Shown here: positions 1 to 61,607 of the stretch, piece by piece | Layout of the letters: the number at the start of each line of letters is the position of its first letter | Position numbering within the stretch: position 1 is the first letter of the stretch | Virus record (IMG/VR): IMGVR_UViG_3300048029_000244 | Span: 1 to 61,607 of that record | DNA: 61,607 bases | Direction: 5' to 3' (one strand) | From: a virus | Position numbers and translations under genes: made by a program | The notes under the pieces: model-generated | Seen by the model: only the letters and a program-made list of their open reading frames with translations | Told to the model about the DNA's origin: nothing | Databases searched by the model: none

Positions 1-65
1 GAGCAGCAAGTGATATAACAGTTGGTATTGAAACATCGCCTTGTGGACAATCATATACTAACGCT
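1..65. repeat. Terminal direct repeat, left copy
   Basis: These 65 bases are identical to the last 65 bases of the window. The open reading frame of the long fibre gene is continuous across the join. This is the signature of a circular or circularly permuted molecule assembled with an overlap, so the left edge is not a biological end. A true short terminal repeat cannot be excluded from sequence alone, but lying inside a coding frame argues for an assembly overlap. Confidence 0.95.
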
Positions 66-302
66 TGGACTATAGAAGAAACTGAAACTATATCAGCTTC
101 AGCAGATGACGACCACCATGTATTTCATTTTGCTTTTGATAATGCAAAACATTTTGAGTCTACAGATAAAATGGCACTATCAATACAGCAATCTGTTGAT
201 TTGCAAAACGCTAATAGATTTTTTTGGGTAACAGCAGTAATAGAATATAACTGGTCAACCTATTTAGGTGGAACTAGCGCTGAATATCCAACTACACCTT
301 AA
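1..302 (+). CDS. Tail fibre protein, C-terminal end (continues from 58386-61607)
   Basis: This is the last ~100 codons of the long repeat-bearing fibre that starts at 58386 and runs off the right edge. The frame is open from base 3 to the TAA at 300-302 and is the same frame as at 61545 in the terminal repeat. The joined gene would be 3459 nt, 1152 residues. The C-terminal part has no SDDGSGG repeats; it looks like a compact beta-rich tip domain (for example YNWSTYLGG near the end) and may be the receptor-contacting or trimerising end. That role is inference from position in the gene. Confidence 0.9.
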   Translation, partial: AASDITVGIETSPCGQSYTNAWTIEETETISASADDDHHVFHFAFDNAKHFESTDKMALSIQQSVDLQNANRFFWVTAVIEYNWSTYLGGTSAEYPTTP

Positions 303-308
303 TTTTAT

Positions 309-320
309 TATCTTTGTAAT
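309..320 (+). promoter_or_regulatory. Bacteroidota-type promoter, leaderless
   Basis: TATCTTTG at 309-316 fits the Bacteroidota -7 consensus TAnnTTTG. It is followed by TAAT and then directly by the ATG at 321. With the usual 4-7 nt between this element and the start site, the transcript would begin at or next to the start codon. The same geometry occurs at 2015, 19159 and 28588. No clear -33 TTG was found. Confidence 0.7.
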
Positions 321-590
321 ATGTCAAAAACATATAAAATAAAAAATTTAAAAACAACGCCTACTAATTTAAGAGAGGGATCGACTTTAGAGTCTATGTA
401 TGTTTGTAATACAACTGCTACAGATCAAACGTTTACAATGTTGTTAGACGATTCTTATGTATACAAGGATGTGGTTATTCCTCCGTACGTAAGTTTGGTA
501 TTAGAAGGCGTAATTTATTATAGTACTAACGAAATATCTATCACATCTGGTAATGCAGACAGTATAGATGTAATTTATACATTAAAGTAA
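321..590 (+). CDS. Small beta-rich protein, paralogue of 2415-2804
   Basis: This is an 89-residue acidic protein with no recognised family. It starts MSKTYKIKNLK, which resembles MAKTYNLKAEG of the gene at 2415-2804, and both have alternating polar/hydrophobic beta-strand-like stretches. It sits directly behind the long fibre gene under its own leaderless promoter. Its stop overlaps the next start in a TAATG arrangement. A small decoration or fibre-associated protein is possible but unproven. Confidence 0.8.
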   Translation: MSKTYKIKNLKTTPTNLREGSTLESMYVCNTTATDQTFTMLLDDSYVYKDVVIPPYVSLVLEGVIYYSTNEISITSGNADSIDVIYTLK

Positions 591-721
591 TGCCAAAGAA
601 AGTATCATGGACATGGGGCGGTAAAAAACATTACGGCACATTCATTAGAGAAACAAAAGATAAAATTTACGCAAGAACTGTAAATGGTAAAGTAAAAACA
701 ATACATAAAAAAAAGAAATAA
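590..721 (+). CDS. Small basic protein, 43 aa
   Basis: This short ORF reads MPKKVSWTWGGKK at the start and ends in a run of lysines. It contains an aromatic-rich core (WTWGG, HYGTF) followed by a KIYART segment. It is joined by TAATG overlaps to both neighbours (590 and 721), which strongly supports translation. The high lysine content and size suggest nucleic-acid binding or a structural role, but no function is recognised. Confidence 0.75.
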   Translation: MPKKVSWTWGGKKHYGTFIRETKDKIYARTVNGKVKTIHKKKK

Positions 722-987
722 TGCCCGCAAAAAAAGATCCTAGACTTGCAAGAGCTGGAGTTTCTGGTTACAACAAACCAAAACGTACTCCTAAACACAA
801 AACAAAGTCACACATAGTTGTAGCTAAAGAAGGCAATAAAATTAAAACAATAAGGTTTGGTCAACAAGGTAAAACTGGTGACAGAACTATGACTAAACGC
901 GCTAAATCATTTAAAGCAAGACATGCGAAGAATATTAAAAAAGGCAAGATGTCTGCTGCTTACTGGGCAAATAAAGTAAAATGGTAA
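721..987 (+). CDS. DUF5872-like small basic protein
   Basis: This 88-residue, very Lys/Arg-rich protein starts MPAKKDPRLARAGVSGYNKP and ends in SAAYWANKVKW. It closely resembles a small conserved family found in many marine phages (DUF5872). Family recognition is from memory of the typical motifs KSHIVVAKEGNKIK, FKARHAKNI and AAYWANKVKW. The biochemical role is unknown. The charge suggests DNA or virion association. It overlaps the previous gene (TAATG) and runs 7 nt into the next. Confidence 0.75.
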   Translation: MPAKKDPRLARAGVSGYNKPKRTPKHKTKSHIVVAKEGNKIKTIRFGQQGKTGDRTMTKRAKSFKARHAKNIKKGKMSAAYWANKVKW

Positions 988-1223
988 ATAAATTTAAAAA
1001 TATAGGTAAAGACAAGTATAAGCATGCTGTAGCAGGAATTATATTTGCATTAATATTTACAGAGATGGGTCTATCATCAACTAATGTTTTTTTATTGGTG
1101 TTAGCAGTTGGTGTATCTAAAGAAGTATATGACTATTTAGATTACGGTAAGTTTGATAAATGGGATGTATTAGCTACAATAGCTCCAGTATTATTGTATT
1201 ATGTTTTAAATTCAATAATATAA
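981..1223 (+). CDS. Small membrane protein (DUF2279/YfiM-like motif)
   Basis: This 80-residue protein has a short charged N-terminus (MVNKFKNIGKDKYKHAVAG) and three hydrophobic stretches at about residues 16-30, 34-46 and 63-80. The pattern KHAVAG...AVGVSKEVYDYLD resembles the conserved core of the DUF2279/YfiM family of small membrane or lipoproteins. It lies among lysis-type genes (DUF5675 protein, holin), so a role at the cell envelope is plausible. The function is not established. Confidence 0.65.
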   Translation: MVNKFKNIGKDKYKHAVAGIIFALIFTEMGLSSTNVFLLVLAVGVSKEVYDYLDYGKFDKWDVLATIAPVLLYYVLNSII

Positions 1224-1459
1224 TGCCTGATAAAAAATCTAAATATTATTACGATTATACAAGAAATATGAGTGACGATAAAATAAAAAACAATAAATGT
1301 TGTAAACCAATTTGCGATAATCCTGATTGCAAATGCGAAGAAAAACCATTTGATACGTCTAAATGGAAAGAAAGTGTACGCAAACTTAATAAGTCAAAGT
1401 TTGATAAGTTTAAAGACACTTTAAAAGGATATACATATTGGTTAAACTTTTTAAATTAA
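1223..1459 (+). CDS. Cysteine-containing small protein, 78 aa
   Basis: The start chosen is the ATG at 1223, which overlaps the upstream stop as TAATG. A longer in-frame extension to 1160 would overlap the membrane-protein gene heavily. Residues 26-38 hold five cysteines (CCKPICDNPDCKC), a possible metal-binding cluster, and the rest is rich in lysine and aromatic residues. No family is recognised. Confidence 0.7.
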   Translation: MPDKKSKYYYDYTRNMSDDKIKNNKCCKPICDNPDCKCEEKPFDTSKWKESVRKLNKSKFDKFKDTLKGYTYWLNFLN

Positions 1460-1463
1460 TATT

Positions 1464-1538
1464 ATGGGATACGGTATGAAAAAGTCTTATGGTAAAATGA
1501 AGCCAAAGAAAAAAAAGACTACAAAGAAAAAAAAATAG
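1464..1538 (+). CDS. Tiny Lys-rich peptide, 24 aa
   Basis: This ORF encodes MGYGMKKSYGKMKPKKKK followed by more lysines. Its TAG stop shares its last base with the GTG start of the next gene (TAGTG), so it sits in the coupled chain of small genes. Similar Gly/Tyr/Lys peptides recur in marine phage genomes. Charge and size suggest a nucleic-acid-associated peptide, but this is inference. Confidence 0.55.
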   Translation: MGYGMKKSYGKMKPKKKKTTKKKK

Positions 1539-2005
1539 TGAAACTACAGGTTGTTAGGTTTAGTTCTAGTGTAGAATCTACATCAGGAGCTTTGTATGTA
1601 TTAGAGGAGGAAGGGCGTAAATTTTTATGTTACACTCTTGAAGATGAACACAGAGACATTAAACTTCGTGGTGAGACTCGTATACCTGCTGGTACTTATA
1701 AGATTGAGTACCGCACAGAAGGTGGCTTTCACGCTAAGTACAGCAAAAGGTTTCAAGATATACACAAAGGAATGCTTCACATCACTGACGTTCCTAATTT
1801 TGACTATATCCTTATTCATTGCGGAAACACAGACAAGCATACCGCTGGTTGTCTCTTGGTGGGGGACACCCAACATAACAACATGGTACAAAAAGAAGGG
1901 TTCGTTGGTCAGTCTACGTTGGCTTACAAAAGAATTTATCCTATTATTGCTAAAGCTTTGGATAAAGGTGAAGAGGTTTATATAACGTATACAGACTTTG
2001 ATTAA
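1538..2005 (+). CDS. DUF5675 family protein, putative peptidoglycan-related enzyme
   Basis: This 155-residue protein begins with GTG coupled to the previous stop. The conserved centre has TRIPAGTYKI (residues 48-56) and ILIHCGNTDKHTAGCLLVGD (91-110), with a histidine (H94), a cysteine (C105) and glycines as typical of DUF5675. The His...Cys-containing pattern recalls L,D-transpeptidase-like folds, but catalysis has not been shown to my knowledge. Its location with membrane proteins and a holin supports a lysis or cell-wall role. There is no signal peptide. A strong TAnnTTTG promoter follows it. Confidence 0.75.
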   Translation: MKLQVVRFSSSVESTSGALYVLEEEGRKFLCYTLEDEHRDIKLRGETRIPAGTYKIEYRTEGGFHAKYSKRFQDIHKGMLHITDVPNFDYILIHCGNTDKHTAGCLLVGDTQHNNMVQKEGFVGQSTLAYKRIYPIIAKALDKGEEVYITYTDFD

Positions 2006-2014
2006 ATAATTTAA

Positions 2015-2026
2015 TATCTTTGCAAT
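2015..2026 (+). promoter_or_regulatory. Bacteroidota-type promoter, leaderless
   Basis: TATCTTTG at 2015-2022 followed by CAAT places the -7 element 4 nt before the ATG at 2027, as at 309, 19159 and 28588. The surrounding bases TTAATATCTTTGCAATATG are nearly identical to the other members. It lies in the 21-nt gap after the DUF5675 gene. Confidence 0.75.
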
Positions 2027-2413
2027 ATGGCAAGTTCTATTTCTTTAACAGGTAAAAATTCTTTTGTTGCTACAGATACTGGCATCAATAAAGAATTATT
2101 TAATTTTAACATAAATTTAAATAACAGTATAACAAGTGAAGCTGTTTTGTCTGGTGAAATAAATTTAGTTGATAATACTCCTGTAGTTATAAATCAAAAA
2201 ACCCCTGGCATAGGCCATTATATTTATGTAGAAGTTGTAGATGACCCTAGTAATGTAGGCGTAACAATGATGTATGGAAGCACACCTATATCTACTATGT
2301 ATTTAGGAGAAATTATGTTTTTAAAACTTAGAAATACATCTGATATAAAATTAAAACAAAACACAACAGGAGCGCAATCTACTACTGCTAAGTATTTTTT
2401 AATTGAATGGTAA
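2027..2413 (+). CDS. Hypothetical beta-rich protein, 128 aa
   Basis: This protein has no recognised family. It is rich in Thr, Ser, Asn and Ile with a predicted all-beta character and ends KYFLIEW. The following gene ends TYLLIEQ and is of the same size, suggesting two diverged copies of one fold. It is the first gene after a leaderless promoter. The composition resembles phage decoration or fibre-tip proteins; that is inference only. Confidence 0.75.
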   Translation: MASSISLTGKNSFVATDTGINKELFNFNINLNNSITSEAVLSGEINLVDNTPVVINQKTPGIGHYIYVEVVDDPSNVGVTMMYGSTPISTMYLGEIMFLKLRNTSDIKLKQNTTGAQSTTAKYFLIEW

Positions 2414-2414
2414 T

Positions 2415-2804
2415 ATGGCAAAAACTTATAATTTAAAAGCAGAAGGTACATTTACTATAACAGACAACAATGGTTTAGTAATACAAAATTTAATAGATAG
2501 TCATACATTTTCTACTATTACATCAGACACTATACAAAGTGGTGTTATAAGTATAGTTTCAGGAGCTAGTGAACAGCTTAACATAAAGCCAATAGGAAAT
2601 AGAACTATATTATTTTGCAAAAACAATAACACGTCTACTGGTACAATTAGGTTATCTATTGATGATGGATCGACAGCTATTATATCTCTTAGTCCGCAAG
2701 AATGGTGTTTTGTTCCCTTAGATAAACCTAGTCCTAACATGGATGTGTTTGCTTTAGCTGCTGATGCTGACGGAAGTTTAACGTATTTATTGATTGAGCA
2801 ATAA
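2415..2804 (+). CDS. Hypothetical beta-rich protein, 129 aa, paralogue of neighbours
   Basis: The ATG at 2415, one base after the upstream stop, is preferred to the out-of-place ATG at 2403 inside the previous gene. The N-terminus MAKTYNLKAEG matches the pattern MSKTYKIKNLK of the 321-590 protein, and the C-terminus TYLLIEQ matches the FLIEW end of 2027-2413. The body is Thr/Ser/Ile-rich and beta-like. Function is unknown; a small virion surface protein is possible. Confidence 0.75.
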   Translation: MAKTYNLKAEGTFTITDNNGLVIQNLIDSHTFSTITSDTIQSGVISIVSGASEQLNIKPIGNRTILFCKNNNTSTGTIRLSIDDGSTAIISLSPQEWCFVPLDKPSPNMDVFALAADADGSLTYLLIEQ

Positions 2805-3054
2805 AATTCCTATATGGTTATCTACATGGTATTTTATAGATTCTAAAAGAAAAAGAACCTATAAAGTGTCTGACGTATTTGTAAAAGGAGAAAGTGTTAA
2901 GGAGGTTATGAACAATAAAATGTTAGTAAATAAATTTACAGCACTTGCAAATAAACGCAACAAAAGAGTAAAATTGTTATTGAACAAAGTCACACTAGAC
3001 TCACAACACGGTTATGGCCCTAGATATGATGACGAGAAACTTTTTACAAAATGA
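2794..3054 (+). CDS. Hypothetical basic protein, 86 aa, TTG start
   Basis: The only early in-frame start is TTG at 2794, overlapping the previous gene by 11 nt; the next ATG would remove ~38 residues including the WLSTWYFIDSKRKR segment. The protein is Lys/Arg-rich and ends in GPRYDDEKLFTK, overlapping the next ATG by 4 nt. The overlaps on both sides indicate an operon. No domain is recognised. It might be a small DNA-binding or adaptor protein for the phosphoesterase that follows. Confidence 0.65.
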   Translation: MSNKIPIWLSTWYFIDSKRKRTYKVSDVFVKGESVKEVMNNKMLVNKFTALANKRNKRVKLLLNKVTLDSQHGYGPRYDDEKLFTK

Positions 3055-4346
3055 ACTCTAATGATAAATCTATAATAGAAAAAATAAAGAAGTATCTATT
3101 AGCAAACCCTGAAAAATTAAACAGCGACTACGCACAAACTGCTAAATTATTTGAATCTAATTATGAAGCTGTTAGAGGTGTAGCTCGTAGACTTCGCAAT
3201 AAATTAACACCTACAAATAAAAATGAGAAGACCTCGTTTACAGAAAACAAAGATGGTGCTGTTGTTACATGTGAAGACAGTAAAAGAGTCAAAAGTCTGG
3301 AAGACCTTCTCAAAGCTTGTCATGTAGACACAAACGTTTGGGAAGTAGAAAAGTACGATATAGGTACTTATGAAGTTACAGGTTTTGATAAAGCTAAAAG
3401 ACCTATAACAATACCAATGTATAGGACGAAAGCATGGTTAAAAAAAATAAACCCATTACAAAACATAGTAAAAATAAGAGAGGAGCTAGTTGAAGACTTG
3501 ACTCCTCTTTTTGTATCTACCACAAAATATATTATACGTCCAGACAGCTATAAAGATGACGACCCGCATTTATTAGAAATTAATGCATTTGACTTACATC
3601 TTGGTAAAATAGGTATAGACGGTGACGATTATAGTTTAGACATAGCTAGACAAAGAATGATAGACGCATTGACACATCTTATCAAGCGAGCTAGCGGATA
3701 CTATATCAATCAAATATTATTTATAGTTGGTAACGACTTTCTAAACTCTGATGGTGATTGGCCTATAGTAAGCACAACAAAAGGTACTCCGCAATACAAT
3801 ACTGACAAAGGTATTGAAATATATAGGGCGGGAAGAAAGTTGATAGTAGAGTGCATACAAATGTTAGTAGAGTATGCAGACGTACATGTTTGTGTGATAC
3901 CAGGTAATCACGACAGAGAGTCTATGATGCATATAGGTGACGCTTTAGAGATGTTTTATGAAAACAACGAAAATGTCACGGTAGACAACAGTAACTCTAT
4001 GATGAAGTCTTTCGTATATGGACAGTGTCTTATAGTAAATGATCACGGTGACGGCCCTAAACTTAACGACTTACCAGGCATAGTGTCTCAGCGATATAGA
4101 GACATCTGGAGCGACGTTCGTTATGTTGAGGTACATAGAGGTCATTTACACACTAACAAAGCTTATAAGATGCAAGCAGTAGAAGAGCTTAACGGACTTA
4201 CAGTGCGTAATCTGTCTTCTATGTCTGCAACAGATGAGTGGCATGATCAAAAAGGCTATGTAGGTAATATCAAAAAAGCTAGTGCTTTTGTATGGAGCGC
4301 ATACAATGGCGTACAAGCTAAATTAAATTATAATGTAAAAGTATGA
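3051..4346 (+). CDS. Calcineurin-like metallophosphoesterase with N-terminal HTH-like region
   Basis: This 431-residue protein carries the five metal-ligand motifs of the metallophosphoesterase superfamily: DLH (181-183), GND (227-229), GNHD (285-288), H332 and GHLH (364-367). This order is like SbcD/Mre11 and DNA-repair phosphoesterases, so a nuclease or phosphodiesterase is likely. Residues ~1-50 form a basic helical region (QTAKLFESNYEAVRGVARRL) resembling a helix-turn-helix, which would target DNA. It is unusual in that it lies in the late lysis-side operon rather than the early replication block. The substrate cannot be told from sequence. Confidence 0.85.
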   Translation: MNSNDKSIIEKIKKYLLANPEKLNSDYAQTAKLFESNYEAVRGVARRLRNKLTPTNKNEKTSFTENKDGAVVTCEDSKRVKSLEDLLKACHVDTNVWEVEKYDIGTYEVTGFDKAKRPITIPMYRTKAWLKKINPLQNIVKIREELVEDLTPLFVSTTKYIIRPDSYKDDDPHLLEINAFDLHLGKIGIDGDDYSLDIARQRMIDALTHLIKRASGYYINQILFIVGNDFLNSDGDWPIVSTTKGTPQYNTDKGIEIYRAGRKLIVECIQMLVEYADVHVCVIPGNHDRESMMHIGDALEMFYENNENVTVDNSNSMMKSFVYGQCLIVNDHGDGPKLNDLPGIVSQRYRDIWSDVRYVEVHRGHLHTNKAYKMQAVEELNGLTVRNLSSMSATDEWHDQKGYVGNIKKASAFVWSAYNGVQAKLNYNVKV

Positions 4347-4732
4347 GTATATTAGGTAAAATATTTAACAGTGGCGCTAAAGACTTAGTAGACAGCGTAG
4401 GCAATGCTATTGATAAGATACATACCTCAGCAGAAGAAAAAGAACTTGTAAAGAACGAAATAAACAAAGCCATTTATGAGTTTGAAAAAAGTATGCAGGT
4501 AGAAGTAACTAAACGTTGGGAAGCTGATATGAATGGTAACTGGCTTACTAGATCAATCAGGCCTTTATCTTTAGCATTTTTATTATTAGTGCTTACAGTA
4601 TTTACATTAGTAGACTTTGGCTACGTAGATATGGACATTAAAAATTCTTGGATTGACTTATGGCAACTATTAGCCATCACAGCTTTTGGTGCATACTTCG
4701 GAGGACGCTCGTACGAAAAAATTAAAAAGTAA
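4343..4732 (+). CDS. Holin, 3-TM superfamily
   Basis: The N-terminal half is a soluble helical region (residues ~10-65). A conserved NWLTRSIRPL turn then leads into a hydrophobic helix (LSLAFLLLVLTVFTLV), and a second one follows (WIDLWQLLAITAFGAYFGG) before a basic tail. NGNWLTRSIRPL is characteristic of the 3-TM/GTA-type phage holin family. Holins permeabilise the inner membrane to time lysis. It overlaps the phosphoesterase gene by 4 nt (ATGA) and is the last rightward gene before the convergent leftward block. Confidence 0.8.
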   Translation: MSILGKIFNSGAKDLVDSVGNAIDKIHTSAEEKELVKNEINKAIYEFEKSMQVEVTKRWEADMNGNWLTRSIRPLSLAFLLLVLTVFTLVDFGYVDMDIKNSWIDLWQLLAITAFGAYFGGRSYEKIKK

Positions 4733-4846
4733 TTATCTTTTGTAAGGACTTTTATTATACTCTTTTAATAATAAAGAATCAATCTTTTTTATCAGTCTTT
4801 CGTAGTACCTTTTTAGGTTTTTCAGTTTTTGTACCCTTGTTGCCAT
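4733..4846 (-). CDS. Tiny helical basic peptide, 37 aa
   Basis: This leftward ORF begins MATRVQKLKNLKRYYERLIK and ends KSPYKR, a single amphipathic basic helix. Its stop codon abuts the stop of the converging holin gene. It overlaps a second small ORF (4779-4913) in another frame, so at least one of the two may not be translated. Its composition is more protein-like than its neighbour's. No family is recognised. Confidence 0.5.
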   Translation of the reverse strand: MATRVQKLKNLKRYYERLIKKIDSLLLKEYNKSPYKR

Positions 4847-4913
4847 ATTTCTTTTTTAATTGATTAGCATATCTAATTGCCGCTTTTATAATAGCTGTCT
4901 TTGATTGTTCCAT
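4779..4913 (-). CDS. Small basic peptide, 44 aa
   Basis: This leftward ORF begins MEQSKTAIIKAAIRYANQLK and ends in KKVLRKTDKKD. It overlaps the end of 4873-5088 and most of 4733-4846, each in a different frame. An AT-rich helical N-terminus with a Lys-rich tail is typical of small phage early proteins, but the nested arrangement lowers confidence. Confidence 0.45.
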   Translation of the reverse strand: MEQSKTAIIKAAIRYANQLKKKYGNKGTKTEKPKKVLRKTDKKD

Positions 4914-5088
4914 GAAATGGTCTTGATTTTATTCCTGTTGATGTATTATATCCTGTGCTTGGGTAGTTATAACCAAACATCATTTCAAAAGCATAATCTT
5001 CTTTAATTACTTTAGGTAAATCTATATACCTAGTTTTTGGATCGTTTTCATCTACATATTTAATTATGCTTCTATTTACTCTACCCAT
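4873..5088 (-). CDS. Hypothetical protein, 71 aa
   Basis: This protein (MGRVNRSIIKYVDENDPKTR...) contains a Tyr/Gly/Ser-rich central stretch (MMFGYNYPSTGYNTSTG). It overlaps the end of the upstream gene by 13 nt, as is common in this tightly packed leftward operon. No family or motif is recognised. Confidence 0.65.
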   Translation of the reverse strand: MGRVNRSIIKYVDENDPKTRYIDLPKVIKEDYAFEMMFGYNYPSTGYNTSTGIKSRPFHGTIKDSYYKSGN

Positions 5089-5285
5089 CCTTCTCCTTCT
5101 TTATAATAAAATTTTAAGTTTAAATGTTCATCTACTTTTGAGTCTACATTAGGGGGAACACCTTCTATCACCCAATCGTGTGATATGTTATAAAGGTCTT
5201 CCACCCCTTTTTCTATAGCCTCTTCTAACTGGTCGTTAGACTTTATATAATATTCTACTTCTATTTTAATTTTAACATATGGCAT
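5076..5285 (-). CDS. Hypothetical protein, 69 aa
   Basis: The start chosen is the ATG at 5285, which overlaps the stop of the upstream gene as TAATG; a longer frame to 5348 exists but is within that gene. The protein (MPYVKIKIEVEYYIKSNDQ...) is acidic and has an alternating strand followed by a helix, like a small alpha/beta fold. Function is unknown. Confidence 0.7.
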   Translation of the reverse strand: MPYVKIKIEVEYYIKSNDQLEEAIEKGVEDLYNISHDWVIEGVPPNVDSKVDEHLNLKFYYKEGEGWVE

Positions 5286-5488
5286 TATTCCCAGGGTCTT
5301 GGTTTGCGTTTGACTGTGCCGTCTGGCCCACGTCTTATAGCTCCCCATCCTCCATGCTCTCTTATTTTGTTCATATATGTGTCACAACAAGTAGCTTCAG
5401 GATAATATGATTTACCGTCCATTACTTTGATAGTATAAGTAGATACAGTTTTTTCAGACTTACATTTACTACACACAAACTTTGACAT
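5285..5488 (-). CDS. Small zinc-ribbon-like protein
   Basis: This 67-residue protein starts MSKFVCSKCKSEKTVSTYT. C6 and C9 form a CxxC knuckle, and a second cysteine pair (CC at 34-35) could complete a zinc site. The tail IRRGPDGTVKRKPRPWE is basic. The layout suggests a small zinc-binding nucleic-acid or protein adaptor. It is coupled to the next gene by TAATG and directly follows 5488-5676. Confidence 0.7.
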   Translation of the reverse strand: MSKFVCSKCKSEKTVSTYTIKVMDGKSYYPEATCCDTYMNKIREHGGWGAIRRGPDGTVKRKPRPWE

Positions 5489-5676
5489 TACAAATCTTCT
5501 TTTAATATGTTATAAATTTTAGGATCTAAATCCTTAATTTGTTTATAAATTTTCCTAGCTTCTCTTTTAGCTTCGTCTAATTTATACTTAGGAACGTCAA
5601 TTCCTGTTGCTTCATTTATTAAAATGTGAGCTTTGTATAACAGATTACTAGTTCTTTTTTTCATTCTCTTCATCAT
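5488..5676 (-). CDS. Hypothetical helical protein, 62 aa
   Basis: This Lys-rich, helical protein (for example YKLDEAKREARKIYKQIKDL) overlaps the upstream DUF1599-like gene by 29 nt if the first ATG is used. ATGs at 5673 and 5664 are also possible and would shorten the overlap. No family is recognised. Confidence 0.6.
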   Translation of the reverse strand: MMKRMKKRTSNLLYKAHILINEATGIDVPKYKLDEAKREARKIYKQIKDLDPKIYNILKEDL

Positions 5677-5947
5677 TTATTGCTATTTTTAAAAGTACTA
5701 AATATCCTATTAAATCATCTACAGTATCCAAAGTATTTTTATTAATACCTTTATTTTTAATTCTCATTAGCTTATCATCTATCCTAGCTGATATACTATT
5801 TACTGCGTTAGCCTTGCTAAATATGTTAGCAGGTTTGGTAGCTGAGTCTCCGTATTGTTTGTTTTTTTTAAGTAAAAGTCTCAATACTTCTTCCATGTTT
5901 TTTTTGATAAGATACTGCGTATCTCCAGCGTGCTTACTTTGTTTCAT
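5648..5947 (-). CDS. DUF1599 / Nmad1-like protein
   Basis: This 99-residue helical protein has the signature KNKQYGDSA (28-36), then ARIDDKLMRIK (54-64), then DLIGYLVLLKIA (78-89). These match the DUF1599 family, also described as a nucleotide-modification-associated domain. Members occur in phages and are thought to act near nucleotide or DNA modification, without a proven reaction. No other base-modification gene is visible here, so the partner is unclear. The gene overlaps both neighbours. Confidence 0.75.
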   Translation of the reverse strand: MKQSKHAGDTQYLIKKNMEEVLRLLLKKNKQYGDSATKPANIFSKANAVNSISARIDDKLMRIKNKGINKNTLDTVDDLIGYLVLLKIAINDEENEKKN

Positions 5948-6200
5948 CTTTTAAAATTTCTAATTTAACATTCAATATAATATCCATCATAACATCATAA
6001 ACTTCTTCAAGCTCTTTGCTGTTATTCATTTCTCTAACGACATCTGTCTCGTATCTTCTAGACACATTAAGTAATGTATTAAACTTTTTCTTTAATACTT
6101 TATGATGTATACCTTTGATACCATATAGCTGTTCGTTAAAACACCTGAAGGTAGCTATAAGTAATGTTATGTCTACCTGTTGTTCTTTTGTTAACTTCAT
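5934..6200 (-). CDS. Hypothetical protein, 88 aa
   Basis: This all-helical-looking protein (MKLTKEQQVDITLLIATFRC...) has charged C-terminal helices. It overlaps the DUF1599-like gene downstream by 14 nt and starts 2 nt after the stop of 6203-6460. No recognised domain. Confidence 0.7.
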   Translation of the reverse strand: MKLTKEQQVDITLLIATFRCFNEQLYGIKGIHHKVLKKKFNTLLNVSRRYETDVVREMNNSKELEEVYDVMMDIILNVKLEILKDETK

Positions 6201-6202
6201 AA

Positions 6203-6460
6203 CTAATCTAATAATACCATATATGCCTCAGCATTGTTTCTTCTAAACCAACTTAAACCTTTTCTAAGGGCTTCAACTGATTCATCATCATACATACCTA
6301 ATTCCATTAAGGTAGTTGAACCCATTACAAAGTCATACATAGATAGTTCTATGTTGTTTAAATATATAGACTCGCCAGTGAAGCGATTAGATACTTCAGC
6401 TCCCTCACTGTACAATTCTCCTTCAAACCATTTTGGTAATTTTTGCTCTTTAGTTTTCAT
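6203..6460 (-). CDS. Conserved phage protein of unknown function, 85 aa
   Basis: The acidic protein has the pattern FTGESIYLNNIELSMYDFVM in the middle and ends LRKGLSWFRRNNAEAYMVLL. This combination is familiar from many tailed-phage genomes as a short conserved hypothetical, but no function is known to me. It follows a small HTH protein by 2 nt in the leftward operon. Confidence 0.75.
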   Translation of the reverse strand: MKTKEQKLPKWFEGELYSEGAEVSNRFTGESIYLNNIELSMYDFVMGSTTLMELGMYDDESVEALRKGLSWFRRNNAEAYMVLLD

Positions 6461-6462
6461 AA

Positions 6463-6633
6463 TTAATCTTTTAAATATTCTCTAATTCTTGATTCACTTA
6501 GTTTTAAATTTTCTGCTATACGCTTTATACTCCAGCCTTGAAAGTTTAAAAATTTAGCAAGCATAGCCTTTTCTCTTGTGTCAGGTTTTATTATGTCTTG
6601 CCATTCTTTTGATATACTGTTCCAGTTTTTCAT
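6463..6633 (-). CDS. Small helix-turn-helix protein, 56 aa
   Basis: This ORF begins MKNWNSISKEWQDIIK. Residues 33-56 (WSIKRIAENLKLSESRIREY) form a convincing HTH of the resolvase/sigma-like type, so it is a likely DNA-binding regulator. Its start overlaps the upstream stop as ATGA (6630-6633). It is short enough to be missed by default gene callers. Confidence 0.75.
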   Translation of the reverse strand: MKNWNSISKEWQDIIKPDTREKAMLAKFLNFQGWSIKRIAENLKLSESRIREYLKD

Positions 6634-7019
6634 GATAATTTACTTTTTAAATGTTCTATAATGTTATTCATTTTACGTCTATAGTATAAGTCAAACTCTA
6701 CTATAGTTGATACGCCTTCTGGATTCATTTCTCTAGGCTGTTCCTTTTCCCACAGTCTATAGATTACATTACGCATTCTTTGACTTGGTGTTTTAGTTTC
6801 AAACTCAGCCTCCTGACCCGCAGTCTCTACTAAGTCTACCATTTCTTTTTGAACTGGCGATGTAGATATGACTATGTATCCAGGTTGCTTTAATAAACCA
6901 AAAAGTCTCGCCATTGTTTCAGGCGATAACTCAGGTGTTCCTAATGTTACTTTTAATGATGAGTCGACCATTGTTCTAATGCCGTCTACTCCTCCTTCAA
7001 ATACTACTGTGTTTTTCAT
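6630..7019 (-). CDS. Conserved phage hypothetical protein, 129 aa
   Basis: The protein starts MKNTVVFEGGVDGIRTMVDS, has an alternating-strand N-terminal half (residues 1-55, including SLKVTLGTPELSPE), then a helical half ending in RRKMNNIIEHL. The N-terminal pattern recurs in early regions of many phages. It sits immediately downstream of the RecE-like nuclease, so a role in recombination or its control is possible. No catalytic motif is visible. Confidence 0.7.
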   Translation of the reverse strand: MKNTVVFEGGVDGIRTMVDSSLKVTLGTPELSPETMARLFGLLKQPGYIVISTSPVQKEMVDLVETAGQEAEFETKTPSQRMRNVIYRLWEKEQPREMNPEGVSTIVEFDLYYRRKMNNIIEHLKSKLS

Positions 7020-7023
7020 TGTT

Positions 7024-7848
7024 TTATTTATAAATATCTTCCGATGTTAATGTTACTAAATTTAATTCACCATTAAATTGCTCATACTTTTTTGGATAAT
7101 AGTTTTCAGCAATACACTGTTGATAAGTTTGCAGTAAACTATCTATGTGCAAGTTTGCTTCGTCCATAACAGACTTGTCTAACTCAAACATAGCTATTTC
7201 ATATGGCGCTTCTTTTTCTACTACAGCAAATACAAAACGTGCATCTGGACTTACCAGACCGTTAGCTTGTAATCCACGTAAATAAAATGCAGCCTGTCTG
7301 TCATAACCAAACTTTCTAATACTAGATGTAAAAGCAGATACAGACGTTGTAGTCTTTAAATCTACAACTAAGTCATCATTGTCTCTACGTAAATCTATAA
7401 GGCTCTTACATTTAATTACATGGTTTTTACCATTTTTATCTTGTACTTTTTCTTCCCATATATTTACAGACTCTGCTACACCTTTATTAGACGTAAACAA
7501 TTCAGACATAGTTTTGTTATCATAAACTGCATCTTTCATTGCTAGTATCCTAGAATATTGATCAGTTGTTATTACAACCTTGTCACCTGCTTTAGACATA
7601 TGATTAGCAAAGTCTTCTTTTCCAGCTTTAGTTCTTTTGTCAAGCTTAGGCATTACATAATATAAATCATCAAATTTATCAGACTCTAGCACTGCACAAT
7701 GAAATGCAGAGCCAAATGTCATAGCATCAGTCGGGACAGACTTTTTATCTATCTGAGACTTGAAATATGCAGGGCTTTGTTTTAACCAACTAAGCATTGA
7801 ATTTGTTACATGCTCTTTATCATCATAATAGTTCTCTTGTGTTATCAT
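7024..7848 (-). CDS. RecE-like PD-(D/E)XK exonuclease (DUF3799)
   Basis: This 274-residue protein has the layout of exodeoxyribonuclease VIII/RecE-like PDDEXK nucleases: GSAFHCAVLE (46-55) with H50, a conserved acidic residue near 127-132, CKSLIDLRR with D152, DLKTT (163-167) with D163 and K165, and RQAAFYLRG further on. Such enzymes degrade duplex ends 5' to 3' to expose 3' single strands for annealing. The Rad52-family protein, SSB-like protein and RusA-like resolvase in the same operon complete a recombination set. The start at 7848 is preceded by AAAACT, as are several neighbours. Confidence 0.88.
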   Translation of the reverse strand: MITQENYYDDKEHVTNSMLSWLKQSPAYFKSQIDKKSVPTDAMTFGSAFHCAVLESDKFDDLYYVMPKLDKRTKAGKEDFANHMSKAGDKVVITTDQYSRILAMKDAVYDNKTMSELFTSNKGVAESVNIWEEKVQDKNGKNHVIKCKSLIDLRRDNDDLVVDLKTTTSVSAFTSSIRKFGYDRQAAFYLRGLQANGLVSPDARFVFAVVEKEAPYEIAMFELDKSVMDEANLHIDSLLQTYQQCIAENYYPKKYEQFNGELNLVTLTSEDIYK

Positions 7849-7852
7849 AGTT

Positions 7853-8095
7853 TTAGTTTTGTTCTAGGTCTTGTTTTCTAAATTCTCTTTTATATAGTTC
7901 GTAGTTAGGCAAATCCTTAGCGCTACGCTCTATATCTTCGTGCAATTCGCAAATCTTTTTATACAAATCTTCATAATGTTCTGGTGTTTTATGTATGTTT
8001 TTCATTTGTTCTAATACATGTTCTACCACCATTATAGTATACTCCTGATTTGACAGTGCATCTAAATACGCTTTCTCTTTCTTTTTATTAAACAT
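7853..8095 (-). CDS. Hypothetical charged helical protein, 80 aa
   Basis: This acidic, helix-rich protein (MFNKKKEKAYLDALSNQEY...) overlaps the upstream DnaA-domain-like gene by 8 nt and ends 4 nt before the nuclease gene. No domain is recognised. Close coupling to the nuclease suggests a shared function only by position. Confidence 0.7.
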   Translation of the reverse strand: MFNKKKEKAYLDALSNQEYTIMVVEHVLEQMKNIHKTPEHYEDLYKKICELHEDIERSAKDLPNYELYKREFRKQDLEQN

Positions 8096-8558
8096 AATTA
8101 TACTTTAGTTCTTTATTAGTTTGTTTTAATTCTTTGATTTGTCTTTTTAGTTTGAACATTTCAGTTTTAATATCTTCTATTTCTTCTTTTTTAGAGGTAA
8201 TGTTTTCTCTAAGAACATTGTTAGATATTAATAATCTGTGTACTATGTCTGCGTGTTTGTCTTTATCATCTAAGTATGACTTAGCAAACGAGCTTGCAAC
8301 AGCATATGCATTAAAATAATCTTTGTATATCTTGCTTAGCTTATCATATTCTTTGACATGATATATAACAGAAGAATGGTCTCTGTTAATTAACTTGCCA
8401 CAATTATCTAAGCCTAAATCAAATACACGCCTTAATACATTAGACACTATTAGTCTGTGAAATACTAGCTCACGCTTTCTGCTCCTAGACATAAACTCTT
8501 TTTTACTTATGTTATGTTTAACTAAATAATCTTCTATAAACTTCTTTGCTTGTTTCAT
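8088..8558 (-). CDS. DnaA domain IV-like DNA-binding protein with coiled coil
   Basis: Residues ~25-80 resemble the C-terminal DNA-binding domain of DnaA, including the signature NRDHSSVIYHVK (58-69), in which RDHxxV/I is the DnaA-box contact motif. The ATPase domain is absent. Residues ~105-156 are a long charged coiled coil. A stand-alone DnaA domain IV could recognise phage or host DnaA boxes to help load the DnaB helicase encoded nearby, or regulate transcription. The start overlaps the stop of the RusA-like gene. Confidence 0.78.
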   Translation of the reverse strand: MKQAKKFIEDYLVKHNISKKEFMSRSRKRELVFHRLIVSNVLRRVFDLGLDNCGKLINRDHSSVIYHVKEYDKLSKIYKDYFNAYAVASSFAKSYLDDKDKHADIVHRLLISNNVLRENITSKKEEIEDIKTEMFKLKRQIKELKQTNKELKYNYV

Positions 8559-8923
8559 TATAATACTTTTATAATTACACCTGGGTTAGCTTTATCGTAT
8601 GTGTATGGCTCAAATGATGGTATTATGTTTTCACAGTTATCATCCTCTAACCAACCATACTTAACCATTAGGTCTTGAACAGTTTGACACGGGTTTATGT
8701 AATCAAACTTATGTTTAGATCCCCTAACAAATGTAAATGATATTTTATAGGGGGCTGTCTTACCCTTCAACAAAGACTTAAACCTCTCCTTGTTCGATAA
8801 GTAATCAGCTTTTGTAGACTTGATGTATTTCATCACAGTCTTAGAGTGGATGAGCATTTTGCCCGTCCATCTCTTACCGTTTTTGCTAGAGGGTACATTA
8901 CCCCCTATAAATATCTGGTTCAT
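8558..8923 (-). CDS. RusA-like Holliday junction resolvase
   Basis: This 121-residue protein fits RusA in size and layout: an N-terminal GGNVPSSKNGKR, then KFDYINPCQTVQDLM (72-86) with D74, N77 and D84, then GWLEDDNCENII (90-101) with D94 and D95. These acidic residues match the RusA catalytic set. RusA enzymes cut four-way junctions made during recombination-dependent replication. One difference from common RusA proteins is FDYIN in place of DxDN. The gene lies between the SSB-like and DnaA-like genes. Confidence 0.8.
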   Translation of the reverse strand: MNQIFIGGNVPSSKNGKRWTGKMLIHSKTVMKYIKSTKADYLSNKERFKSLLKGKTAPYKISFTFVRGSKHKFDYINPCQTVQDLMVKYGWLEDDNCENIIPSFEPYTYDKANPGVIIKVL

Positions 8924-8933
8924 AATTTAAAAT

Positions 8934-9527
8934 TTAGAATGGTAAGTCTGCATCTTCATGAGACTGAGAAACCACTTGTGGCTCTACATCCATTTGATTT
9001 AATGAAGACAATAAATTCATGTCATCTTGCGATAATGTTTTATTGTACTTAGAATCATAGGTTAACTTTTTACCCATAGCAGAAGACCACAGATATTTAA
9101 CTGCTGTTTTCTTTTCTGGTTGTTTAGTATCTCTATTCTTACCAATGTATTCTTCAGAAACAAAAGCACATTGTACTCTTTTGTTAATAGCTGCCTTACA
9201 AGCTATGGCGTCTGTAGTAAATTCTTTTACTCCACAGTTCATAAGAAAGTCTTTTAACTGTTTCTTTTTCCAGTCTTTAGACTTAGAGCTGTCAGTTTGT
9301 TTGACTACCCAAAATCTTGCACTAGCCTGTTTACCACACTCTGTTAGCATATAGAACTCTATGAATGGTGAACCACCATATCCTTCTATTTCTGTAGAGT
9401 TTTTAACACCTGTAACAGTACAGACGTACCCGCCTGGTGTTACTCTGCCTGGGTACTTACCATCTTTCTTAAAGTTAGTGTTCCCTCCTTTAAATTCTGC
9501 TAAATTAAAAGCTTCCATTTGAATCAT
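8934..9527 (-). CDS. Single-stranded DNA-binding protein-like, with acidic tail
   Basis: This 197-residue protein has a beta-rich body (residues ~25-150, GGYVCTVTGV, PFIEFYML, ARFWVV) consistent with an OB fold. A low-complexity linker leads to an acidic C-terminal tail ending DADLPF. That tail is a hallmark of bacterial SSB and phage SSB-like proteins, where it recruits partner proteins. The gene sits between the Rad52-family annealing protein and the RusA-like resolvase. The family assignment rests on tail and context rather than a full motif match. Confidence 0.75.
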   Translation of the reverse strand: MIQMEAFNLAEFKGGNTNFKKDGKYPGRVTPGGYVCTVTGVKNSTEIEGYGGSPFIEFYMLTECGKQASARFWVVKQTDSSKSKDWKKKQLKDFLMNCGVKEFTTDAIACKAAINKRVQCAFVSEEYIGKNRDTKQPEKKTAVKYLWSSAMGKKLTYDSKYNKTLSQDDMNLLSSLNQMDVEPQVVSQSHEDADLPF

Positions 9528-9552
9528 AATTTTAGTTTTAAATATTAAATAA

Positions 9553-10083
9553 TTACTTTTTCCAGTTAAATCTTACTTTACCATTTTGGTCTTTGGCAGC
9601 TAACTGGATTAAACTGCCTTTATCATCGCGTTTTGCGCCCCAAGTCCACTCTTTAAGTTTTAATCCCCAAGTAGCTTTAGCACGACCTCCTACCTCTTGG
9701 TATTCGCCTTGCTCTAGTTTAACTTGTATTAGAGGAAAGTCGTATAACTCACGACCTATACCCCAATTAAAGCATGCACGCTTAAATGCGTCTGAAGCTT
9801 GACCTTTCTCAGCCTCAGTGTTAGACTCTGTACCCACGTCTTGTTTGCTAACCCACTGATTGATAGTCGGGTTGTATACAGACACAGTACAGTAAAGTCT
9901 ACCGTCTTTTACCTCGTAGCTTTTGCTCCAGTTCTCTGGGCCTACAACTGCGTCTAAGACATTCATATCGTATCTTGCGTCTTTGTAGGCTAAGATTGTA
10001 GCATAGCCACCTTTGTTAATTGATTGTACTCTGAAGTCTATCTGCTCCATTTCCACTGGTTGATTTAATTTTTTAAAATCCAT
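9553..10083 (-). CDS. Rad52/22-family single-strand annealing protein
   Basis: The start at 10083 (MDFKKLNQPVEM) is preferred because it is preceded by AAAACT, as are other operon starts. A start at 10107 would overlap the upstream gene. The core DMNVLDAVVGPENWSKSY, then DVGTESNTEAEKGQASD, then FKRACFNWGIGREL is typical of phage Rad52/22 proteins. They form rings that anneal complementary single strands. It would work with the RecE-like nuclease and SSB-like protein downstream. Confidence 0.88.
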   Translation of the reverse strand: MDFKKLNQPVEMEQIDFRVQSINKGGYATILAYKDARYDMNVLDAVVGPENWSKSYEVKDGRLYCTVSVYNPTINQWVSKQDVGTESNTEAEKGQASDAFKRACFNWGIGRELYDFPLIQVKLEQGEYQEVGGRAKATWGLKLKEWTWGAKRDDKGSLIQLAAKDQNGKVRFNWKK

Positions 10084-10087
10084 AGTT

Positions 10088-10312
10088 TTACTTTTTTCTT
10101 GTTTCATATCGTTTTATATCTCTGTTAAGCTTTTTAAGTGTTGCTACTGCCAAAACTATCTTAATGAATCTTCTTATAAGTATTGGCGATTTACTTGTAA
10201 TAAGTATAAATCCTATTTCTTTGAAGACTCTATGTAAGATTGATTTGATTGTAGCTTTACTGAAGCCAGTACGTTCAGATACTCTACTTATGATACGTTC
10301 ATAATTAGACAT
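10088..10312 (-). CDS. Hypothetical basic protein with HU-like N-terminal pattern
   Basis: This 74-residue, very basic protein has a helical N-terminus (ISRVSERTGFSKATIKSIL followed by HRVFKEIGFIL) that resembles the first helices of HU/IHF proteins. The DNA-wrapping beta arm is missing or replaced by a hydrophobic basic segment (RRFIKIVLAVATLKKL). It could be a minimal HU-like or simply a helical DNA-binding protein. A weak promoter-like TACTTTAG lies upstream in the short gap at 10313-10350. Confidence 0.55.
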   Translation of the reverse strand: MSNYERIISRVSERTGFSKATIKSILHRVFKEIGFILITSKSPILIRRFIKIVLAVATLKKLNRDIKRYETRKK

Positions 10313-10350
10313 AAATTCTCTTTTTGCTACGCTAAAGTAATATTTATTTT

Positions 10351-10500
10351 TTACTTTTTACGCATATTTTTAATTTTTATTAACAAAAATCCTAACCCAG
10401 TTATAGCTATAAATGGTATAAGTTTTATTGATAATATTGCTGTAAAAATTAAGGCTAGCATTCCAATAAATGCCCACCCTACAATATCTACTTCGTTCAT
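10351..10500 (-). CDS. Small two-helix membrane protein, 49 aa
   Basis: This ORF begins MNEVDIVGWAFIGMLALIFT and has two hydrophobic helices (residues ~6-24 and ~26-42) followed by a basic tail ending NMRKK. Its ATG overlaps the TGA of the DnaB gene, so it is translationally coupled to it. A second protein starting MNEV and with a hydrophobic helix is encoded (in broken form) at 17159-17336. Role unknown. Confidence 0.65.
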   Translation of the reverse strand: MNEVDIVGWAFIGMLALIFTAILSIKLIPFIAITGLGFLLIKIKNMRKK

Positions 10501-11780
10501 ATTCTTGACATAAATTTAGTTCGACTTGCGTCAAAGTTCATATTAATTTCTCCTACACCTATATTACGACCTTTAGCAAATATAATCTGCGCTAGGCCAG
10601 CAGAATCAGTGCCGTCTTCGAGTGAGGGGATGTTGTAGTATTCAGGTCTATATAGTAGACAGACTATATCCGCTGCTTGCTCGATTTCACCTGACTCTCT
10701 AAGGTCAGACATAGTAGGTTTAGGATTGCCTCTAAATGATACACCTCTGTTTAGCTGTGATAAAGCTATAACAGATATGTTAAGTTCTTTTGCAAGGTTT
10801 TTAAGCGTCCTTGCAACCATTGAGACTTCTTGTTCTCGCGTACCGTTTTTCTTTCCTTCAACGGAGACGAGTTGGAGGTAGTCGATAAGTACAACCTCAA
10901 CATTGTCATTAATAGCATATTTTCTAATTTTAGATGTTAAATAGTTTAGTGATGTTCTTTTACAATCGTCTATCCTAAGAGGTAAGCTTTCTATTACGCC
11001 TATAGCTTTGTTAACTAATGCTAACTGCTCTTTATCTATTGCGCCTTGATTAAGCTCTCTTAGAGATACACCAGACTCTACACTAATAAGTCTTTGTAGT
11101 AACTGTGGGGCAGACATTTCGTAACTAAATATAGCTACAGGATGTTTAGTCTTAACAGCATTGTATGCAACATTTAAAGCAAAACTTGTTTTACCCATAG
11201 AAGATGCTGCACCAATGATTGTCAAGTCTGTAGGCTGCCAACCATTTGTAAAGTTGTCTAGACACGAGTAACCAGTTGTTACACCAGTAATACCATCGGT
11301 AGCCATGCGGGTCGTTAAAGTCTGATAGTAATCACCAAGTTGAGACACGATTGTTTCGTTATCACTTGCGCTATCAGCTGATATAATGTTTATACCCTTT
11401 TTAAGTACCTCTGATATATTGTCTAGATGTTCTCTATTTTGCATTAAGTTATTTATCTCCAGCAAAACACTACCCATAGATTCATATTTACTATTGTAAA
11501 CCATATCATCTATGACTTGCTCTAACTGAAAGTTAGAATAACCATACTTTTCACAGTCAAATAACACGCCCAGAACTATTTTATCCATTCCTAATTGCTT
11601 ACCAAGTGTTACCAGGTCTATTGCTTTATCAGACTTGTAGACTTTTTTAATTGCATTCCATATCATATTATGATTTGGATCTTGCAATCTAATTTTGTTT
11701 AATCTATCTTCGTGTAAAGCATATGTTTCTGGACTTACTAGTATTCTGCCAATAAGAAACTTTTCTTGTTCTGTGTTCAT
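10497..11780 (-). CDS. dnaB: Replicative DNA helicase, DnaB-like
   Basis: This 427-residue protein has the DnaB layout: an N-terminal helical domain (residues 1-120), a linker, then a RecA-type ATPase with Walker A GAASSMGKT (~190-198), H1a EMSAPQL, Walker B VVLIDYLQLV (~297-305) and a C-terminal GEIEQAADIVCLLYRPEYY arginine-finger region. It unwinds DNA at the phage fork. The start at 11780 is preceded by AAAACT; an upstream ATG at 11804 overlaps the next gene and is less likely. No phage primase or polymerase is seen nearby. Confidence 0.93.
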   Translation of the reverse strand: MNTEQEKFLIGRILVSPETYALHEDRLNKIRLQDPNHNMIWNAIKKVYKSDKAIDLVTLGKQLGMDKIVLGVLFDCEKYGYSNFQLEQVIDDMVYNSKYESMGSVLLEINNLMQNREHLDNISEVLKKGINIISADSASDNETIVSQLGDYYQTLTTRMATDGITGVTTGYSCLDNFTNGWQPTDLTIIGAASSMGKTSFALNVAYNAVKTKHPVAIFSYEMSAPQLLQRLISVESGVSLRELNQGAIDKEQLALVNKAIGVIESLPLRIDDCKRTSLNYLTSKIRKYAINDNVEVVLIDYLQLVSVEGKKNGTREQEVSMVARTLKNLAKELNISVIALSQLNRGVSFRGNPKPTMSDLRESGEIEQAADIVCLLYRPEYYNIPSLEDGTDSAGLAQIIFAKGRNIGVGEINMNFDASRTKFMSRI

Positions 11781-11787
11781 AGTTTTA

Positions 11788-12429
11788 TTAATTTGTATAT
11801 TCAACTTCAGTGTATGTATACGGCTCTATTTCTTCACATTTAGGACAGTAACTATGATGATCGTCTTCATCATACTCTTGATCTACATCACAGCATTCTG
11901 TTTTGTAAACAACACGACCATCTTTATTATATTCATGTCCATCAATGCAACCAAACATACCAGCATACCCGCCTTCTTCTTCCCATTCATTTTCAAAATC
12001 TAAATTAGAAAATTGTTCTATTAAATGGTTAATAAAGTTTACAGGCGGCCCCCAAGGGGTATCAAATTTAAGAATAAATTGTGAATCTGTAACTTCATGG
12101 ACTTCTACATCACTGCAATTCCATTTACATCCCCAATTTTCTAGAGACCAATCATACCAATTTGTATGACCATACTCTTCTGTCATTATATCTATCTCTG
12201 TTTGTGTCAACCCTCTTTTACTGCCGTCTGCATTTTCTACCCACTGCTCATACTTTACACCGTCTATAGTGCAAAAGCCAGTAGTAATTTCTCTAAAGAT
12301 TGCAGGCATAGGGACAAACCATTCAAAATCAAATGACTCTCTATCATTAGACTTAAACTTGTCATAAAACTTTTTCATTCCCTCTTTAGTTCCTCGAACC
12401 TCCAAGGTATTCCAGCACCAGTTTGGCAT
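11788..12429 (-). CDS. Api92/YubB-like ferredoxin-fold protein
   Basis: The N-terminus MPNWCWNTLEVRGTKEGMKKF is diagnostic of the Api92-like/YubB family (DUF1281, ferredoxin-like domain). Conserved later segments are SLENWGCKWNCSDVEV and FDTPWGPPVNFI. An extra acidic C-terminal tail (residues ~165-213) carries cysteines (ECCDVD, YCPKCEE) that could bind zinc. Members are common on plasmids and phages and their function is unknown. Confidence 0.82.
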   Translation of the reverse strand: MPNWCWNTLEVRGTKEGMKKFYDKFKSNDRESFDFEWFVPMPAIFREITTGFCTIDGVKYEQWVENADGSKRGLTQTEIDIMTEEYGHTNWYDWSLENWGCKWNCSDVEVHEVTDSQFILKFDTPWGPPVNFINHLIEQFSNLDFENEWEEEGGYAGMFGCIDGHEYNKDGRVVYKTECCDVDQEYDEDDHHSYCPKCEEIEPYTYTEVEYTN

Positions 12430-12430
12430 A

Positions 12431-12685
12431 TCAATCTTGTTCTTTTGCGTATTCTAAAACATTATTGTATAAGTCAGAATCAATATGGTCATAATATAAA
12501 TCAGTAATATCGACAGAAATTGTGTTACCATATGTGTCTTCACTGATGTATTGTACCTTAATAATTTCCAACTCTTCTTCAGGTGGTTGCTCCCACGTTC
12601 CAGTATCTTCATAATATCTAAAGTCTACGATTAATGTATAATTATCACTTTCTTCTACGTAATCACTTACTAATGTTTTCTTCAT
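12431..12685 (-). CDS. Hypothetical acidic protein, 84 aa
   Basis: This highly acidic protein (MKKTLVSDYVEESDNYTLIV...) has beta-strand-like segments and a helical end. It lies 1 nt before the Api92-like gene and overlaps the end of the upstream gene by 23 nt. Strong negative charge and small size are reminiscent of DNA-mimic or anti-host proteins, but that is only a compositional remark. Confidence 0.65.
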   Translation of the reverse strand: MKKTLVSDYVEESDNYTLIVDFRYYEDTGTWEQPPEEELEIIKVQYISEDTYGNTISVDITDLYYDHIDSDLYNNVLEYAKEQD

Positions 12686-12944
12686 CTTCGTCTTTTTTAT
12701 TTAATGTTTCTTTTAAGCCAATAAAAATATTATCAACTAACTTATGAGCTGTGTCTACAGCATTTAATGTCTTTTCTTTTAATGTAGTTTTAGGCTCTAT
12801 AAGTTTAGCCTCTTCGTAGTTTTTAAGAAAATCTATTGTTAGTTTATGCGCAAAATTCTCTTTTGCTTCATCTTTAAAGCATCCATGTCTAGCTAAATTA
12901 TCAACAATATTGATAGATAGCTCGATATTATTAAAACTTTTCAT
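12663..12944 (-). CDS. Hypothetical helical protein, 93 aa
   Basis: This charged helical protein (MKSFNNIELSINIVDNLARHG...) has an acidic end DEDEENISK. No family is recognised. An 89-bp gap upstream holds a strong hairpin (13008-13028), so this gene may be the first of a sub-operon. Confidence 0.65.
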   Translation of the reverse strand: MKSFNNIELSINIVDNLARHGCFKDEAKENFAHKLTIDFLKNYEEAKLIEPKTTLKEKTLNAVDTAHKLVDNIFIGLKETLNKKDEDEENISK

Positions 12945-13007
12945 AATTTTGTACTGTTTTAGTTTTTTAATTATTTGAATAAATAGTTCGAATTTCAGTT
13001 GTTTTAT

Positions 13008-13035
13008 GAAGGGGCGTTCTGCCCCTTCTTTTTTT
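13008..13035 (+). terminator. Strong hairpin with T-run, oriented rightward
   Basis: GAAGGGGC (13008-13015), loop GTTCT, then GCCCCTTC (13021-13028) forms an 8-bp perfect stem followed by seven T on the + strand. Read rightward it is a textbook intrinsic terminator, although all flanking genes are leftward. Read leftward it lacks a U-run. It may block antisense transcription or act as an RNA-processing or attenuation hairpin in the leftward message. Confidence 0.75.
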
Positions 13036-13327
13036 AATACTCTGGTTTTAAATCAGTTAGTCTTTGTTCTCTTTCCAAGTCTTCAAGCTGTACATCTGTA
13101 GGTTCTGATTTCTTAAACACAACTTGTTTAAGCTTTTTTGTTTGCCTTACATGATTAGCCATAGTATTGACTACTTGAAATACATGATTACAAAGTTTCT
13201 TTTGTAAGTCTTCTATGTTATCACCTGGTTCAACTTCCCAGACTTCTCCATAGTTAATCTTTTGATTCTCAAAGTTACCTGTATTAATAGTAACTGATTG
13301 ATTTGATATAATCTCCTTTACTTTCAT
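13034..13327 (-). CDS. Conserved phage hypothetical protein, 97 aa
   Basis: This protein (MKVKEIISNQSVTINTGNFE...) has an N-terminal beta-rich region including INYGEVWEVEPGD, then a helical basic region, then an acidic tail (VQLEDLEREQRL). The N-terminal pattern is familiar from early regions of other phages, without known function. Its stop codon overlaps the T-run of the hairpin at 13008-13035. Confidence 0.7.
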   Translation of the reverse strand: MKVKEIISNQSVTINTGNFENQKINYGEVWEVEPGDNIEDLQKKLCNHVFQVVNTMANHVRQTKKLKQVVFKKSEPTDVQLEDLEREQRLTDLKPEY

Positions 13328-13328
13328 A

Positions 13329-13766
13329 TTACATTTTTTTTATTAATTCATGAAATTCTTCTGCAAACTTCTTTGCTTCCTGATAATCACCGTTGTCTAT
13401 AGCAGCTTTAACACCTTGTGACATTGCGTAACTAGCAGCAGTCATCATCATACTTTTAGATAGACTTTCTTGCACTGGTTCTAAATCTACTTTTTGTGAA
13501 AATTCAAAAGCGCCTAGTATCGAACCAAGCGCATAGACTTCCATCAAGCTTTGTGGCTCACAGTGATACAATAAGCCAGCCCAGATATGTGAACGCGTAT
13601 GCTGTTCACCTTCTTCAAAGTTTTTGATGTAATCTTTAAAACTCTGTTGTATATCATCAAGTCTACCATCAGGTATACCTAATGCTGCTGATATAGTTTC
13701 TTGTTTTGAATCTAAATTAAAATTAGATAATGTTTCGTTGTAATACTTTTTAAATTCTTTTTTCAT
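13329..13766 (-). CDS. Hypothetical protein, 145 aa
   Basis: This mostly helical protein (MKKEFKKYYNETLSNFNLDS...) is acidic and contains a long helix with MMMTAASYAMSQGVKAAI. It sits between the DUF7192-like protein and a small conserved gene with 1-2 nt spacing on each side. No recognised domain; position suggests it belongs with the ATPase pair. Confidence 0.7.
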   Translation of the reverse strand: MKKEFKKYYNETLSNFNLDSKQETISAALGIPDGRLDDIQQSFKDYIKNFEEGEQHTRSHIWAGLLYHCEPQSLMEVYALGSILGAFEFSQKVDLEPVQESLSKSMMMTAASYAMSQGVKAAIDNGDYQEAKKFAEEFHELIKKM

Positions 13767-13768
13767 AA

Positions 13769-14701
13769 TTAAACTGTTTCTAATATTTCTTTTTCTGTAA
13801 TTGATTTTAATAATTCGGTTAGAAAGGCTTTCTCTCTACCTTGTTTAGTCCACTTAACTTCTAGTAAGTGTTTAATGTTTAACAAATCTTTTACCTCCTG
13901 TGATGTTTCATTACCATAACCAAGGCCATTTGTAGCGTTGCCCTCCAGGTAATTAATCCATGTAGTAAAACCAAAAGCTCTGTATAAACCAGGTATACCT
14001 ATACAAGCTATTCTAGACACGTCTAGTTTTTCTTGTGCAGATTTTAATACGCAGGTAAAACCTTGCTCAGGACTTGAGCCTATTAATTTATTAGACATTA
14101 TTTTATGTGCTACACACATTCCCACAACTTCTACTGCTAAACCACAGCGCTGTAGCATGTCCACAGCAACTGTAGTTAAAGCACCTAGTTTGTTAAGCTG
14201 TTCTTCACTATGCCCGCAGGTCACAGAAAAGTTAACACCAAGTCTAATAACATTTTGTTTTTTACCACGAGTCATAGACTGCCAGTGTTCTGGATCACCA
14301 GATAACACCCTGTCTATGTCTAGTTCTGAACCTGATTCACCAAACTTTCTACGTCTTTTAAACGTATCAGCACGTCTCATCATGTCATCTATGCCGTCCA
14401 TATTCAACAAAACATTTCTATACTCTTCTATATGTTTTAGTGTATTTTGAGAACACTCACCGTTTCTAAGAGCTTCTGTTGTTGATTCTAGACCTTGGAA
14501 CTCAGTACCCCAAGTCCATTCGTCAAACTCACCTTTATCAAGATACTTGCGTTTAGTGGCATTATCTTTAGTAGACTCTACCATATGTGCAACAGAATCA
14601 TAGTGTAGTATTTCTACACCTTTATTCTTATTAAACATACCATAGTCGTATGTAATGCCGTCAGGTAATTTCTTTTTCTTTACAAAAGTTTCTTTTAACA
14701 T
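13769..14701 (-). CDS. DUF7192-like protein, partner of the AAA+ ATPase
   Basis: This 310-residue protein contains EWTWGTEFQGLESTTEALRN (61-80), then GSELDIDRVLSGDPEHW, then NVIRLGVNFSVTCGHSEEQL, a layout typical of the phage DUF7192 family, in which the conserved D-x-D/R-L-S-G segment precedes an alpha/beta domain. The gene overlaps the MoxR-type ATPase gene by 7 nt, so the two are co-translated. MoxR-type ATPases usually act with a substrate-binding partner such as a vWA-domain protein. By analogy this may be the effector, but no vWA metal motif is certain. Confidence 0.68.
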   Translation of the reverse strand: MLKETFVKKKKLPDGITYDYGMFNKNKGVEILHYDSVAHMVESTKDNATKRKYLDKGEFDEWTWGTEFQGLESTTEALRNGECSQNTLKHIEEYRNVLLNMDGIDDMMRRADTFKRRRKFGESGSELDIDRVLSGDPEHWQSMTRGKKQNVIRLGVNFSVTCGHSEEQLNKLGALTTVAVDMLQRCGLAVEVVGMCVAHKIMSNKLIGSSPEQGFTCVLKSAQEKLDVSRIACIGIPGLYRAFGFTTWINYLEGNATNGLGYGNETSQEVKDLLNIKHLLEVKWTKQGREKAFLTELLKSITEKEILETV

Positions 14702-15900
14702 GCTTCTGCTTTTAATAAATTATTTACTTTAACTTTTCTTTTCTCCTCATCAGACCAGTCTATAATTAAACTATTAATAAACTGCTTAACAGTTTTACCT
14801 GTGCTGTGCTGTCTTTGAGCAGAAATAAAAGCACGAGTAGATATAACTCTACGTATTTTATTCTTAGCCACCTCTTTTCTTAGACCTGACAATGCTTTAT
14901 ACATAGGTACATACGTGCATATATCTTTCTCTAGACTTTCATCATAGTCTACTACGACTTTAGATGCAGAGAATCTATCAAGAAATGCTGCGTCCATATA
15001 ATTTCTACCAGCATATTCTATAGAGCCGTTACCCCATGTGTTACCTGCAACCATACATACAAAGTCCTCATGTCTTTTAGCTGTAGGATTATCTTTTCTG
15101 TTTGGTACAGACATAGAGCCATTGGCTAATGCTGAGTTTACAACCAGCATGGTGTTAGCATCTGCTGCGTCTATCTCGTCAAACAAGAAGACACCACCAT
15201 TCTCATAGCAGTCTACAAAGTCAGACTTTACATACGTGCCGTCAAATAACATACGTCCCAGTAGATGAGCTTCTGATAGACCTGCACTACATGATATATG
15301 TTTAAACTTTAGGTTCATAGCTTTAGCTACTTGGTTACACATGTGTGTTTTACCAGAGCCAGATGGCCCTGCAATAAATACTTGACGTTCTATTTGTGCG
15401 TAATACAACACATCTTTAAATGCTTTATGTTGTTTACCTTCAATTTTTACGTCTACACGACCAGGAATGCGTACTAGAGTAGGCTTTAGCTTAGCCACCT
15501 CTTTCTCAACTTTAGCATTAATCTGCTTATTAATGAGTTCTTCACGCTGACCTTCAAGCATGCCTTGTACAGCGTTACTAATTACAGCACCCAGGTCAAG
15601 ACCTAAGTCAATTTTCATTTGGTTTCCTTCCATTTTATCTTTTTTAGGAGTTACTTTTTGTTCTTCTAATTCTTCTACCTCTTCAAACAAATCTTTAGGT
15701 TTTCTATGTTCGTCTATCATTTCTTGTACTATATTAAAGTCAGGATGATAATCAATAATAAAATCTATTAAAGTTTGTTTTGGAGTTCTATTAACTTGTC
15801 CATACATTTCTTCACAAGCACCTTGCACTTGTTTCGATGTTCTTGCAACTTTTCTTAAAAAGTCTACGTTTTCTTTATTTAATTCTAATTTTAAATCCAT
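14695..15900 (-). CDS. MoxR/CobS-type AAA+ ATPase
   Basis: Residues ~60-145 are helical and charged. The ATPase domain follows with Walker A GPSGSGKT (178-185), Walker B GGVFLFDEID (235-244), sensor-1 region MVAGNTWG (N287) and LDRFSA with R309 as the probable arginine finger. This is the AAA_5/MoxR-CobS group used to remodel protein complexes or insert metals. It overlaps the DUF7192-like gene downstream, making a two-gene unit. Such pairs occur in other phages, and their job is unknown. Confidence 0.85.
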   Translation of the reverse strand: MDLKLELNKENVDFLRKVARTSKQVQGACEEMYGQVNRTPKQTLIDFIIDYHPDFNIVQEMIDEHRKPKDLFEEVEELEEQKVTPKKDKMEGNQMKIDLGLDLGAVISNAVQGMLEGQREELINKQINAKVEKEVAKLKPTLVRIPGRVDVKIEGKQHKAFKDVLYYAQIERQVFIAGPSGSGKTHMCNQVAKAMNLKFKHISCSAGLSEAHLLGRMLFDGTYVKSDFVDCYENGGVFLFDEIDAADANTMLVVNSALANGSMSVPNRKDNPTAKRHEDFVCMVAGNTWGNGSIEYAGRNYMDAAFLDRFSASKVVVDYDESLEKDICTYVPMYKALSGLRKEVAKNKIRRVISTRAFISAQRQHSTGKTVKQFINSLIIDWSDEEKRKVKVNNLLKAEAC

Positions 15901-15928
15901 AATTATTTATTTTTTTTAACGTTATTTA

Positions 15929-16327
15929 TTAAAAGTCTGCTTTAGATGTTTTTAGAAGATATTCTTCTACATCAGATTCTTGCATTCCGTGTATGGGGTT
16001 ACCACACCATTTATCTAACTCTTCAAAATAAAATAAGTCTCCAGAAGGACTTATCATTTGTCCATCTGAATTAAATATTGCCATTTCATACTCATTGTAT
16101 TCTGAAAATGTAAATTGCCCATTTATAATAGATACATACCATCCGTTATCAAAGTCTACAATTGCTCTGTATTGAAAAGTAGCGTATGTTTTATGATACT
16201 TATAATCTTTTCTCCAAAGAATATCTTTAAACTTTAAAGTATTATTATTAGCATCACCAAGAGGCAATGTCTTATGATGATTGAGTATCTCAATTTGATC
16301 ATCTCTTAGGTTTAATGTATTTTCCAT
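15929..16327 (-). CDS. Hypothetical protein, 132 aa
   Basis: This acidic, aromatic-rich protein has a beta-rich middle (YATFQYRAIVDFDNGWYVSI) and a helical end. No recognised family. It lies between the ATPase and a winged-helix protein. Its aromatic beta pattern may indicate a small binding domain. Confidence 0.65.
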   Translation of the reverse strand: MENTLNLRDDQIEILNHHKTLPLGDANNNTLKFKDILWRKDYKYHKTYATFQYRAIVDFDNGWYVSIINGQFTFSEYNEYEMAIFNSDGQMISPSGDLFYFEELDKWCGNPIHGMQESDVEEYLLKTSKADF

Positions 16328-16328
16328 A

Positions 16329-16658
16329 TTAACTAAAAATGTTTTTAAATTGGTTAAACAAATCTTTTAACTGTGAGTTAGGCTCGTTGTCTTCAAAGCT
16401 TCTTACCTTCCAAAGACTTACAGTTCTGTTAGTGTCTTTGTCTTTGTAGTCACCTGCAAATGATATAATATCTTTCTCACGTAATTCTTTGACACGTCCT
16501 GTAACCCGATTGATGTCCCAGTCTAAAGACTTGGCTATCATTCTGTTTGTACATTTACCTAGTGTCATTATTGTGTGATACACTTGCGCTTGTCTTCTTG
16601 ACAATGTGCCTTCTTCTAATAATTTGTGGTAGCTGTCTACCGATTTTGGATTTACCAT
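16329..16658 (-). CDS. Winged helix-turn-helix DNA-binding protein
   Basis: Residues ~20-80 read as a winged helix: RRQAQVYHTIMTLGKCTNRM, then IAKSLDWDINRVTGRVKELR (recognition helix), then EKDIISFAGDY and SLWKV (wing). It is a likely transcription regulator of the early operon, similar to the helper HTH proteins of other flavophages. The acidic C-terminal tail is unassigned. It is spaced 2 nt from the upstream gene. Confidence 0.8.
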   Translation of the reverse strand: MVNPKSVDSYHKLLEEGTLSRRQAQVYHTIMTLGKCTNRMIAKSLDWDINRVTGRVKELREKDIISFAGDYKDKDTNRTVSLWKVRSFEDNEPNSQLKDLFNQFKNIFS

Positions 16659-16660
16659 AA

Positions 16661-16918
16661 CTATCTAATTTTATTAATTTTGTTTAATTCGTTTTCTAAG
16701 TTTCTAAGAGAATCTATATACTTTATTATGTCATCAGTAAGTATGCCAGGTTCTAAATGTTGTAGACTATCAACTAACAACACAGTAGAATTATCTATTA
16801 TGTTTGTTATTATGTCTATATAGTTTTGACATTCTTTTTGTGATAACATTTCTGCTTCTTTTAAAGCACCTTGTGCTTCTGTAAGTTGCTTTTGTAATAT
16901 TTCAATCGCTATATCCAT
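16661..16918 (-). CDS. Hypothetical coiled-coil protein, 85 aa
   Basis: This protein is almost entirely helical with heptad-like leucines (IEILQKQLTEAQGALKEAEM and SLRNLENELNKINKI). Its start overlaps the stop of the upstream membrane-protein gene as TAATG. It may dimerise or partner that protein. No family recognised. Confidence 0.65.
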   Translation of the reverse strand: MDIAIEILQKQLTEAQGALKEAEMLSQKECQNYIDIITNIIDNSTVLLVDSLQHLEPGILTDDIIKYIDSLRNLENELNKINKIR

Positions 16919-17157
16919 TACTTTGATTTTTTACCGTAAACATATTTGTTAATACTAGTGAATACAAATCCAGAGATTAGACCTACGAACAATGCACCTT
17001 GTGTGCCAGTTGTAGACGTAAGTAATATTATACCTGCTGTGTATAACAAGTCTATTAATAGTCTCATAGTTGGGTTGCGTAGCGCCCACTCTGCTTTTGT
17101 GTCCTTTAACATCCAGTACACGCCAAAGGCTGTACCTACTGCTGATAGTAATACCAT
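16918..17157 (-). CDS. Small conserved membrane protein, 79 aa
   Basis: There are hydrophobic helices at about residues 1-16, 33-47 and 53-66. The middle segment RNPTMRLLIDLLYTAGIILL and the glycine-rich helix GALFVGLISGFVFTSI are distinctive and look like those of small membrane proteins in other Bacteroidota phages. The C-terminus YGKKSK is basic and probably cytoplasmic. Function unknown; superinfection exclusion or membrane anchoring are possibilities. Confidence 0.7.
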   Translation of the reverse strand: MVLLSAVGTAFGVYWMLKDTKAEWALRNPTMRLLIDLLYTAGIILLTSTTGTQGALFVGLISGFVFTSINKYVYGKKSK

Positions 17158-17158
17158 A

Positions 17159-17336
17159 TTATTCTACTTTTTTATTGGTTAAACGTTCTTCTTCTTGAGA
17201 TTTTTTAAAGCGTTCTAAGTTTTCTTCCATACGCTTAAATCTCTGTTCTTGTCTTATAGCTCCTAATAGTATTATTAGAAACCATATTGATAGTATAAAT
17301 AAAAATGATACTATCATTAACTGTACTTCATTCATA
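17159..17336 (-). pseudogene. Frameshifted small membrane/coiled-coil protein
   Basis: From the ATG at 17336 the frame reads MNEVQLMIVSFLFILSIWF, a membrane helix, and then hits a run of four A/T bases (AAAA at 17279-17282 on the + strand). After it the frame turns into unrelated codons and stops at 17235. Dropping one base of the run restores LIILLGAIRQEQRFKRMEEN and a charged coiled coil ending LTNKKVE, stop at 17159. The restored 58-aa protein is a sensible TM plus coiled-coil design. So either a true frameshift mutation, a slippage site, or an assembly error in the homopolymer. Confidence 0.6.
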
Positions 17337-17345
17337 AGTTAAAGT

Positions 17346-17561
17346 TTAAAATTGATTATCCCATCTGTAAGCATACTCATCTCGAACTAAAGACAGGAAC
17401 TTCCAGTCTTCTAATTGTTCTTGTTCAGTATACTCTCTGACAGTAACATCAATTGGTTTATAATTCATTATAGTCTTAGGCTCAAAGTCTTTAGATTTGA
17501 GAAATTTGTACGTCCAAGTACCTGGTACTTTAATGACGTAGTAACCGAAAATTGTTTTCAC
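17346..17561 (-). CDS. Hypothetical protein, 71 aa, GTG start
   Basis: The start is GTG at 17561. The protein (MKTIFGYYVIKVPGTWTYKF...) is aromatic-rich with an acidic C-terminus (RDEYAYRWDNQF). It is the first gene downstream of the 282-bp repeat region, so it may be directly controlled by it. No family recognised. Confidence 0.6.
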   Translation of the reverse strand: MKTIFGYYVIKVPGTWTYKFLKSKDFEPKTIMNYKPIDVTVREYTEQEQLEDWKFLSLVRDEYAYRWDNQF

Positions 17562-17843
17562 TTTCTTTATTTAGATGATTAATAATTTGTTTTTATGCAA
17601 CTTTTGTTTTAAACGGGACTTGCATATGTCCTAAAAAACCCCGAACTTTGGTGGGTGAGTGGTCTACTATTACTTATTAGTATTAAACTTCTAAATAACA
17701 AATAGACAGTTATACCACTTACAGTTCAGGGTATTACAGTTCTAAATTACTGATAATCAAACAGTTATACTCTATTATCCACTAAATCATTACAAAATAG
17801 ACAGATTATATAGGGTATTAGACTATATCTTACTCTTAAACGT
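17562..17843. other. Repeat-bearing intergenic region, candidate origin or control region
   Basis: No ORF of note is present. Short direct repeats recur: ACAGTTATAC at 17706-17715 and 17761-17770; AGGGTATTA at 17728-17736 and 17812-17820; TTACAGTTC at 17719-17727 and 17734-17742; AATAGACAG twice (from 17701 and from about 17797). TTTATGCAA(A)CTTTT flanks the region at 17592-17605 and 17843-17857. GGAC...GTCC makes a small hairpin around CATATG. AT-rich iteron-like repeats beside early genes suit a replication origin or operator. This is inference. Confidence 0.5.
17633..17656 (-). terminator. Possible leftward terminator
   Basis: On the minus strand ACCC...GGGGT followed by six T resembles a weak intrinsic terminator, positioned after the small genes at 17844-18793. 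The stem is short (4-5 bp) with a long loop, so the call is tentative. Confidence 0.35.
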
Positions 17844-18056
17844 TTATGCAAACTTTTCGAGTGAATATCTATCTTCTACTTGTTTATTGTAGATTTCTGT
17901 ATAATTGTTAGTAACTTTTTTAGCTTTATTACTTATTACAGTGTAGCCTTTATCTATTAGATATTGCTTTTTGTAATGAAAGTTTTTAAGCTTTAGTTTA
18001 TTACGAGTATCAATCTTATTGATCTCATAATTAATGTCAATCTTTTCGTACTTCAT
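17844..18056 (-). CDS. Hypothetical basic protein, 70 aa
   Basis: This Lys/Tyr-rich protein (MKYEKIDINYEINKIDTRNK...) has no recognised domain. It lies 2 nt after the upstream gene, and its stop lies inside one copy of the TTTATGCAAACTTTT repeat that flanks the 17562-17843 region. Confidence 0.6.
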   Translation of the reverse strand: MKYEKIDINYEINKIDTRNKLKLKNFHYKKQYLIDKGYTVISNKAKKVTNNYTEIYNKQVEDRYSLEKFA

Positions 18057-18058
18057 GA

Positions 18059-18469
18059 TTAAATAGTTTCTATAGAATAGTTTTTATATCTATTTCTCAT
18101 ATTCATATACTTAGACTTAGTAGTAAATACAAAGTATCTATTACCTCGTTGAGAAATCTTAGAGAGTGTTATGACAGGATTGTCTATGTTACCCATTGAT
18201 TTCATATATTCTATAAGTGTCTTGACATTTCTTTTCTGAAGATTGTCCCATACTGATTCCATTCTCTTTGGTAAGTCTGAATAGAAATGTACTGGAAGGT
18301 CTTCAGTTTCTTTGAAGTTAATGTCTGACAAATGAGCTTCAATATAATTGATGCCATCGTAGTCTTTCTTCAGTGTCTTAGACATCTTGAAGAGTTCTTG
18401 GTAGTTAGCTAGTATAGTAGTTCTACTAATAGCTGTTCTAGCCGATTGATAATGATTTAAATAGTTCAC
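18059..18469 (-). CDS. Hypothetical protein, 136 aa
   Basis: This basic protein (MNYLNHYQSARTAISRTTIL...) has a helical N-terminal half and a beta-like end (PVITLSKISQRGNRYFVFTT). No family recognised. As one of the first leftward genes it is expected to be expressed early, which is typical of host-takeover proteins. Confidence 0.65.
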   Translation of the reverse strand: MNYLNHYQSARTAISRTTILANYQELFKMSKTLKKDYDGINYIEAHLSDINFKETEDLPVHFYSDLPKRMESVWDNLQKRNVKTLIEYMKSMGNIDNPVITLSKISQRGNRYFVFTTKSKYMNMRNRYKNYSIETI

Positions 18470-18470
18470 T

Positions 18471-18566
18471 TTAAAATTGTTTTAAAAAGTTAATTAATTG
18501 CGTCTCGTATTTACTTACTATTACTGCGAGACATAACAGTAATATAGATTGAATGATATACTCCAT
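18471..18566 (-). CDS. Tiny single-TM peptide, 31 aa
   Basis: This ORF encodes MEYIIQSILLLCLAVIVSKY followed by a short polar tail. The hydrophobic helix spans about residues 4-18. It fits neatly between two genes with 1-2 nt spacing, which supports translation. Its DNA also holds inverted repeats (TATTACTG/CAGTAATA and GTCTCG/CGAGAC), so the segment may instead be regulatory RNA. Confidence 0.5.
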   Translation of the reverse strand: MEYIIQSILLLCLAVIVSKYETQLINFLKQF

Positions 18567-18568
18567 AA

Positions 18569-18793
18569 TTATTTAGTTAGTTTTTCTTTTAATTGTAACA
18601 TTTTATGTGAAGAGATATACATTAGCTTAGTGTAAAAGGCTGCGTCAGTTCCTAGTTTAGTTCCTATAGCTTTTGATAAAGAGAAATCGAAATTACCCAT
18701 TGACCTATCAAATCCATCTGTTACACCATCCGAAAATGACTCTTGCTTGTGCTTTGCGTATGCAATAGCTTTTTTGAAATTGTATTTAGACAT
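18569..18793 (-). CDS. Hypothetical protein, 74 aa, first gene of leftward block
   Basis: This basic protein starts MSKYNFKKAIAYAKHKQESF and ends in a helical LQLKEKLTK. It is the promoter-proximal gene of the leftward transcription unit, divergent from 18940. No family recognised. Confidence 0.65.
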   Translation of the reverse strand: MSKYNFKKAIAYAKHKQESFSDGVTDGFDRSMGNFDFSLSKAIGTKLGTDAAFYTKLMYISSHKMLQLKEKLTK

Positions 18794-18939
18794 AACGTTT
18801 TATGTATTGTGGGCATAATGTTGCCCTGATTAGAATTGAACCCCCGTACAAAGATTGATAATGTGTGAGGGGGCGTACACACATATAGCATCACTCATTC
18901 ACCAAAACAAAAATTTTTTTTTTATAGCTTTGTAGTACA
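18794..18939. other. Divergent intergenic region with hairpins
   Basis: This 146-bp gap separates leftward early and rightward late genes and must hold divergent promoters. Hairpins: GGGCA/TGCCC at 18811-18826 and TGTGTG/CACACA at 18862-18883. CCCCC at 18841-18845 could also pair with GGGGG at 18869-18873. On the minus strand AATCTTTG (18849-18856) is one mismatch from TAnnTTTG and could drive the leftward operon. A tRNA-like stretch here does not fold as a tRNA. Confidence 0.55.
18925..18932 (+). promoter_or_regulatory. Bacteroidota-type promoter for rightward late block
   Basis: TAGCTTTG matches TAnnTTTG and is 7 nt before the ATG at 18940, so the mRNA would be leaderless or nearly so. It is preceded by a long T-run, which is common upstream of this element. 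Confidence 0.65.
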
Positions 18940-19161
18940 ATGGATATAAACTTAGAAAACGGTAGAATAGTTTGCACTGATAATGGATTGTATTGTATAG
19001 AAAAGTATTACCGTGACTTTGACAATCTATTAAATGACTTTTACGAAATGTCACCTAAGATAATAAAAAACGATTTTAACATATTAAATCACAAGTATTT
19101 TGTGATAGATAAAAAAGAGTTCAGATTTATGCTTAGAATCTATTTGGAAGGAAAACGTTAA
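18940..19161 (+). CDS. Hypothetical protein, 73 aa
   Basis: This acidic, Asn/Asp/Phe-rich protein (MDINLENGRIVCTDNGLYCI...) has no recognised domain. It is the first gene of the packaging block, with a promoter just upstream, and its end contains the -7 element of the next promoter. It might contribute to packaging control; this is only positional. Confidence 0.65.
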   Translation: MDINLENGRIVCTDNGLYCIEKYYRDFDNLLNDFYEMSPKIIKNDFNILNHKYFVIDKKEFRFMLRIYLEGKR

Positions 19162-19170
19162 CTTTGCAAT
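19159..19170 (+). promoter_or_regulatory. Bacteroidota-type promoter, leaderless
   Basis: TAACTTTG (19159-19166) followed by CAAT places the element 4 nt before the ATG at 19171. The 15-base string TAACTTTGCAATATG is identical to that at 28588-28602. The element overlaps the stop codon of the previous gene. Confidence 0.75.
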
Positions 19171-19704
19171 ATGTATTTATTGAAGGTGAGCAAAAAGGGT
19201 AGTATCCATAAAGATGCTGATAGCGTAACACTTGTTCCAGAATTTAAAAAACTGCTTGCAGCAGAGGGTATGGGTGAGACAGCTATGAAATGGGTGGCGT
19301 TAATGCACGACTATGAAAGCCCATATAGATATTTGTCTATAGATGAAAGAGCAAAAGCAGTTAGCAAAGATTTATATAACGATTTTAGTTGGAAGGGTGC
19401 TAACAAGCCAGTATTAAAGGCAGCTGTAGAAAAATATAAAAAATTACAATTTGATCCTCTTGACGAACAACTTATAGCATTTAATGCAAAAATTGATCAG
19501 TTTACTAAGTATATGAACAGCATGATTATCAATGACGACAATGCAGAGAGTTTACAGAAATTAATGATTGGGATAGAAAAGATATTGAAGACACGTCAGA
19601 CTTTGCTAGACGTGATAGAGCGTAGAGGTGAAAGACAAAAGATTGTCGGTGATAAACAAATGTCATTTTTAGAAAACAAACTAAACAGAGACCAAGATGC
19701 ATGA
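19171..19704 (+). CDS. Probable terminase small subunit
   Basis: This 177-residue charged helical protein lies directly before the large terminase gene and overlaps it by 8 nt. Helices at residues ~80-140 with LQKLMIGIEKILKTRQTLLD could form an oligomerisation region. The assignment rests on position, size and helical composition; no HTH signature is obvious, so it may be another packaging accessory protein. Confidence 0.6.
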   Translation: MYLLKVSKKGSIHKDADSVTLVPEFKKLLAAEGMGETAMKWVALMHDYESPYRYLSIDERAKAVSKDLYNDFSWKGANKPVLKAAVEKYKKLQFDPLDEQLIAFNAKIDQFTKYMNSMIINDDNAESLQKLMIGIEKILKTRQTLLDVIERRGERQKIVGDKQMSFLENKLNRDQDA

Positions 19705-21505
19705 TGTACAGAAGTACAGACCTATTGTAAACAATGGACATCCAGATTTAAGTCCAGACTCTATATCATACCAGGAGTACTGGGAGCAAGAGCGTGATAG
19801 ATGCATAAATGGTTATAAGCCTAGGGGTATGGATAAAATTTCAGGCAAATACTACTTTTACTTAAATTACTTTAAAATATTAGGTAACTCTGGCGAAAGA
19901 GGTAATCGTAAGACTTTAATTAGTCCTTGGTACAGAGAAATGGACAAAGAGTACTTTGATTTGTTTGAAACATGTAAAGACGAAGAAAAAGGTATGATAG
20001 TTATAAAAGCCAGGGATAAAGGCTTTAGTTATATGAACTCTGGCCTATTAGCTCACGAATTTACATTCTTTCCCTTTAACGATGTTGGTGTAGCAGCTGG
20101 ACTGCAATCATCAGCTACATCATTCTTTAATAAAGTAAAAAATGGACTTAATAATATTCATTCTAATTTTAGACATTCCACTTTACGTGATACTGACGAA
20201 ATATATAAATCAGGATATAAAGTAAAGAACAAAGACGGTAAATGGGAGGTAGGCGGTTATCAGTCGCAGATTATATGCAGAACAATGGATAACCCTGAAG
20301 TATTTAAGGGTGAGCGTCTAGGTGTTATGGTATTTGAGGAAGCGGGGGAGTTTAAACGTCTTAAAAACGCATACATGTCTTCCAAAGCATGTTTTATGGA
20401 TGGAGACATACAATATGGCGTTCCAGTGATTGGTGGTACGGGTGGTGACATTACTAAGTCTTCTAAGGACTTTATGGAGATGTATTACAACGCAGACGCG
20501 TTTAATCTTATTCCTATGTTTATTCCTGCTAGTAGAGCGTACTACGGATTTTATGATATTCAGTCGGGAATAGAAGATGAGCCTGGAGCTAGAAAAAAAC
20601 TACTAGACGATAGAAAGAAAGTAGAAACCGATCAAAAAGCATACAACCTTCATTTACAAAACTACCCTATGTCTGTAGAGGAGGCGTTTCTAAACACCAA
20701 GTCTAGTAGGTTTGACATTTCTCGTATTAACGGGCAACGTGCTAGAATCATGTCAGATTCTAAGTTTAAAGGTCAAATACAAAAAGGTAACTTACATTGG
20801 ACTTTGGACGACAACGGCTTAGAAGCCGTGGAGTTTGAACCACACCCACACGGAAAATTCAAAATACTTGACCACCCGCGAACCAACTTCGTTGGTTTAG
20901 ACGTGGGAGGAGTAGATAGCTACGATCAAGATCAAGCAGGAGCTAGTACGTCTGAGGGGTGCGCGATGATATATAGAAGGTTTTTAAATGTAGACGAGCC
21001 AGGTGATTATATAGTAGCAGAATATACAGACAGGCCTGAGAGAAAGGAAGACTTTTATGATGGCGTTTTAAAACTTGCAGTGTATTATAATTCTAAAATG
21101 CTGATAGAATATACTAAAATAGCAATTATAGATTATTTTAAAAAAGAAGGCATGCAAAAGTATTTAAAAGAAAAGCCTGCGTCTGCACATAATATAAAAA
21201 CATTGACAAGAAATACATACGGAGTACATATGAATAAGCAAGTTAAGTCATACATGGAAGACTTAATGGACGATTACATTAGATCGTCAGTTGCAGACAT
21301 ATGGTTTTATGAATTACTGGAAGAGTTGTCATTTTATGGACAGCGAAACACAGACCGAGCTATAGCATTTGGATTATGTTTGTTACATAATAATGATAAC
21401 TATAGACGTAAAGTTTTGGATGCAGAAGAAAAAATTAGTAAAGAATCCTTGGGATTTCGTAAATTTGCAATGAATAGTCAAGGTATACCTAAAAAAATCA
21501 AATAA
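19697..21505 (+). CDS. terL: Terminase large subunit
   Basis: This 602-residue protein has an ATPase half with a variant Walker A IKARDKGFSY (103-112), Walker B LGVMVFEEAGEF (208-219, catalytic glutamate) and a coupling region VIGGTGGD (244-251). A C-terminal RNase H-like nuclease starts FVGLDVGGVDSYDQD (398-412), where D402 and D407 are likely metal ligands. It pumps DNA into the prohead and cuts it. The Walker A lacks the usual GKS/T, a known variation in terminases of this kind. The portal follows immediately. Confidence 0.92.
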   Translation: MHDVQKYRPIVNNGHPDLSPDSISYQEYWEQERDRCINGYKPRGMDKISGKYYFYLNYFKILGNSGERGNRKTLISPWYREMDKEYFDLFETCKDEEKGMIVIKARDKGFSYMNSGLLAHEFTFFPFNDVGVAAGLQSSATSFFNKVKNGLNNIHSNFRHSTLRDTDEIYKSGYKVKNKDGKWEVGGYQSQIICRTMDNPEVFKGERLGVMVFEEAGEFKRLKNAYMSSKACFMDGDIQYGVPVIGGTGGDITKSSKDFMEMYYNADAFNLIPMFIPASRAYYGFYDIQSGIEDEPGARKKLLDDRKKVETDQKAYNLHLQNYPMSVEEAFLNTKSSRFDISRINGQRARIMSDSKFKGQIQKGNLHWTLDDNGLEAVEFEPHPHGKFKILDHPRTNFVGLDVGGVDSYDQDQAGASTSEGCAMIYRRFLNVDEPGDYIVAEYTDRPERKEDFYDGVLKLAVYYNSKMLIEYTKIAIIDYFKKEGMQKYLKEKPASAHNIKTLTRNTYGVHMNKQVKSYMEDLMDDYIRSSVADIWFYELLEELSFYGQRNTDRAIAFGLCLLHNNDNYRRKVLDAEEKISKESLGFRKFAMNSQGIPKKIK

Positions 21506-23770
21506 ATGTATAATACAATTACATTTCCTAAACAGCTGTTGTTAGACAGTGAAAAAACAGAAGAATGGTGTGAAGCCATGATAGATGCTATAATGAGTAC
21601 TATGAACACAGATGATTCGCCATTAGTTCATTCTAGACTTGATGATATTAGAAATTATAACATTTACAATGGACATGTAGATGTAGATGAATATAGGTAT
21701 GTTACTGAGCAGTATGGAGCTGCTTACCCAGCCAAATTAGTAAATTATCCTATTATAAGTCCTAAAATAGATTTGTTAATGGGTGAAGACTTGACTAGAC
21801 CTATAAATAAAAAAATATCTACAATAAATAAAGAAGCAGCTGTAAGAAAAATTGATGCTAAGTTAGCAATAGAAATTAAAAAGCTAATCAAAAATCAAAT
21901 TGAAGAAATGAAGCAAATGGCTCCTGCTGATTTGCATATAAAAATGGACGACGTTCCTATGCCAGACGATGTAGAAAAATACATGATGTATAACTACAAA
22001 GAGGCAGTTGAAGAAGTTGTAGAAGATGGTTTAGATTATATAATAAATAAATATAATTTAAAAGATGTTTTTAAAACAGCATTTAGAGATTTACTTGTAA
22101 CGTCTAAAGAATTTTACAAAGTCTACATTAAAAACGGAGATCCATACGTTAGACGAGTAGATCCTAGAAATGTTATATATGATACAAATTCTGAGTCAGA
22201 TTATTTAGATGACGCGCAATGGATAGGTGAAGAAAGATGGCTTTCCATAAACGAAGTTTTAGATGAATATTCAGAAGAGTTAAGTAAAGAAGATATATTT
22301 ACTATAGAAGAAATGGGTCGTGTATCATCATCAAGAGCCGCTGAAGTTTATAATCAAGACTTTGAATGGTTAGATTGGAATGATGTAAGCGGAACTAGAG
22401 TTAGAGTAGTAAGTTGCGAGTGGAAATCTATAAAGCCTATAAAGTTTAAGGTGTCGGAAAATAAATTTGATCCTGCTAGACCATTTAAAAAAGTAGTTCC
22501 TGATAACTATAAGAAAAAAAAAGGTGACCATATAGAAACTAGATACATAGATGATATATGGGAAGGTACAAAAATAGGTGGTAAAGTTTTGGTAAACTGT
22601 AGACGTAGGCCTAATCAAGTAAGATCGGTAGATGATTACGCTAGCACTCCATTGTCATATGTAGGTGTAATAAGAAATAATAGTACAGGAAGACCACAAT
22701 CTCTTGTAGACTTACTACACAATATACAAATGCTATATAATATTACAATGTATAATATTGAACTTGCTATGGCTCGTTCAGGTGGTAAAGCTGTAGTATA
22801 TGACGTTTCACAATTACCTACTAACATAGGAATGGATATACAAGATGTAATGTATCATTTAAAAAATGATGGGATTATACCTATAAATAGTAAAGATGAA
22901 GGTAATCAAATGGCATCATTTAATCAGTTTCAACAAATAGACTTTACTATATCACAATCTATATCTCAATTATTTAACTTAAAATTAATGCTAGAAGAAA
23001 CTGCTGGTCAAATATCTGGTATTAGTAGACAAAGAGCTGGAGCTATTAATACAAGTGAATATGTAGGTAATGTTCAAAGATCTGTACAGCAGTCTGCGTT
23101 AACTACAGAAACTTGGTTTTTTATGCATAATGAGGTTAAAAAACGTGTTTTAGAAAGAACTGCTAACCTTATGAAAATAGCATGGAAGTCTGGAGTTAAA
23201 GCTGCAACTATACTTGGAGATGGCGCGTATAAAATATTAAACGTTATGCCAAAAGAAATTGCTTTAAATGATTATGGTTTATTTTTAGGCGATACTGGCA
23301 AAGAACAACAAGACAAGCAAGTTATAAATCAAATAGCTCAAGCTGCTATGCAGTCTGGTAAAGCAGGCTTGTTAGATGTTTTAAGGGTTTTAAAAGCTGA
23401 TACAGCTACAGAAGCTGAACATACTTTAGAAAAAGCCTTAGAGGTTATGAATAAACAACAAGCTCAACAACAACAATTAATGCAACAGCAAGCTGAAATG
23501 CAAGAGCAAATGAAGCAAGCTGAGCATGATAGAGCATTAGAGCTAGAAAATGTTAGAGTAGGTGGAAAAGTAAAAGTCGCTGAAATAGAAACTGAAGCTA
23601 AAAAACAAATAGCTGATTTAAAAGATGATGGCGATAGAGATATTGCAGACATGAAAGAAAAGGTTAAAATGAAAGAGTCTGGAATAGACGTAAATCAACT
23701 TAACCAAACACAACAACAACCACCCAACAATAAGTCTAACAATAAAAGTCTAGATGAATTATTAGGATAA
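21506..23770 (+). CDS. Portal protein
   Basis: This 754-residue protein directly follows the large terminase and has portal-like features. The N-terminal region resembles other portals (for example LVNYPIISPKIDLLMGEDLT). A mixed central region contains VDPRNVIYDTNSES and WIGEERWLSINEVLD. A long C-terminal coiled coil rich in Gln (residues ~640-730) is typical of portal crown regions. The dodecameric portal is the packaging and ejection channel. The length is greater than simple portals because of the Gln-rich tail. Preceding and following genes are packaging and capsid genes. Confidence 0.85.
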   Translation: MYNTITFPKQLLLDSEKTEEWCEAMIDAIMSTMNTDDSPLVHSRLDDIRNYNIYNGHVDVDEYRYVTEQYGAAYPAKLVNYPIISPKIDLLMGEDLTRPINKKISTINKEAAVRKIDAKLAIEIKKLIKNQIEEMKQMAPADLHIKMDDVPMPDDVEKYMMYNYKEAVEEVVEDGLDYIINKYNLKDVFKTAFRDLLVTSKEFYKVYIKNGDPYVRRVDPRNVIYDTNSESDYLDDAQWIGEERWLSINEVLDEYSEELSKEDIFTIEEMGRVSSSRAAEVYNQDFEWLDWNDVSGTRVRVVSCEWKSIKPIKFKVSENKFDPARPFKKVVPDNYKKKKGDHIETRYIDDIWEGTKIGGKVLVNCRRRPNQVRSVDDYASTPLSYVGVIRNNSTGRPQSLVDLLHNIQMLYNITMYNIELAMARSGGKAVVYDVSQLPTNIGMDIQDVMYHLKNDGIIPINSKDEGNQMASFNQFQQIDFTISQSISQLFNLKLMLEETAGQISGISRQRAGAINTSEYVGNVQRSVQQSALTTETWFFMHNEVKKRVLERTANLMKIAWKSGVKAATILGDGAYKILNVMPKEIALNDYGLFLGDTGKEQQDKQVINQIAQAAMQSGKAGLLDVLRVLKADTATEAEHTLEKALEVMNKQQAQQQQLMQQQAEMQEQMKQAEHDRALELENVRVGGKVKVAEIETEAKKQIADLKDDGDRDIADMKEKVKMKESGIDVNQLNQTQQQPPNNKSNNKSLDELLG

Positions 23771-23774
23771 GTTG

Positions 23775-23782
23775 TATATTTG
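23775..23782 (+). promoter_or_regulatory. Bacteroidota-type promoter for scaffold/capsid genes
   Basis: TATATTTG matches TAnnTTTG. It is followed by CAAAGGAG and then, after about 20 nt, by the ATG at 23810, giving a short leader. The AGGAG at 23786-23790 is too far from the ATG to be a standard Shine-Dalgarno. Confidence 0.6.
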
Positions 23783-23809
23783 CAAAGGAGTAACAAAATT
23801 AAACATAAT

Positions 23810-24748
23810 ATGGAAGAGAATAAAACAGCATTAGTTAATAATGATACTGAGTCTACACCAGTAGAAGAAAGTAAGTTTAACCCAATAACATTTTCTGGAG
23901 TAACACCAGGAGATGAAATAGATGAAGATGTTAATACAGAAATTGTTGATAATATTGAAACTGAAAAAACCGAAGAAACGGATGATTGGTCATTTGAAGA
24001 CGAAGAAACGGTTGCAACAGATCCTAATGAAGCGGGAAGAGATGAGGTTAACTGGGCGAGAGTTGCAGCAGAGCTTGGACTTGATACAGGAAGCACAAAA
24101 GAAGAAATAAAAGAAGCTTTAAAAAATAAAGAAAAAACTGAAGAAACAAAAAAAGAAGAAAGTTCTGATAATGAATTTACACAATTAGAAAGTGTATTAA
24201 ATTTAGACGACAAAGGTTTAATGGTCGAAGAGCTTAAGGCTAGAGGATTTGCAGATTCTGAAATAGAAGATTACATAGACAGACTTGAAGATGCTGGCAC
24301 ATTAAAATACGAAGCTTTAAAAGTTAGAAATGAAATTAGAAAACACATAGTTTCTAAAGAGTCACAAGTTAAGGAAGAGGCTAAAGCTAAAAAAGAAGCG
24401 GAAGCTAAACAAATAGAAGAAAATAAAATAGCTTTACAAAAAACCATAAAAGACAGAGAAGATTTTTATGGATATAATTTAGGTAAGGAACAAAAGAAAG
24501 AAGTATATAAATATATCACAAGCGGTGATTTTTATAAAGATTTGAGTTCATCTCATGAAGAGGTGTTTGAGCAAGCGATGTTTAAATTGTTCAAAGAACG
24601 AGTAATGTCGCTACAGTCTAAAAAAGGTTATGAGGATGGTAAGTCCCAAATTTTAGACAACATAACATCTCCTGATTTAGGTAGAACTTCAAAACCGAGA
24701 CCCGTACAATCAAAGGCATTTGATCCGTCACAGTTCTCAAAAAAATAG
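23810..24748 (+). CDS. Scaffolding-like protein
   Basis: This 312-residue protein is extremely rich in Glu and Lys with an acidic disordered N-terminal third (MEENKTALVNNDTEST...), a coiled-coil region (KEEAKAKKEAEAKQIEENKI) and a C-terminal SQFSKK tail. Composition, position between portal and major capsid, and a helical C-terminus are characteristic of scaffolds that guide capsid assembly. The start at 23810 is chosen over a TTG at 23780 that lies within the promoter. Confidence 0.78.
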   Translation: MEENKTALVNNDTESTPVEESKFNPITFSGVTPGDEIDEDVNTEIVDNIETEKTEETDDWSFEDEETVATDPNEAGRDEVNWARVAAELGLDTGSTKEEIKEALKNKEKTEETKKEESSDNEFTQLESVLNLDDKGLMVEELKARGFADSEIEDYIDRLEDAGTLKYEALKVRNEIRKHIVSKESQVKEEAKAKKEAEAKQIEENKIALQKTIKDREDFYGYNLGKEQKKEVYKYITSGDFYKDLSSSHEEVFEQAMFKLFKERVMSLQSKKGYEDGKSQILDNITSPDLGRTSKPRPVQSKAFDPSQFSKK

Positions 24749-24876
24749 TCAGATAGTGTATGAAGTCTGACTGAAATGAAGCTTAGTGCAAGACAAAGTC
24801 TAACTAACAAGTGGATTTGAAAGTAATTCATACAAGAGATTTTTTATTATTATTAATTTTTTAAATTTTTTTCAAA
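24749..24876 (+). other. Leader of the major capsid gene with hairpin
   Basis: GTCAGA at 24748-24753 pairs with TCTGAC at 24766-24771, just after the scaffold stop. TGGATTTG (24812-24819) is one base off the promoter consensus TAnnTTTG and could be a promoter for the capsid gene. The last 35 bases before the ATG are nearly pure A/T, a feature of highly translated Bacteroidota genes. No ORF is seen. Confidence 0.45.
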
Positions 24877-26349
24877 ATGAAAACTTATAGTGGTTCTTAT
24901 GGAAAGGATACAGAAAGAAGTAATTCTCTTGTAGAAAACCTTTTGAAATATCCTGAAATTTCGAAAACATTGGTACGTCAGCACCAACGTTATTCTTTAA
25001 CATACTTATTAGAAAGAGCAGGTCGCTTTTCTAATGCAAAAGTATTAGCTGACAATTCTTATGAGTGGAAAGTATTAGGTAGATCTAACAAGCCATTAGT
25101 TGCTGGTGCCGCTGGTAAAGCTGCTCCTGATGATAGTGGATCTGCTGGAACTTATGCTGATGATACAGTAACTACAAGTCCTAATGATTTATTTTATATT
25201 AAATTTAAATCTAACGCGGCTAACGATCACCACATTACAGTTAACAGAAATGATGTTGTAAGATTTGCTTCTGGAGCTACTGCTCTTGTTCTTTCTGTAG
25301 GTGATGTTACTAGTGGCGAAGCTGAAATCAAATTTAGATTAATAGGTACAACAGACTTAGCAGCTACAGATTATGATGCTGATGTTATTGCTGGTACTAT
25401 TTCTTCTGCATTTGGTGAGGCTTCTTTAGGATCTACTGTTGGTCAAACTCAAGTATATCCAGACACATACAAAAACTGGTTAACTATTTCTCGTAAAAAG
25501 AAAAGAGTTACAGGTTCTCAGTTGTCTGATGTAACTTGGATTGAAAACAATGGTCAAGCTCTTTGGTATTTTACCGCTGAGGAATTAATGATCCAAGAGT
25601 TTATGTATCAATTAGAATTAGCTCGTTGGTATGGTGTAAAATCTGCTGGTTTAGGTGGTGCTGTAGGCGCTCCAGGTGAAAACACAGCTACTACATTAAC
25701 TGATGCTGATGGTACACTTGTACAAACAGGTGATGGTCTTTTAGCTCAAATTGCTGGATCTAATGATGGTTCTTACTCAGGTTCTTTAACTGAAGAAGCT
25801 ATCGTAGATTATATGGCTGATCTTTCTAAAAATGCTACTGGTGCTGAAGGTAACGAGTACGTTGTAATGACAGGTACTGAGGGACGTAAGCAATTCCACA
25901 GAGCTATGAAAGATTTGTTGGTAGGCCCAGGTTCATCTTCTAACGGTGCAGGTGGAGCTACAGTATTTGATGTTAAAGCTGGTCAAGATGTTGAGTTAGG
26001 TGTTAACTTTACTTCTTACAACGCTTTAGGTAACAAAATTACTGTTGCACACTGTCCAGTGTTTGATGATCCTAACTTACACAGCTCTGCTTTAGAGTCT
26101 GGTAAAATGGTATTTTTAGACTTTGGAGCTGAAGGTGATGGTTCTAACATTGAGCTTATTGCTAAAGGTGCTGATGGATATAACAGAAACTATATCCGTA
26201 AGTATATTCCAGGTATGGTTAATCCTTACGACTACAAAGGTATGATGGCTGCTAATGGCGATGATGCATTTGAATGTCACGTAATGTCTGAGTCAGGAAT
26301 TATTGTAAGAAACCCACTTTCTTGTGGTATCTTCTCTAAGACTTCATAA
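24877..26349 (+). CDS. Major capsid protein
   Basis: This 490-residue protein starts MKTYSGSYGKDTERSNSLVE and is rich in Gly, Ala, Thr and Asp with an even beta-rich composition. Codons here differ from neighbours: G/C-richer with GCT/GGT choices, as expected of the most expressed gene. It follows the scaffold and is followed by a hairpin terminator. The C-terminal region (YIRKYIPGMVNPYDYKGMMA) resembles conserved HK97-fold major capsid proteins of flavophage and crAss-like groups. No prohead protease is evident nearby. Confidence 0.88.
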   Translation: MKTYSGSYGKDTERSNSLVENLLKYPEISKTLVRQHQRYSLTYLLERAGRFSNAKVLADNSYEWKVLGRSNKPLVAGAAGKAAPDDSGSAGTYADDTVTTSPNDLFYIKFKSNAANDHHITVNRNDVVRFASGATALVLSVGDVTSGEAEIKFRLIGTTDLAATDYDADVIAGTISSAFGEASLGSTVGQTQVYPDTYKNWLTISRKKKRVTGSQLSDVTWIENNGQALWYFTAEELMIQEFMYQLELARWYGVKSAGLGGAVGAPGENTATTLTDADGTLVQTGDGLLAQIAGSNDGSYSGSLTEEAIVDYMADLSKNATGAEGNEYVVMTGTEGRKQFHRAMKDLLVGPGSSSNGAGGATVFDVKAGQDVELGVNFTSYNALGNKITVAHCPVFDDPNLHSSALESGKMVFLDFGAEGDGSNIELIAKGADGYNRNYIRKYIPGMVNPYDYKGMMAANGDDAFECHVMSESGIIVRNPLSCGIFSKTS

Positions 26350-26365
26350 ACATTAATACTAATTT

Positions 26366-26387
26366 GGGAGAGGTTAACGCCTCTCTC
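26366..26387 (+). terminator. Hairpin after the capsid gene
   Basis: GGGAGAGG (26366-26373), loop TTAACG and CCTCTCTC (26380-26387) form an 8-bp stem followed by ATTTTAG. The U-tract is weak, so partial termination or 3'-end stabilisation of the capsid message is likely. Confidence 0.65.
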
Positions 26388-26423
26388 ATTTTAGAACAGG
26401 TATTAACAAAAATTTTAAATATT

Positions 26424-27098
26424 ATGAAACATTTAGTTCAATTAATGGTTAAATCGCCAAAAAGATTTTCTACATTATCTTTATCTAAATATAAAGATGA
26501 AAAAGGTAAATGGAGAGTTTATACAGATATTAATGGAGAAGAGCAAGAAATATGGAAGCTTACAAGAGCTTCATTGTTTTTAGACATATCAGAAAAGCAA
26601 GATAAAAAACTATATGAATTTTTAAAAGACCACCCTTTATCTACAAAAAGTTATACTATAACAGATTTAAGACAAAAAGAAGAAGTGGAAGTAGAAAATT
26701 TACTTACATCGGCAGACGCTATATTAATAGCTTCTAAAATGGGTATAGCTGAAACTAATGACTTTGCTAGACTTTTAGGCATAACTTTAGACGCAGATCA
26801 AGACGTAATTAAAGCTAGACTTATTAAAATAGCTAATACAAAGCCAGAAAAGTTTTTAGACCTTTATCATCATCCTGAAAAAGATGAAATGGTATTTATC
26901 AAAAAAGCTTTAGATAAAAAAATTATTGTTAGAAGTAATGGTGTTTACAAGCACAATAGAATAACATTAGGTCTCACAGAGGAAGCTGTAATGACATGGT
27001 TAAAAGAAAACGCTGATGTCTATGCATTGATGAAACAAGAATTAAGAGGCAACGTAAAAGTAGATGTTAAACCAAAATCTAAAAAAGTTAAAGCTTAA
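26424..27098 (+). CDS. Hypothetical head/neck-region protein, 224 aa
   Basis: The ATG at 26424 is chosen over an in-frame upstream codon inside the hairpin. The protein begins MKHLVQLMVKSPKRFSTLSL, is charged and mixed alpha/beta, and ends in a Lys-rich tail (KPKSKKVKA). It lies between the major capsid and the connector genes and overlaps the next gene as TAATG. It might be a head completion or decoration protein; no domain is recognised. Confidence 0.75.
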   Translation: MKHLVQLMVKSPKRFSTLSLSKYKDEKGKWRVYTDINGEEQEIWKLTRASLFLDISEKQDKKLYEFLKDHPLSTKSYTITDLRQKEEVEVENLLTSADAILIASKMGIAETNDFARLLGITLDADQDVIKARLIKIANTKPEKFLDLYHHPEKDEMVFIKKALDKKIIVRSNGVYKHNRITLGLTEEAVMTWLKENADVYALMKQELRGNVKVDVKPKSKKVKA

Positions 27099-28501
27099 TG
27101 ACGTTTCAAGAGGCACATGATTTGATAGACTTGCTGTTAGATAAAGCAGATCAAGCATATTTTACAACAACAGAAAAGGATAAGTTTCTTACTATGGCTA
27201 TTATGGAGTGGTATGAAAAAGTAGTTTCAGATTATGGAAACAATCCAAGTCAAGATCATCATGAGGCAGCTAAATATATTGTATCAGAAGTAAAAACTTT
27301 TAAAGATGGTAACGGTAGTATAAGAGTGCATAATAACACTTCTAACACTACTCCTTATCCTTATAATACATACATGGGATTATCTTATCCTTTATACAGT
27401 ATTATTGATATGAGAGTAAGAACTAGTTCAAGCGCTTCTTGGGAAAGTGTTAATCCAGCTCCTCCTGGTGTTGTAAATGACAATGTTAGCGATCCTTTTA
27501 ATAAGCCAACATTAACTCATAGAAGATACAATATGGATGGAACTAGAATACAGGTTCATCCTAATAACGATATTTTAAATAACGATGCTAGAATTACTAT
27601 TAAAAAAACATCTGGAGCTTTAAGCAGCTATAATATATTGTTAGAAGGTAGTGGATACAGCACCACTAATTTAGTTACAAATGGAGATTTTGCTACAGAC
27701 TTATCTGGCTGGAATCCTACTTATAATGTTTCGCATGATAATGGTAAAGCTAAATTTGACATTACATCAGACCAACAAGAAATAAGACAAGAAGACATAG
27801 ATTTTAAAGACGGAAAGTGTTATCAAATAAAGTTTACTGTAGATGGAGGAACAGCAGGAGAAAAATTACAAGTCACTGATTATATTACAGGAACAGGAGG
27901 GTTAGTAGGAGCAGATAATCAGATTACATTGACTGGCTCTCAAATTGATGTAGCTATAGGGTGGAAGGCAAACGCTGATTCTGTCAAGATAAAAATTCAG
28001 ACAGAGGCTGCCCTAACGTCTGCTGTAACAATAGACAATGTAGAGGTTATGGAAGTACCAAGCATTACAGTGTTAGACAACACCGCAACCACAAAGCCTT
28101 TATTAGTGCCTATAACTCAATCAGGCTCAGTAACAAGTGTATATATACAAAACGCTGGAGTTGGCTCTACTATAAGTAGTCAAGAGGTTTTGGTTAGTGG
28201 TAGTCCAACTTCATCATCTTATTATTTAGATTATTTTAAATATCCTATATTATCTAATGTTGCTGGTGGCGCTTTTAATGAAGCTCATGAAAATCCAGGA
28301 ACATCAGATATACAGTTAGGAGCAGGTTCTTTAAGATATGGCCCAAAAGGATTTGACGATACAGCTACAGGTGTAACAAACTGGGGTTGTGGGCCAGAAG
28401 CTGCTGAGTCTATAGTTAAAAAAGCTGTAAGAATGATGACTGCAAATATAGAAAGTCCTCTTTATCAAGTAAATTCTATTGAAGAGAAACGAAGTGAATA
28501 A
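27098..28501 (+). CDS. Connector/neck-like protein with inserted carbohydrate-binding-like module
   Basis: The N-terminus (MTFQEAHDLIDLLLDKADQA, residues 1-60) and C-terminus (CGPEAAESIVKKAVRMMTAN) are helical and read like head-tail connector segments. Between them, residues ~185-325 hold NLVTNGDFATDLSGWNPTYN, then VTIDNVEVMEV. This is the typical start and end of a CBM4/9-like beta-sandwich, also seen in the fibres at 52177 and 54771. An appended sugar-binding domain on a neck protein is unusual and suggests surface display near the vertex. Confidence 0.72.
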   Translation: MTFQEAHDLIDLLLDKADQAYFTTTEKDKFLTMAIMEWYEKVVSDYGNNPSQDHHEAAKYIVSEVKTFKDGNGSIRVHNNTSNTTPYPYNTYMGLSYPLYSIIDMRVRTSSSASWESVNPAPPGVVNDNVSDPFNKPTLTHRRYNMDGTRIQVHPNNDILNNDARITIKKTSGALSSYNILLEGSGYSTTNLVTNGDFATDLSGWNPTYNVSHDNGKAKFDITSDQQEIRQEDIDFKDGKCYQIKFTVDGGTAGEKLQVTDYITGTGGLVGADNQITLTGSQIDVAIGWKANADSVKIKIQTEAALTSAVTIDNVEVMEVPSITVLDNTATTKPLLVPITQSGSVTSVYIQNAGVGSTISSQEVLVSGSPTSSSYYLDYFKYPILSNVAGGAFNEAHENPGTSDIQLGAGSLRYGPKGFDDTATGVTNWGCGPEAAESIVKKAVRMMTANIESPLYQVNSIEEKRSE

Positions 28502-28505
28502 TATT

Positions 28506-28524
28506 AAAGAGGCTCTTTTTGTTT
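28506..28524 (+). terminator. Weak hairpin with T-rich tail
   Basis: AAAGA, loop GGC, TCTTT followed by TTGTTT lies just after the stop at 28501. The stem is only 5 bp, so termination is uncertain, but a fresh promoter 60 nt downstream supports a transcription break here. Confidence 0.35.
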
Positions 28525-28587
28525 CTCCTTGTTCGAAAGTAGGTGGATTCACTATCAGTGATGAAGCCTATTTTCATTTAATTTAAT

Positions 28588-28599
28588 TAACTTTGCAAT
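28588..28599 (+). promoter_or_regulatory. Bacteroidota-type promoter, leaderless
   Basis: TAACTTTG (28588-28595) followed by CAAT places the element 4 nt before the ATG at 28600, identical to 19159-19171. The preceding 98-bp gap also contains an inverted repeat TCACT/AGTGA. Confidence 0.75.
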
Positions 28600-29247
28600 A
28601 TGGCTACGTTAAAAGAAATAGTATACAACATAAAGAATATAGCTGAGGGTGGTTTTAGTCAAGACACAGACTCTAAAATATCTACATTACAAGTAGAGTT
28701 TTTAGTGCATACATACAGAGCGCAGCTTTTATTACAATATTCTAATAACGGCAGAAAACTACATCCTGAGACTTTACAATCACATGTAGTTACTATAGAT
28801 GGTGCAGACGTAAAAAAAGTAACTTTACCAAGTCTAGTACAATTTAATAGTCAAAGAGCTATAAAAAGCATAAGAGCTAAAATAGGATCTACAGAAAATA
28901 TAGAGGTGTTTCTTTCGTCTGAAGGTATGACTACGTACTCATCGTCTAATAAATTTACAGGATTATCAAAAAAAGCTTATTTAAAAAATGGTGAGCTGCA
29001 TTTTAATTTTAACACAGATACAAGTGACACTATAACTATATTAGGATGTTTTTCTAATCCTAAAGACGTAAGCACATATGTTGATGACGATACTACAGAG
29101 TATCCATTGCCACAAGAGTTAGTTACTGTTTTAACACAGCAAATATTACAAAATGAATATAGAGTTGTTATAAACGAGCCAAGAGACAAAGAAGTAGATG
29201 GACAAACACCTAGAGAGAAAGTACAAGGACAAGTACGTCAGCGTTAA
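28600..29247 (+). CDS. Neck/adaptor structural protein, crAss-like type
   Basis: This 215-residue protein begins MATLKEIVYNIKNIAEGGFS, then has a DSKISTLQVEFLVHTYRAQL helix and a beta-rich middle. The N-terminal pattern is common to crAss-like and related podovirus head-tail proteins. It is the first gene of a new transcription unit and runs 50 nt into the next gene. Exact role (adaptor or ring protein) is inferred from order. Confidence 0.7.
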   Translation: MATLKEIVYNIKNIAEGGFSQDTDSKISTLQVEFLVHTYRAQLLLQYSNNGRKLHPETLQSHVVTIDGADVKKVTLPSLVQFNSQRAIKSIRAKIGSTENIEVFLSSEGMTTYSSSNKFTGLSKKAYLKNGELHFNFNTDTSDTITILGCFSNPKDVSTYVDDDTTEYPLPQELVTVLTQQILQNEYRVVINEPRDKEVDGQTPREKVQGQVRQR

Positions 29248-29620
29248 AGATATATACAAGTCTATAAAGTCTGACATAAATAATATAAGCTATACTAATT
29301 TTTATAGTATAGTAAAGACGTTTTTTGAAGAATTGATACGTGAGTTAGTCGTAGACAAAGCTACAGTTACATTACCAGCTAAAATGGGTAAAGTATATAT
29401 AAAGAAAATGCTACACAAAAGAGCTTTTCATTATAGATGCAATGTAAATGAAGTAGATAATAACGGTAAAAGGGTAGTTTATAAAGTACCGATATTAAAC
29501 GACTATTATTATAAGGTAGTTTGGTTGCGGCCAAAAAAATATAAAATGGCAAAATTAATGCCAATGGGATTTTTTAAAAAAGCTATAAAAAAAGAATTAG
29601 AAATAGGTAACGATTTTTAA
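29198..29620 (+). CDS. Conserved basic protein in the neck gene cluster, 140 aa
   Basis: The first ATG (29198) gives MDKHLERKYKDKYVSVKDIY and overlaps the previous gene by 50 nt; no later ATG is available without losing the conserved start. The protein is very basic with aromatic residues, and contains ATVTLPAKMGKVYIKKMLHK, which recalls a conserved small protein of crAss-like phages in the same position. The role is unknown; nucleic-acid contact at the vertex is conceivable. Confidence 0.68.
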   Translation: MDKHLERKYKDKYVSVKDIYKSIKSDINNISYTNFYSIVKTFFEELIRELVVDKATVTLPAKMGKVYIKKMLHKRAFHYRCNVNEVDNNGKRVVYKVPILNDYYYKVVWLRPKKYKMAKLMPMGFFKKAIKKELEIGNDF

Positions 29621-29621
29621 A

Positions 29622-30281
29622 ATGGAATTTGTATCAGTAAATAGAATTATTGCAGCAGTAGGAAGAAACCTAGGCATGTCTGACGTAAATATGTATGCAG
29701 ACTCAATAATAGAATGGTCTTTTGAAGCTGAAAAGTTTATAGGAGGACTTAATTCATTTTTAAAGCAAGAAGATGATTTAACTATATCAGGGTATAGAGC
29801 GTCTTTGCCGTCTAATATAGTTAAGGTTTTAAGTGTGTCTAAAGGTCAAACTATATTAAAACCTACACATGCATATTTTAGAGGTAACGCAACAGGCGAC
29901 GATGCAGATACCGACAATATGGTAGACAACTCTCGTTACTATATACAAGATGGATACATAAATGTTAAATGTGATGATGGAGAAAAAATTACTATATCAT
30001 CTTTAATTATACCTACAGACACAAATGGTTATCCTAAAATTAATGAAGCACATGTAGAAGCGGTAACGGCGTATTGCATGTGGATGTTAAAAAATATAGA
30101 TTACTACAATGGCAAGGCTCCTCAATATGTAGTAAATGATTTACAAAAAAGATGGATATTTTTGTGCGGTCAGGCAAGAGGTGTAGATGGTATGCCATCA
30201 TCAGCTGAGCTAACAGAAGCTGCATCATATTGGAATACATTAATACCTATTAAATCTAAAAACGGTTTAAAAAATCTATAA
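29622..30281 (+). CDS. Tail adaptor/ring protein, crAss-like type
   Basis: This 219-residue protein starts MEFVSVNRIIAAVGRNLGMS. The following IIEWSFEAEKFIGGLNSFL and a beta-rich middle (PSNIVKVLSVSKGQ) match the layout of podovirus P22 gp4-like/crAss adaptor proteins that join the portal to the tail hub. It sits immediately before the giant tail-hub gene. Specific assignment is by pattern and order. Confidence 0.7.
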   Translation: MEFVSVNRIIAAVGRNLGMSDVNMYADSIIEWSFEAEKFIGGLNSFLKQEDDLTISGYRASLPSNIVKVLSVSKGQTILKPTHAYFRGNATGDDADTDNMVDNSRYYIQDGYINVKCDDGEKITISSLIIPTDTNGYPKINEAHVEAVTAYCMWMLKNIDYYNGKAPQYVVNDLQKRWIFLCGQARGVDGMPSSAELTEAASYWNTLIPIKSKNGLKNL

Positions 30282-30284
30282 AAA

Positions 30285-33200
30285 ATGCCAGAATCTACGC
30301 CTAATACATTTCAAGGTGGTTTAAACATGGATTTAGATCCAAGGTTACAGCCTAAAGGAACTTACAGAGATGCTAACAATATTAAAGTATTAAGCACAGA
30401 GGGTAATACTTTTACAATAGAAAATATTAAAGGCACTACAGAGGTATTAAATACAGGAGAAACAGATGGTAATATAGTAGGTTATTATTCTTTTTCAGAC
30501 AAACTGGTAGTGATGCATGTTTTAGGTTCAAACAGAGACACGTCTGTTACTAAAATATTTATGTATTCGTTAAATGATAGCAATGTGTTTGTAAGCGAGC
30601 AGACAAATACTGGTGTAGACACGCACATATACTCTGCTAATATGCAAATGGATGAACGTATACCAGTTAAAATAGTAGGTTTATTAGAAAACAAATCAGT
30701 AAGAAGAATATATTGGACAGATAATGTAAATCCTGTAAGGTCTATAAACTTACAAAAAGAAGCTTATGAAATAGATACCTATCCTATATCTACAACAATA
30801 TTGCCTGTAAATAATTTAAGCTTATTACCAGAGTCTATAGTGAGCGGCCCGTATTTATCAAGCGTAATAGGCGGAACATTACCTGTTGGTGCTTATCAGT
30901 ATTGTACACAATATTTAACTTCTGATGGAGCCAAAACAGCTATAGGGCCTTTTTCTGGTATGTATCACACTACAGCAAACATAGGTAATTATGATCAGTT
31001 TGGAGGATCGCCGCAAGGGGTGGGTTCTGCTATGGGTTTTAATATAAAAATGACTAACGTAGACAATAGGTTTGAAAAAATAATTTTATACGCTTTGTTT
31101 TATGATAGTAAAGATGGTGCAACAAGATCATATAAAGTTTCCGAAAGATATTTATCAGGACAATCTACTATAAATTTTGTACATACTACATTAGATTCTG
31201 ATCAAGAAATTGGTATTAATGAAATACTAGAGCCTACTAATTCATTTGATTTAGCTAAAGATTTAGCCATAAAAGACAATATATTATTTGCAGCAAACAC
31301 GCGTAAAACAGATTCCTTTATAACAAGTGATGAATTTGATTGTCAATTGTTAAGATGGGATTATAACGGTAATCAATCTTATACGCGAGAATTATCTAGT
31401 GGAGCTTATGTAAGAACAAATCAAGGTTATAATGGTCATAGATTTTTGCCAGGCAAATATTATACTGCATATAGCAAAGGAATGAGCTCTTCTGTTAATA
31501 CTATAAGAAATACATTTTATCCTGCGAAAACAGATGGTTTTGTTATAGGAACAGCATACGAAGAAACGTTTAGTTCATCTACTACTATACAAAATTTAAA
31601 CATACATACTTCTGCGAATTTTATAAACAACGGAAGCACAAGTAGTGTAAATGAATATGAACTAGAGGATAAATTAGTATACACGTGGATTTTAAAACTA
31701 GACACAAATAATGATGGATCATACGATAAATATTGGAATGGATCTAGTTTTGTTAACTCATCATCTAGTTTTGATATAAATGGATCTGGAGCAAACTCTG
31801 TGCATAATATGTATGAAAATAGTTATGCTGTATTTTGGGATAACATAAATATAAATATTGAAGGATCTGATATTAACACACTATCTATATACAAAATAAG
31901 CGTAGAGTTAGATGCGGTTACATATGATGGACATAGCAATAATAATCCTCCTCAAAGTATAGTAACATCACATAATTATACTAGTAGTTTATTCGGTTTG
32001 CAAATTGTATCGGCTCAAGGTTTATCGTCTGAAGGAGGATATTCTTACAACATATTAACTACTGTGCCAGTAGATGAAGCAAACAATGTAGATAAATTAT
32101 GCAGAGTTTTAGGAGCGCAATCCGCAGGATTTGGTGTAGGAGCAGGAGTTAGAATGTCATTTGCTACTACATACAAAGAATCAGATAATATATCAGGACA
32201 AGCAGACGATTTTCCTTTTATAAGCGCAAACGAAAGTATACCTGATTTAGATGTAAATAATGTAGATTCTAAAATATTTACTTCTACAGCTTCTGTGTCT
32301 AATAAAGATCCATTAATGATGAGTCTTAAAGGATATAAAAGAGGTGAAATATATAGATTTGGTATTTTATTTTATGATAAAAAAGGAAATCCTATAAATA
32401 CTTTATGGATGGGAGATGTACAAATGCCTTATCATGATGATAGAAATTTAGAGCTTGTACATACATTTGAACATAGAAGCCCTACAGATAGTTCTCCAGT
32501 TGCTGTAGTATACGCTAAGCCTCCAAGAAAAAATGGAATTGCGGTGGCTGAAGATTATAGATTAGATGTAGTTGAGGGTATAGCTGTTCCTGGATATGTA
32601 GACACTTATGAGTTTGTTGATGAGCCAGAATACCATGTAGACACTAACAATAAACAAAATTATTTATATCCTTGTATTAGTCAAAATGAAGCAGATACAA
32701 GAAGTTTTAGCCATTTAACTTTAGACTTAGTTTGTAAATTTGAAGTAAAATTACCACAATCTGTAATAGACAAAGTATCAGGATTTAGAATAGTTAGAGC
32801 AGAACGTAGCGAAGAAGACTCTACTATTATGCAGCAAGGTTTAGCTGTGGCCGTTTCTAGAATTATACACGAAGATGATGACAGAGATATTAAAATAGGA
32901 GATTCTAATGCTGCCAACAGAAAAGCTATGAATGATACTGGTAATAAGTATAGTTCGCATTATGCGTTAGGCGAAAATATATATCCAAATGAAGCTGATG
33001 AACAAAACGGAACAAGCCCACAGTCTTATATATTTGGGAATAATTATCATCAAAATTATTCTGATGTTAGTGGTGTAGGTAGAAACTGGATGTCTCCAGC
33101 TGGTATGTTTGTGTTATACAGTCCTGATAGTTTATTTGGCGCATATCCATATAAATTTCAATCAGGAGATAGGGCTAAGTGTATAAGTGTTATTAATTTA

Positions 33201-35411
33201 AAAGATAATGTGCAATTTAGCGCAGGATCTGCTTATACATATGGCAGCACAGACACTACAACAACAAAAAGATTTTATGGAAAAAAAGAAATAAATAGCA
33301 CTGATGGACAACATGTGTACGTTGGCAAAACATATACTAATGATACTCAATTTTATAGATTAAGAAATGTAACTAAACCAGATGGTAGAAACGGAATAAA
33401 TTATTACACACAAAACAATAATGATTTTGGTCATTATTATAATGGCGACGGCAACACAACAGCAAATAATGCTCAAGGCTTATTTAGCGCCAATGTTAAT
33501 TTAACAAAAGGTGTCGAGTTGTCAGAAGGAGATAGCGCTTCAAGACCTTTATCTAACAGTTCTAGATTGTTTTACAATGTTAGTATAGGTAGTTGTAAAA
33601 ATCAAGGTTTATTAGATACTGGTTTGGTTGATGCAGATGAAGATACGCATCAGGGCTATGTAGAAACATACATGAAAACACAAAGCACTGTAGGTTATGA
33701 AACTAATAAAAGTATACAAAAAGGTAATAGATGTATTTTTCTTCAAAGCGATACTGGCAGAGTTCGTGTGCCTAATTTAAATAGGGCTTTATTAGGAGAT
33801 GCAAAAATATTATGGAATAATACTTATAGGATTAAAAAAATACCAAGTTATGCTTTAGTAGAAATAAAAAAATCTACATCAGAAGCTTCTTCTATATATG
33901 GTGGAGTACAAGATGATTCTTTATACGCCACTAGATACATACAGGCAGGCGAGTTTACTAGAGTATCGTCTAGTCACACACCTAGTACAAACTTCAAACA
34001 AACTGTAGCAGGTGGAGACACATTTGTAAGTATATTTTCGCATCAGTTAACTATGTCTCATTTTCATCCAGATGGATCTTCAGCTAAAGTAATAACTTTT
34101 CCTGTAGAGTCTAGAGTAAATGTAGACATGAGAAGTGGACAGCATTTAGGCTCTAAATTTATAAACGCAGGATTTTTTCCAGACGTTTTACCAAATGTAA
34201 ATGATTTACTTTATAATAATATATATAGTCAAGAGCCTAATTTAAAAGGATATTTGTCTGTAAACGAAAGAAAAAGATCTCTTGATTTAAATCAACCTAA
34301 CAATATATCTTATAGTAAAACTAAACTATCTGGAGAAAGAACAGATTCTTTTAGAAGTTTTCCTATTGCTCAGTTTCATGACGTAGAAAACGTTTCAGGC
34401 GAAATAAACGCTCTAGTTAATTTTAGAGATGATTTATACTTTTTACAAGACACAGGTTTTGGAAAATTATTTATAAATTCTAGAACTTTATTAGGATCAC
34501 AAAATGATATATTATTAGGCTCTGCTAATACTATAGAAAATCACGCATATATAACTAAACAATTTGGAGGTTTACATAGGGAAGGTATAATATCTACAGA
34601 CACATCTATTTATTTTATAGATGCTGTAAATAAAAAAATACACAGATATGCAGATGGTTTTAGTACTATATCAGACAAATCTATAATGAAGTTTATGAAC
34701 GACATTATACCAGACGTGTCATCATATAAATCTAAAACATCTACAATATATTCAAGAGTGCCAGATTCGCAATTTATATTTGCGCAAGAAGCTAAAGGTG
34801 TTTCTTTAGGATATAATCAACAAGAAAAAAGAGTGTTCTTTAGTTTTGCTGATTATCAAAATAGTCAAATAAACAAAAAAACTATAACCTATAATGAATT
34901 TATGAATGCATTTGAAAGTAAATTAGATGCATTTCCACCTTTATGGATAACGCATAATGGTAAATTGTATTGCCATGGTCGTATACAGCCAACTATGGGT
35001 AGTAGTAATGTAAATTGTAGCAAAATACATTTGTTTGATTCAGACGCTGCAAATAGAGGTAAAATGATAGATGTTACATATCCACAGGACATAGAAATTA
35101 TAGTTTCAGACTCTCCTTTAGACAGTAAAAAGTTTGACACTTGTGAAGTAATAGGAGATGTTGATAATTCTGGTGTAGTAAGTTTAACTGGGGCTACGTT
35201 TAGTACAGATAAAACAGCTGAACAGTCTACTACATTTGCTTCAGACTTAATACATAAAGTAAGAGAAGGAATTTTAAGGTTTCCTTTAAGAGGAAAATCA
35301 GCTACAAAAAGATTAGTGGGAACTTATGCTAAAATAAAATTAACAAATAATAATAACTCTAAATTTAGTATCTTTGCTATTAAGGCAAAAATTAGAAAAT
35401 CTTTTCAATAA
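30285..35411 (+). CDS. Tail hub / stabilisation protein, 1708 aa
   Basis: The N-terminus TPNTFQGGLNMDLDPRLQPK, then GTYRDANNIKVLS, is the conserved start of the podovirus tail-hub/stabilisation (P22 gp10-like) proteins found in crAss-like phages. The rest is a very large all-beta protein, rich in Ser, Thr, Asn and Tyr, probably several beta-propeller or sandwich domains. Such proteins close the tail and anchor the fibres. Length is longer than most homologues I know. It overlaps the next gene by 1 nt. Confidence 0.82.
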   Translation: MPESTPNTFQGGLNMDLDPRLQPKGTYRDANNIKVLSTEGNTFTIENIKGTTEVLNTGETDGNIVGYYSFSDKLVVMHVLGSNRDTSVTKIFMYSLNDSNVFVSEQTNTGVDTHIYSANMQMDERIPVKIVGLLENKSVRRIYWTDNVNPVRSINLQKEAYEIDTYPISTTILPVNNLSLLPESIVSGPYLSSVIGGTLPVGAYQYCTQYLTSDGAKTAIGPFSGMYHTTANIGNYDQFGGSPQGVGSAMGFNIKMTNVDNRFEKIILYALFYDSKDGATRSYKVSERYLSGQSTINFVHTTLDSDQEIGINEILEPTNSFDLAKDLAIKDNILFAANTRKTDSFITSDEFDCQLLRWDYNGNQSYTRELSSGAYVRTNQGYNGHRFLPGKYYTAYSKGMSSSVNTIRNTFYPAKTDGFVIGTAYEETFSSSTTIQNLNIHTSANFINNGSTSSVNEYELEDKLVYTWILKLDTNNDGSYDKYWNGSSFVNSSSSFDINGSGANSVHNMYENSYAVFWDNININIEGSDINTLSIYKISVELDAVTYDGHSNNNPPQSIVTSHNYTSSLFGLQIVSAQGLSSEGGYSYNILTTVPVDEANNVDKLCRVLGAQSAGFGVGAGVRMSFATTYKESDNISGQADDFPFISANESIPDLDVNNVDSKIFTSTASVSNKDPLMMSLKGYKRGEIYRFGILFYDKKGNPINTLWMGDVQMPYHDDRNLELVHTFEHRSPTDSSPVAVVYAKPPRKNGIAVAEDYRLDVVEGIAVPGYVDTYEFVDEPEYHVDTNNKQNYLYPCISQNEADTRSFSHLTLDLVCKFEVKLPQSVIDKVSGFRIVRAERSEEDSTIMQQGLAVAVSRIIHEDDDRDIKIGDSNAANRKAMNDTGNKYSSHYALGENIYPNEADEQNGTSPQSYIFGNNYHQNYSDVSGVGRNWMSPAGMFVLYSPDSLFGAYPYKFQSGDRAKCISVINLKDNVQFSAGSAYTYGSTDTTTTKRFYGKKEINSTDGQHVYVGKTYTNDTQFYRLRNVTKPDGRNGINYYTQNNNDFGHYYNGDGNTTANNAQGLFSANVNLTKGVELSEGDSASRPLSNSSRLFYNVSIGSCKNQGLLDTGLVDADEDTHQGYVETYMKTQSTVGYETNKSIQKGNRCIFLQSDTGRVRVPNLNRALLGDAKILWNNTYRIKKIPSYALVEIKKSTSEASSIYGGVQDDSLYATRYIQAGEFTRVSSSHTPSTNFKQTVAGGDTFVSIFSHQLTMSHFHPDGSSAKVITFPVESRVNVDMRSGQHLGSKFINAGFFPDVLPNVNDLLYNNIYSQEPNLKGYLSVNERKRSLDLNQPNNISYSKTKLSGERTDSFRSFPIAQFHDVENVSGEINALVNFRDDLYFLQDTGFGKLFINSRTLLGSQNDILLGSANTIENHAYITKQFGGLHREGIISTDTSIYFIDAVNKKIHRYADGFSTISDKSIMKFMNDIIPDVSSYKSKTSTIYSRVPDSQFIFAQEAKGVSLGYNQQEKRVFFSFADYQNSQINKKTITYNEFMNAFESKLDAFPPLWITHNGKLYCHGRIQPTMGSSNVNCSKIHLFDSDAANRGKMIDVTYPQDIEIIVSDSPLDSKKFDTCEVIGDVDNSGVVSLTGATFSTDKTAEQSTTFASDLIHKVREGILRFPLRGKSATKRLVGTYAKIKLTNNNNSKFSIFAIKAKIRKSFQ

Positions 35412-36112
35412 TGGTAGATTCACAAAATTTTGAAAATGAAGTACAACAGTTAAAGTTATTACCTCAATATTCGGGCATGTCAGATGACATGATTAGACAA
35501 ATGATTTTGCAAGAAACACCGCAAAATACATCGCAAAATACACCTTTAACAAGCGGAGATTTTGGTATGTCTACAGACAATCAAATAAATTACGGATCTA
35601 CTAGTGAATATCCTATGATGTCTACTTATGATTTTAATCTTAATACGCAAAGTCCTAAAGGATTTGATTTAGGTAAAACTGTGGGAACAGCACAAAACAT
35701 ATATAAAACTATAGGTGGTAAAGAAGGCATAAATAAAGTTAAAAGTTTTTTAGGCTTAAGTAAAAAAGCAGATAATACTATGGGTTTAAATCTAACTAAC
35801 GCTTTACCTACAAATGGAACAGGAGGTTTATCTGGATTATTAGGAAAGTTGGGCATAGGTGGCGGAGGTGCAGGTGCAGGCGCAGGTTCAGGTGCATTAG
35901 CAGGTTTAGCGCCAGCGTTACCATTTTTAGCAGTAGGGGCTGGCTTATTAGCATTAAAAGCCAAAAAGAAAAAGAAGAAGCTTATGCAAAAAATGAAAGC
36001 AGAAGAAGAATATAGAGAAAGAAAATTAGAACAAAAACAAGAGTTAATAGATGCTAATGTAGAATATATGCAAACAGCACAACAATACAATAATCCGTAC
36101 AAAATAGATTAA
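35411..36112 (+). CDS. Internal virion/ejection protein with glycine-rich membrane segment, 233 aa
   Basis: Residues ~140-185 are a Gly/Ala-rich hydrophobic segment (GGGGAGAGAGSGALAGLAPA then LPFLAVGAGLLAL), suited to insertion in a membrane. A lysine patch (KAKKKKKKLMQK) and a charged coiled coil follow. The N-terminus is Gln/Asn-rich and disordered. Small ejection proteins that form a channel through the envelope often look like this. It precedes three other probable ejection proteins. Confidence 0.68.
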   Translation: MVDSQNFENEVQQLKLLPQYSGMSDDMIRQMILQETPQNTSQNTPLTSGDFGMSTDNQINYGSTSEYPMMSTYDFNLNTQSPKGFDLGKTVGTAQNIYKTIGGKEGINKVKSFLGLSKKADNTMGLNLTNALPTNGTGGLSGLLGKLGIGGGGAGAGAGSGALAGLAPALPFLAVGAGLLALKAKKKKKKLMQKMKAEEEYRERKLEQKQELIDANVEYMQTAQQYNNPYKID

Positions 36113-36113
36113 A

Positions 36114-38498
36114 ATGGCACCTAAACCACTTAATATAAATTTTGAAAATCCTAATGTAGATAAATTCTTATTTGGATTGTATTCTGTAGAACATGGTAAT
36201 GATGGTACTTTTGATGTAGGTAAATTAAATATACCTTACGTAGAAAAAGGTACTAAAAACGTAGTTACATCTACAGCTAGAGGTGGTTTTCAGTTTATTA
36301 AATCTACAAGAGATGAAATATTAAATAAATATGGATATGATGCTTGGTCAGACAATATAGAAGAGCAAAAAAAAGCTACTATGGCTTTGATTATAAGTAC
36401 AAGACCAGGGGCTGCAACATTAATAGAAAACGGAGAATTTGAAAAAGCTAGAAAAAATATAGGAGGAGTCTTGTTTGAAGGTTTATCAGATAAACATAAA
36501 AGAGTATTTAATAAAGCTACTAAAGACAAAGACAATTGGTCAAAAATTAAAGTAGTAAATAATTTAGAAGAAAATTTAATTAATAAAAAGAATAAATTAA
36601 CTAATTATGTTAACGAAGGCGGTTATACTGTAAGGTCTAATTGGGATAGTAACTCTAAATCTTTTGTTAATGTAGACTTAGATAATAATAAATTAAATTT
36701 TTATTCCTCATATGACGATATAAATATATCTGACGATGAAACTACAACTGATGCTACAGATAATAAAACTAAAAAGCCAAAAGCTCCTAAAGCTAAAACT
36801 GTAAGTTTAGACAAAAATTATAGGGTTTATGATAATAGTTCTGGCAAGTATTTACAAATTAATAGTAAGTATAATACAGAAACAAAACAATGGAGTCATA
36901 AAGCTGTTGGAGACACTGATTTAAATGACAAAGAAATTGCTGAAATTGGCAGCATGTATACTGATCCATTAGGAAGAACTCCAAAAGGAAGTACTACTCG
37001 TTATCAAAAAAGAACATTAGAAGACGGTACAGTTTATTATACTGGTCATTCGTCAGATGGTGAAGAACAAACGTCTTTTCAAAAAAGATTTTCATTTTTT
37101 GATACGCCGCCAACACAAGCAGAAACAGATACAAAAACACTTAAAACATTAAGTGATAATTTTTCTAAAAAAACACAAGGAGACAATTCTATAAAATCGT
37201 TAGAGCCTGAAAAAAATGAAATTTTAATTAAAGAAACAAATGATAGAAAACAAAATTTAGAAAAATTAAACAAAAAATATTTAGCTACTAGAAAGCCTGA
37301 AGATAAAATTGCATACGACAAAGCTCTAGAAGATTATAATAAATTTATAACTGATAATAAAGTTCCAACTAACAATCAGCTAGTAAATTTAACTACTAAA
37401 GAAAAAGCTTTACGAGAAACTTTAGCTGAAATGCAATCTAATCCTGATAATTTTACTGAAGCAGATATTATTGATGTACAAAAGAAAATAGATAAAGTAG
37501 CAATAGACATGTCTGTTATACAGGGAAATCCTAGAGCTACAGGCCCTTTTGGACATTCGCAAGAGCAAGTATCAAGCGTAGTTGTTGAAGATTCAGATTT
37601 AGAAAAAAGATACAGTACTGAAGATAAAAAAGTAGAACCTGTAGGATCAACAGAAGTTACTTATGATGACAGTGGAAACATAAGCGTAGAAGAAGCGCCT
37701 ACAGAAGTTGTAGAAGACAAACCTGTAGACGAAACTACTGAAACTACTGAAATAACAAATGAAATTCCAGAGGTCGTTGTAAGTGGGGATGATACTGATG
37801 ATGTTAGTGTTGATAATCGTCCTGTAGTACAGGAAGGGCCCTTAGCCGCTATAGGAGGTATAGGCACTGTTGTTTCAGCATTAGTAGGTGCTAAAGCATT
37901 AAGTCAAGCGTCTAAAGATCCTGAGATATTAGATATGCCAGAAATATCTGAAGCATTTAAAGCTGAATTATATCAAGCAGAACAATTATCTAAACAAGGC
38001 TTTAGACCTACAGAAGAAAGAGCTATACGTAAAGGAATTAAAGAAAGTTATGATTTAGGTGTAGAAAACGCTATTAGAGGAACTGCTGGCGATAGAGCTA
38101 AATTTCTTGCCATGACAGGAGTGTTAGATAGTCAGAGGCAATCTGCGCTATTAGACTTCGCTGCAAAAGATGAGGCTGTTAGACAGCAAAATAAAGACGC
38201 ATACAATCAAATGCTAAACTTCAAAGAGTCTTACGAAAAACAAAATGCTTTACAGTTAAGACAAGAAAAAATGCAACAAATGCAAGCAAGACAATCTAGC
38301 GCTTCTGCATTAGGAGCTGCTGCTCTTAAAACAGCTATGGATAATATTAATAACGCTAAAGGAGATCAAATGCAAAGAAGATATATTGCTTCTCTAACTG
38401 GCGACAATGTAAAGGTAGAAAACACATCTTTTTTAGACAGCTTAGGATTAGGTGGTATAAAAAACATGTTTGAATCTAACACAAATACTGAAGGATAA
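36114..38498 (+). CDS. Internal virion protein with N-terminal lysozyme-like domain
   Basis: Residues ~15-110 resemble a lambda-endolysin/SLT-type muramidase: SVEHGNDGTFDVGK (24-37, E26 as candidate catalytic residue), then TARGGFQFIKSTRDEIL (54-70), then EQKKATMALIISTRPGA. The middle (~200-560) is low-complexity, Lys/Thr/Glu-rich and disordered. The C-terminal ~180 residues have a hydrophobic helix (GGIGTVVSALVGAKAL) and Gln-rich helices typical of ejection proteins. It would digest peptidoglycan locally during DNA entry. It overlaps the next gene as TAATG. Confidence 0.75.
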   Translation: MAPKPLNINFENPNVDKFLFGLYSVEHGNDGTFDVGKLNIPYVEKGTKNVVTSTARGGFQFIKSTRDEILNKYGYDAWSDNIEEQKKATMALIISTRPGAATLIENGEFEKARKNIGGVLFEGLSDKHKRVFNKATKDKDNWSKIKVVNNLEENLINKKNKLTNYVNEGGYTVRSNWDSNSKSFVNVDLDNNKLNFYSSYDDINISDDETTTDATDNKTKKPKAPKAKTVSLDKNYRVYDNSSGKYLQINSKYNTETKQWSHKAVGDTDLNDKEIAEIGSMYTDPLGRTPKGSTTRYQKRTLEDGTVYYTGHSSDGEEQTSFQKRFSFFDTPPTQAETDTKTLKTLSDNFSKKTQGDNSIKSLEPEKNEILIKETNDRKQNLEKLNKKYLATRKPEDKIAYDKALEDYNKFITDNKVPTNNQLVNLTTKEKALRETLAEMQSNPDNFTEADIIDVQKKIDKVAIDMSVIQGNPRATGPFGHSQEQVSSVVVEDSDLEKRYSTEDKKVEPVGSTEVTYDDSGNISVEEAPTEVVEDKPVDETTETTEITNEIPEVVVSGDDTDDVSVDNRPVVQEGPLAAIGGIGTVVSALVGAKALSQASKDPEILDMPEISEAFKAELYQAEQLSKQGFRPTEERAIRKGIKESYDLGVENAIRGTAGDRAKFLAMTGVLDSQRQSALLDFAAKDEAVRQQNKDAYNQMLNFKESYEKQNALQLRQEKMQQMQARQSSASALGAAALKTAMDNINNAKGDQMQRRYIASLTGDNVKVENTSFLDSLGLGGIKNMFESNTNTEG

Positions 38499-40396
38499 TG
38501 GCAGGAATTGGTCTAAATACAGCTTTATTAGGTTTGTTTTCATCAGACAAAAAACAAGCTAAAGCTAGAGAAATGCAAATAGCTCAACAAATGTACAGCA
38601 AAGAACAAGCTGAGCTGAAACAACAATATGAGCTAGACGCGTCTTTAAGAGAGCAACAATTAGCGTATGATAAAAACGCTAAAATAATAACCACTAAAAG
38701 AGAAGAGGTTGCAAAACTTCAAAACAATTTAGATGATTTATATGATCAAGTAAGGGAGGGCGCAAAAAAATACGGGAATGCACAAAAATATATGTTAGCT
38801 GAAGGCAACGATTTGTTGTACAAAGGAAGAGCTAAATATGAACAAGAAATAGATAGAATTAAATTAAATCAAGATAACATTAGTAAGTTTATGGAGGCTA
38901 GCGATGATAGTCCATTACTAATGCATAATGATGAAATAAAAAGATATAACGACTATTTAAATGGCAAAACTGATACTTATACGTTTAAAGGGCTGTTAAC
39001 AGAAATAGACGATGGTTATATTACAGAAGGACAAAAGGGTGTAAATATACAGCCTACAGATATTTTAGATCACGGACAAAACAAAAGAGCTATTACGCAA
39101 AACTATATAAGAGAACATGATGGTCAGCAGCCAACAGAAATAGATTTAATAAATTATACTAGAGAAAAATATATAGGTGATGGACAAGTTACAGGTACTG
39201 CTGAAATTAAAACATCATTTGGTAATGAAATTGCTAAATTAAGTGAATTAACATTGAATTTAGTAGCGCCTCCACAAAAAGCATTTACAGAATCTTTTGA
39301 TGAAACATTTAAAAATGTTGGCGATCAAGCTATGCAATTTGGTTACGATCCTTCTAAAAGAGCCTCTATGAAAAATGGAAAGCGTATAAATACAGGAGGA
39401 ATGATGTTTACACAATCGCCAGACTTGCAAGATGCTATTGGATACGCAGCATTTAATGGTAGAAAAAATGGTACTTTTTATAATCCAAACCCTAAGTTAG
39501 CATTAAAAACAGAAAATGGTATTCCAGTAACTTCTTCGGATTTAGAAGAAGAAAGATTTAATAATGTGTTTAATATAGACACAACAACTTTGCATGATGA
39601 AGATGGTAATATGATTACTGATTCAGATACTGGTTGGGAAATATTTGGTAAAGAATCTAAAACAATAGACGCTAGACTGAATGGTTATTTTTATGGAACA
39701 CAAATAACATATTTAGATGAAAACACTGGTGAATTGAAAACATCTTTAATAACTGAAAACACAGACCCAGAAAAAGCAGCAGAGCTAGAGCAAAACTTTA
39801 GAAATGCACAATCTAGAAAAACTGTATTGTTAGCAGAGCTACAAGAAAAAGATGCATTAAGAGATGATTTTTATTATAAAGTAATAGACATGAATCCTAA
39901 CATGCAGACTGCTGTAAATGAATATATGGATAATGATGAGTTATCAGCTGTTATGAATCAAAATGCTGATGCTAAAAAAATGATAGAAAGCAAAAAAGCT
40001 AACGCTGAACAAATGCTACAAGCCGAAAATGGCATAATGGAGTACACAGGAGATAACAACGGCACTGTAATGATTTACAATACATTAGGGCCAGAAGTTA
40101 TGAAGTCTATGAATTATCACGGCGTAGATAATAATATGTTTGGCAACATTATGGCTTTTAATATGCTTAGAATACCTGAAGGCACAGAAAAACCAGGAGC
40201 TGTATTACAACAAAATATAAGAAACATGTATACAGAGTTAGGTCAAGAATCTGATTTTAGTAAAGCTTTAAAAGGTGGTTCTGCAACTTTTAATTCTTAT
40301 CTTCGCAAATCAGGGATATTTGCTGATTCAGAGTTGTATGAAAAATACAGATTGTTGTCAGGAAATTGGAACGCATACGCAAAAAATAAAAAATAA
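38498..40396 (+). CDS. Internal virion / ejection protein, 632 aa
   Basis: This protein starts MAGIGLNTALLGLFSSDKKQ and is dominated by coiled coil at residues 20-130 (KEQAELKQQYELDASLREQQ), followed by a mixed acidic region. A short hydrophobic N-terminus followed by a long charged helix is common in podovirus ejection proteins. It lies between the lysozyme-domain protein and the giant polymerase-like protein. No enzymatic motif seen. Confidence 0.65.
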   Translation: MAGIGLNTALLGLFSSDKKQAKAREMQIAQQMYSKEQAELKQQYELDASLREQQLAYDKNAKIITTKREEVAKLQNNLDDLYDQVREGAKKYGNAQKYMLAEGNDLLYKGRAKYEQEIDRIKLNQDNISKFMEASDDSPLLMHNDEIKRYNDYLNGKTDTYTFKGLLTEIDDGYITEGQKGVNIQPTDILDHGQNKRAITQNYIREHDGQQPTEIDLINYTREKYIGDGQVTGTAEIKTSFGNEIAKLSELTLNLVAPPQKAFTESFDETFKNVGDQAMQFGYDPSKRASMKNGKRINTGGMMFTQSPDLQDAIGYAAFNGRKNGTFYNPNPKLALKTENGIPVTSSDLEEERFNNVFNIDTTTLHDEDGNMITDSDTGWEIFGKESKTIDARLNGYFYGTQITYLDENTGELKTSLITENTDPEKAAELEQNFRNAQSRKTVLLAELQEKDALRDDFYYKVIDMNPNMQTAVNEYMDNDELSAVMNQNADAKKMIESKKANAEQMLQAENGIMEYTGDNNGTVMIYNTLGPEVMKSMNYHGVDNNMFGNIMAFNMLRIPEGTEKPGAVLQQNIRNMYTELGQESDFSKALKGGSATFNSYLRKSGIFADSELYEKYRLLSGNWNAYAKNKK

Positions 40397-40398
40397 TT

Positions 40399-43300
40399 AT
40401 GCCAAATAATTTTTTAGATGGTTTAGAACAGCCACAATCTACACAAAAATCTCAACAAAATTTTGATCAAATAGCTCAGCAACAAAATGAGGTTATTAAA
40501 AGAGCCTCTGAAAGCGTAGCAGAGCAACAAAGATTTGGATCTACTGGTATGGTTCAGCCAGACAGTTTTGCGGCAGACACAAGAGATATATTTATGTCTG
40601 GTGCAGAAAAAACTAAAAGGTCATTAGTTGCAGGTACAGGAGATGTAATGGAACAAGTTATAGACTTGACACAATTAGCGTATAACTATGCTACTCCATT
40701 AGGCATGGCAGAGCAAGCTTTAGGATTAGATTTTAGCAAAAACATTTTTGACTGGGTAGAAGAAAATACTGCTGGTCAACTACAAGAATATGGCGTAAAA
40801 TATAGAAAGCCAGGTACTGAGGATTTTAAATGGTCAGACTTAGGTACAGCAGATTTTTGGACTACAGACTTTGCTAGGCAAATGCCAAATTTACTTACAA
40901 TGATGGCTGGTGGTATGGGTCTTGCAAAAGGAGCAGGAAACCTTATGACTAGAATGGCTAGTAAATCTTTAGCTAAAAAAAGCGGAAAATTAACTACAGA
41001 TATGTTAACTAAAACTTCAGCTGGTTCGCAGTTTGGAGGTAAAGGGTTAGGTAAATTATTTACTAAAGGGCCTAAAGGAGTTGCATTAACTAATCAAGGT
41101 AAGGCAGTTGCAGGATTAGGTGGTGGTGCTGGCATGAACATAGTAGACGGCGCAATAGTGTCTGGTATGGCTTACGATAGAGCATTAGATGAGTTTGGCA
41201 CAGATGAAGAAGGCAGAAGATTAGCTGGTCAAATAGCAGGCAATATATTTGTAGATAATTCAAAATGGATAGCTGTAGACGCGGTGTCATGGTCTTTTAC
41301 TTTTGGTGGTGGCTCTAAGTTGTTACTACCTAAAGCTGTACAAAAAATGAACCAGTCTAAGTCTACTTTTGGTAAAAGGGTAAAAAATATACTAATTAAT
41401 AGTGGAGTTGGCGCTACAGCTGGGGCATCTATTGCAGGCGCAGCTACATTAGGTGAAGAAGGCATGAGTGACTCTATGTTAAAAGGCGCAGCTGTAGGAC
41501 TAGGAGCAGGTTTATTGCCAGGAAGATCAGGTGCAAGAGCATCAGTATTAATAGCTCCTGAAGGGATAGAAGAAATGTTTCAAGAAACATATCAAGAGTG
41601 GATTGAAAAGAAAGCTTTAAATGAGGCTAGAGGAGAAGAAGAAAAAACACCAACATATTGGGACTTTTATTCATCAGACAAAGCAAGGCGTACAAAAGCT
41701 GTATCATTATTTTCTGGTATGACTGGTGCTACTATAAGCAGATATACTAATTTAATAAACGATGTAGCTGAAAGAAGCTTTCAAAACGATCAACGTATAG
41801 ATAGTATAACGCGCTCTATGAACAGATTAAATGTAGATGAGACATACGAAAAGTCTGACGCTATTAGAGAGGCTGTAAGAGAGGCTGTAAAGTATGACAA
41901 TCAAGAGTCTCTAAAATCCTGGCTTAATGAAGAAGCGGCTAAAGATAATGGCTCAGTAGACGAAAGGTTTAGAGATGAAATGATGTCTTTGATAGACAAC
42001 ATGACGTCTATTAAAGAAAAAATAGGCACTAATGTAGATTTTACTACAAGTGAAGAACGTGTGTTATTTGAAGAGCATTCTTTAATGGCTATGCGTGAAG
42101 ATGATTATAATAATCAAAAAAGTATATACGAAAGCAATTTAGCAGAATTACAGGCTGATATAGATAAAATAAATAGATCTAGACAGACTGATAAAAACAA
42201 AAAAAATGCTATAAAAAACATTAATACATTAATAGAGGTAGAAAACGAAAAATTTGCTCAGCTAGAAAACAACTATAATGCATTACAAAACGAATCACAG
42301 TCTAACATAAATGATTTTACTACTAAGGCATTAGAAAAAGCAAAAAACAGAAATAAAGTAAATAAAGAAAATTTTGTTTCATTAGTTAATAAAGCAGCTG
42401 CTAAATCTAAATCTATAGCTAAAAAGTTTGTAGCATCATTTAATGAAATGAAAACAGCTTATGCTGAAGCTACGTCACAAGCTAAACAACAGCAAGTTTT
42501 AGACGAACAAGGTAACCCTGTATTAGACGAGCAAGGAAAGCCTGTAATGGAGCAAGCTCCTGAAGACATGTCTGACAATAGATATAATACGTTTGTAGAC
42601 AATATAGTTAAAGAAATAAAGATAGGCGCTGAAAACGAACTAGAAGGGTTTACAGATGAAGAAATTAAGTCTATTGCTATCAATGCATTAACAAAAGCAG
42701 GAATAACAAATGAGACAAGTTTGGATAATTTGCCTGATAATTTCGATGTAAAGCTAGAAGAAATAGTTGATAACGAAATAAAATTACTTACAGAAGAAAA
42801 AAAGAAAAATCAACCATCATTATTTCAAAAAATAAAAACTAAAACTAAAGAAGTAGTAGATAGTGTAAAAGATAAAATAACAACAAAAAAAGAAGATATA
42901 GAAACAGGTCGTAAAGTCGATGCACAAACTGCGACAGAACAAAAAGTTTCTAAAGAAGAAAAGCCTACACCTAAAGAGTCTATAAAAAAGAAGGCTGACA
43001 ATAAAGATTTAAGAATTATAAAAAAATTAGAAGATCAAATAGCTGAATTAAAGTTAAAAGAAAAGCTTACAGATATAGAGCAAAAGGTTTTAAACAAAAC
43101 AAAAAAAGCATTAGAATCTATATTATCTAGAATAGAGCGATCTAAAATAGATGAAGATAAAAAAATAGTAGATCCTAAAAAAATATTAAAAGATAAAAAG
43201 AAAGACGCTAAAAGGAAAAACGAATACAAAACAGCTTGGTACAACCCTATGCGTATTTTAGAAAAACGCAAATTAAAAGCTAAGCGTGATAAAGAAATTA

Positions 43301-46300
43301 AACTAGCGCAAGATGAATATCAAGAGTATGTAAAAAAGAATAAGCCTAGTTACATATATGCTATGAGAGATGCTAAAACTCCACAGCAGTCTATACAAAT
43401 AGCATCAGATATAAGCTCATTATTTGGTCAAGGAACATTAGGTAGTGTATTAGGAGGTGTTATATATGGAAAGGTAAATCCAGATTTATATAACACCATT
43501 AAGCATGAGTTCGGACATGTTTTGTGGCCAGCTTTAGAAGGATTACCTATTAAAGATTCTTTAATAAAATTAATTGCACAAGATAAAACAGCATTTAAAA
43601 AAGTAGCTCAAATGTATCCTGAAAATATATTGTTTGATACATCAGAAGGGCCAATGCTAATAGAGGAAATGTTATCTAATGTAGAAATGATTAAGCAGTT
43701 GTTAAATCACGACATAACATTAGAGGCAGACATAAAAGCTTTACAAGACAAAATGGCTTCTGGACAAATATATAGCGCCGAAGTAAATCTTATTATAGAC
43801 AAAATAAAAAGTTTACAAAGCATAGTACCTGCGGCTATAGAAAACCAAGAAGTTATACAAGAGGAAATATTTGCTCAAATGTTAGAGATGGATGATGTAA
43901 CATTAGAAAACATTATAACGTCTGACGTAAAAACTACAAAATCTTACAAAAGAAAAACAAAGATAGCTTTAGAAAAATTAGAAGCTATCACAAAAAAATC
44001 TAATGAAGAACAAGATAAAGAAATATTAAAATCATTAGATGATGAGTATAGAAAAGCGCAGGGAGAAGGTATAAATACATTTTTAGAAATATTTAAAGCA
44101 CAATCAGAAAAACGTAGAAAAAAGACTCCTATAGAAAAAGCATCTAGACGTGTTATGCGTCAAAAAAGCAAAGGTTTTGTAAGAGATATAAATATAATAT
44201 CAGAAATAGCAGCTAATTTAAATAGACAGGTTTCTGATGCAGTAGCAGAAAATACACAAAGATATAATGTATTGCTAGAAGAATCTGTAAATGAATTACA
44301 AGCTATTAATAATCCTACACAGGAGCAAATAAGCGAAATATTAGAAGCTAAAGCCTTAGAGTTTACAATGTATGATGAATCAGAGTTGTCTAACATCAAT
44401 ATAGGCGAAGACTTTGAAAAAGCTATAGCTGGTAAACTACTAGGAGATATTACTATATTAGGTGTGTTTGGTGATAGTATAATAACTGAAAAGCTAAAAG
44501 AAGCTGATATAATTAACGAAAAATCACAACGTATACCATTTGCTTTTGAAGAAGAGTTAGATCAATATATAGAAAGCAATGACAATCCATTAGTGCAAAA
44601 CGAAAGATCATCTGCATCTAAATTAATTGAAGCGTTTGCACAGTTTGCTTATTCAAGAACAGGTAGAGCTAAAATAGCTACTAAAGAAAAGTTTGCAGAG
44701 TTTACTAAAAAGAGTCCATCTTTATTAAGACAAAATTTACGTAGAGAGTTACACAAGTCAATAAAACATAATGGCGACATAGTTTCTTTTAATGAGTTCT
44801 TACAAAATCTTAAAGAATCTAAATCGTTAGAAGTAAAATTATTTAACGAGTTTATAGAGCTTGAATTTTTTGAGCTAACACAAGCTCCATACGGTTCAGA
44901 ACAATTCTTTACAAGTGTTGCTAGAAGCATTTATCACGAAGCTAGTAGTAATGTAGTAGAAAACAGAGATATATTATTTTATCAAGAAGAAGACAGTAGA
45001 TTTGATTTTGTATTTAATTTAAGCGAATTAGAGTCTTTTTATTCAGAAGCTTTGATTAATGAAAATGTATTTTACGATACAAATGAATTTGTAAATGCAT
45101 TAGACAACAATTCTACAATACATGATGCTATTAAGTTTTTAAAAAGAAAAGGCATTATAAATGATAATATATATAAATCATACATAGACGAAAATGCTAT
45201 AATGAATACTAAGTCTATAGTAGTAGATGGTAAAATGATGTCTATAAAAGATGCTGTAAAATATTATCCAGCTAATAAGGCAGCTCTTTTAAAACAACTA
45301 GCATCTTCATCTATTATAGCTAGTAGAGATTTAAACCAAACTACATTAGTAGAAATGGCTAAACTTAATACACGCACTAGCTTACTAAACAAAACTAGCG
45401 CGTTGTACGAAAACTTTGATAGCATACTTAAATATTTACAAGACCCTACTAGACCTACTAATGACAAAATAAAAACATTAGCAAACAGTAGTGTGTTTTC
45501 TTTGTTGCTTAAAAAAGGTATAACACCTATAATATCAGCAACATCTGGCGCTGAAGTAACTAAAGCAGAGGGTTATAAATTTGGCAGCAGTTACGTTAAC
45601 ATGACGTCAGAAGAAATGTTTATAAGTGATGTGTTGCGTTATATTTCCCAAGACGAATCATATCAAATGCCTATAATGGTATTTGAAGGTAAATCTAGAA
45701 GATACAATGTAACTGTTCCCAAATATAAAAGTTTGCATAAAAAAAATGGAGCTTTTGATGAAGTGTTTGTTATAAAGTCTTTGGCTAAAGAAATATCTAA
45801 AGCAAGGTATAAAAATGGAAAAGGAGACAAAGTATCAAGGTTGTTTAAAAAACCAGGGTCAGGTAAAACTATAATAGAGCAAATAACAGATAAAAAAGTT
45901 TTAGACGAGTATGTAAATCAATTAAAAGAGCAAATCAAAACACACCCTTATATACTTAAAAATCTAATAGAAAGCGGTAAAATAAAATCAGATACAAAAA
46001 AATTACCTAGAAAGTTATTAGAAGAAATGGTAGTGTCTAATGCTTTAAACAAATACTCTGCTCAAAAATCATTAGTAGCAGATCATGCTGAAAGAAAAGA
46101 TGCTATAGATTACGTAAAACGATCAGCTATGGCTATAGCTAGACGTAGACCTATATTTGATGAGTTAGAGGTTATAGTAACTCCAGACATATATTATAAC
46201 CCTAATGCAGAGCCAGGTTTACAATATATTAATGAACCAAAAGAAGGTTATAGCATAGTAGACGATTCTCAGTCTTGGATATTGCCTGAAGATAAAAAAC

Positions 46301-49300
46301 TAGCAGATGAAAATGCTGGATTAGGTAATGAATATGGTTCTGTTTTAAAAACAGTGTATTCTGGTAAAGACACTAGGTCACAATCTTTAGATTCAGGAGA
46401 TTTATATCTTAAACACAACACAGTAGTGTTAAGTGACGCTATAGTAGAAGAAGCAATAAAATCAGGGAATGTAACATTAGCTAAGCTTAGAGCGGTTATG
46501 CGTTCTAGAAAAAATCATATAGCAGGTAATTTTAGTAAAAATGTGCCAGTGATAGCAATGTCTCAATCTTCTGTAAAATCAGACATTAACAATTTTTTTG
46601 TTAAAACATTAAACGTAGACGATGTAAGAGTTAATATGTCAGACATTATAAGCACATTTAACGACTCTAAATACAATGCGTTAGAGTTAGAGTTATTGTT
46701 AACAGAAAACGTTTCTACAGACCTTATAAATGTAGGCAGAGAAAAACCTATAAAACAAATAAGTTTAGAAGAGTTTAATAAAACTATGGACGACAGATAT
46801 GTAGTTGATGGGCTATATAGAGGTTTAGATGGTAAAAAGTTTGGTATACAAAATATACTAGAGTCTAAAAGAAACGAAGAGTCATCTACAGTGCCTATAC
46901 AATTGCTGTCTAATATACTACAAGCTTTGCCTGAAGACATGAAGTCTGTAGGTTTAGAAGTAACACAATTGTACACAGAAGCTGTTGCCTTGTCGCAGCA
47001 AGAAGTTCTAGATTCTATAGAAAAAGAATTATCTGAGTATATAGATCCTAAGTGGGCAGGCAATCCATTGTCATATTTAGTACAAAGCGGTAATGTAAAC
47101 TTGCCGTCAGTACAATCTAAATTAATGGAAGTTATATCTAAAAGTGTAATATTAGGATCTACTAAATTTAGAAGTCCAGGGGGTATAGCTTTTGAAACAT
47201 CTCCAGTAGGTATACCATTAGCTTCTAGAGTTAAAACTAAAACATTAAAGTCTGCATATGGTTTAGGAACAGAAATATTTACTCTGCCTGATAATTTAAC
47301 TGTATCTGAAATTATATTGCCAGCAGCTATGTCTAAAAACTTTAAAAAAGGAGATATAGTAACAGCTACTCGTGTACCAGCAGATAAACTTGCTATGACA
47401 CAAACTTTTGTTATAAAAGAATTTTTAGATGAAGATGCAGGTCAAGTAACGATGATACCGCCAGCAGTATCTGCTATATTAGGTTCTGACAAAGATGGTG
47501 ACTCGTTATTTATAGATGGTAAATATGCAGAGCCTAAAACAGATTCTCAGAAGGCTTACAATAGATTCCATAATAAATTAACGGATTTCCTTTCTGATCC
47601 TAATATGGATGAAATTACAAGTAAATCATTAGAGGGTATAGAAGACTTTTTAAATATTAAAGACCCTAGACTTAGTACAGATATATTATCACCTGTTTTT
47701 GATAAACAGTCTGCACAAAACAATGTAGATATTAGAAATATACTAGGTGTAGCTATAATAGCATTAAGAGACACAAACTATTTGTCTTTTTATAATGCAT
47801 CTTTATTAGGTTCTGTTACGCTAGAAAACTCTACAGAAAATAAATTTGAAGACAGCGTTAACGGTGCAGAAGTAGAATTTGTAAGTAAGCTAGTAAATTT
47901 AATTTTAGATAATGCTAAATACCAAAGAGTCTTTAGCTTAGGCATAAATAGTTTAGTTATAAAAGACGCTATAATTTTGTCTAGACTAGGTTTTGACTAC
48001 GAAACAGTATTAGAGTTTTTAAATAAAGAAGAGGTTGTTAGAATGTATAAATATTCTAATAGAGCTAATATTTTAAAGTCTGTTGACCCTAAACACGGTC
48101 ATTATGAACCTGCGTTTTTAAGTTGGCTAGAAGGCAAGAAAAACATGGACGCGTACGAATACATAAACGACAACGATCCAAAAAATATAGAGTCATTAAA
48201 ACAAGAGTATTATGGCTCTGTAAAACCTTTACACAAAACAGACGCGTATAGAAAGAAAAAAGCTTTATCTAAATTAGATCAAAAATTAGTTTCTGAAAAA
48301 GGAAGTCTATTTAATTTATTATCTAAAGACACACCTAAATCAACAGAGGTAAATCTTTCTATTATAAGAATGTTGTCTGATGTAAAAAATGATATATCTT
48401 CATTTAGTGACATATTAAATGTTTATAACACTAATCCGCAAAGCGTGTTAGAAATAAAAGCAAGACAAGAAAACTACGAAAAGTCTAAAAATTTCCCATT
48501 AGGTTTAATTTTGCCAGAGTCATTACAAAATGATCCTATCTTAAATAATAGGCTAAATGCTTTAGTAGCTTTAGAGGAAAAGTATGAGTCTACAAATTCT
48601 TTTTCTAATAAGTCTATAAATAAATTATACGAGGCATTTTCTAAAATATTTAATTTTGATAAAGGCTATAAGTCTAAATCTATGTCTATGTATGTAGAAA
48701 ACACTATAATGGACAAAGCATTATCTAGCGTTATAAACACTAATGCTACAGAGTTTATGTTAAGTGACATTTTAAATAAATTAAAAGATGTACAGCAAAC
48801 TAAATTAGATATAGACTCGGTGTTTTTTTTATTAGTTAACATATCAGAAGATTCTATGTTTATAAATCAAGATATAGTTTCTAGAGCAACAGACCAAGAA
48901 AGCCTTGCGGAAATGCGTGAAATGCTTTTAGAAGAGCTTAAAGACATAACTATAGATGTGCAGTCTTCAGCTACTTCACCTATGCAAACTATGTCTGTAT
49001 ACGAAGCACTAGCTACATATGAGTATAATAAAACTAACAAAATGAACGAAAAGTCTAGGCTTAGATTTAGCGATAATATGTTAGCGTTATTTGATCCTAA
49101 ATTTGTAAAGTCTATAAATAATGCATTATCTATAGAAAACGTAACAAAGCTTTCCAAGTTTAATAGAGAGTCTTTATTAGATTTAGCTGAGCAAAACACA
49201 TCGTCTGTAGTAAGATTGTATCAATCAGAAATTACTGATAATATTAACGACAATACAATTTATTTAAAAGACAACAAATTAACTATACCTTATAGTAAAT

Positions 49301-51873
49301 TTACATCTAGCAATAGAAATTTAATCAACGCATTGTTTACAGCTGTAAATAGACCAGACGGCACTATAGCAGAGTATACATTAGACAATGATAAAATTAA
49401 AGGTTTATTAGACTTAGGTGTAGATGCTATGCCGCTTATCATAGAAGATGAGCTGCACTATATAGATTTAAAGACTATAGGTACAGATCCTAAAAATTCT
49501 ATAAAAAAAAAGACTAATTTAATAGAGCCTGATACTAATGTAGACGAATCTGCACGTTTAATATTAGAAAATCAACAAAAAAATATTAGTCAAGGTAAAG
49601 TAATGAGAAGAAAAACTATTTCTGACTCATCATTACTGTCCTATAATCCTAGAATGACTCTTGAAGATTATGCTATAGCAAGAAATGTAGATGTAAATTT
49701 ATTGTCTAATGACAGCGTAAATGCAGAGTTAAAAAAACAGCACAACAAAATGTCTAGGTCAAAAGACTATATAAACTCTTTTTTAAAAAACATTTATTCT
49801 AATTTAAACAACTATAGTAAAGACGAATTAATGCGTCTTGCTACAGATATATCCTCTGAGTATGAAATAGAAGAGTTGGCTAAACAAGCTATAGTTAAAG
49901 AAATAAGTATAGTATTGGCTCAAAAAGCTAGAGACGAACAAATAGCTTTAAATCCAGAAGGTTACGAAAAGTATGATGAAAAAGATGTAAGCTTTTTAAA
50001 AAAATGGTTAATGTCTAATGACGTAGACACAAACAATCCTGATGTACAAGCTATGACAAGAATTATTGAAAAGGAATATTTTTTGTTTACGCAGGAATAC
50101 AATAAAGAAGCTAGACCTATAAAAGAAATAGCTAAGAAATTAAAGTCTAAAGCACGTAAAGATTTAGGTTTAGTTAAGTATTTGAGGTTGTGGACTTTAG
50201 GAAAATTAAATGCGCATGTATATAGAAATATATATCAAACTGTAAAAGAAGGTGAAAATGAATATGTAGTTTTGAAAAAAGAAACTACAGGATTAACTAA
50301 TCTAGAAAAACAATTTCACGCAGAATTTACAAGAGTTATGGAGATACATCAAAGTAATTACAAAGGAGAAATACCATATCAAGCTATTAACATGAACGAA
50401 TCTTTTTCTAAACAAGGTTTGTATGGATTGTATTTATCTAGTGAAGGTATGGAGTCACATTTAAATTCTGTGCCAGTGTACGCTGTAAATCCTATGACTG
50501 GCAACAGAGAACAAAAAACATTTGTAGAATGGAAAGAATTATATTCTAATAAAGATGTAAATAAAAATAATTTTAAAAATTTACAAAACTTTAGGTCAAT
50601 TAAATCAAAAGCTATTGAGTTGGCAAAAAAAGGTATAGATGAAGATGGAAGGCAAATTGCATTCGATCAATCATATATAAAAATGTTGTTAGGAACGCAA
50701 GAGACATCAGGACATATTAATATGAAAAATATTAATTTAAAAGAATTTGCGTCTTTAGACCTAGAGTCTATAGCTTTAAAAACATTAAGAAGCAATATGT
50801 TTAAATACGGTACAAAAAACATAGGTGGTAAGTTTGAAGGTTTTGACAAGTTAGGCGTATTGATAGATGGAATTATAGAGTATAATGACATAAATCCTAA
50901 CATAAAAGAATGGGTAGAAACAATATACAAAGGCTATATTAAAGAAGGTAAGATGCCACAAGGTAAGCTAGGTAAGTTTGGTAAAGCGCTAGATGCGTTT
51001 GTATTATTTACTACATTAAAAGTTTTAGGGCCTTGGAATATTATGATTCCTATAAGCAATATAGCAATAGGTAAATATCAACAGCTAAGAGCAACAGGAA
51101 TGAAGCAATTTTTAAAAGGTGAGTCTAGATTTATAAATCCTGCTAACTATAAAAAGAACGCAGCTATTATAAGAAATTTTGTAGGTTTTGATTTATCTAT
51201 GTATGAATCATTTTATACAATGAAAGAAAAAACACCTTTTGATCAAATAGCAGACTTAATTATGTTGCCTATGGAGCAGTCTGAAAAATACATACAAGGA
51301 GCAGGGTTTTTGAGTTATTTGACAAAAGAAGAATACGACAATATAACTACAGACGAAAATGGGCATGTTAAATATATAGACGAAACAAAAGCATTAAGTC
51401 CAGAAAGAATAGCTGAAATTATGGAAAATGTAAGACGCGAGCAAGGTAAAGGATACAATATAACTAATCAAAGGTTAACAGGTATGTATGCTACTAGTAG
51501 ATTGTTATTTCAATTTAAAAAGTACATTCCAACTTTAGTAACAGAAAGATTTGGTAAAGATAGATTGGATAGATTTGGCAGAAATGTTATAGGCAGTAAT
51601 ACGGCTGTTGCCAAACTATTTACATCATATTTAAAAGGCGAAATAAAATTATCAGACTTAGATAAACAGCCAGAACATATTAAATACGGTATAAGAAAAT
51701 TAAGAAACGGTATATTTTTTAGTTTAGCTATAGCTGCTATGGCTGGATGGGACGAAGAAGATGATTGGATGGACAAGCTATCAAAAGACACAAGACTTTT
51801 ATATGATACTTCTAAATACAAATATAGACTGACACCATCAGCATATTGGAATATGAAGTCTATTATAAACTAA
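40399..51873 (+). CDS. Giant ejection protein with RNA-polymerase-like and zinc-protease motifs, 3824 aa
   Basis: Residues ~90-380 contain several hydrophobic Gly/Ala-rich segments (NLLTMMAGGMGLAKGAG, SGVGATAGASIAGAATLG), suiting membrane passage. Residues ~390-1000 are long coiled coils. HEFGH at 1036-1040 is an HExxH zinc-protease motif with a possible third ligand in EEIFA (1155-1159). RVP at 2325-2327, followed 35 residues on by GSDKDGDSLF (2362-2371), matches the spacing and the D-x-D-G-D metal loop of two-barrel RNA polymerases such as crAss-like phi14:2 gp66 and YonO. Residues 1705-1725 (KKGITPIISATSGAEVTKAEG) could be part of the partner barrel. The C-terminus has NITNQRLTGMYATSRLLFQF and further hydrophobic helices. 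It is the largest gene and lies last in the ejection block. Confidence 0.82.
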   Translation: MPNNFLDGLEQPQSTQKSQQNFDQIAQQQNEVIKRASESVAEQQRFGSTGMVQPDSFAADTRDIFMSGAEKTKRSLVAGTGDVMEQVIDLTQLAYNYATPLGMAEQALGLDFSKNIFDWVEENTAGQLQEYGVKYRKPGTEDFKWSDLGTADFWTTDFARQMPNLLTMMAGGMGLAKGAGNLMTRMASKSLAKKSGKLTTDMLTKTSAGSQFGGKGLGKLFTKGPKGVALTNQGKAVAGLGGGAGMNIVDGAIVSGMAYDRALDEFGTDEEGRRLAGQIAGNIFVDNSKWIAVDAVSWSFTFGGGSKLLLPKAVQKMNQSKSTFGKRVKNILINSGVGATAGASIAGAATLGEEGMSDSMLKGAAVGLGAGLLPGRSGARASVLIAPEGIEEMFQETYQEWIEKKALNEARGEEEKTPTYWDFYSSDKARRTKAVSLFSGMTGATISRYTNLINDVAERSFQNDQRIDSITRSMNRLNVDETYEKSDAIREAVREAVKYDNQESLKSWLNEEAAKDNGSVDERFRDEMMSLIDNMTSIKEKIGTNVDFTTSEERVLFEEHSLMAMREDDYNNQKSIYESNLAELQADIDKINRSRQTDKNKKNAIKNINTLIEVENEKFAQLENNYNALQNESQSNINDFTTKALEKAKNRNKVNKENFVSLVNKAAAKSKSIAKKFVASFNEMKTAYAEATSQAKQQQVLDEQGNPVLDEQGKPVMEQAPEDMSDNRYNTFVDNIVKEIKIGAENELEGFTDEEIKSIAINALTKAGITNETSLDNLPDNFDVKLEEIVDNEIKLLTEEKKKNQPSLFQKIKTKTKEVVDSVKDKITTKKEDIETGRKVDAQTATEQKVSKEEKPTPKESIKKKADNKDLRIIKKLEDQIAELKLKEKLTDIEQKVLNKTKKALESILSRIERSKIDEDKKIVDPKKILKDKKKDAKRKNEYKTAWYNPMRILEKRKLKAKRDKEIKLAQDEYQEYVKKNKPSYIYAMRDAKTPQQSIQIASDISSLFGQGTLGSVLGGVIYGKVNPDLYNTIKHEFGHVLWPALEGLPIKDSLIKLIAQDKTAFKKVAQMYPENILFDTSEGPMLIEEMLSNVEMIKQLLNHDITLEADIKALQDKMASGQIYSAEVNLIIDKIKSLQSIVPAAIENQEVIQEEIFAQMLEMDDVTLENIITSDVKTTKSYKRKTKIALEKLEAITKKSNEEQDKEILKSLDDEYRKAQGEGINTFLEIFKAQSEKRRKKTPIEKASRRVMRQKSKGFVRDINIISEIAANLNRQVSDAVAENTQRYNVLLEESVNELQAINNPTQEQISEILEAKALEFTMYDESELSNINIGEDFEKAIAGKLLGDITILGVFGDSIITEKLKEADIINEKSQRIPFAFEEELDQYIESNDNPLVQNERSSASKLIEAFAQFAYSRTGRAKIATKEKFAEFTKKSPSLLRQNLRRELHKSIKHNGDIVSFNEFLQNLKESKSLEVKLFNEFIELEFFELTQAPYGSEQFFTSVARSIYHEASSNVVENRDILFYQEEDSRFDFVFNLSELESFYSEALINENVFYDTNEFVNALDNNSTIHDAIKFLKRKGIINDNIYKSYIDENAIMNTKSIVVDGKMMSIKDAVKYYPANKAALLKQLASSSIIASRDLNQTTLVEMAKLNTRTSLLNKTSALYENFDSILKYLQDPTRPTNDKIKTLANSSVFSLLLKKGITPIISATSGAEVTKAEGYKFGSSYVNMTSEEMFISDVLRYISQDESYQMPIMVFEGKSRRYNVTVPKYKSLHKKNGAFDEVFVIKSLAKEISKARYKNGKGDKVSRLFKKPGSGKTIIEQITDKKVLDEYVNQLKEQIKTHPYILKNLIESGKIKSDTKKLPRKLLEEMVVSNALNKYSAQKSLVADHAERKDAIDYVKRSAMAIARRRPIFDELEVIVTPDIYYNPNAEPGLQYINEPKEGYSIVDDSQSWILPEDKKLADENAGLGNEYGSVLKTVYSGKDTRSQSLDSGDLYLKHNTVVLSDAIVEEAIKSGNVTLAKLRAVMRSRKNHIAGNFSKNVPVIAMSQSSVKSDINNFFVKTLNVDDVRVNMSDIISTFNDSKYNALELELLLTENVSTDLINVGREKPIKQISLEEFNKTMDDRYVVDGLYRGLDGKKFGIQNILESKRNEESSTVPIQLLSNILQALPEDMKSVGLEVTQLYTEAVALSQQEVLDSIEKELSEYIDPKWAGNPLSYLVQSGNVNLPSVQSKLMEVISKSVILGSTKFRSPGGIAFETSPVGIPLASRVKTKTLKSAYGLGTEIFTLPDNLTVSEIILPAAMSKNFKKGDIVTATRVPADKLAMTQTFVIKEFLDEDAGQVTMIPPAVSAILGSDKDGDSLFIDGKYAEPKTDSQKAYNRFHNKLTDFLSDPNMDEITSKSLEGIEDFLNIKDPRLSTDILSPVFDKQSAQNNVDIRNILGVAIIALRDTNYLSFYNASLLGSVTLENSTENKFEDSVNGAEVEFVSKLVNLILDNAKYQRVFSLGINSLVIKDAIILSRLGFDYETVLEFLNKEEVVRMYKYSNRANILKSVDPKHGHYEPAFLSWLEGKKNMDAYEYINDNDPKNIESLKQEYYGSVKPLHKTDAYRKKKALSKLDQKLVSEKGSLFNLLSKDTPKSTEVNLSIIRMLSDVKNDISSFSDILNVYNTNPQSVLEIKARQENYEKSKNFPLGLILPESLQNDPILNNRLNALVALEEKYESTNSFSNKSINKLYEAFSKIFNFDKGYKSKSMSMYVENTIMDKALSSVINTNATEFMLSDILNKLKDVQQTKLDIDSVFFLLVNISEDSMFINQDIVSRATDQESLAEMREMLLEELKDITIDVQSSATSPMQTMSVYEALATYEYNKTNKMNEKSRLRFSDNMLALFDPKFVKSINNALSIENVTKLSKFNRESLLDLAEQNTSSVVRLYQSEITDNINDNTIYLKDNKLTIPYSKFTSSNRNLINALFTAVNRPDGTIAEYTLDNDKIKGLLDLGVDAMPLIIEDELHYIDLKTIGTDPKNSIKKKTNLIEPDTNVDESARLILENQQKNISQGKVMRRKTISDSSLLSYNPRMTLEDYAIARNVDVNLLSNDSVNAELKKQHNKMSRSKDYINSFLKNIYSNLNNYSKDELMRLATDISSEYEIEELAKQAIVKEISIVLAQKARDEQIALNPEGYEKYDEKDVSFLKKWLMSNDVDTNNPDVQAMTRIIEKEYFLFTQEYNKEARPIKEIAKKLKSKARKDLGLVKYLRLWTLGKLNAHVYRNIYQTVKEGENEYVVLKKETTGLTNLEKQFHAEFTRVMEIHQSNYKGEIPYQAINMNESFSKQGLYGLYLSSEGMESHLNSVPVYAVNPMTGNREQKTFVEWKELYSNKDVNKNNFKNLQNFRSIKSKAIELAKKGIDEDGRQIAFDQSYIKMLLGTQETSGHINMKNINLKEFASLDLESIALKTLRSNMFKYGTKNIGGKFEGFDKLGVLIDGIIEYNDINPNIKEWVETIYKGYIKEGKMPQGKLGKFGKALDAFVLFTTLKVLGPWNIMIPISNIAIGKYQQLRATGMKQFLKGESRFINPANYKKNAAIIRNFVGFDLSMYESFYTMKEKTPFDQIADLIMLPMEQSEKYIQGAGFLSYLTKEEYDNITTDENGHVKYIDETKALSPERIAEIMENVRREQGKGYNITNQRLTGMYATSRLLFQFKKYIPTLVTERFGKDRLDRFGRNVIGSNTAVAKLFTSYLKGEIKLSDLDKQPEHIKYGIRKLRNGIFFSLAIAAMAGWDEEDDWMDKLSKDTRLLYDTSKYKYRLTPSAYWNMKSIIN

Positions 51874-51880
51874 TTTTTAC

Positions 51881-51888
51881 TAACTTTG
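51881..51888 (+). promoter_or_regulatory. Bacteroidota-type promoter for the fibre block
   Basis: TAACTTTG matches TAnnTTTG. Unlike the other copies it lies 25 nt before the ATG at 51914, leaving a short A-rich leader. It follows the stop of the giant gene by 8 nt. Confidence 0.65.
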
Positions 51889-51913
51889 TAATTAACTTAA
51901 AATACAATAGAAA

Positions 51914-52177
51914 ATGGCTAATATTAACGACCAATTTAACAATTCATTTGCTACACAAGGTAATAAAATTGTTACAGGAACAACAGCTGTAACAGCTACA
52001 TCTGGTACATATTTTGCTGTTCAATTCATCACAGATTGTACGCCTACTACATTTACTGTAGCTAATGGAGACGGTACATACTCTGGTATTGAATACGCAC
52101 AAGGTACTGTAGTATATGGTGATATAACAGCAATTACAGCTGGCGCTAGCGAAACATATATTTTATATAAGAAATAA
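51914..52177 (+). CDS. Small fibre-block protein, paralogue of 57007-57279
   Basis: This 87-residue beta-rich protein starts MANINDQFNNSFATQGNKIV and ends TYILYKK. The protein at 57007 starts MANINDHFNQSFARQGTKLV and ends ILYKRVPC, with matching YFAVQFIT/YMAVQFIT in the middle, so they are clear duplicates. Each is followed by a gene starting MLGLG. Likely a small trimeric fibre or decoration subunit; unproven. Confidence 0.8.
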   Translation: MANINDQFNNSFATQGNKIVTGTTAVTATSGTYFAVQFITDCTPTTFTVANGDGTYSGIEYAQGTVVYGDITAITAGASETYILYKK

Positions 52178-54771
52178 TGTTAGGATTAGGAATAAGTAAG
52201 TCTGCTCAGGGTGTAAAGTCTGGCATTGCAAAACTATTAAATAGTTTAAAAAGACGTGCAGAGTATTTTGAAAATAAAAATGACTCTAAGTCTGAAATAA
52301 AAGTTTTAAAAGACTACGAGCTATTAGACAAAGCTACTATACTACTTACTCCTACTGCAACAAGTGATGCAAGGGTACACTCTGCAAAGACTTATACAGG
52401 TGAAAACGTTTTAACAGGAAATAACTCTACATTTGATAGTGGCATTGGTGATTGGCAAGCTTATAATGGAGCGGCTGGAGCGAGTGTAGCTCATAGTACA
52501 GACAAGTTAGAAGTAACTTTGTCATCAAGCGAAGGTGGAGCGAGAATAAATACGAGCTCTCTTTTTACAGGTAGTCAAGCAGGGAAAACTTTAAAAGTAA
52601 GAGCTAGAATTTGGAAAGGCACTTCAACACATTCTACTATTGCTATTTACGTTGGTGGTGTTCAAAAATTTGTAACTATATCTTCTACACCTACTTATTT
52701 TGAAGTATTTTTAAAGCCAACAAACACAGGCTATTTAACAATATATAGAGCAGGTACAGGTAGTACAGGCACGTATTTTATTGATGATGTATCAGTAATA
52801 GACGTATCATCAGACTTTGACTTCGATAGAGCAAGTAGTGCTACAAGAATAAACTCTGATGGTTTAGTACAAGATATGCAGAGTATTACTGACCCTGAAT
52901 TAGTACTTAATGGTGATTTTGAGGAGTTGGGTGATAATAATTTAACAGCCCCTTGGGTAGAGGGTAATGGTTGGAGTACAATTACTGATGGTATTTTTTG
53001 TGATGGTTCAGTTGATGGTGGACACACTAAAAATAATGTAGAAATGACGGACTACAATGGAAAGGCATTTTTATTAACTTATACTTTATCAAACGTAACT
53101 GATAGTAGCACATTAAAATATAAATTTGGTGGGGGTTCATTAGTTTCTATTAGTGGAACAGAAGGAACACATAGCGTATATATAACTAATGATGCTACTG
53201 TTGATAATTTTCAATTCGTTTCAACAGCAGGTTGGGCAGGTTATATAACCAATATATCTCTAAAACAAGTAGACCCTAATGATAGGTGGACTTTAGATAC
53301 AGGTTGGAGTATAGAAGATGGTGTTGCTAATTTTAATGACACAATAGCTACTACTAATGCTGTATTAAGACAGGACAACTTAACTTTAACAAATGGTAAT
53401 ACATATGAGTTAAGTTTTAATGTAAACAATACTTCAGGAACAGGAGAAATAAAATTTCAAGCAACAGGTGGTGGTTCTGATGGTCTGGGGGGTTACCAGG
53501 TATATAGCGGTGTAAATACTTTATATTTTACTCCAACAGCAAATAGAACTACACTTAAAATATTTGGTAGAGATACATACGGTAGTTTTACAATAGACAA
53601 CGTTTCATTAAAAGACATTACATTTAGTACAGATGTAGATTTAGCTAGAATAAACTATGATAGTAATGGAGAGAATGGTCATATATTGTTAGAGCCTACT
53701 TCTACTAATCTTGTTGCTTATAGTGAGGATTTTAGTCAGTGGAGTAATGTATATGCCGCACTAACACCAAATCAATCTAGTCCTGATGGTTCTAATAATG
53801 CTTATATAATAGAAGATGATAGTGCTGTTGCTTATAGAAAAGTTGATGAAACTATAACAACCAATGCTACGCCGCATACTTTTTCTGTGTTTATTAAAAA
53901 GAAAACAAGTTCAGTAAATTCCTATAGCGGAATACAAATGGGAATGGGGTTTTCTTATATAGTATTTGACAGCTTTAATGGAACATACTATGAACACGAC
54001 AACACCAACTATGATAATGTTGAAGTGCAGGATTTTAATTCTAATTGGTGGAGGTTAAAACTAACTGCTACTGTAACAACATCAACTAGAATAGCTTTAT
54101 GGGGCGCAATATCTTCGTCAGCTACAAATATTAACAATGGAGCAACGGGTAGTGAAATATTTTATGGCGCACAACTCGAAGAACTACCCTACGCTACATC
54201 GTACATACCGAATCACGGAACAGCAGTAGGTGTTACAAGAGCGGCAGAAACACTAACAGGTAGTGGTAATAGTACATTGATAAACACTACGGAAGGAACT
54301 TTATATTTAGAATCTAAACTTGGTAGCTTAACAGGAACTAAGCTTTTTTCTATTGGTGGCGGTACAAATAATGCTGACCCTGCTGTTATAATGGGTTATA
54401 GTTCTCAAAATATGTATATAGATATACAAGATGGAGGCTCTTTAATATCTACACCATCTGACAAAACTATAAGCGGAATTAATACTAGTTCATATAATAA
54501 AATGGCAATAAAGTACACTACAACTAATGTTACGGTTTACTTGAATGGCGTTAAAAAACATACGGAAACTATTGATTTTACTCCTGATACAAATGTAATT
54601 AAATCGTTATATGGTGGTTATTCAGCTGGCAGTAAGTTTGAAGGTGCGGTCAAAGCACTAGCAGTATTTAATGAAGCACTAACAGATGACGAACTAGAAT
54701 TACTAACAGGTGTAACTAATTATGGTTCATTTAGTGAACTAGCATCAGCTAACGGATATACAATAATATAA
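52177..54771 (+). CDS. Tail fibre with carbohydrate-binding and LamG-like modules, 864 aa
   Basis: After a helical N-terminus (MLGLGISKSAQGVKSGIAKL) there are repeated beta-sandwich modules of CBM4/9 type: near 75-200 (ending YFIDDVSVIDV), near 235-365 (LVLNGDFEELGDNN start) and near 368-485 (FTIDNVSLKDI end). A LEPTSTNLVAYSEDFSQWSN module follows near 500-690, then a LamG/concanavalin-like domain (EGTLYLESKLGSLTG; KMAIKYTTTNVTVYLNGVKK; VKALAVFNEALTDDELELLT) at the end. A receptor-binding role, probably for surface glycans, is expected. It overlaps both neighbours as TAATG. Confidence 0.82.
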   Translation: MLGLGISKSAQGVKSGIAKLLNSLKRRAEYFENKNDSKSEIKVLKDYELLDKATILLTPTATSDARVHSAKTYTGENVLTGNNSTFDSGIGDWQAYNGAAGASVAHSTDKLEVTLSSSEGGARINTSSLFTGSQAGKTLKVRARIWKGTSTHSTIAIYVGGVQKFVTISSTPTYFEVFLKPTNTGYLTIYRAGTGSTGTYFIDDVSVIDVSSDFDFDRASSATRINSDGLVQDMQSITDPELVLNGDFEELGDNNLTAPWVEGNGWSTITDGIFCDGSVDGGHTKNNVEMTDYNGKAFLLTYTLSNVTDSSTLKYKFGGGSLVSISGTEGTHSVYITNDATVDNFQFVSTAGWAGYITNISLKQVDPNDRWTLDTGWSIEDGVANFNDTIATTNAVLRQDNLTLTNGNTYELSFNVNNTSGTGEIKFQATGGGSDGLGGYQVYSGVNTLYFTPTANRTTLKIFGRDTYGSFTIDNVSLKDITFSTDVDLARINYDSNGENGHILLEPTSTNLVAYSEDFSQWSNVYAALTPNQSSPDGSNNAYIIEDDSAVAYRKVDETITTNATPHTFSVFIKKKTSSVNSYSGIQMGMGFSYIVFDSFNGTYYEHDNTNYDNVEVQDFNSNWWRLKLTATVTTSTRIALWGAISSSATNINNGATGSEIFYGAQLEELPYATSYIPNHGTAVGVTRAAETLTGSGNSTLINTTEGTLYLESKLGSLTGTKLFSIGGGTNNADPAVIMGYSSQNMYIDIQDGGSLISTPSDKTISGINTSSYNKMAIKYTTTNVTVYLNGVKKHTETIDFTPDTNVIKSLYGGYSAGSKFEGAVKALAVFNEALTDDELELLTGVTNYGSFSELASANGYTII

Positions 54772-56390
54772 TGGGAAAAGGTATAGTAAAATTAGGTGAA
54801 GGCCAATGGGCAGTTAAAGATGGTAATCTATTGGCTGCTAAAGAAACTAATGGTAGATTTAAGAATGCAGAGTTTACTGTCACTAGAGGTACAGATGCTA
54901 CTTATGTAGGTAAAGATGGTTTGATAAAGACAACACCGAGCTTTTATAACCTACTTGATTATAGTGAAGATTTTAGTGAGTGGACTACAACGGGAACCGC
55001 AAACGTAACGCCAAATACATCAATAGCACCTAATGGAACACAAACAGCAAGTACATTAAATATAGTTGATTCAACTTATTTTTACAAATCAATATCAACG
55101 GGTTCGGGGACTTTCACTCTTAGCTGTTATGTTAAAGTTTCAAGTGGTACAAATGATTTTAAAATGCAAAGTTTTAGTGGAACAGATGGGGCTAATACAA
55201 GTAGCGTGTTTACTGCTACGACGGAATGGCAAAGGTTTGAACATACTGTTACTGTGTCTGTTGATTCTAATTTTTATCCCGTATTTATTTCATCGCCTTT
55301 AACGGGTGGAGATTTTCAAATATGGGGCGCACAATTAGTAGAAGGAACAGAAGCATTAGACTATCAATACACTAATGGTAAAGAAGGAATACCTCGTATA
55401 GACTTTACAAATAACCCTGATGGTCATTTATTACTTGAACCTGAGAGTAGAAATCTTTTCGATTATAGTGAGGATTTTGAACCTCCAAAATGGAATAAAA
55501 GCCAGAGTGAATTACTGTATGGTTTTCAATCGCCAACAGGTTTAAATACTGCAACAAAAATTACAGCGACAGGTGCAGACCCATATGTATATAAATCTGT
55601 AAACGTTACGCAAAATCAAACATATACTTTTAGCGTTTACTGCAAAGGTGAAGGGTCTTCTGTAGAAAAAACTGCTAGAGTTTTATTTTGGTACGGTTTG
55701 GGAACAGCCGCGGGGGCTACAATAAGCCATGAATTTAACTTAACTAGTGGCTGGGAGCGAGTACAATTTCAAACAACTCCAACAGGGTCAGGAACATTGT
55801 TTTTTAGAGTAGATATTCCTGCCAACTCATCTGAAGTAGGTGATGTTGCTTACATTTGGGGCGCTCAAGTAGAAGAACTATCCTACCCAACTTCTTACAT
55901 ACCTACTAATGGTTCACAAGTAACTAGAGATGCAGAAATAGTGTCAAGAGAAAGTATAGATGAGATTGACATACCACAAGAAGAAGGCACAATTTATTTA
56001 GAGCTAGAAGGGTATGAAAAAAATACAGAGATATTTAATTTTGATAGAAGTACATCTAACTCTATTCACGTTGGTACAGACAACGACGGAGCGCTAAAAG
56101 TTTGGGGTTATTATGAGCCAAGCGGTACAGGAACTGTTGCTTCAGCTTTGCTAAACAATAACACAAAAAAAGTTGCTATTGCTTTTAAAAACGGAAGTTT
56201 TATAGTGTATGCTGATGGAGAAGAAGAATTAAACACATCTACTTTTGTTTGGACCCCTACTGATTCTATAGATAGACTATACTTTAATCGAGGTGGTTAT
56301 ATAGCGTCACAAGGTTTGTCTAAAGTAAAAGCATTAAGAATATATAAAGAAGCGTTTAACACCACTCAATTAGATGAGTTAACAAGTTAA
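54771..56390 (+). CDS. Second receptor-binding fibre protein, 539 aa, related to 52177-54771
   Basis: The N-terminus (MGKGIVKLGEGQWAVKDGNL) is distinct, but two modules of the same type follow: FYNLLDYSEDFSEWTTTG...GAQLVEGTEALDYQY and LLLEPESRNLFDYSEDFEPP...WGAQVEELSYPTSYIP. A LamG-like end follows (EEGTIYLELEGYEKN, VKALRIYKEAFNTTQLDELT). It is thus a shuffled paralogue of the previous gene. Such domain shuffling is common in receptor-binding genes. Confidence 0.8.
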   Translation: MGKGIVKLGEGQWAVKDGNLLAAKETNGRFKNAEFTVTRGTDATYVGKDGLIKTTPSFYNLLDYSEDFSEWTTTGTANVTPNTSIAPNGTQTASTLNIVDSTYFYKSISTGSGTFTLSCYVKVSSGTNDFKMQSFSGTDGANTSSVFTATTEWQRFEHTVTVSVDSNFYPVFISSPLTGGDFQIWGAQLVEGTEALDYQYTNGKEGIPRIDFTNNPDGHLLLEPESRNLFDYSEDFEPPKWNKSQSELLYGFQSPTGLNTATKITATGADPYVYKSVNVTQNQTYTFSVYCKGEGSSVEKTARVLFWYGLGTAAGATISHEFNLTSGWERVQFQTTPTGSGTLFFRVDIPANSSEVGDVAYIWGAQVEELSYPTSYIPTNGSQVTRDAEIVSRESIDEIDIPQEEGTIYLELEGYEKNTEIFNFDRSTSNSIHVGTDNDGALKVWGYYEPSGTGTVASALLNNNTKKVAIAFKNGSFIVYADGEEELNTSTFVWTPTDSIDRLYFNRGGYIASQGLSKVKALRIYKEAFNTTQLDELTS

Positions 56391-56392
56391 TT

Positions 56393-56758
56393 ATGAATAA
56401 AATAGGAAAATACGAATTTAATAGTTCAGTACAAGCAGATGATATGATAGCTGCTTTAGGAACAACAACAACAGAATTAGGTGATGTAGTGCCTTCGCAC
56501 AATCATTGTGTAGTTAGACTTGGCTATATTGTTTTAGAGCAAGGTGAGTATAACGAAAGTGGTGAGCAAACAAAAGCACCTGTACTATCTGATAAATACC
56601 ACGTAGATGTATTGTGGAAAGGCTTAGAGCCTGTTGATGCAGAAGCAGAGGTTTTATCTTATGTAGAGCCTAGTGGCTGGTCAGACTTTAGAATAGACTT
56701 AGAAGGCAATGGTGTGCATTCGTTTATGGGTCTAAATTATGTAGATTATAAATTTTAA
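56393..56758 (+). CDS. Conserved small fibre-block protein, 121 aa
   Basis: This acidic protein (MNKIGKYEFNSSVQADDMIA...) contains LSDKYHVDVLWKGLEP and ends GVHSFMGLNYVDYKF. The pattern recurs next to fibre genes in Bacteroidota phages. Possibly a small structural or chaperone-like protein. Function unknown. Confidence 0.72.
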   Translation: MNKIGKYEFNSSVQADDMIAALGTTTTELGDVVPSHNHCVVRLGYIVLEQGEYNESGEQTKAPVLSDKYHVDVLWKGLEPVDAEAEVLSYVEPSGWSDFRIDLEGNGVHSFMGLNYVDYKF

Positions 56759-56763
56759 ATATT

Positions 56764-57003
56764 ATGAGTAAGGAAACAAAATTAACAGAAGAAGAGTTAA
56801 AAGAATTACAAGAAGTAATTTCTACGTCTAACAAAATTAAATTAGAACTAGGAAGCATAGAAACACAAAAGCATTATTTGTTACATGAGCATGCATCAGT
56901 AATAGATAAAATGAATGATGTGCAAGCCAAACTAGAAGAAAAGTATGGCAAAATGAATGTAGATATAAATACAGGAGATATATCTTATGTAGAAGAAGAA
57001 TAA
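56764..57003 (+). CDS. Small coiled-coil protein, 79 aa
   Basis: This charged helical protein starts MSKETKLTEEELKELQEVIS, with a long coiled coil to about residue 65 and an acidic end. Similar short proteins lie in fibre regions of other marine phages. May help assemble fibres; unproven. Confidence 0.7.
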   Translation: MSKETKLTEEELKELQEVISTSNKIKLELGSIETQKHYLLHEHASVIDKMNDVQAKLEEKYGKMNVDINTGDISYVEEE

Positions 57004-57006
57004 ACT

Positions 57007-57279
57007 ATGGCAAATATTAATGATCATTTTAATCAATCTTTTGCTAGACAAGGCACTAAACTTGTATCTGGTACATCTATAACCAATATTCCAGCAGGAA
57101 CATATATGGCTGTACAGTTTATTACAAAGTCTACGCCTACTACACTTAAAACACATTACGAACCAGGAGTACAATATACAACAACATATGCGCAGGGCAT
57201 GATATTATATATAGACGTGTCTGATATAAGTCTTCCTTCAGGTGAAAAAGCAATTCTTTATAAAAGAGTTCCATGCTAG
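57007..57279 (+). CDS. Small fibre-block protein, paralogue of 51914-52177
   Basis: This 90-residue protein starts MANINDHFNQSFARQGTKLV and shares the VQFIT...STPTT centre with the 51914 protein. It has an extra C-terminal RVPC. Its ATG is preceded by AAACT. It overlaps the following MLGLG gene by 7 nt, repeating the gene order at 51914-52177. Confidence 0.8.
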   Translation: MANINDHFNQSFARQGTKLVSGTSITNIPAGTYMAVQFITKSTPTTLKTHYEPGVQYTTTYAQGMILYIDVSDISLPSGEKAILYKRVPC

Positions 57280-57977
57280 GTCTTGGTTTAAATATAGCCA
57301 AGCCTTACATGATTCATGAACTTGACATGCTTACAATACCAAATTTATTAATGTGGTATGAAAGAGGAGCTGCTATATTATTTAGACAGGCATTTGTGCA
57401 GGAGTGGCCTAACCACCCAGAATTAAATAGCGCCTATGATTTAGTTCAAACTAATGTAAACAATATGCCTAATGTATTTACTAATGGAGCTGATAATTAT
57501 ACGTTCACTGGCACAAGTGAATTAGTGAGTGCAACACAAAAAGATTTTTCTGAGTTCACTATTGTAGTAACATTAAACTTAAACGAGTCTGTAAATTTAA
57601 CTAACGAAGGATTGTTAGGTAGAAAACTTAATGACTTAATAAAATTATATAGAGGCGGTAGTCCTACAAGGGTAGGCTATAAATTAGAGGGAACAAACTA
57701 TGATGGAAACAACATGGATATACATTATCCTTTTGGAGACTTTGTTATGTCTTTTATAAGATACTCAGATGGATTGTCTTTAATTAGAATAAACGGAGAA
57801 ATTATAGAAGGCATACAAACAAATATTTTAGACTCTTTAAGATTTAACCAGGTAGGTAGTGGTACATTATCTGGAGTAGGTCTAGACTCTATAGTATATG
57901 AAATAGCAATATTTGAAAACAGTTTAACAGACTATGATTTAGAAAATGTAGAAGATTATTTATTATCAAGAATATAA
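57273..57977 (+). CDS. LamG-like receptor-binding protein, 234 aa
   Basis: The N-terminus MLGLGLNIAKPYMIHELDML matches the MLGLG start of the larger fibre at 52177. Residues ~85-234 form a concanavalin/LamG-like jelly roll (NYTFTGTSELVSATQKDFSE, FTIVVTLNLNES, IVYEIAIFENSLTDYDLENV). This would bind glycans or act as a tip protein. TAATG couples it to the next gene. Confidence 0.75.
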   Translation: MLGLGLNIAKPYMIHELDMLTIPNLLMWYERGAAILFRQAFVQEWPNHPELNSAYDLVQTNVNNMPNVFTNGADNYTFTGTSELVSATQKDFSEFTIVVTLNLNESVNLTNEGLLGRKLNDLIKLYRGGSPTRVGYKLEGTNYDGNNMDIHYPFGDFVMSFIRYSDGLSLIRINGEIIEGIQTNILDSLRFNQVGSGTLSGVGLDSIVYEIAIFENSLTDYDLENVEDYLLSRI

Positions 57978-58264
57978 TGGCAACCGCAGCACAAGAAATA
58001 GCATTAATGCAACAAAGAATGGATACTTTAGAAAAGAAGATTGATGACATGGATAAGAAGTTAGACAATTTAACTTCACAATTATTAAATCCTGACGATG
58101 GTTTTGTTGCTAGAGTTAATAAAAATACAGCGTTTAGAAAAGACATGGAAGAACTTGTGTCTGAAATATACGCTATGAAAAGATGGAGAAGAACAATAGA
58201 CTATGTGGTAAAAGCTTTAGTAGTTGCTGTAATAGGTAGTATAGTCAAAATATTTTTTATGTAA
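57977..58264 (+). CDS. Small coiled-coil/TM protein, XhlA-like
   Basis: Residues 1-45 form a heptad coiled coil (MQQRMDTLEKKIDDMDKKLD) and a single membrane helix ends the protein (YVVKALVVAVIGSIVKIFFM). This layout resembles XhlA/hemolysin-like phage proteins that assist holins, although it lies in the fibre block. A membrane-anchored spanin-like or holin-helper role is possible. Confidence 0.65.
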   Translation: MATAAQEIALMQQRMDTLEKKIDDMDKKLDNLTSQLLNPDDGFVARVNKNTAFRKDMEELVSEIYAMKRWRRTIDYVVKALVVAVIGSIVKIFFM

Positions 58265-58386
58265 TGAGAAAAATAGCGTCAACGTTTAAATACAAGTCTA
58301 AAACTAAAAGACCAGGTGTGCATTCTAAAAATGCCAGTAAAAATAAGTCTGGATATAAATCTAAGTATAGAGGTCAAGGTAAATAA
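58264..58386 (+). CDS. Small basic protein, 40 aa
   Basis: This ORF starts MRKIASTFKYKSKTKRPGVH and ends KSKYRGQGK. The KRPGVHSK...YRGQG pattern is common as a short conserved protein in marine phages. It is joined by TAATG overlaps on both sides, so it is translated as part of the fibre operon. Nucleic-acid or virion binding is suggested by charge only. Confidence 0.72.
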   Translation: MRKIASTFKYKSKTKRPGVHSKNASKNKSGYKSKYRGQGK

Positions 58387-61300
58387 TGAAATGGATAGGA
58401 CAACACATATGGGACTTTGTATCAAGGTTTAGAAATGATGTATACTTAGAAGACCTTGACGCTTCAAGCGGCACGTCTGCTTTAGTAGTAGACGCTCAAG
58501 GTAAAGTACATATCAACACTGGTCTAGCTACAGGCGGAGGCTCAGAGTATGTAAGTCTACCAGTAAGGTTTGAAGAAGCTGTATCAAAAGGAGACCCTGT
58601 TTATATTAGTGGTTATCACGGTTCGGTAGGCCCTGTGATAGTTGCTAAGGCAGACGCATCTAGTGCTAGCCACATGCCTGCTTTTGGATTAGCAGATGCT
58701 GATTACACACAAAACTCTACAGGTCACGCCATATCAATAGGTAACTTACAAGACATAGATACTAGTGATTATAGTGTTGGAGACACGTTATACGTAGCTT
58801 CAGGCGGTGGACTAACTAACGTAAAACCTACGGGCGCAAACTTAATACAAAACGTAGCTACAGTATCAAGGTCTAACGCTAACAATGGACAGTTAGAAGT
58901 TGTAGCAACTGGTAGAACTAATGATGTACCAGCACCATTATACATTGACCACGCTAATCAACGCGTTGGTATTGGAGCTACTAGTCCTGGTGAAAAGCTA
59001 GAAGTTAATGGTAATATAAAAATTGGGGATAATCAAAGAATAGCTTTTGGTAGCGGTGACGACTTAAGAATAACTCACGACAGTACAAACAGCTATATAC
59101 AAAACTTTACTGGTCATTTAAACATTATAAACCAAGCTGATGATAAAGATATAATATTCAAATCAGACGATGGCTCGGGCGGAGTTGAAACATATTTCTT
59201 TTTAGATGGTAGTAATGGTCTAACAACTTTCCCTGACAACAAAAAGCTTGGCTTTGGAAACGCTAGTGATTTAAGAATACAACACGATGGTAGCGATAGC
59301 TATATAAGCCAGGTTGGAACTGGCAATCTATACATACAAAACAGTGTTGACGACAAAGACATTATATTTCAATCAGATGATGGCTCTGGAGGTGTTACAA
59401 CTTATTTAGCTATTGATGGCAGTACTAATAGAGTTAATTTTAATAAACCTATAAAAATAGTTGATAGCACAGCTATAAACATAGGCTCAGGTTTAGATTT
59501 AAGATTAACGCATGATGGTACAGATTCTTTAATACAAAATTTTGAAGGTAATTTAGAAATACAGCAACGGGCAGACGACAAAGACATTATACTAATGTCC
59601 GATGATGGTTCTGGCGGGCAAACTGCTTACTTAACTTTAGATGGTACTAACGTTAGAACTAAATTCCACAAAACTGTAAATCTAGAAGATGATGTACAGC
59701 TACAAATAGGTAATTCACAAGATTTAAAACTATATCATAGCGGGACACATAGTTATATTAGTCAAGAAGGTGTTGGTGATTTATATATTCAAACTCTAAC
59801 TGATGATCGCGACATAATATTTTTAAGTGATGATGGTAGTGGTGGTGTAGCAGAATATTTTAGAATTGATGGTGGATTAGGTCATACAACTATTTCCAAG
59901 AGATTAAGAGCTAACGACAACGTAGACTTTGCCGTAGGAACAGGTAACGACTTGCGATTAGTGCATGATGGCACACATTCGTACATGACTAATTACACTG
60001 GTGATTTTTATATAGCTAATCATAGCGACGACAAACACATAATATTTCAATCAGACGATGGTAGCGGGGGTTTAGCGGAATACTTTAGAGTTCATGGTGG
60101 AGCTGAAATAGTTTTATTTAGCAAAGAAGCTAGGTTTGCTGATAATGTTAAACTAAAACTAGGAACAGGACCTGATTTTGAATTATACCACAACGGTACA
60201 AGCAGCGTTATACAGGATCTTACAGGAGATTTATATTATAGAACTTGGGCTGGTAGTATGATTTTTGAACAAAATCAAAACGATGGTGACATTATATTCA
60301 AGTCTGACGATGGTTCTGGAGGCGTTGAAACATATTTCTTTTTAGACGGTAGCGAAGGCGTTGTAAACTTTCCAGATAACAAAAGACTGACATTTGGTAC
60401 TGGTCGTGATTTATTTTTATACCACGATGGAACAAACGCTACGTTTAAAAACTACGTTGGCGATATTGTAATACAAAATGAAGCTAATGACAAAGACATA
60501 ATATTTAAGTCTGATGACGGTTCAGGTGGAGTAACAGAATACTTTAGGTTAGATGGTAGTGTTGGTGCAGGTTCTACTGTCCACACAGTATTTCCAGATA
60601 ATAGTAAAGCAGTGTTTGGTACTGGATTAGACACGCAAATATATCATGATGGTAGCAACTCTTACATCAAACAACAAGGTGGAGGAGATCTCTATATACA
60701 GCAAACAACTGACGACAAAGATATAGTACTACAGTCAGATGACGGTTCAGGTGGAGTAACAGCCTACTTAACTTTAGATGGTAGTGCTGTGGCGAACAAA
60801 TTTAGTGAAAAAGTACAAATATACAAACTTGATGCTACAGCAAATCCAAGATTATCTATTGGTAGACAAGCGCAAGAAAGCATAAACTTTGACGTTGAAG
60901 ATAGGACAGCTAGAATATATCACAGACAAGATGAAACAACAGGCAATCATGTTTTAAAGCTTACTGTAGATTCAGATACTTCTGACACTAAGGATATACA
61001 TTTAGGGTTTAGAGATGCAGATGGTTCTAACGAGTCTATTAAATTTACTGTTGATGAAAGTGGTAATGTAGGTGTTGGTACTACTGATCCATCTGAAAAA
61101 CTACATATTGTAGGAGATTTAAAAGTAGCTACAAATGCTGATGCTGGTGTTATACATTTTGGCGATACAAGTGATGAAACAAAAATAGTAGGATATGACT
61201 CTAGCGACTCCAATACAAGGTTTGATTTTTTTACATCTGGCTCTAAAAAGCTAACTATACTTGACAGCGGCAACGTTGGTATTGGAACTGATAGTCCATC

Positions 61301-61607
61301 TGAAAAGCTAGAGGTTGATGGTAATATAAAGTTAAGCGGTAATTTAGATATTGAAGGTAGTGTACAAAAACAAATACAAGTATTTCCAATGAACTTTGTA
61401 GATGATTTAGGCACAGATAAACACTTTATGCCGTTTGTAACCGCTAATGAGCAAACAGCTAATTATCAAGAAGAAGCTTGTATGGTTATGCCAGCAGACG
61501 GTAGAGTTGTATCTGTAACGGTACACTACGCTCAGATGCACGGAGCAGCAAGTGATATAACAGTTGGTATTGAAACATCGCCTTGTGGACAATCATATAC
61601 TAACGCT
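58386..61607 (+). CDS. Long tail fibre with SDDGSGG repeats, N-terminal part (continues at 1-302)
   Basis: This ORF starts MKWIGQHIWDFVSRFRNDVY and stays open to the window end; the same frame resumes at base 3 and stops at 302, for 1152 residues in total. Residues ~50-200 are a distinct beta-rich region. Then eight copies of a module with DDKDIIFxSDDGSGGVxxY follow, probably a beta-helix or beta-prism shaft. Each module also repeats a D-L-x-x-x-H-D-G-T/S-x-S-Y-I segment. Near the C-terminus are GNVGVGTTDPSEKLHI-type repeats, also typical of phage fibres. Confidence 0.88.
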   Translation, partial: MKWIGQHIWDFVSRFRNDVYLEDLDASSGTSALVVDAQGKVHINTGLATGGGSEYVSLPVRFEEAVSKGDPVYISGYHGSVGPVIVAKADASSASHMPAFGLADADYTQNSTGHAISIGNLQDIDTSDYSVGDTLYVASGGGLTNVKPTGANLIQNVATVSRSNANNGQLEVVATGRTNDVPAPLYIDHANQRVGIGATSPGEKLEVNGNIKIGDNQRIAFGSGDDLRITHDSTNSYIQNFTGHLNIINQADDKDIIFKSDDGSGGVETYFFLDGSNGLTTFPDNKKLGFGNASDLRIQHDGSDSYISQVGTGNLYIQNSVDDKDIIFQSDDGSGGVTTYLAIDGSTNRVNFNKPIKIVDSTAINIGSGLDLRLTHDGTDSLIQNFEGNLEIQQRADDKDIILMSDDGSGGQTAYLTLDGTNVRTKFHKTVNLEDDVQLQIGNSQDLKLYHSGTHSYISQEGVGDLYIQTLTDDRDIIFLSDDGSGGVAEYFRIDGGLGHTTISKRLRANDNVDFAVGTGNDLRLVHDGTHSYMTNYTGDFYIANHSDDKHIIFQSDDGSGGLAEYFRVHGGAEIVLFSKEARFADNVKLKLGTGPDFELYHNGTSSVIQDLTGDLYYRTWAGSMIFEQNQNDGDIIFKSDDGSGGVETYFFLDGSEGVVNFPDNKRLTFGTGRDLFLYHDGTNATFKNYVGDIVIQNEANDKDIIFKSDDGSGGVTEYFRLDGSVGAGSTVHTVFPDNSKAVFGTGLDTQIYHDGSNSYIKQQGGGDLYIQQTTDDKDIVLQSDDGSGGVTAYLTLDGSAVANKFSEKVQIYKLDATANPRLSIGRQAQESINFDVEDRTARIYHRQDETTGNHVLKLTVDSDTSDTKDIHLGFRDADGSNESIKFTVDESGNVGVGTTDPSEKLHIVGDLKVATNADAGVIHFGDTSDETKIVGYDSSDSNTRFDFFTSGSKKLTILDSGNVGIGTDSPSEKLEVDGNIKLSGNLDIEGSVQKQIQVFPMNFVDDLGTDKHFMPFVTANEQTANYQEEACMVMPADGRVVSVTVHYAQMHGAASDITVGIETSPCGQSYTNA
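59163..60755 (+). repeat. Eight tandem fibre modules
   Basis: SDDGSGG-encoding units begin near 59163, 59373, 59598, 59826, 60051, 60303, 60510 and 60735, a spacing of 207-252 nt (69-84 residues). DNA identity between copies is moderate because codons differ, so the repeat is old or selected at the protein level. The unit also contains the DGT-xSY segment. Confidence 0.88.
61543..61607. repeat. Terminal direct repeat, right copy
   Basis: Identical to bases 1-65. Removing one copy gives a closed genome of 61,542 bp with an uninterrupted fibre gene. Confidence 0.95.

Follow-up and report, generated by a model that had tools for sequence, protein, structure and literature searches.

A probable crAss-like virion RNA polymerase within the giant cargo protein of a lineage of ~60–70-kb phage contigs

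A DKDGD loop encoded in the window (the whole 61,607-nucleotide stretch of DNA analysed, from an uncultured environmental phage) is, with a probability of about 85%, the metal-binding active site of an RNA polymerase that belongs to the crAss-like virion type, is DNA-dependent and has both its barrels in a single chain. The polymerase would be carried in a giant cargo (ejection) protein that is packed and injected, and would transcribe the early gene block. Sequence profiles and structure prediction identified residues ~1601–2640 of this protein as a single-chain two-barrel RNA polymerase, and homology, predicted fold and gene position assigned it to the crAss-like virion RNA polymerases (vRNAPs). 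Judged from its sequence, the core has diverged, so activity is not guaranteed. The giant protein comprises the following parts:

40399–51873 (+), giant 3824-residue protein with N-terminal gp67-like, HExxH, RNA polymerase core and C-terminal parts; 3645–4110 residues in the giants of relatives
40831–41607 (+), N-terminal part (residues 145–403), similar to the phi14:2 virion protein gp67 (blastp, E = 2e-4)
43504–43518 (+), HEFGH (1036–1040), a zincin-like metallopeptidase motif; H, E and H invariant in 15
43861–43866 (+), glutamate pair E1155/E1156, 115–120 residues after HExxH, invariant in 15 relatives
45199–48318 (+), predicted RNA polymerase region (1601–2640), from the A2 profile match to 6VR4, the AlphaFold2 model and Foldseek
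46162–46581 (+), predicted first (beta-like) barrel (~1922–2061), from model strands, alignment to gp66 ~954–1052 and conserved lysines
46348–46350 (+), K1984, candidate active-site lysine (44/45 rows), one residue off a gp66 lysine in the alignment
46411–46413 (+), K2005, candidate active-site lysine (45/45 rows), aligned to the lysine of gp66 PTYLKYS
47170–47517 (+), predicted second (beta-prime-like) barrel of six strands (~2258–2373), from model strands
47371–47379 (+), RVP (2325–2327), R and P invariant
47488–47502 (+), predicted metal-binding loop DKDGD (2364–2368), three D and G identical in 45/45 rows
47692–48003 (+), bridge-helix/trigger-loop-like region (~2432–2535), within the best-scoring segment against gp66 (i-E 3.4e-10)

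In-frame translation of positions 47371–47512 (+) yielded RVPADKLAMTQTFVIKEFLDEDAGQVTMIPPAVSAILGSDKDGDSLF, which lies without interruption inside the 3824-residue open reading frame. GSDKDGD occupies residues 2362–2368, with the aspartates at D2364, D2366 and D2368 and a spacing of 35 residues from P2327 to G2362, and the numbering and spacing in the preliminary description, which had read this stretch as the second double-psi barrel of a polymerase, were thus right. DxDxD alone occurred nine times in the 29,781 residues of the window's open frames of at least 60 residues; R-x-P followed after 25–45 residues by [GN][AS]DxDxD occurred once across the same frames. The giant protein contained no transmembrane-like stretch above the hydropathy cut-off. 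A model of its HExxH part had a pLDDT of 50, too weak to confirm a zincin fold.

The single giant sequence had no match in Pfam, PHROGs or the PDB (phmmer), and Pfam and PHROGs searches with 15 giants of the family returned noise only. In a tblastn search of the region against annotated phages, crAss-like giants and the Thermus phage phiFa RNA polymerase matched weakly, at the motif. Starting from the giant protein alone, an initial scan of viral contigs recovered no relatives, and a scan of bacterial genome contigs none either. The large terminase retrieved 80 environmental viral loci; when 28 of the terminase-linked records were searched with residues 1535–2667, the giant protein was found in 16. 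Those of the remaining records that were searched a second time, by profile, again gave no match; they are linear, 21–53 kb long, and may be fragments. A second, motif-seeded scan yielded 59 loci. The resulting alignment, A2, consisted of 45 non-redundant rows. Loci L179, L181, L187 and L188 encoded giants of ~3050–3200 residues on 25–80-kb contigs, with a DxDGD match and 16–20% identity, and are maybe another lineage with such a polymerase.

The pattern R-x-P ... G[SA]DxDGD was present in 14/14 giants of relatives that were read through the loop region. These giants had been collected via the terminase and whole-region BLAST, with the motif unused, and therefore provide an unbiased test; conservation of the motif is far beyond chance. 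In A2, the three aspartates, the glycine of DxDGD, R2325, P2327, G2362, L2274 and K2005 were identical in 45/45 rows, and K1984 in 44/45. The homologues thus conserve all three aspartates, and conserved lysines were found in the partner barrel as well, at 1984 and 2005 and not near 1705–1725, where the preliminary description had placed them. It had also pointed to a lysine in place of the usual phenylalanine in the loop. The lysine is present here, but it is only one of several residues tolerated between the first two aspartates (L in 37 rows, K in 3, Y in 3 and M in 2).

A 15-row profile missed 6VR4 (phi14:2 gp66) in the PDB. With the A2 profile, 6VR4 ranked first among all PDB sequences (E = 7.3e-15). 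The aligned segments were co-linear and took in the lysine region of the first barrel, the second barrel including its catalytic loop, and the bridge-helix/trigger-loop region; the suspected kinship with gp66 was thereby borne out. The next match was a repeat protein (1e-4, a short helical stretch). gp66 scored 57.6 bits, versus ≤3.0 for 900 shuffled proteins. The profile also matched the vRNAPs encoded by Suoliviridae, Steigviridae and Intestiviridae, as well as phiFa's annotated RNA polymerase, and gave no match in Fpv3, Pachyviridae phi18:3, or the elemo and Manatee Spring phages.

AlphaFold2 on alignment A2 (residues 1601–2640) produced a model with a pLDDT of 80.3 and a pTM of 0.77. Its second-barrel strands (658–667, 701–707, 720–725, 734–742, 750–752 and 769–773, model numbering) are ordered as would be expected for a second barrel of six strands that ends at the DxDGD loop, and R-x-P follows the third strand; the topology of each barrel was judged by strand order only. 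The bridge-helix/trigger-loop-like region was modelled as a long helix (832–864) and a hairpin (868–882). In a Foldseek search against the PDB, 6VR4 came first (E = 1.7e-19, TM 0.60 by query), with 12% identity in the structural alignment of the RNA polymerase core, and the top fold matches were all RNA polymerases. Matches among viral models were mostly crAss-like giants. The reading as a second double-psi barrel, with a predicted barrel fold, is consistent with this model.

The giant gene sits where Crassvirales keep their cargo and vRNAP genes, as far as homology and gene order can tell, downstream of homologues of the tail tubular and muzzle proteins:

29622–30281 (+), tail tubular protein homologue (crAss001 Gp43; blastp, E = 2e-13)
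30285–35411 (+), muzzle protein homologue (crAss001 Gp44, cr53 gp60, phi14:2 gp71; blastp, 1e-14 to 4e-19)
36114–40396 (+), two proteins of 794 and 632 residues in place of crAss001 cargo proteins C1 and C2, by position and size

The muzzle homologue matched crAss001 Gp44 with E = 3e-15 and cr53 gp60 with 4e-19, while the 794- and 632-residue proteins had no sequence match to C1 and C2 (blastp). The order tail tubular protein, muzzle, two cargo-size genes and giant is the same in cr53_1 and crAss001. Both gp66 and gp67 of phi14:2 were annotated from virion mass spectrometry. Elsewhere in the window, a CobS/MoxR-like ATPase gene (phrog_249) lies beside a gene for a conserved unknown protein (phrog_1909) in the replication block (13769–15900, −). 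Between the divergent blocks (18794–18939), the minus strand carries a stretch resembling a T arm (GGGGGTTCAATTC) and another rich in GC, in which neither ARAGORN nor Rfam detected an RNA; Rfam and tRNA scans of the whole window were empty. The contig may be incomplete, because a tail-fibre-like gene (58386–61607, +) runs off its end; this gene combines segments of numerous fibre families (15 PHROG hits).

TAnnTTTG is the −7 promoter element of Bacteroidota. It was found upstream of 6/32 rightward versus 0/30 leftward genes in the window, ending 4–7 bases ahead of the start codon in the six rightward genes:

19159–19166 (+), TAACTTTG, preceding the late-block gene at 19171; like motifs at 309, 1148, 2015, 18925 and 28588

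Among the rightward genes with the motif are the first ones of the terminase block (18940 and 19171) and one for a structural protein (28600); the leftward genes, none of which has it, include those for helicase, exonuclease and annealing proteins. Upstream of genes, only the −7 part occurred; the full Bacteroidota pattern, TTG-17..23-TAnnTTTG, was absent there. The strand bias recurred in two relatives (5 versus 0 each) and in a partial third (2 versus 0), with occurrences largely at orthologous genes and so not independent, and for a motif of only 8 bases; a more distant fourth relative (G017) had no bias (2 versus 1). Judging from this spacing, the six rightward genes may have promoters of the Bacteroidota type and be transcribed with little or no leader. 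In crAss-like phages, early (regulatory and replication) transcripts are made by the vRNAP and late ones by the host RNA polymerase (PMC10136315), the packed enzyme being injected and transcribing independently of the host (PMC10136315; PMC10172136). The motif distribution appears to fit such a division. The division of labour is not clean, because three small rightward genes at the left end (309, 1148 and 2015) also bear the motif. Within the leftward block, 282 bases (17562–17843) without an open reading frame of 60 residues contain repeated short words (such as AAATAGACAG) and are a candidate early promoter or origin region.

From synteny and the distribution of the host-type promoter motif, we infer injection and transcription of early genes, in line with the role suggested in the preliminary description, and propose the following course for packaging, activity, target genes and the role of the HExxH part. 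The giant protein would most likely be packed in the capsid near the portal and would pass the tail partly unfolded, ahead of or with the DNA. Its N-terminal and HExxH parts may help to cross the envelope, or work in it. The polymerase would then refold in the cytoplasm and, with no need of the host enzyme, transcribe the leftward early/replication block, and the rightward late structural block, with its Bacteroidota-type −7 motifs, would be left to the host RNA polymerase.

It is improbable that a real two-barrel RNA polymerase is made in the infected cell within a giant late protein and is not injected, or is freed by proteolysis and used late. P23-45 does use a distinct polymerase of this class that is not part of the virion (PMC10770324), and the present clade is known from sequence. 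Yet the gene lies in the late structural block after muzzle and cargo-type genes, as those of crAss-like virion enzymes do, the N-terminal part of the giant resembles a virion protein of phi14:2, and an enzyme made late and not packaged could not serve early genes.

We consider it quite unlikely that the polymerase fold is catalytically dead and retained in the ejection protein for a structural role or for threading DNA. Such a role would be in line with the giants of the elemo and Manatee Spring phages, which are of similar size and in a comparable position and gave no polymerase signal by profile; since such giants exist, the giant protein has other jobs. They are represented by elemoA_7-9A gp21 (L209) and the MW202828 giant (L210), with 3694–3859 residues and an HExxH, in phages of similar size and gene order, and form a natural comparison for the role of the remainder of the giant. 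In a dead enzyme, however, loss of the metal-binding aspartates, the glycine, R, P and K2005 would be expected, and all are invariant across 45 diverged rows.

Another two-barrel enzyme, either DNA polymerase D-like or an RNA-dependent RNA polymerase of the QDE-1/RDR type, is very unlikely. QDE-1, Pol IV-RDR2 and maize RDR2 were the next fold matches after 6VR4, along with P23-45 gp96 and bacterial beta-prime subunits, and the crAss vRNAP is itself close to QDE-1 (PMC10770324, PMC7886860); against this, the DNA-dependent phi14:2 enzyme was the best match by both sequence and fold, and an RNA-templated step is not expected in a dsDNA phage. An EF-hand-type calcium-binding loop in an unrelated fold, named beforehand as the outcome that would overturn the polymerase reading, was rejected as barely credible: taken by itself, DKDGD looks like the beginning of an EF-hand loop, but position 12 is Lys instead of Glu/Asp, a strand follows the loop instead of a helix-loop-helix arrangement, and profile and fold searches give RNA polymerases.

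The phage was placed with its large terminase:

19697–21505 (+), large terminase (phrog_6681, 1e-90; tree)

In the terminase tree, the window grouped with 12 environmental relatives in a clade (99/99). This clade attaches to the branch that separates Crassvirales plus Fpv3 from Pachyviridae plus the elemo and Manatee Spring phages. The window fell outside the named Crassvirales families sampled, in a tree that is unrooted and has long branches. From this terminase placement, the clade would be either a deep member of Crassvirales or their sister, both of which fit the unrooted tree. Environmental phages outside the crAss-like assemblage served as terminase outgroup in Yutin et al. (PMC7886860). 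With somewhat less than even confidence, we suggest that the ~60–70-kb clade is a sister of Crassvirales that has kept an early form of the injected polymerase, a single chain with envelope-crossing, HExxH and polymerase parts and a canonical DxDGD that later became DFDxD in crAss-like phages. If so, the injected enzyme would be older than the order Crassvirales and would have been split into two or three proteins later.

Few relatives of the cellular RNA polymerase have diverged as far as those that phages inject, and the polymerase described here would bring the crAss-type injected enzyme into a lineage of smaller phages that falls outside the sampled named crAss families. Pfam, PHROGs and single-sequence PDB searches all miss its core of ~1000 residues with a canonical DxDGD. 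The lineage could provide an outgroup for when crAss-type polymerases arose and for how polymerase and ejection functions were fused or split, and its smaller genome could be used to ask which promoters the polymerase reads. A limited search of open-licence papers found no description of a polymerase in this phage clade.

The closest known system is phi14:2 gp66 (PDB 6VR4; Crassvirales, Steigviridae), which shares the two barrels in one chain and in the same order, R-x-P followed by GSDxDxD, the matching lysine, the bridge-helix/trigger-loop region and a neighbourhood of cargo genes. gp66 is a separate protein of 2180 residues with the loop DFDID in a 100-kb genome, whereas the polymerase here shares one 3824-residue chain with a gp67-like, HExxH-containing N-terminus on one side and a long C-terminus on the other, has DKDGD and is encoded in a 61.6-kb genome. 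The single-chain layout is shared with the Suoliviridae giants (cr53_1 gp57 with 4645 residues, cr6_1 and cr115_1), which also have HExxH ~1300–1500 residues ahead of the catalytic loop and in whose genomes, likewise, two genes lie between the muzzle gene and the giant. They differ in having the loop DFDID, TAG read as an amino acid and ~100-kb genomes, and are only ~21% identical to the window giant over the shared part. Canonical DxDGD loops occur in the Thermus phage enzymes, the tape-measure-fused vRNAP gp96 of P23-45 and the gp64/phiFa RNA polymerase, and gp96 combines polymerase and metallopeptidase domains in one giant ejected protein (PMC10770324). P23-45 is, in contrast, a long-tailed phage; gp96 matched the model much more weakly than 6VR4 (Foldseek, E = 1.4e-3, TM 0.14 by query), and the A2 profile gave no sequence match to gp96 in the PDB and a short one to phiFa. 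YonO of SPbeta is a single-chain two-barrel RNA polymerase that likewise has a DxDGD loop, but it is not part of a giant virion protein. The pattern that the preliminary description ascribed to both crAss-like virion polymerases and YonO held for phi14:2 gp66 and failed for YonO, which has FDNDGD instead of GSDxDxD and no profile match; YonO-type membership was rejected for these reasons, and the crAss-like vRNAP, not YonO, is the relative. New with respect to these systems are the phage lineage (~60–70-kb contigs that fall outside the named families sampled), the combination of a single-chain layout with a small genome, and DxDGD in place of the crAss DFDxD.
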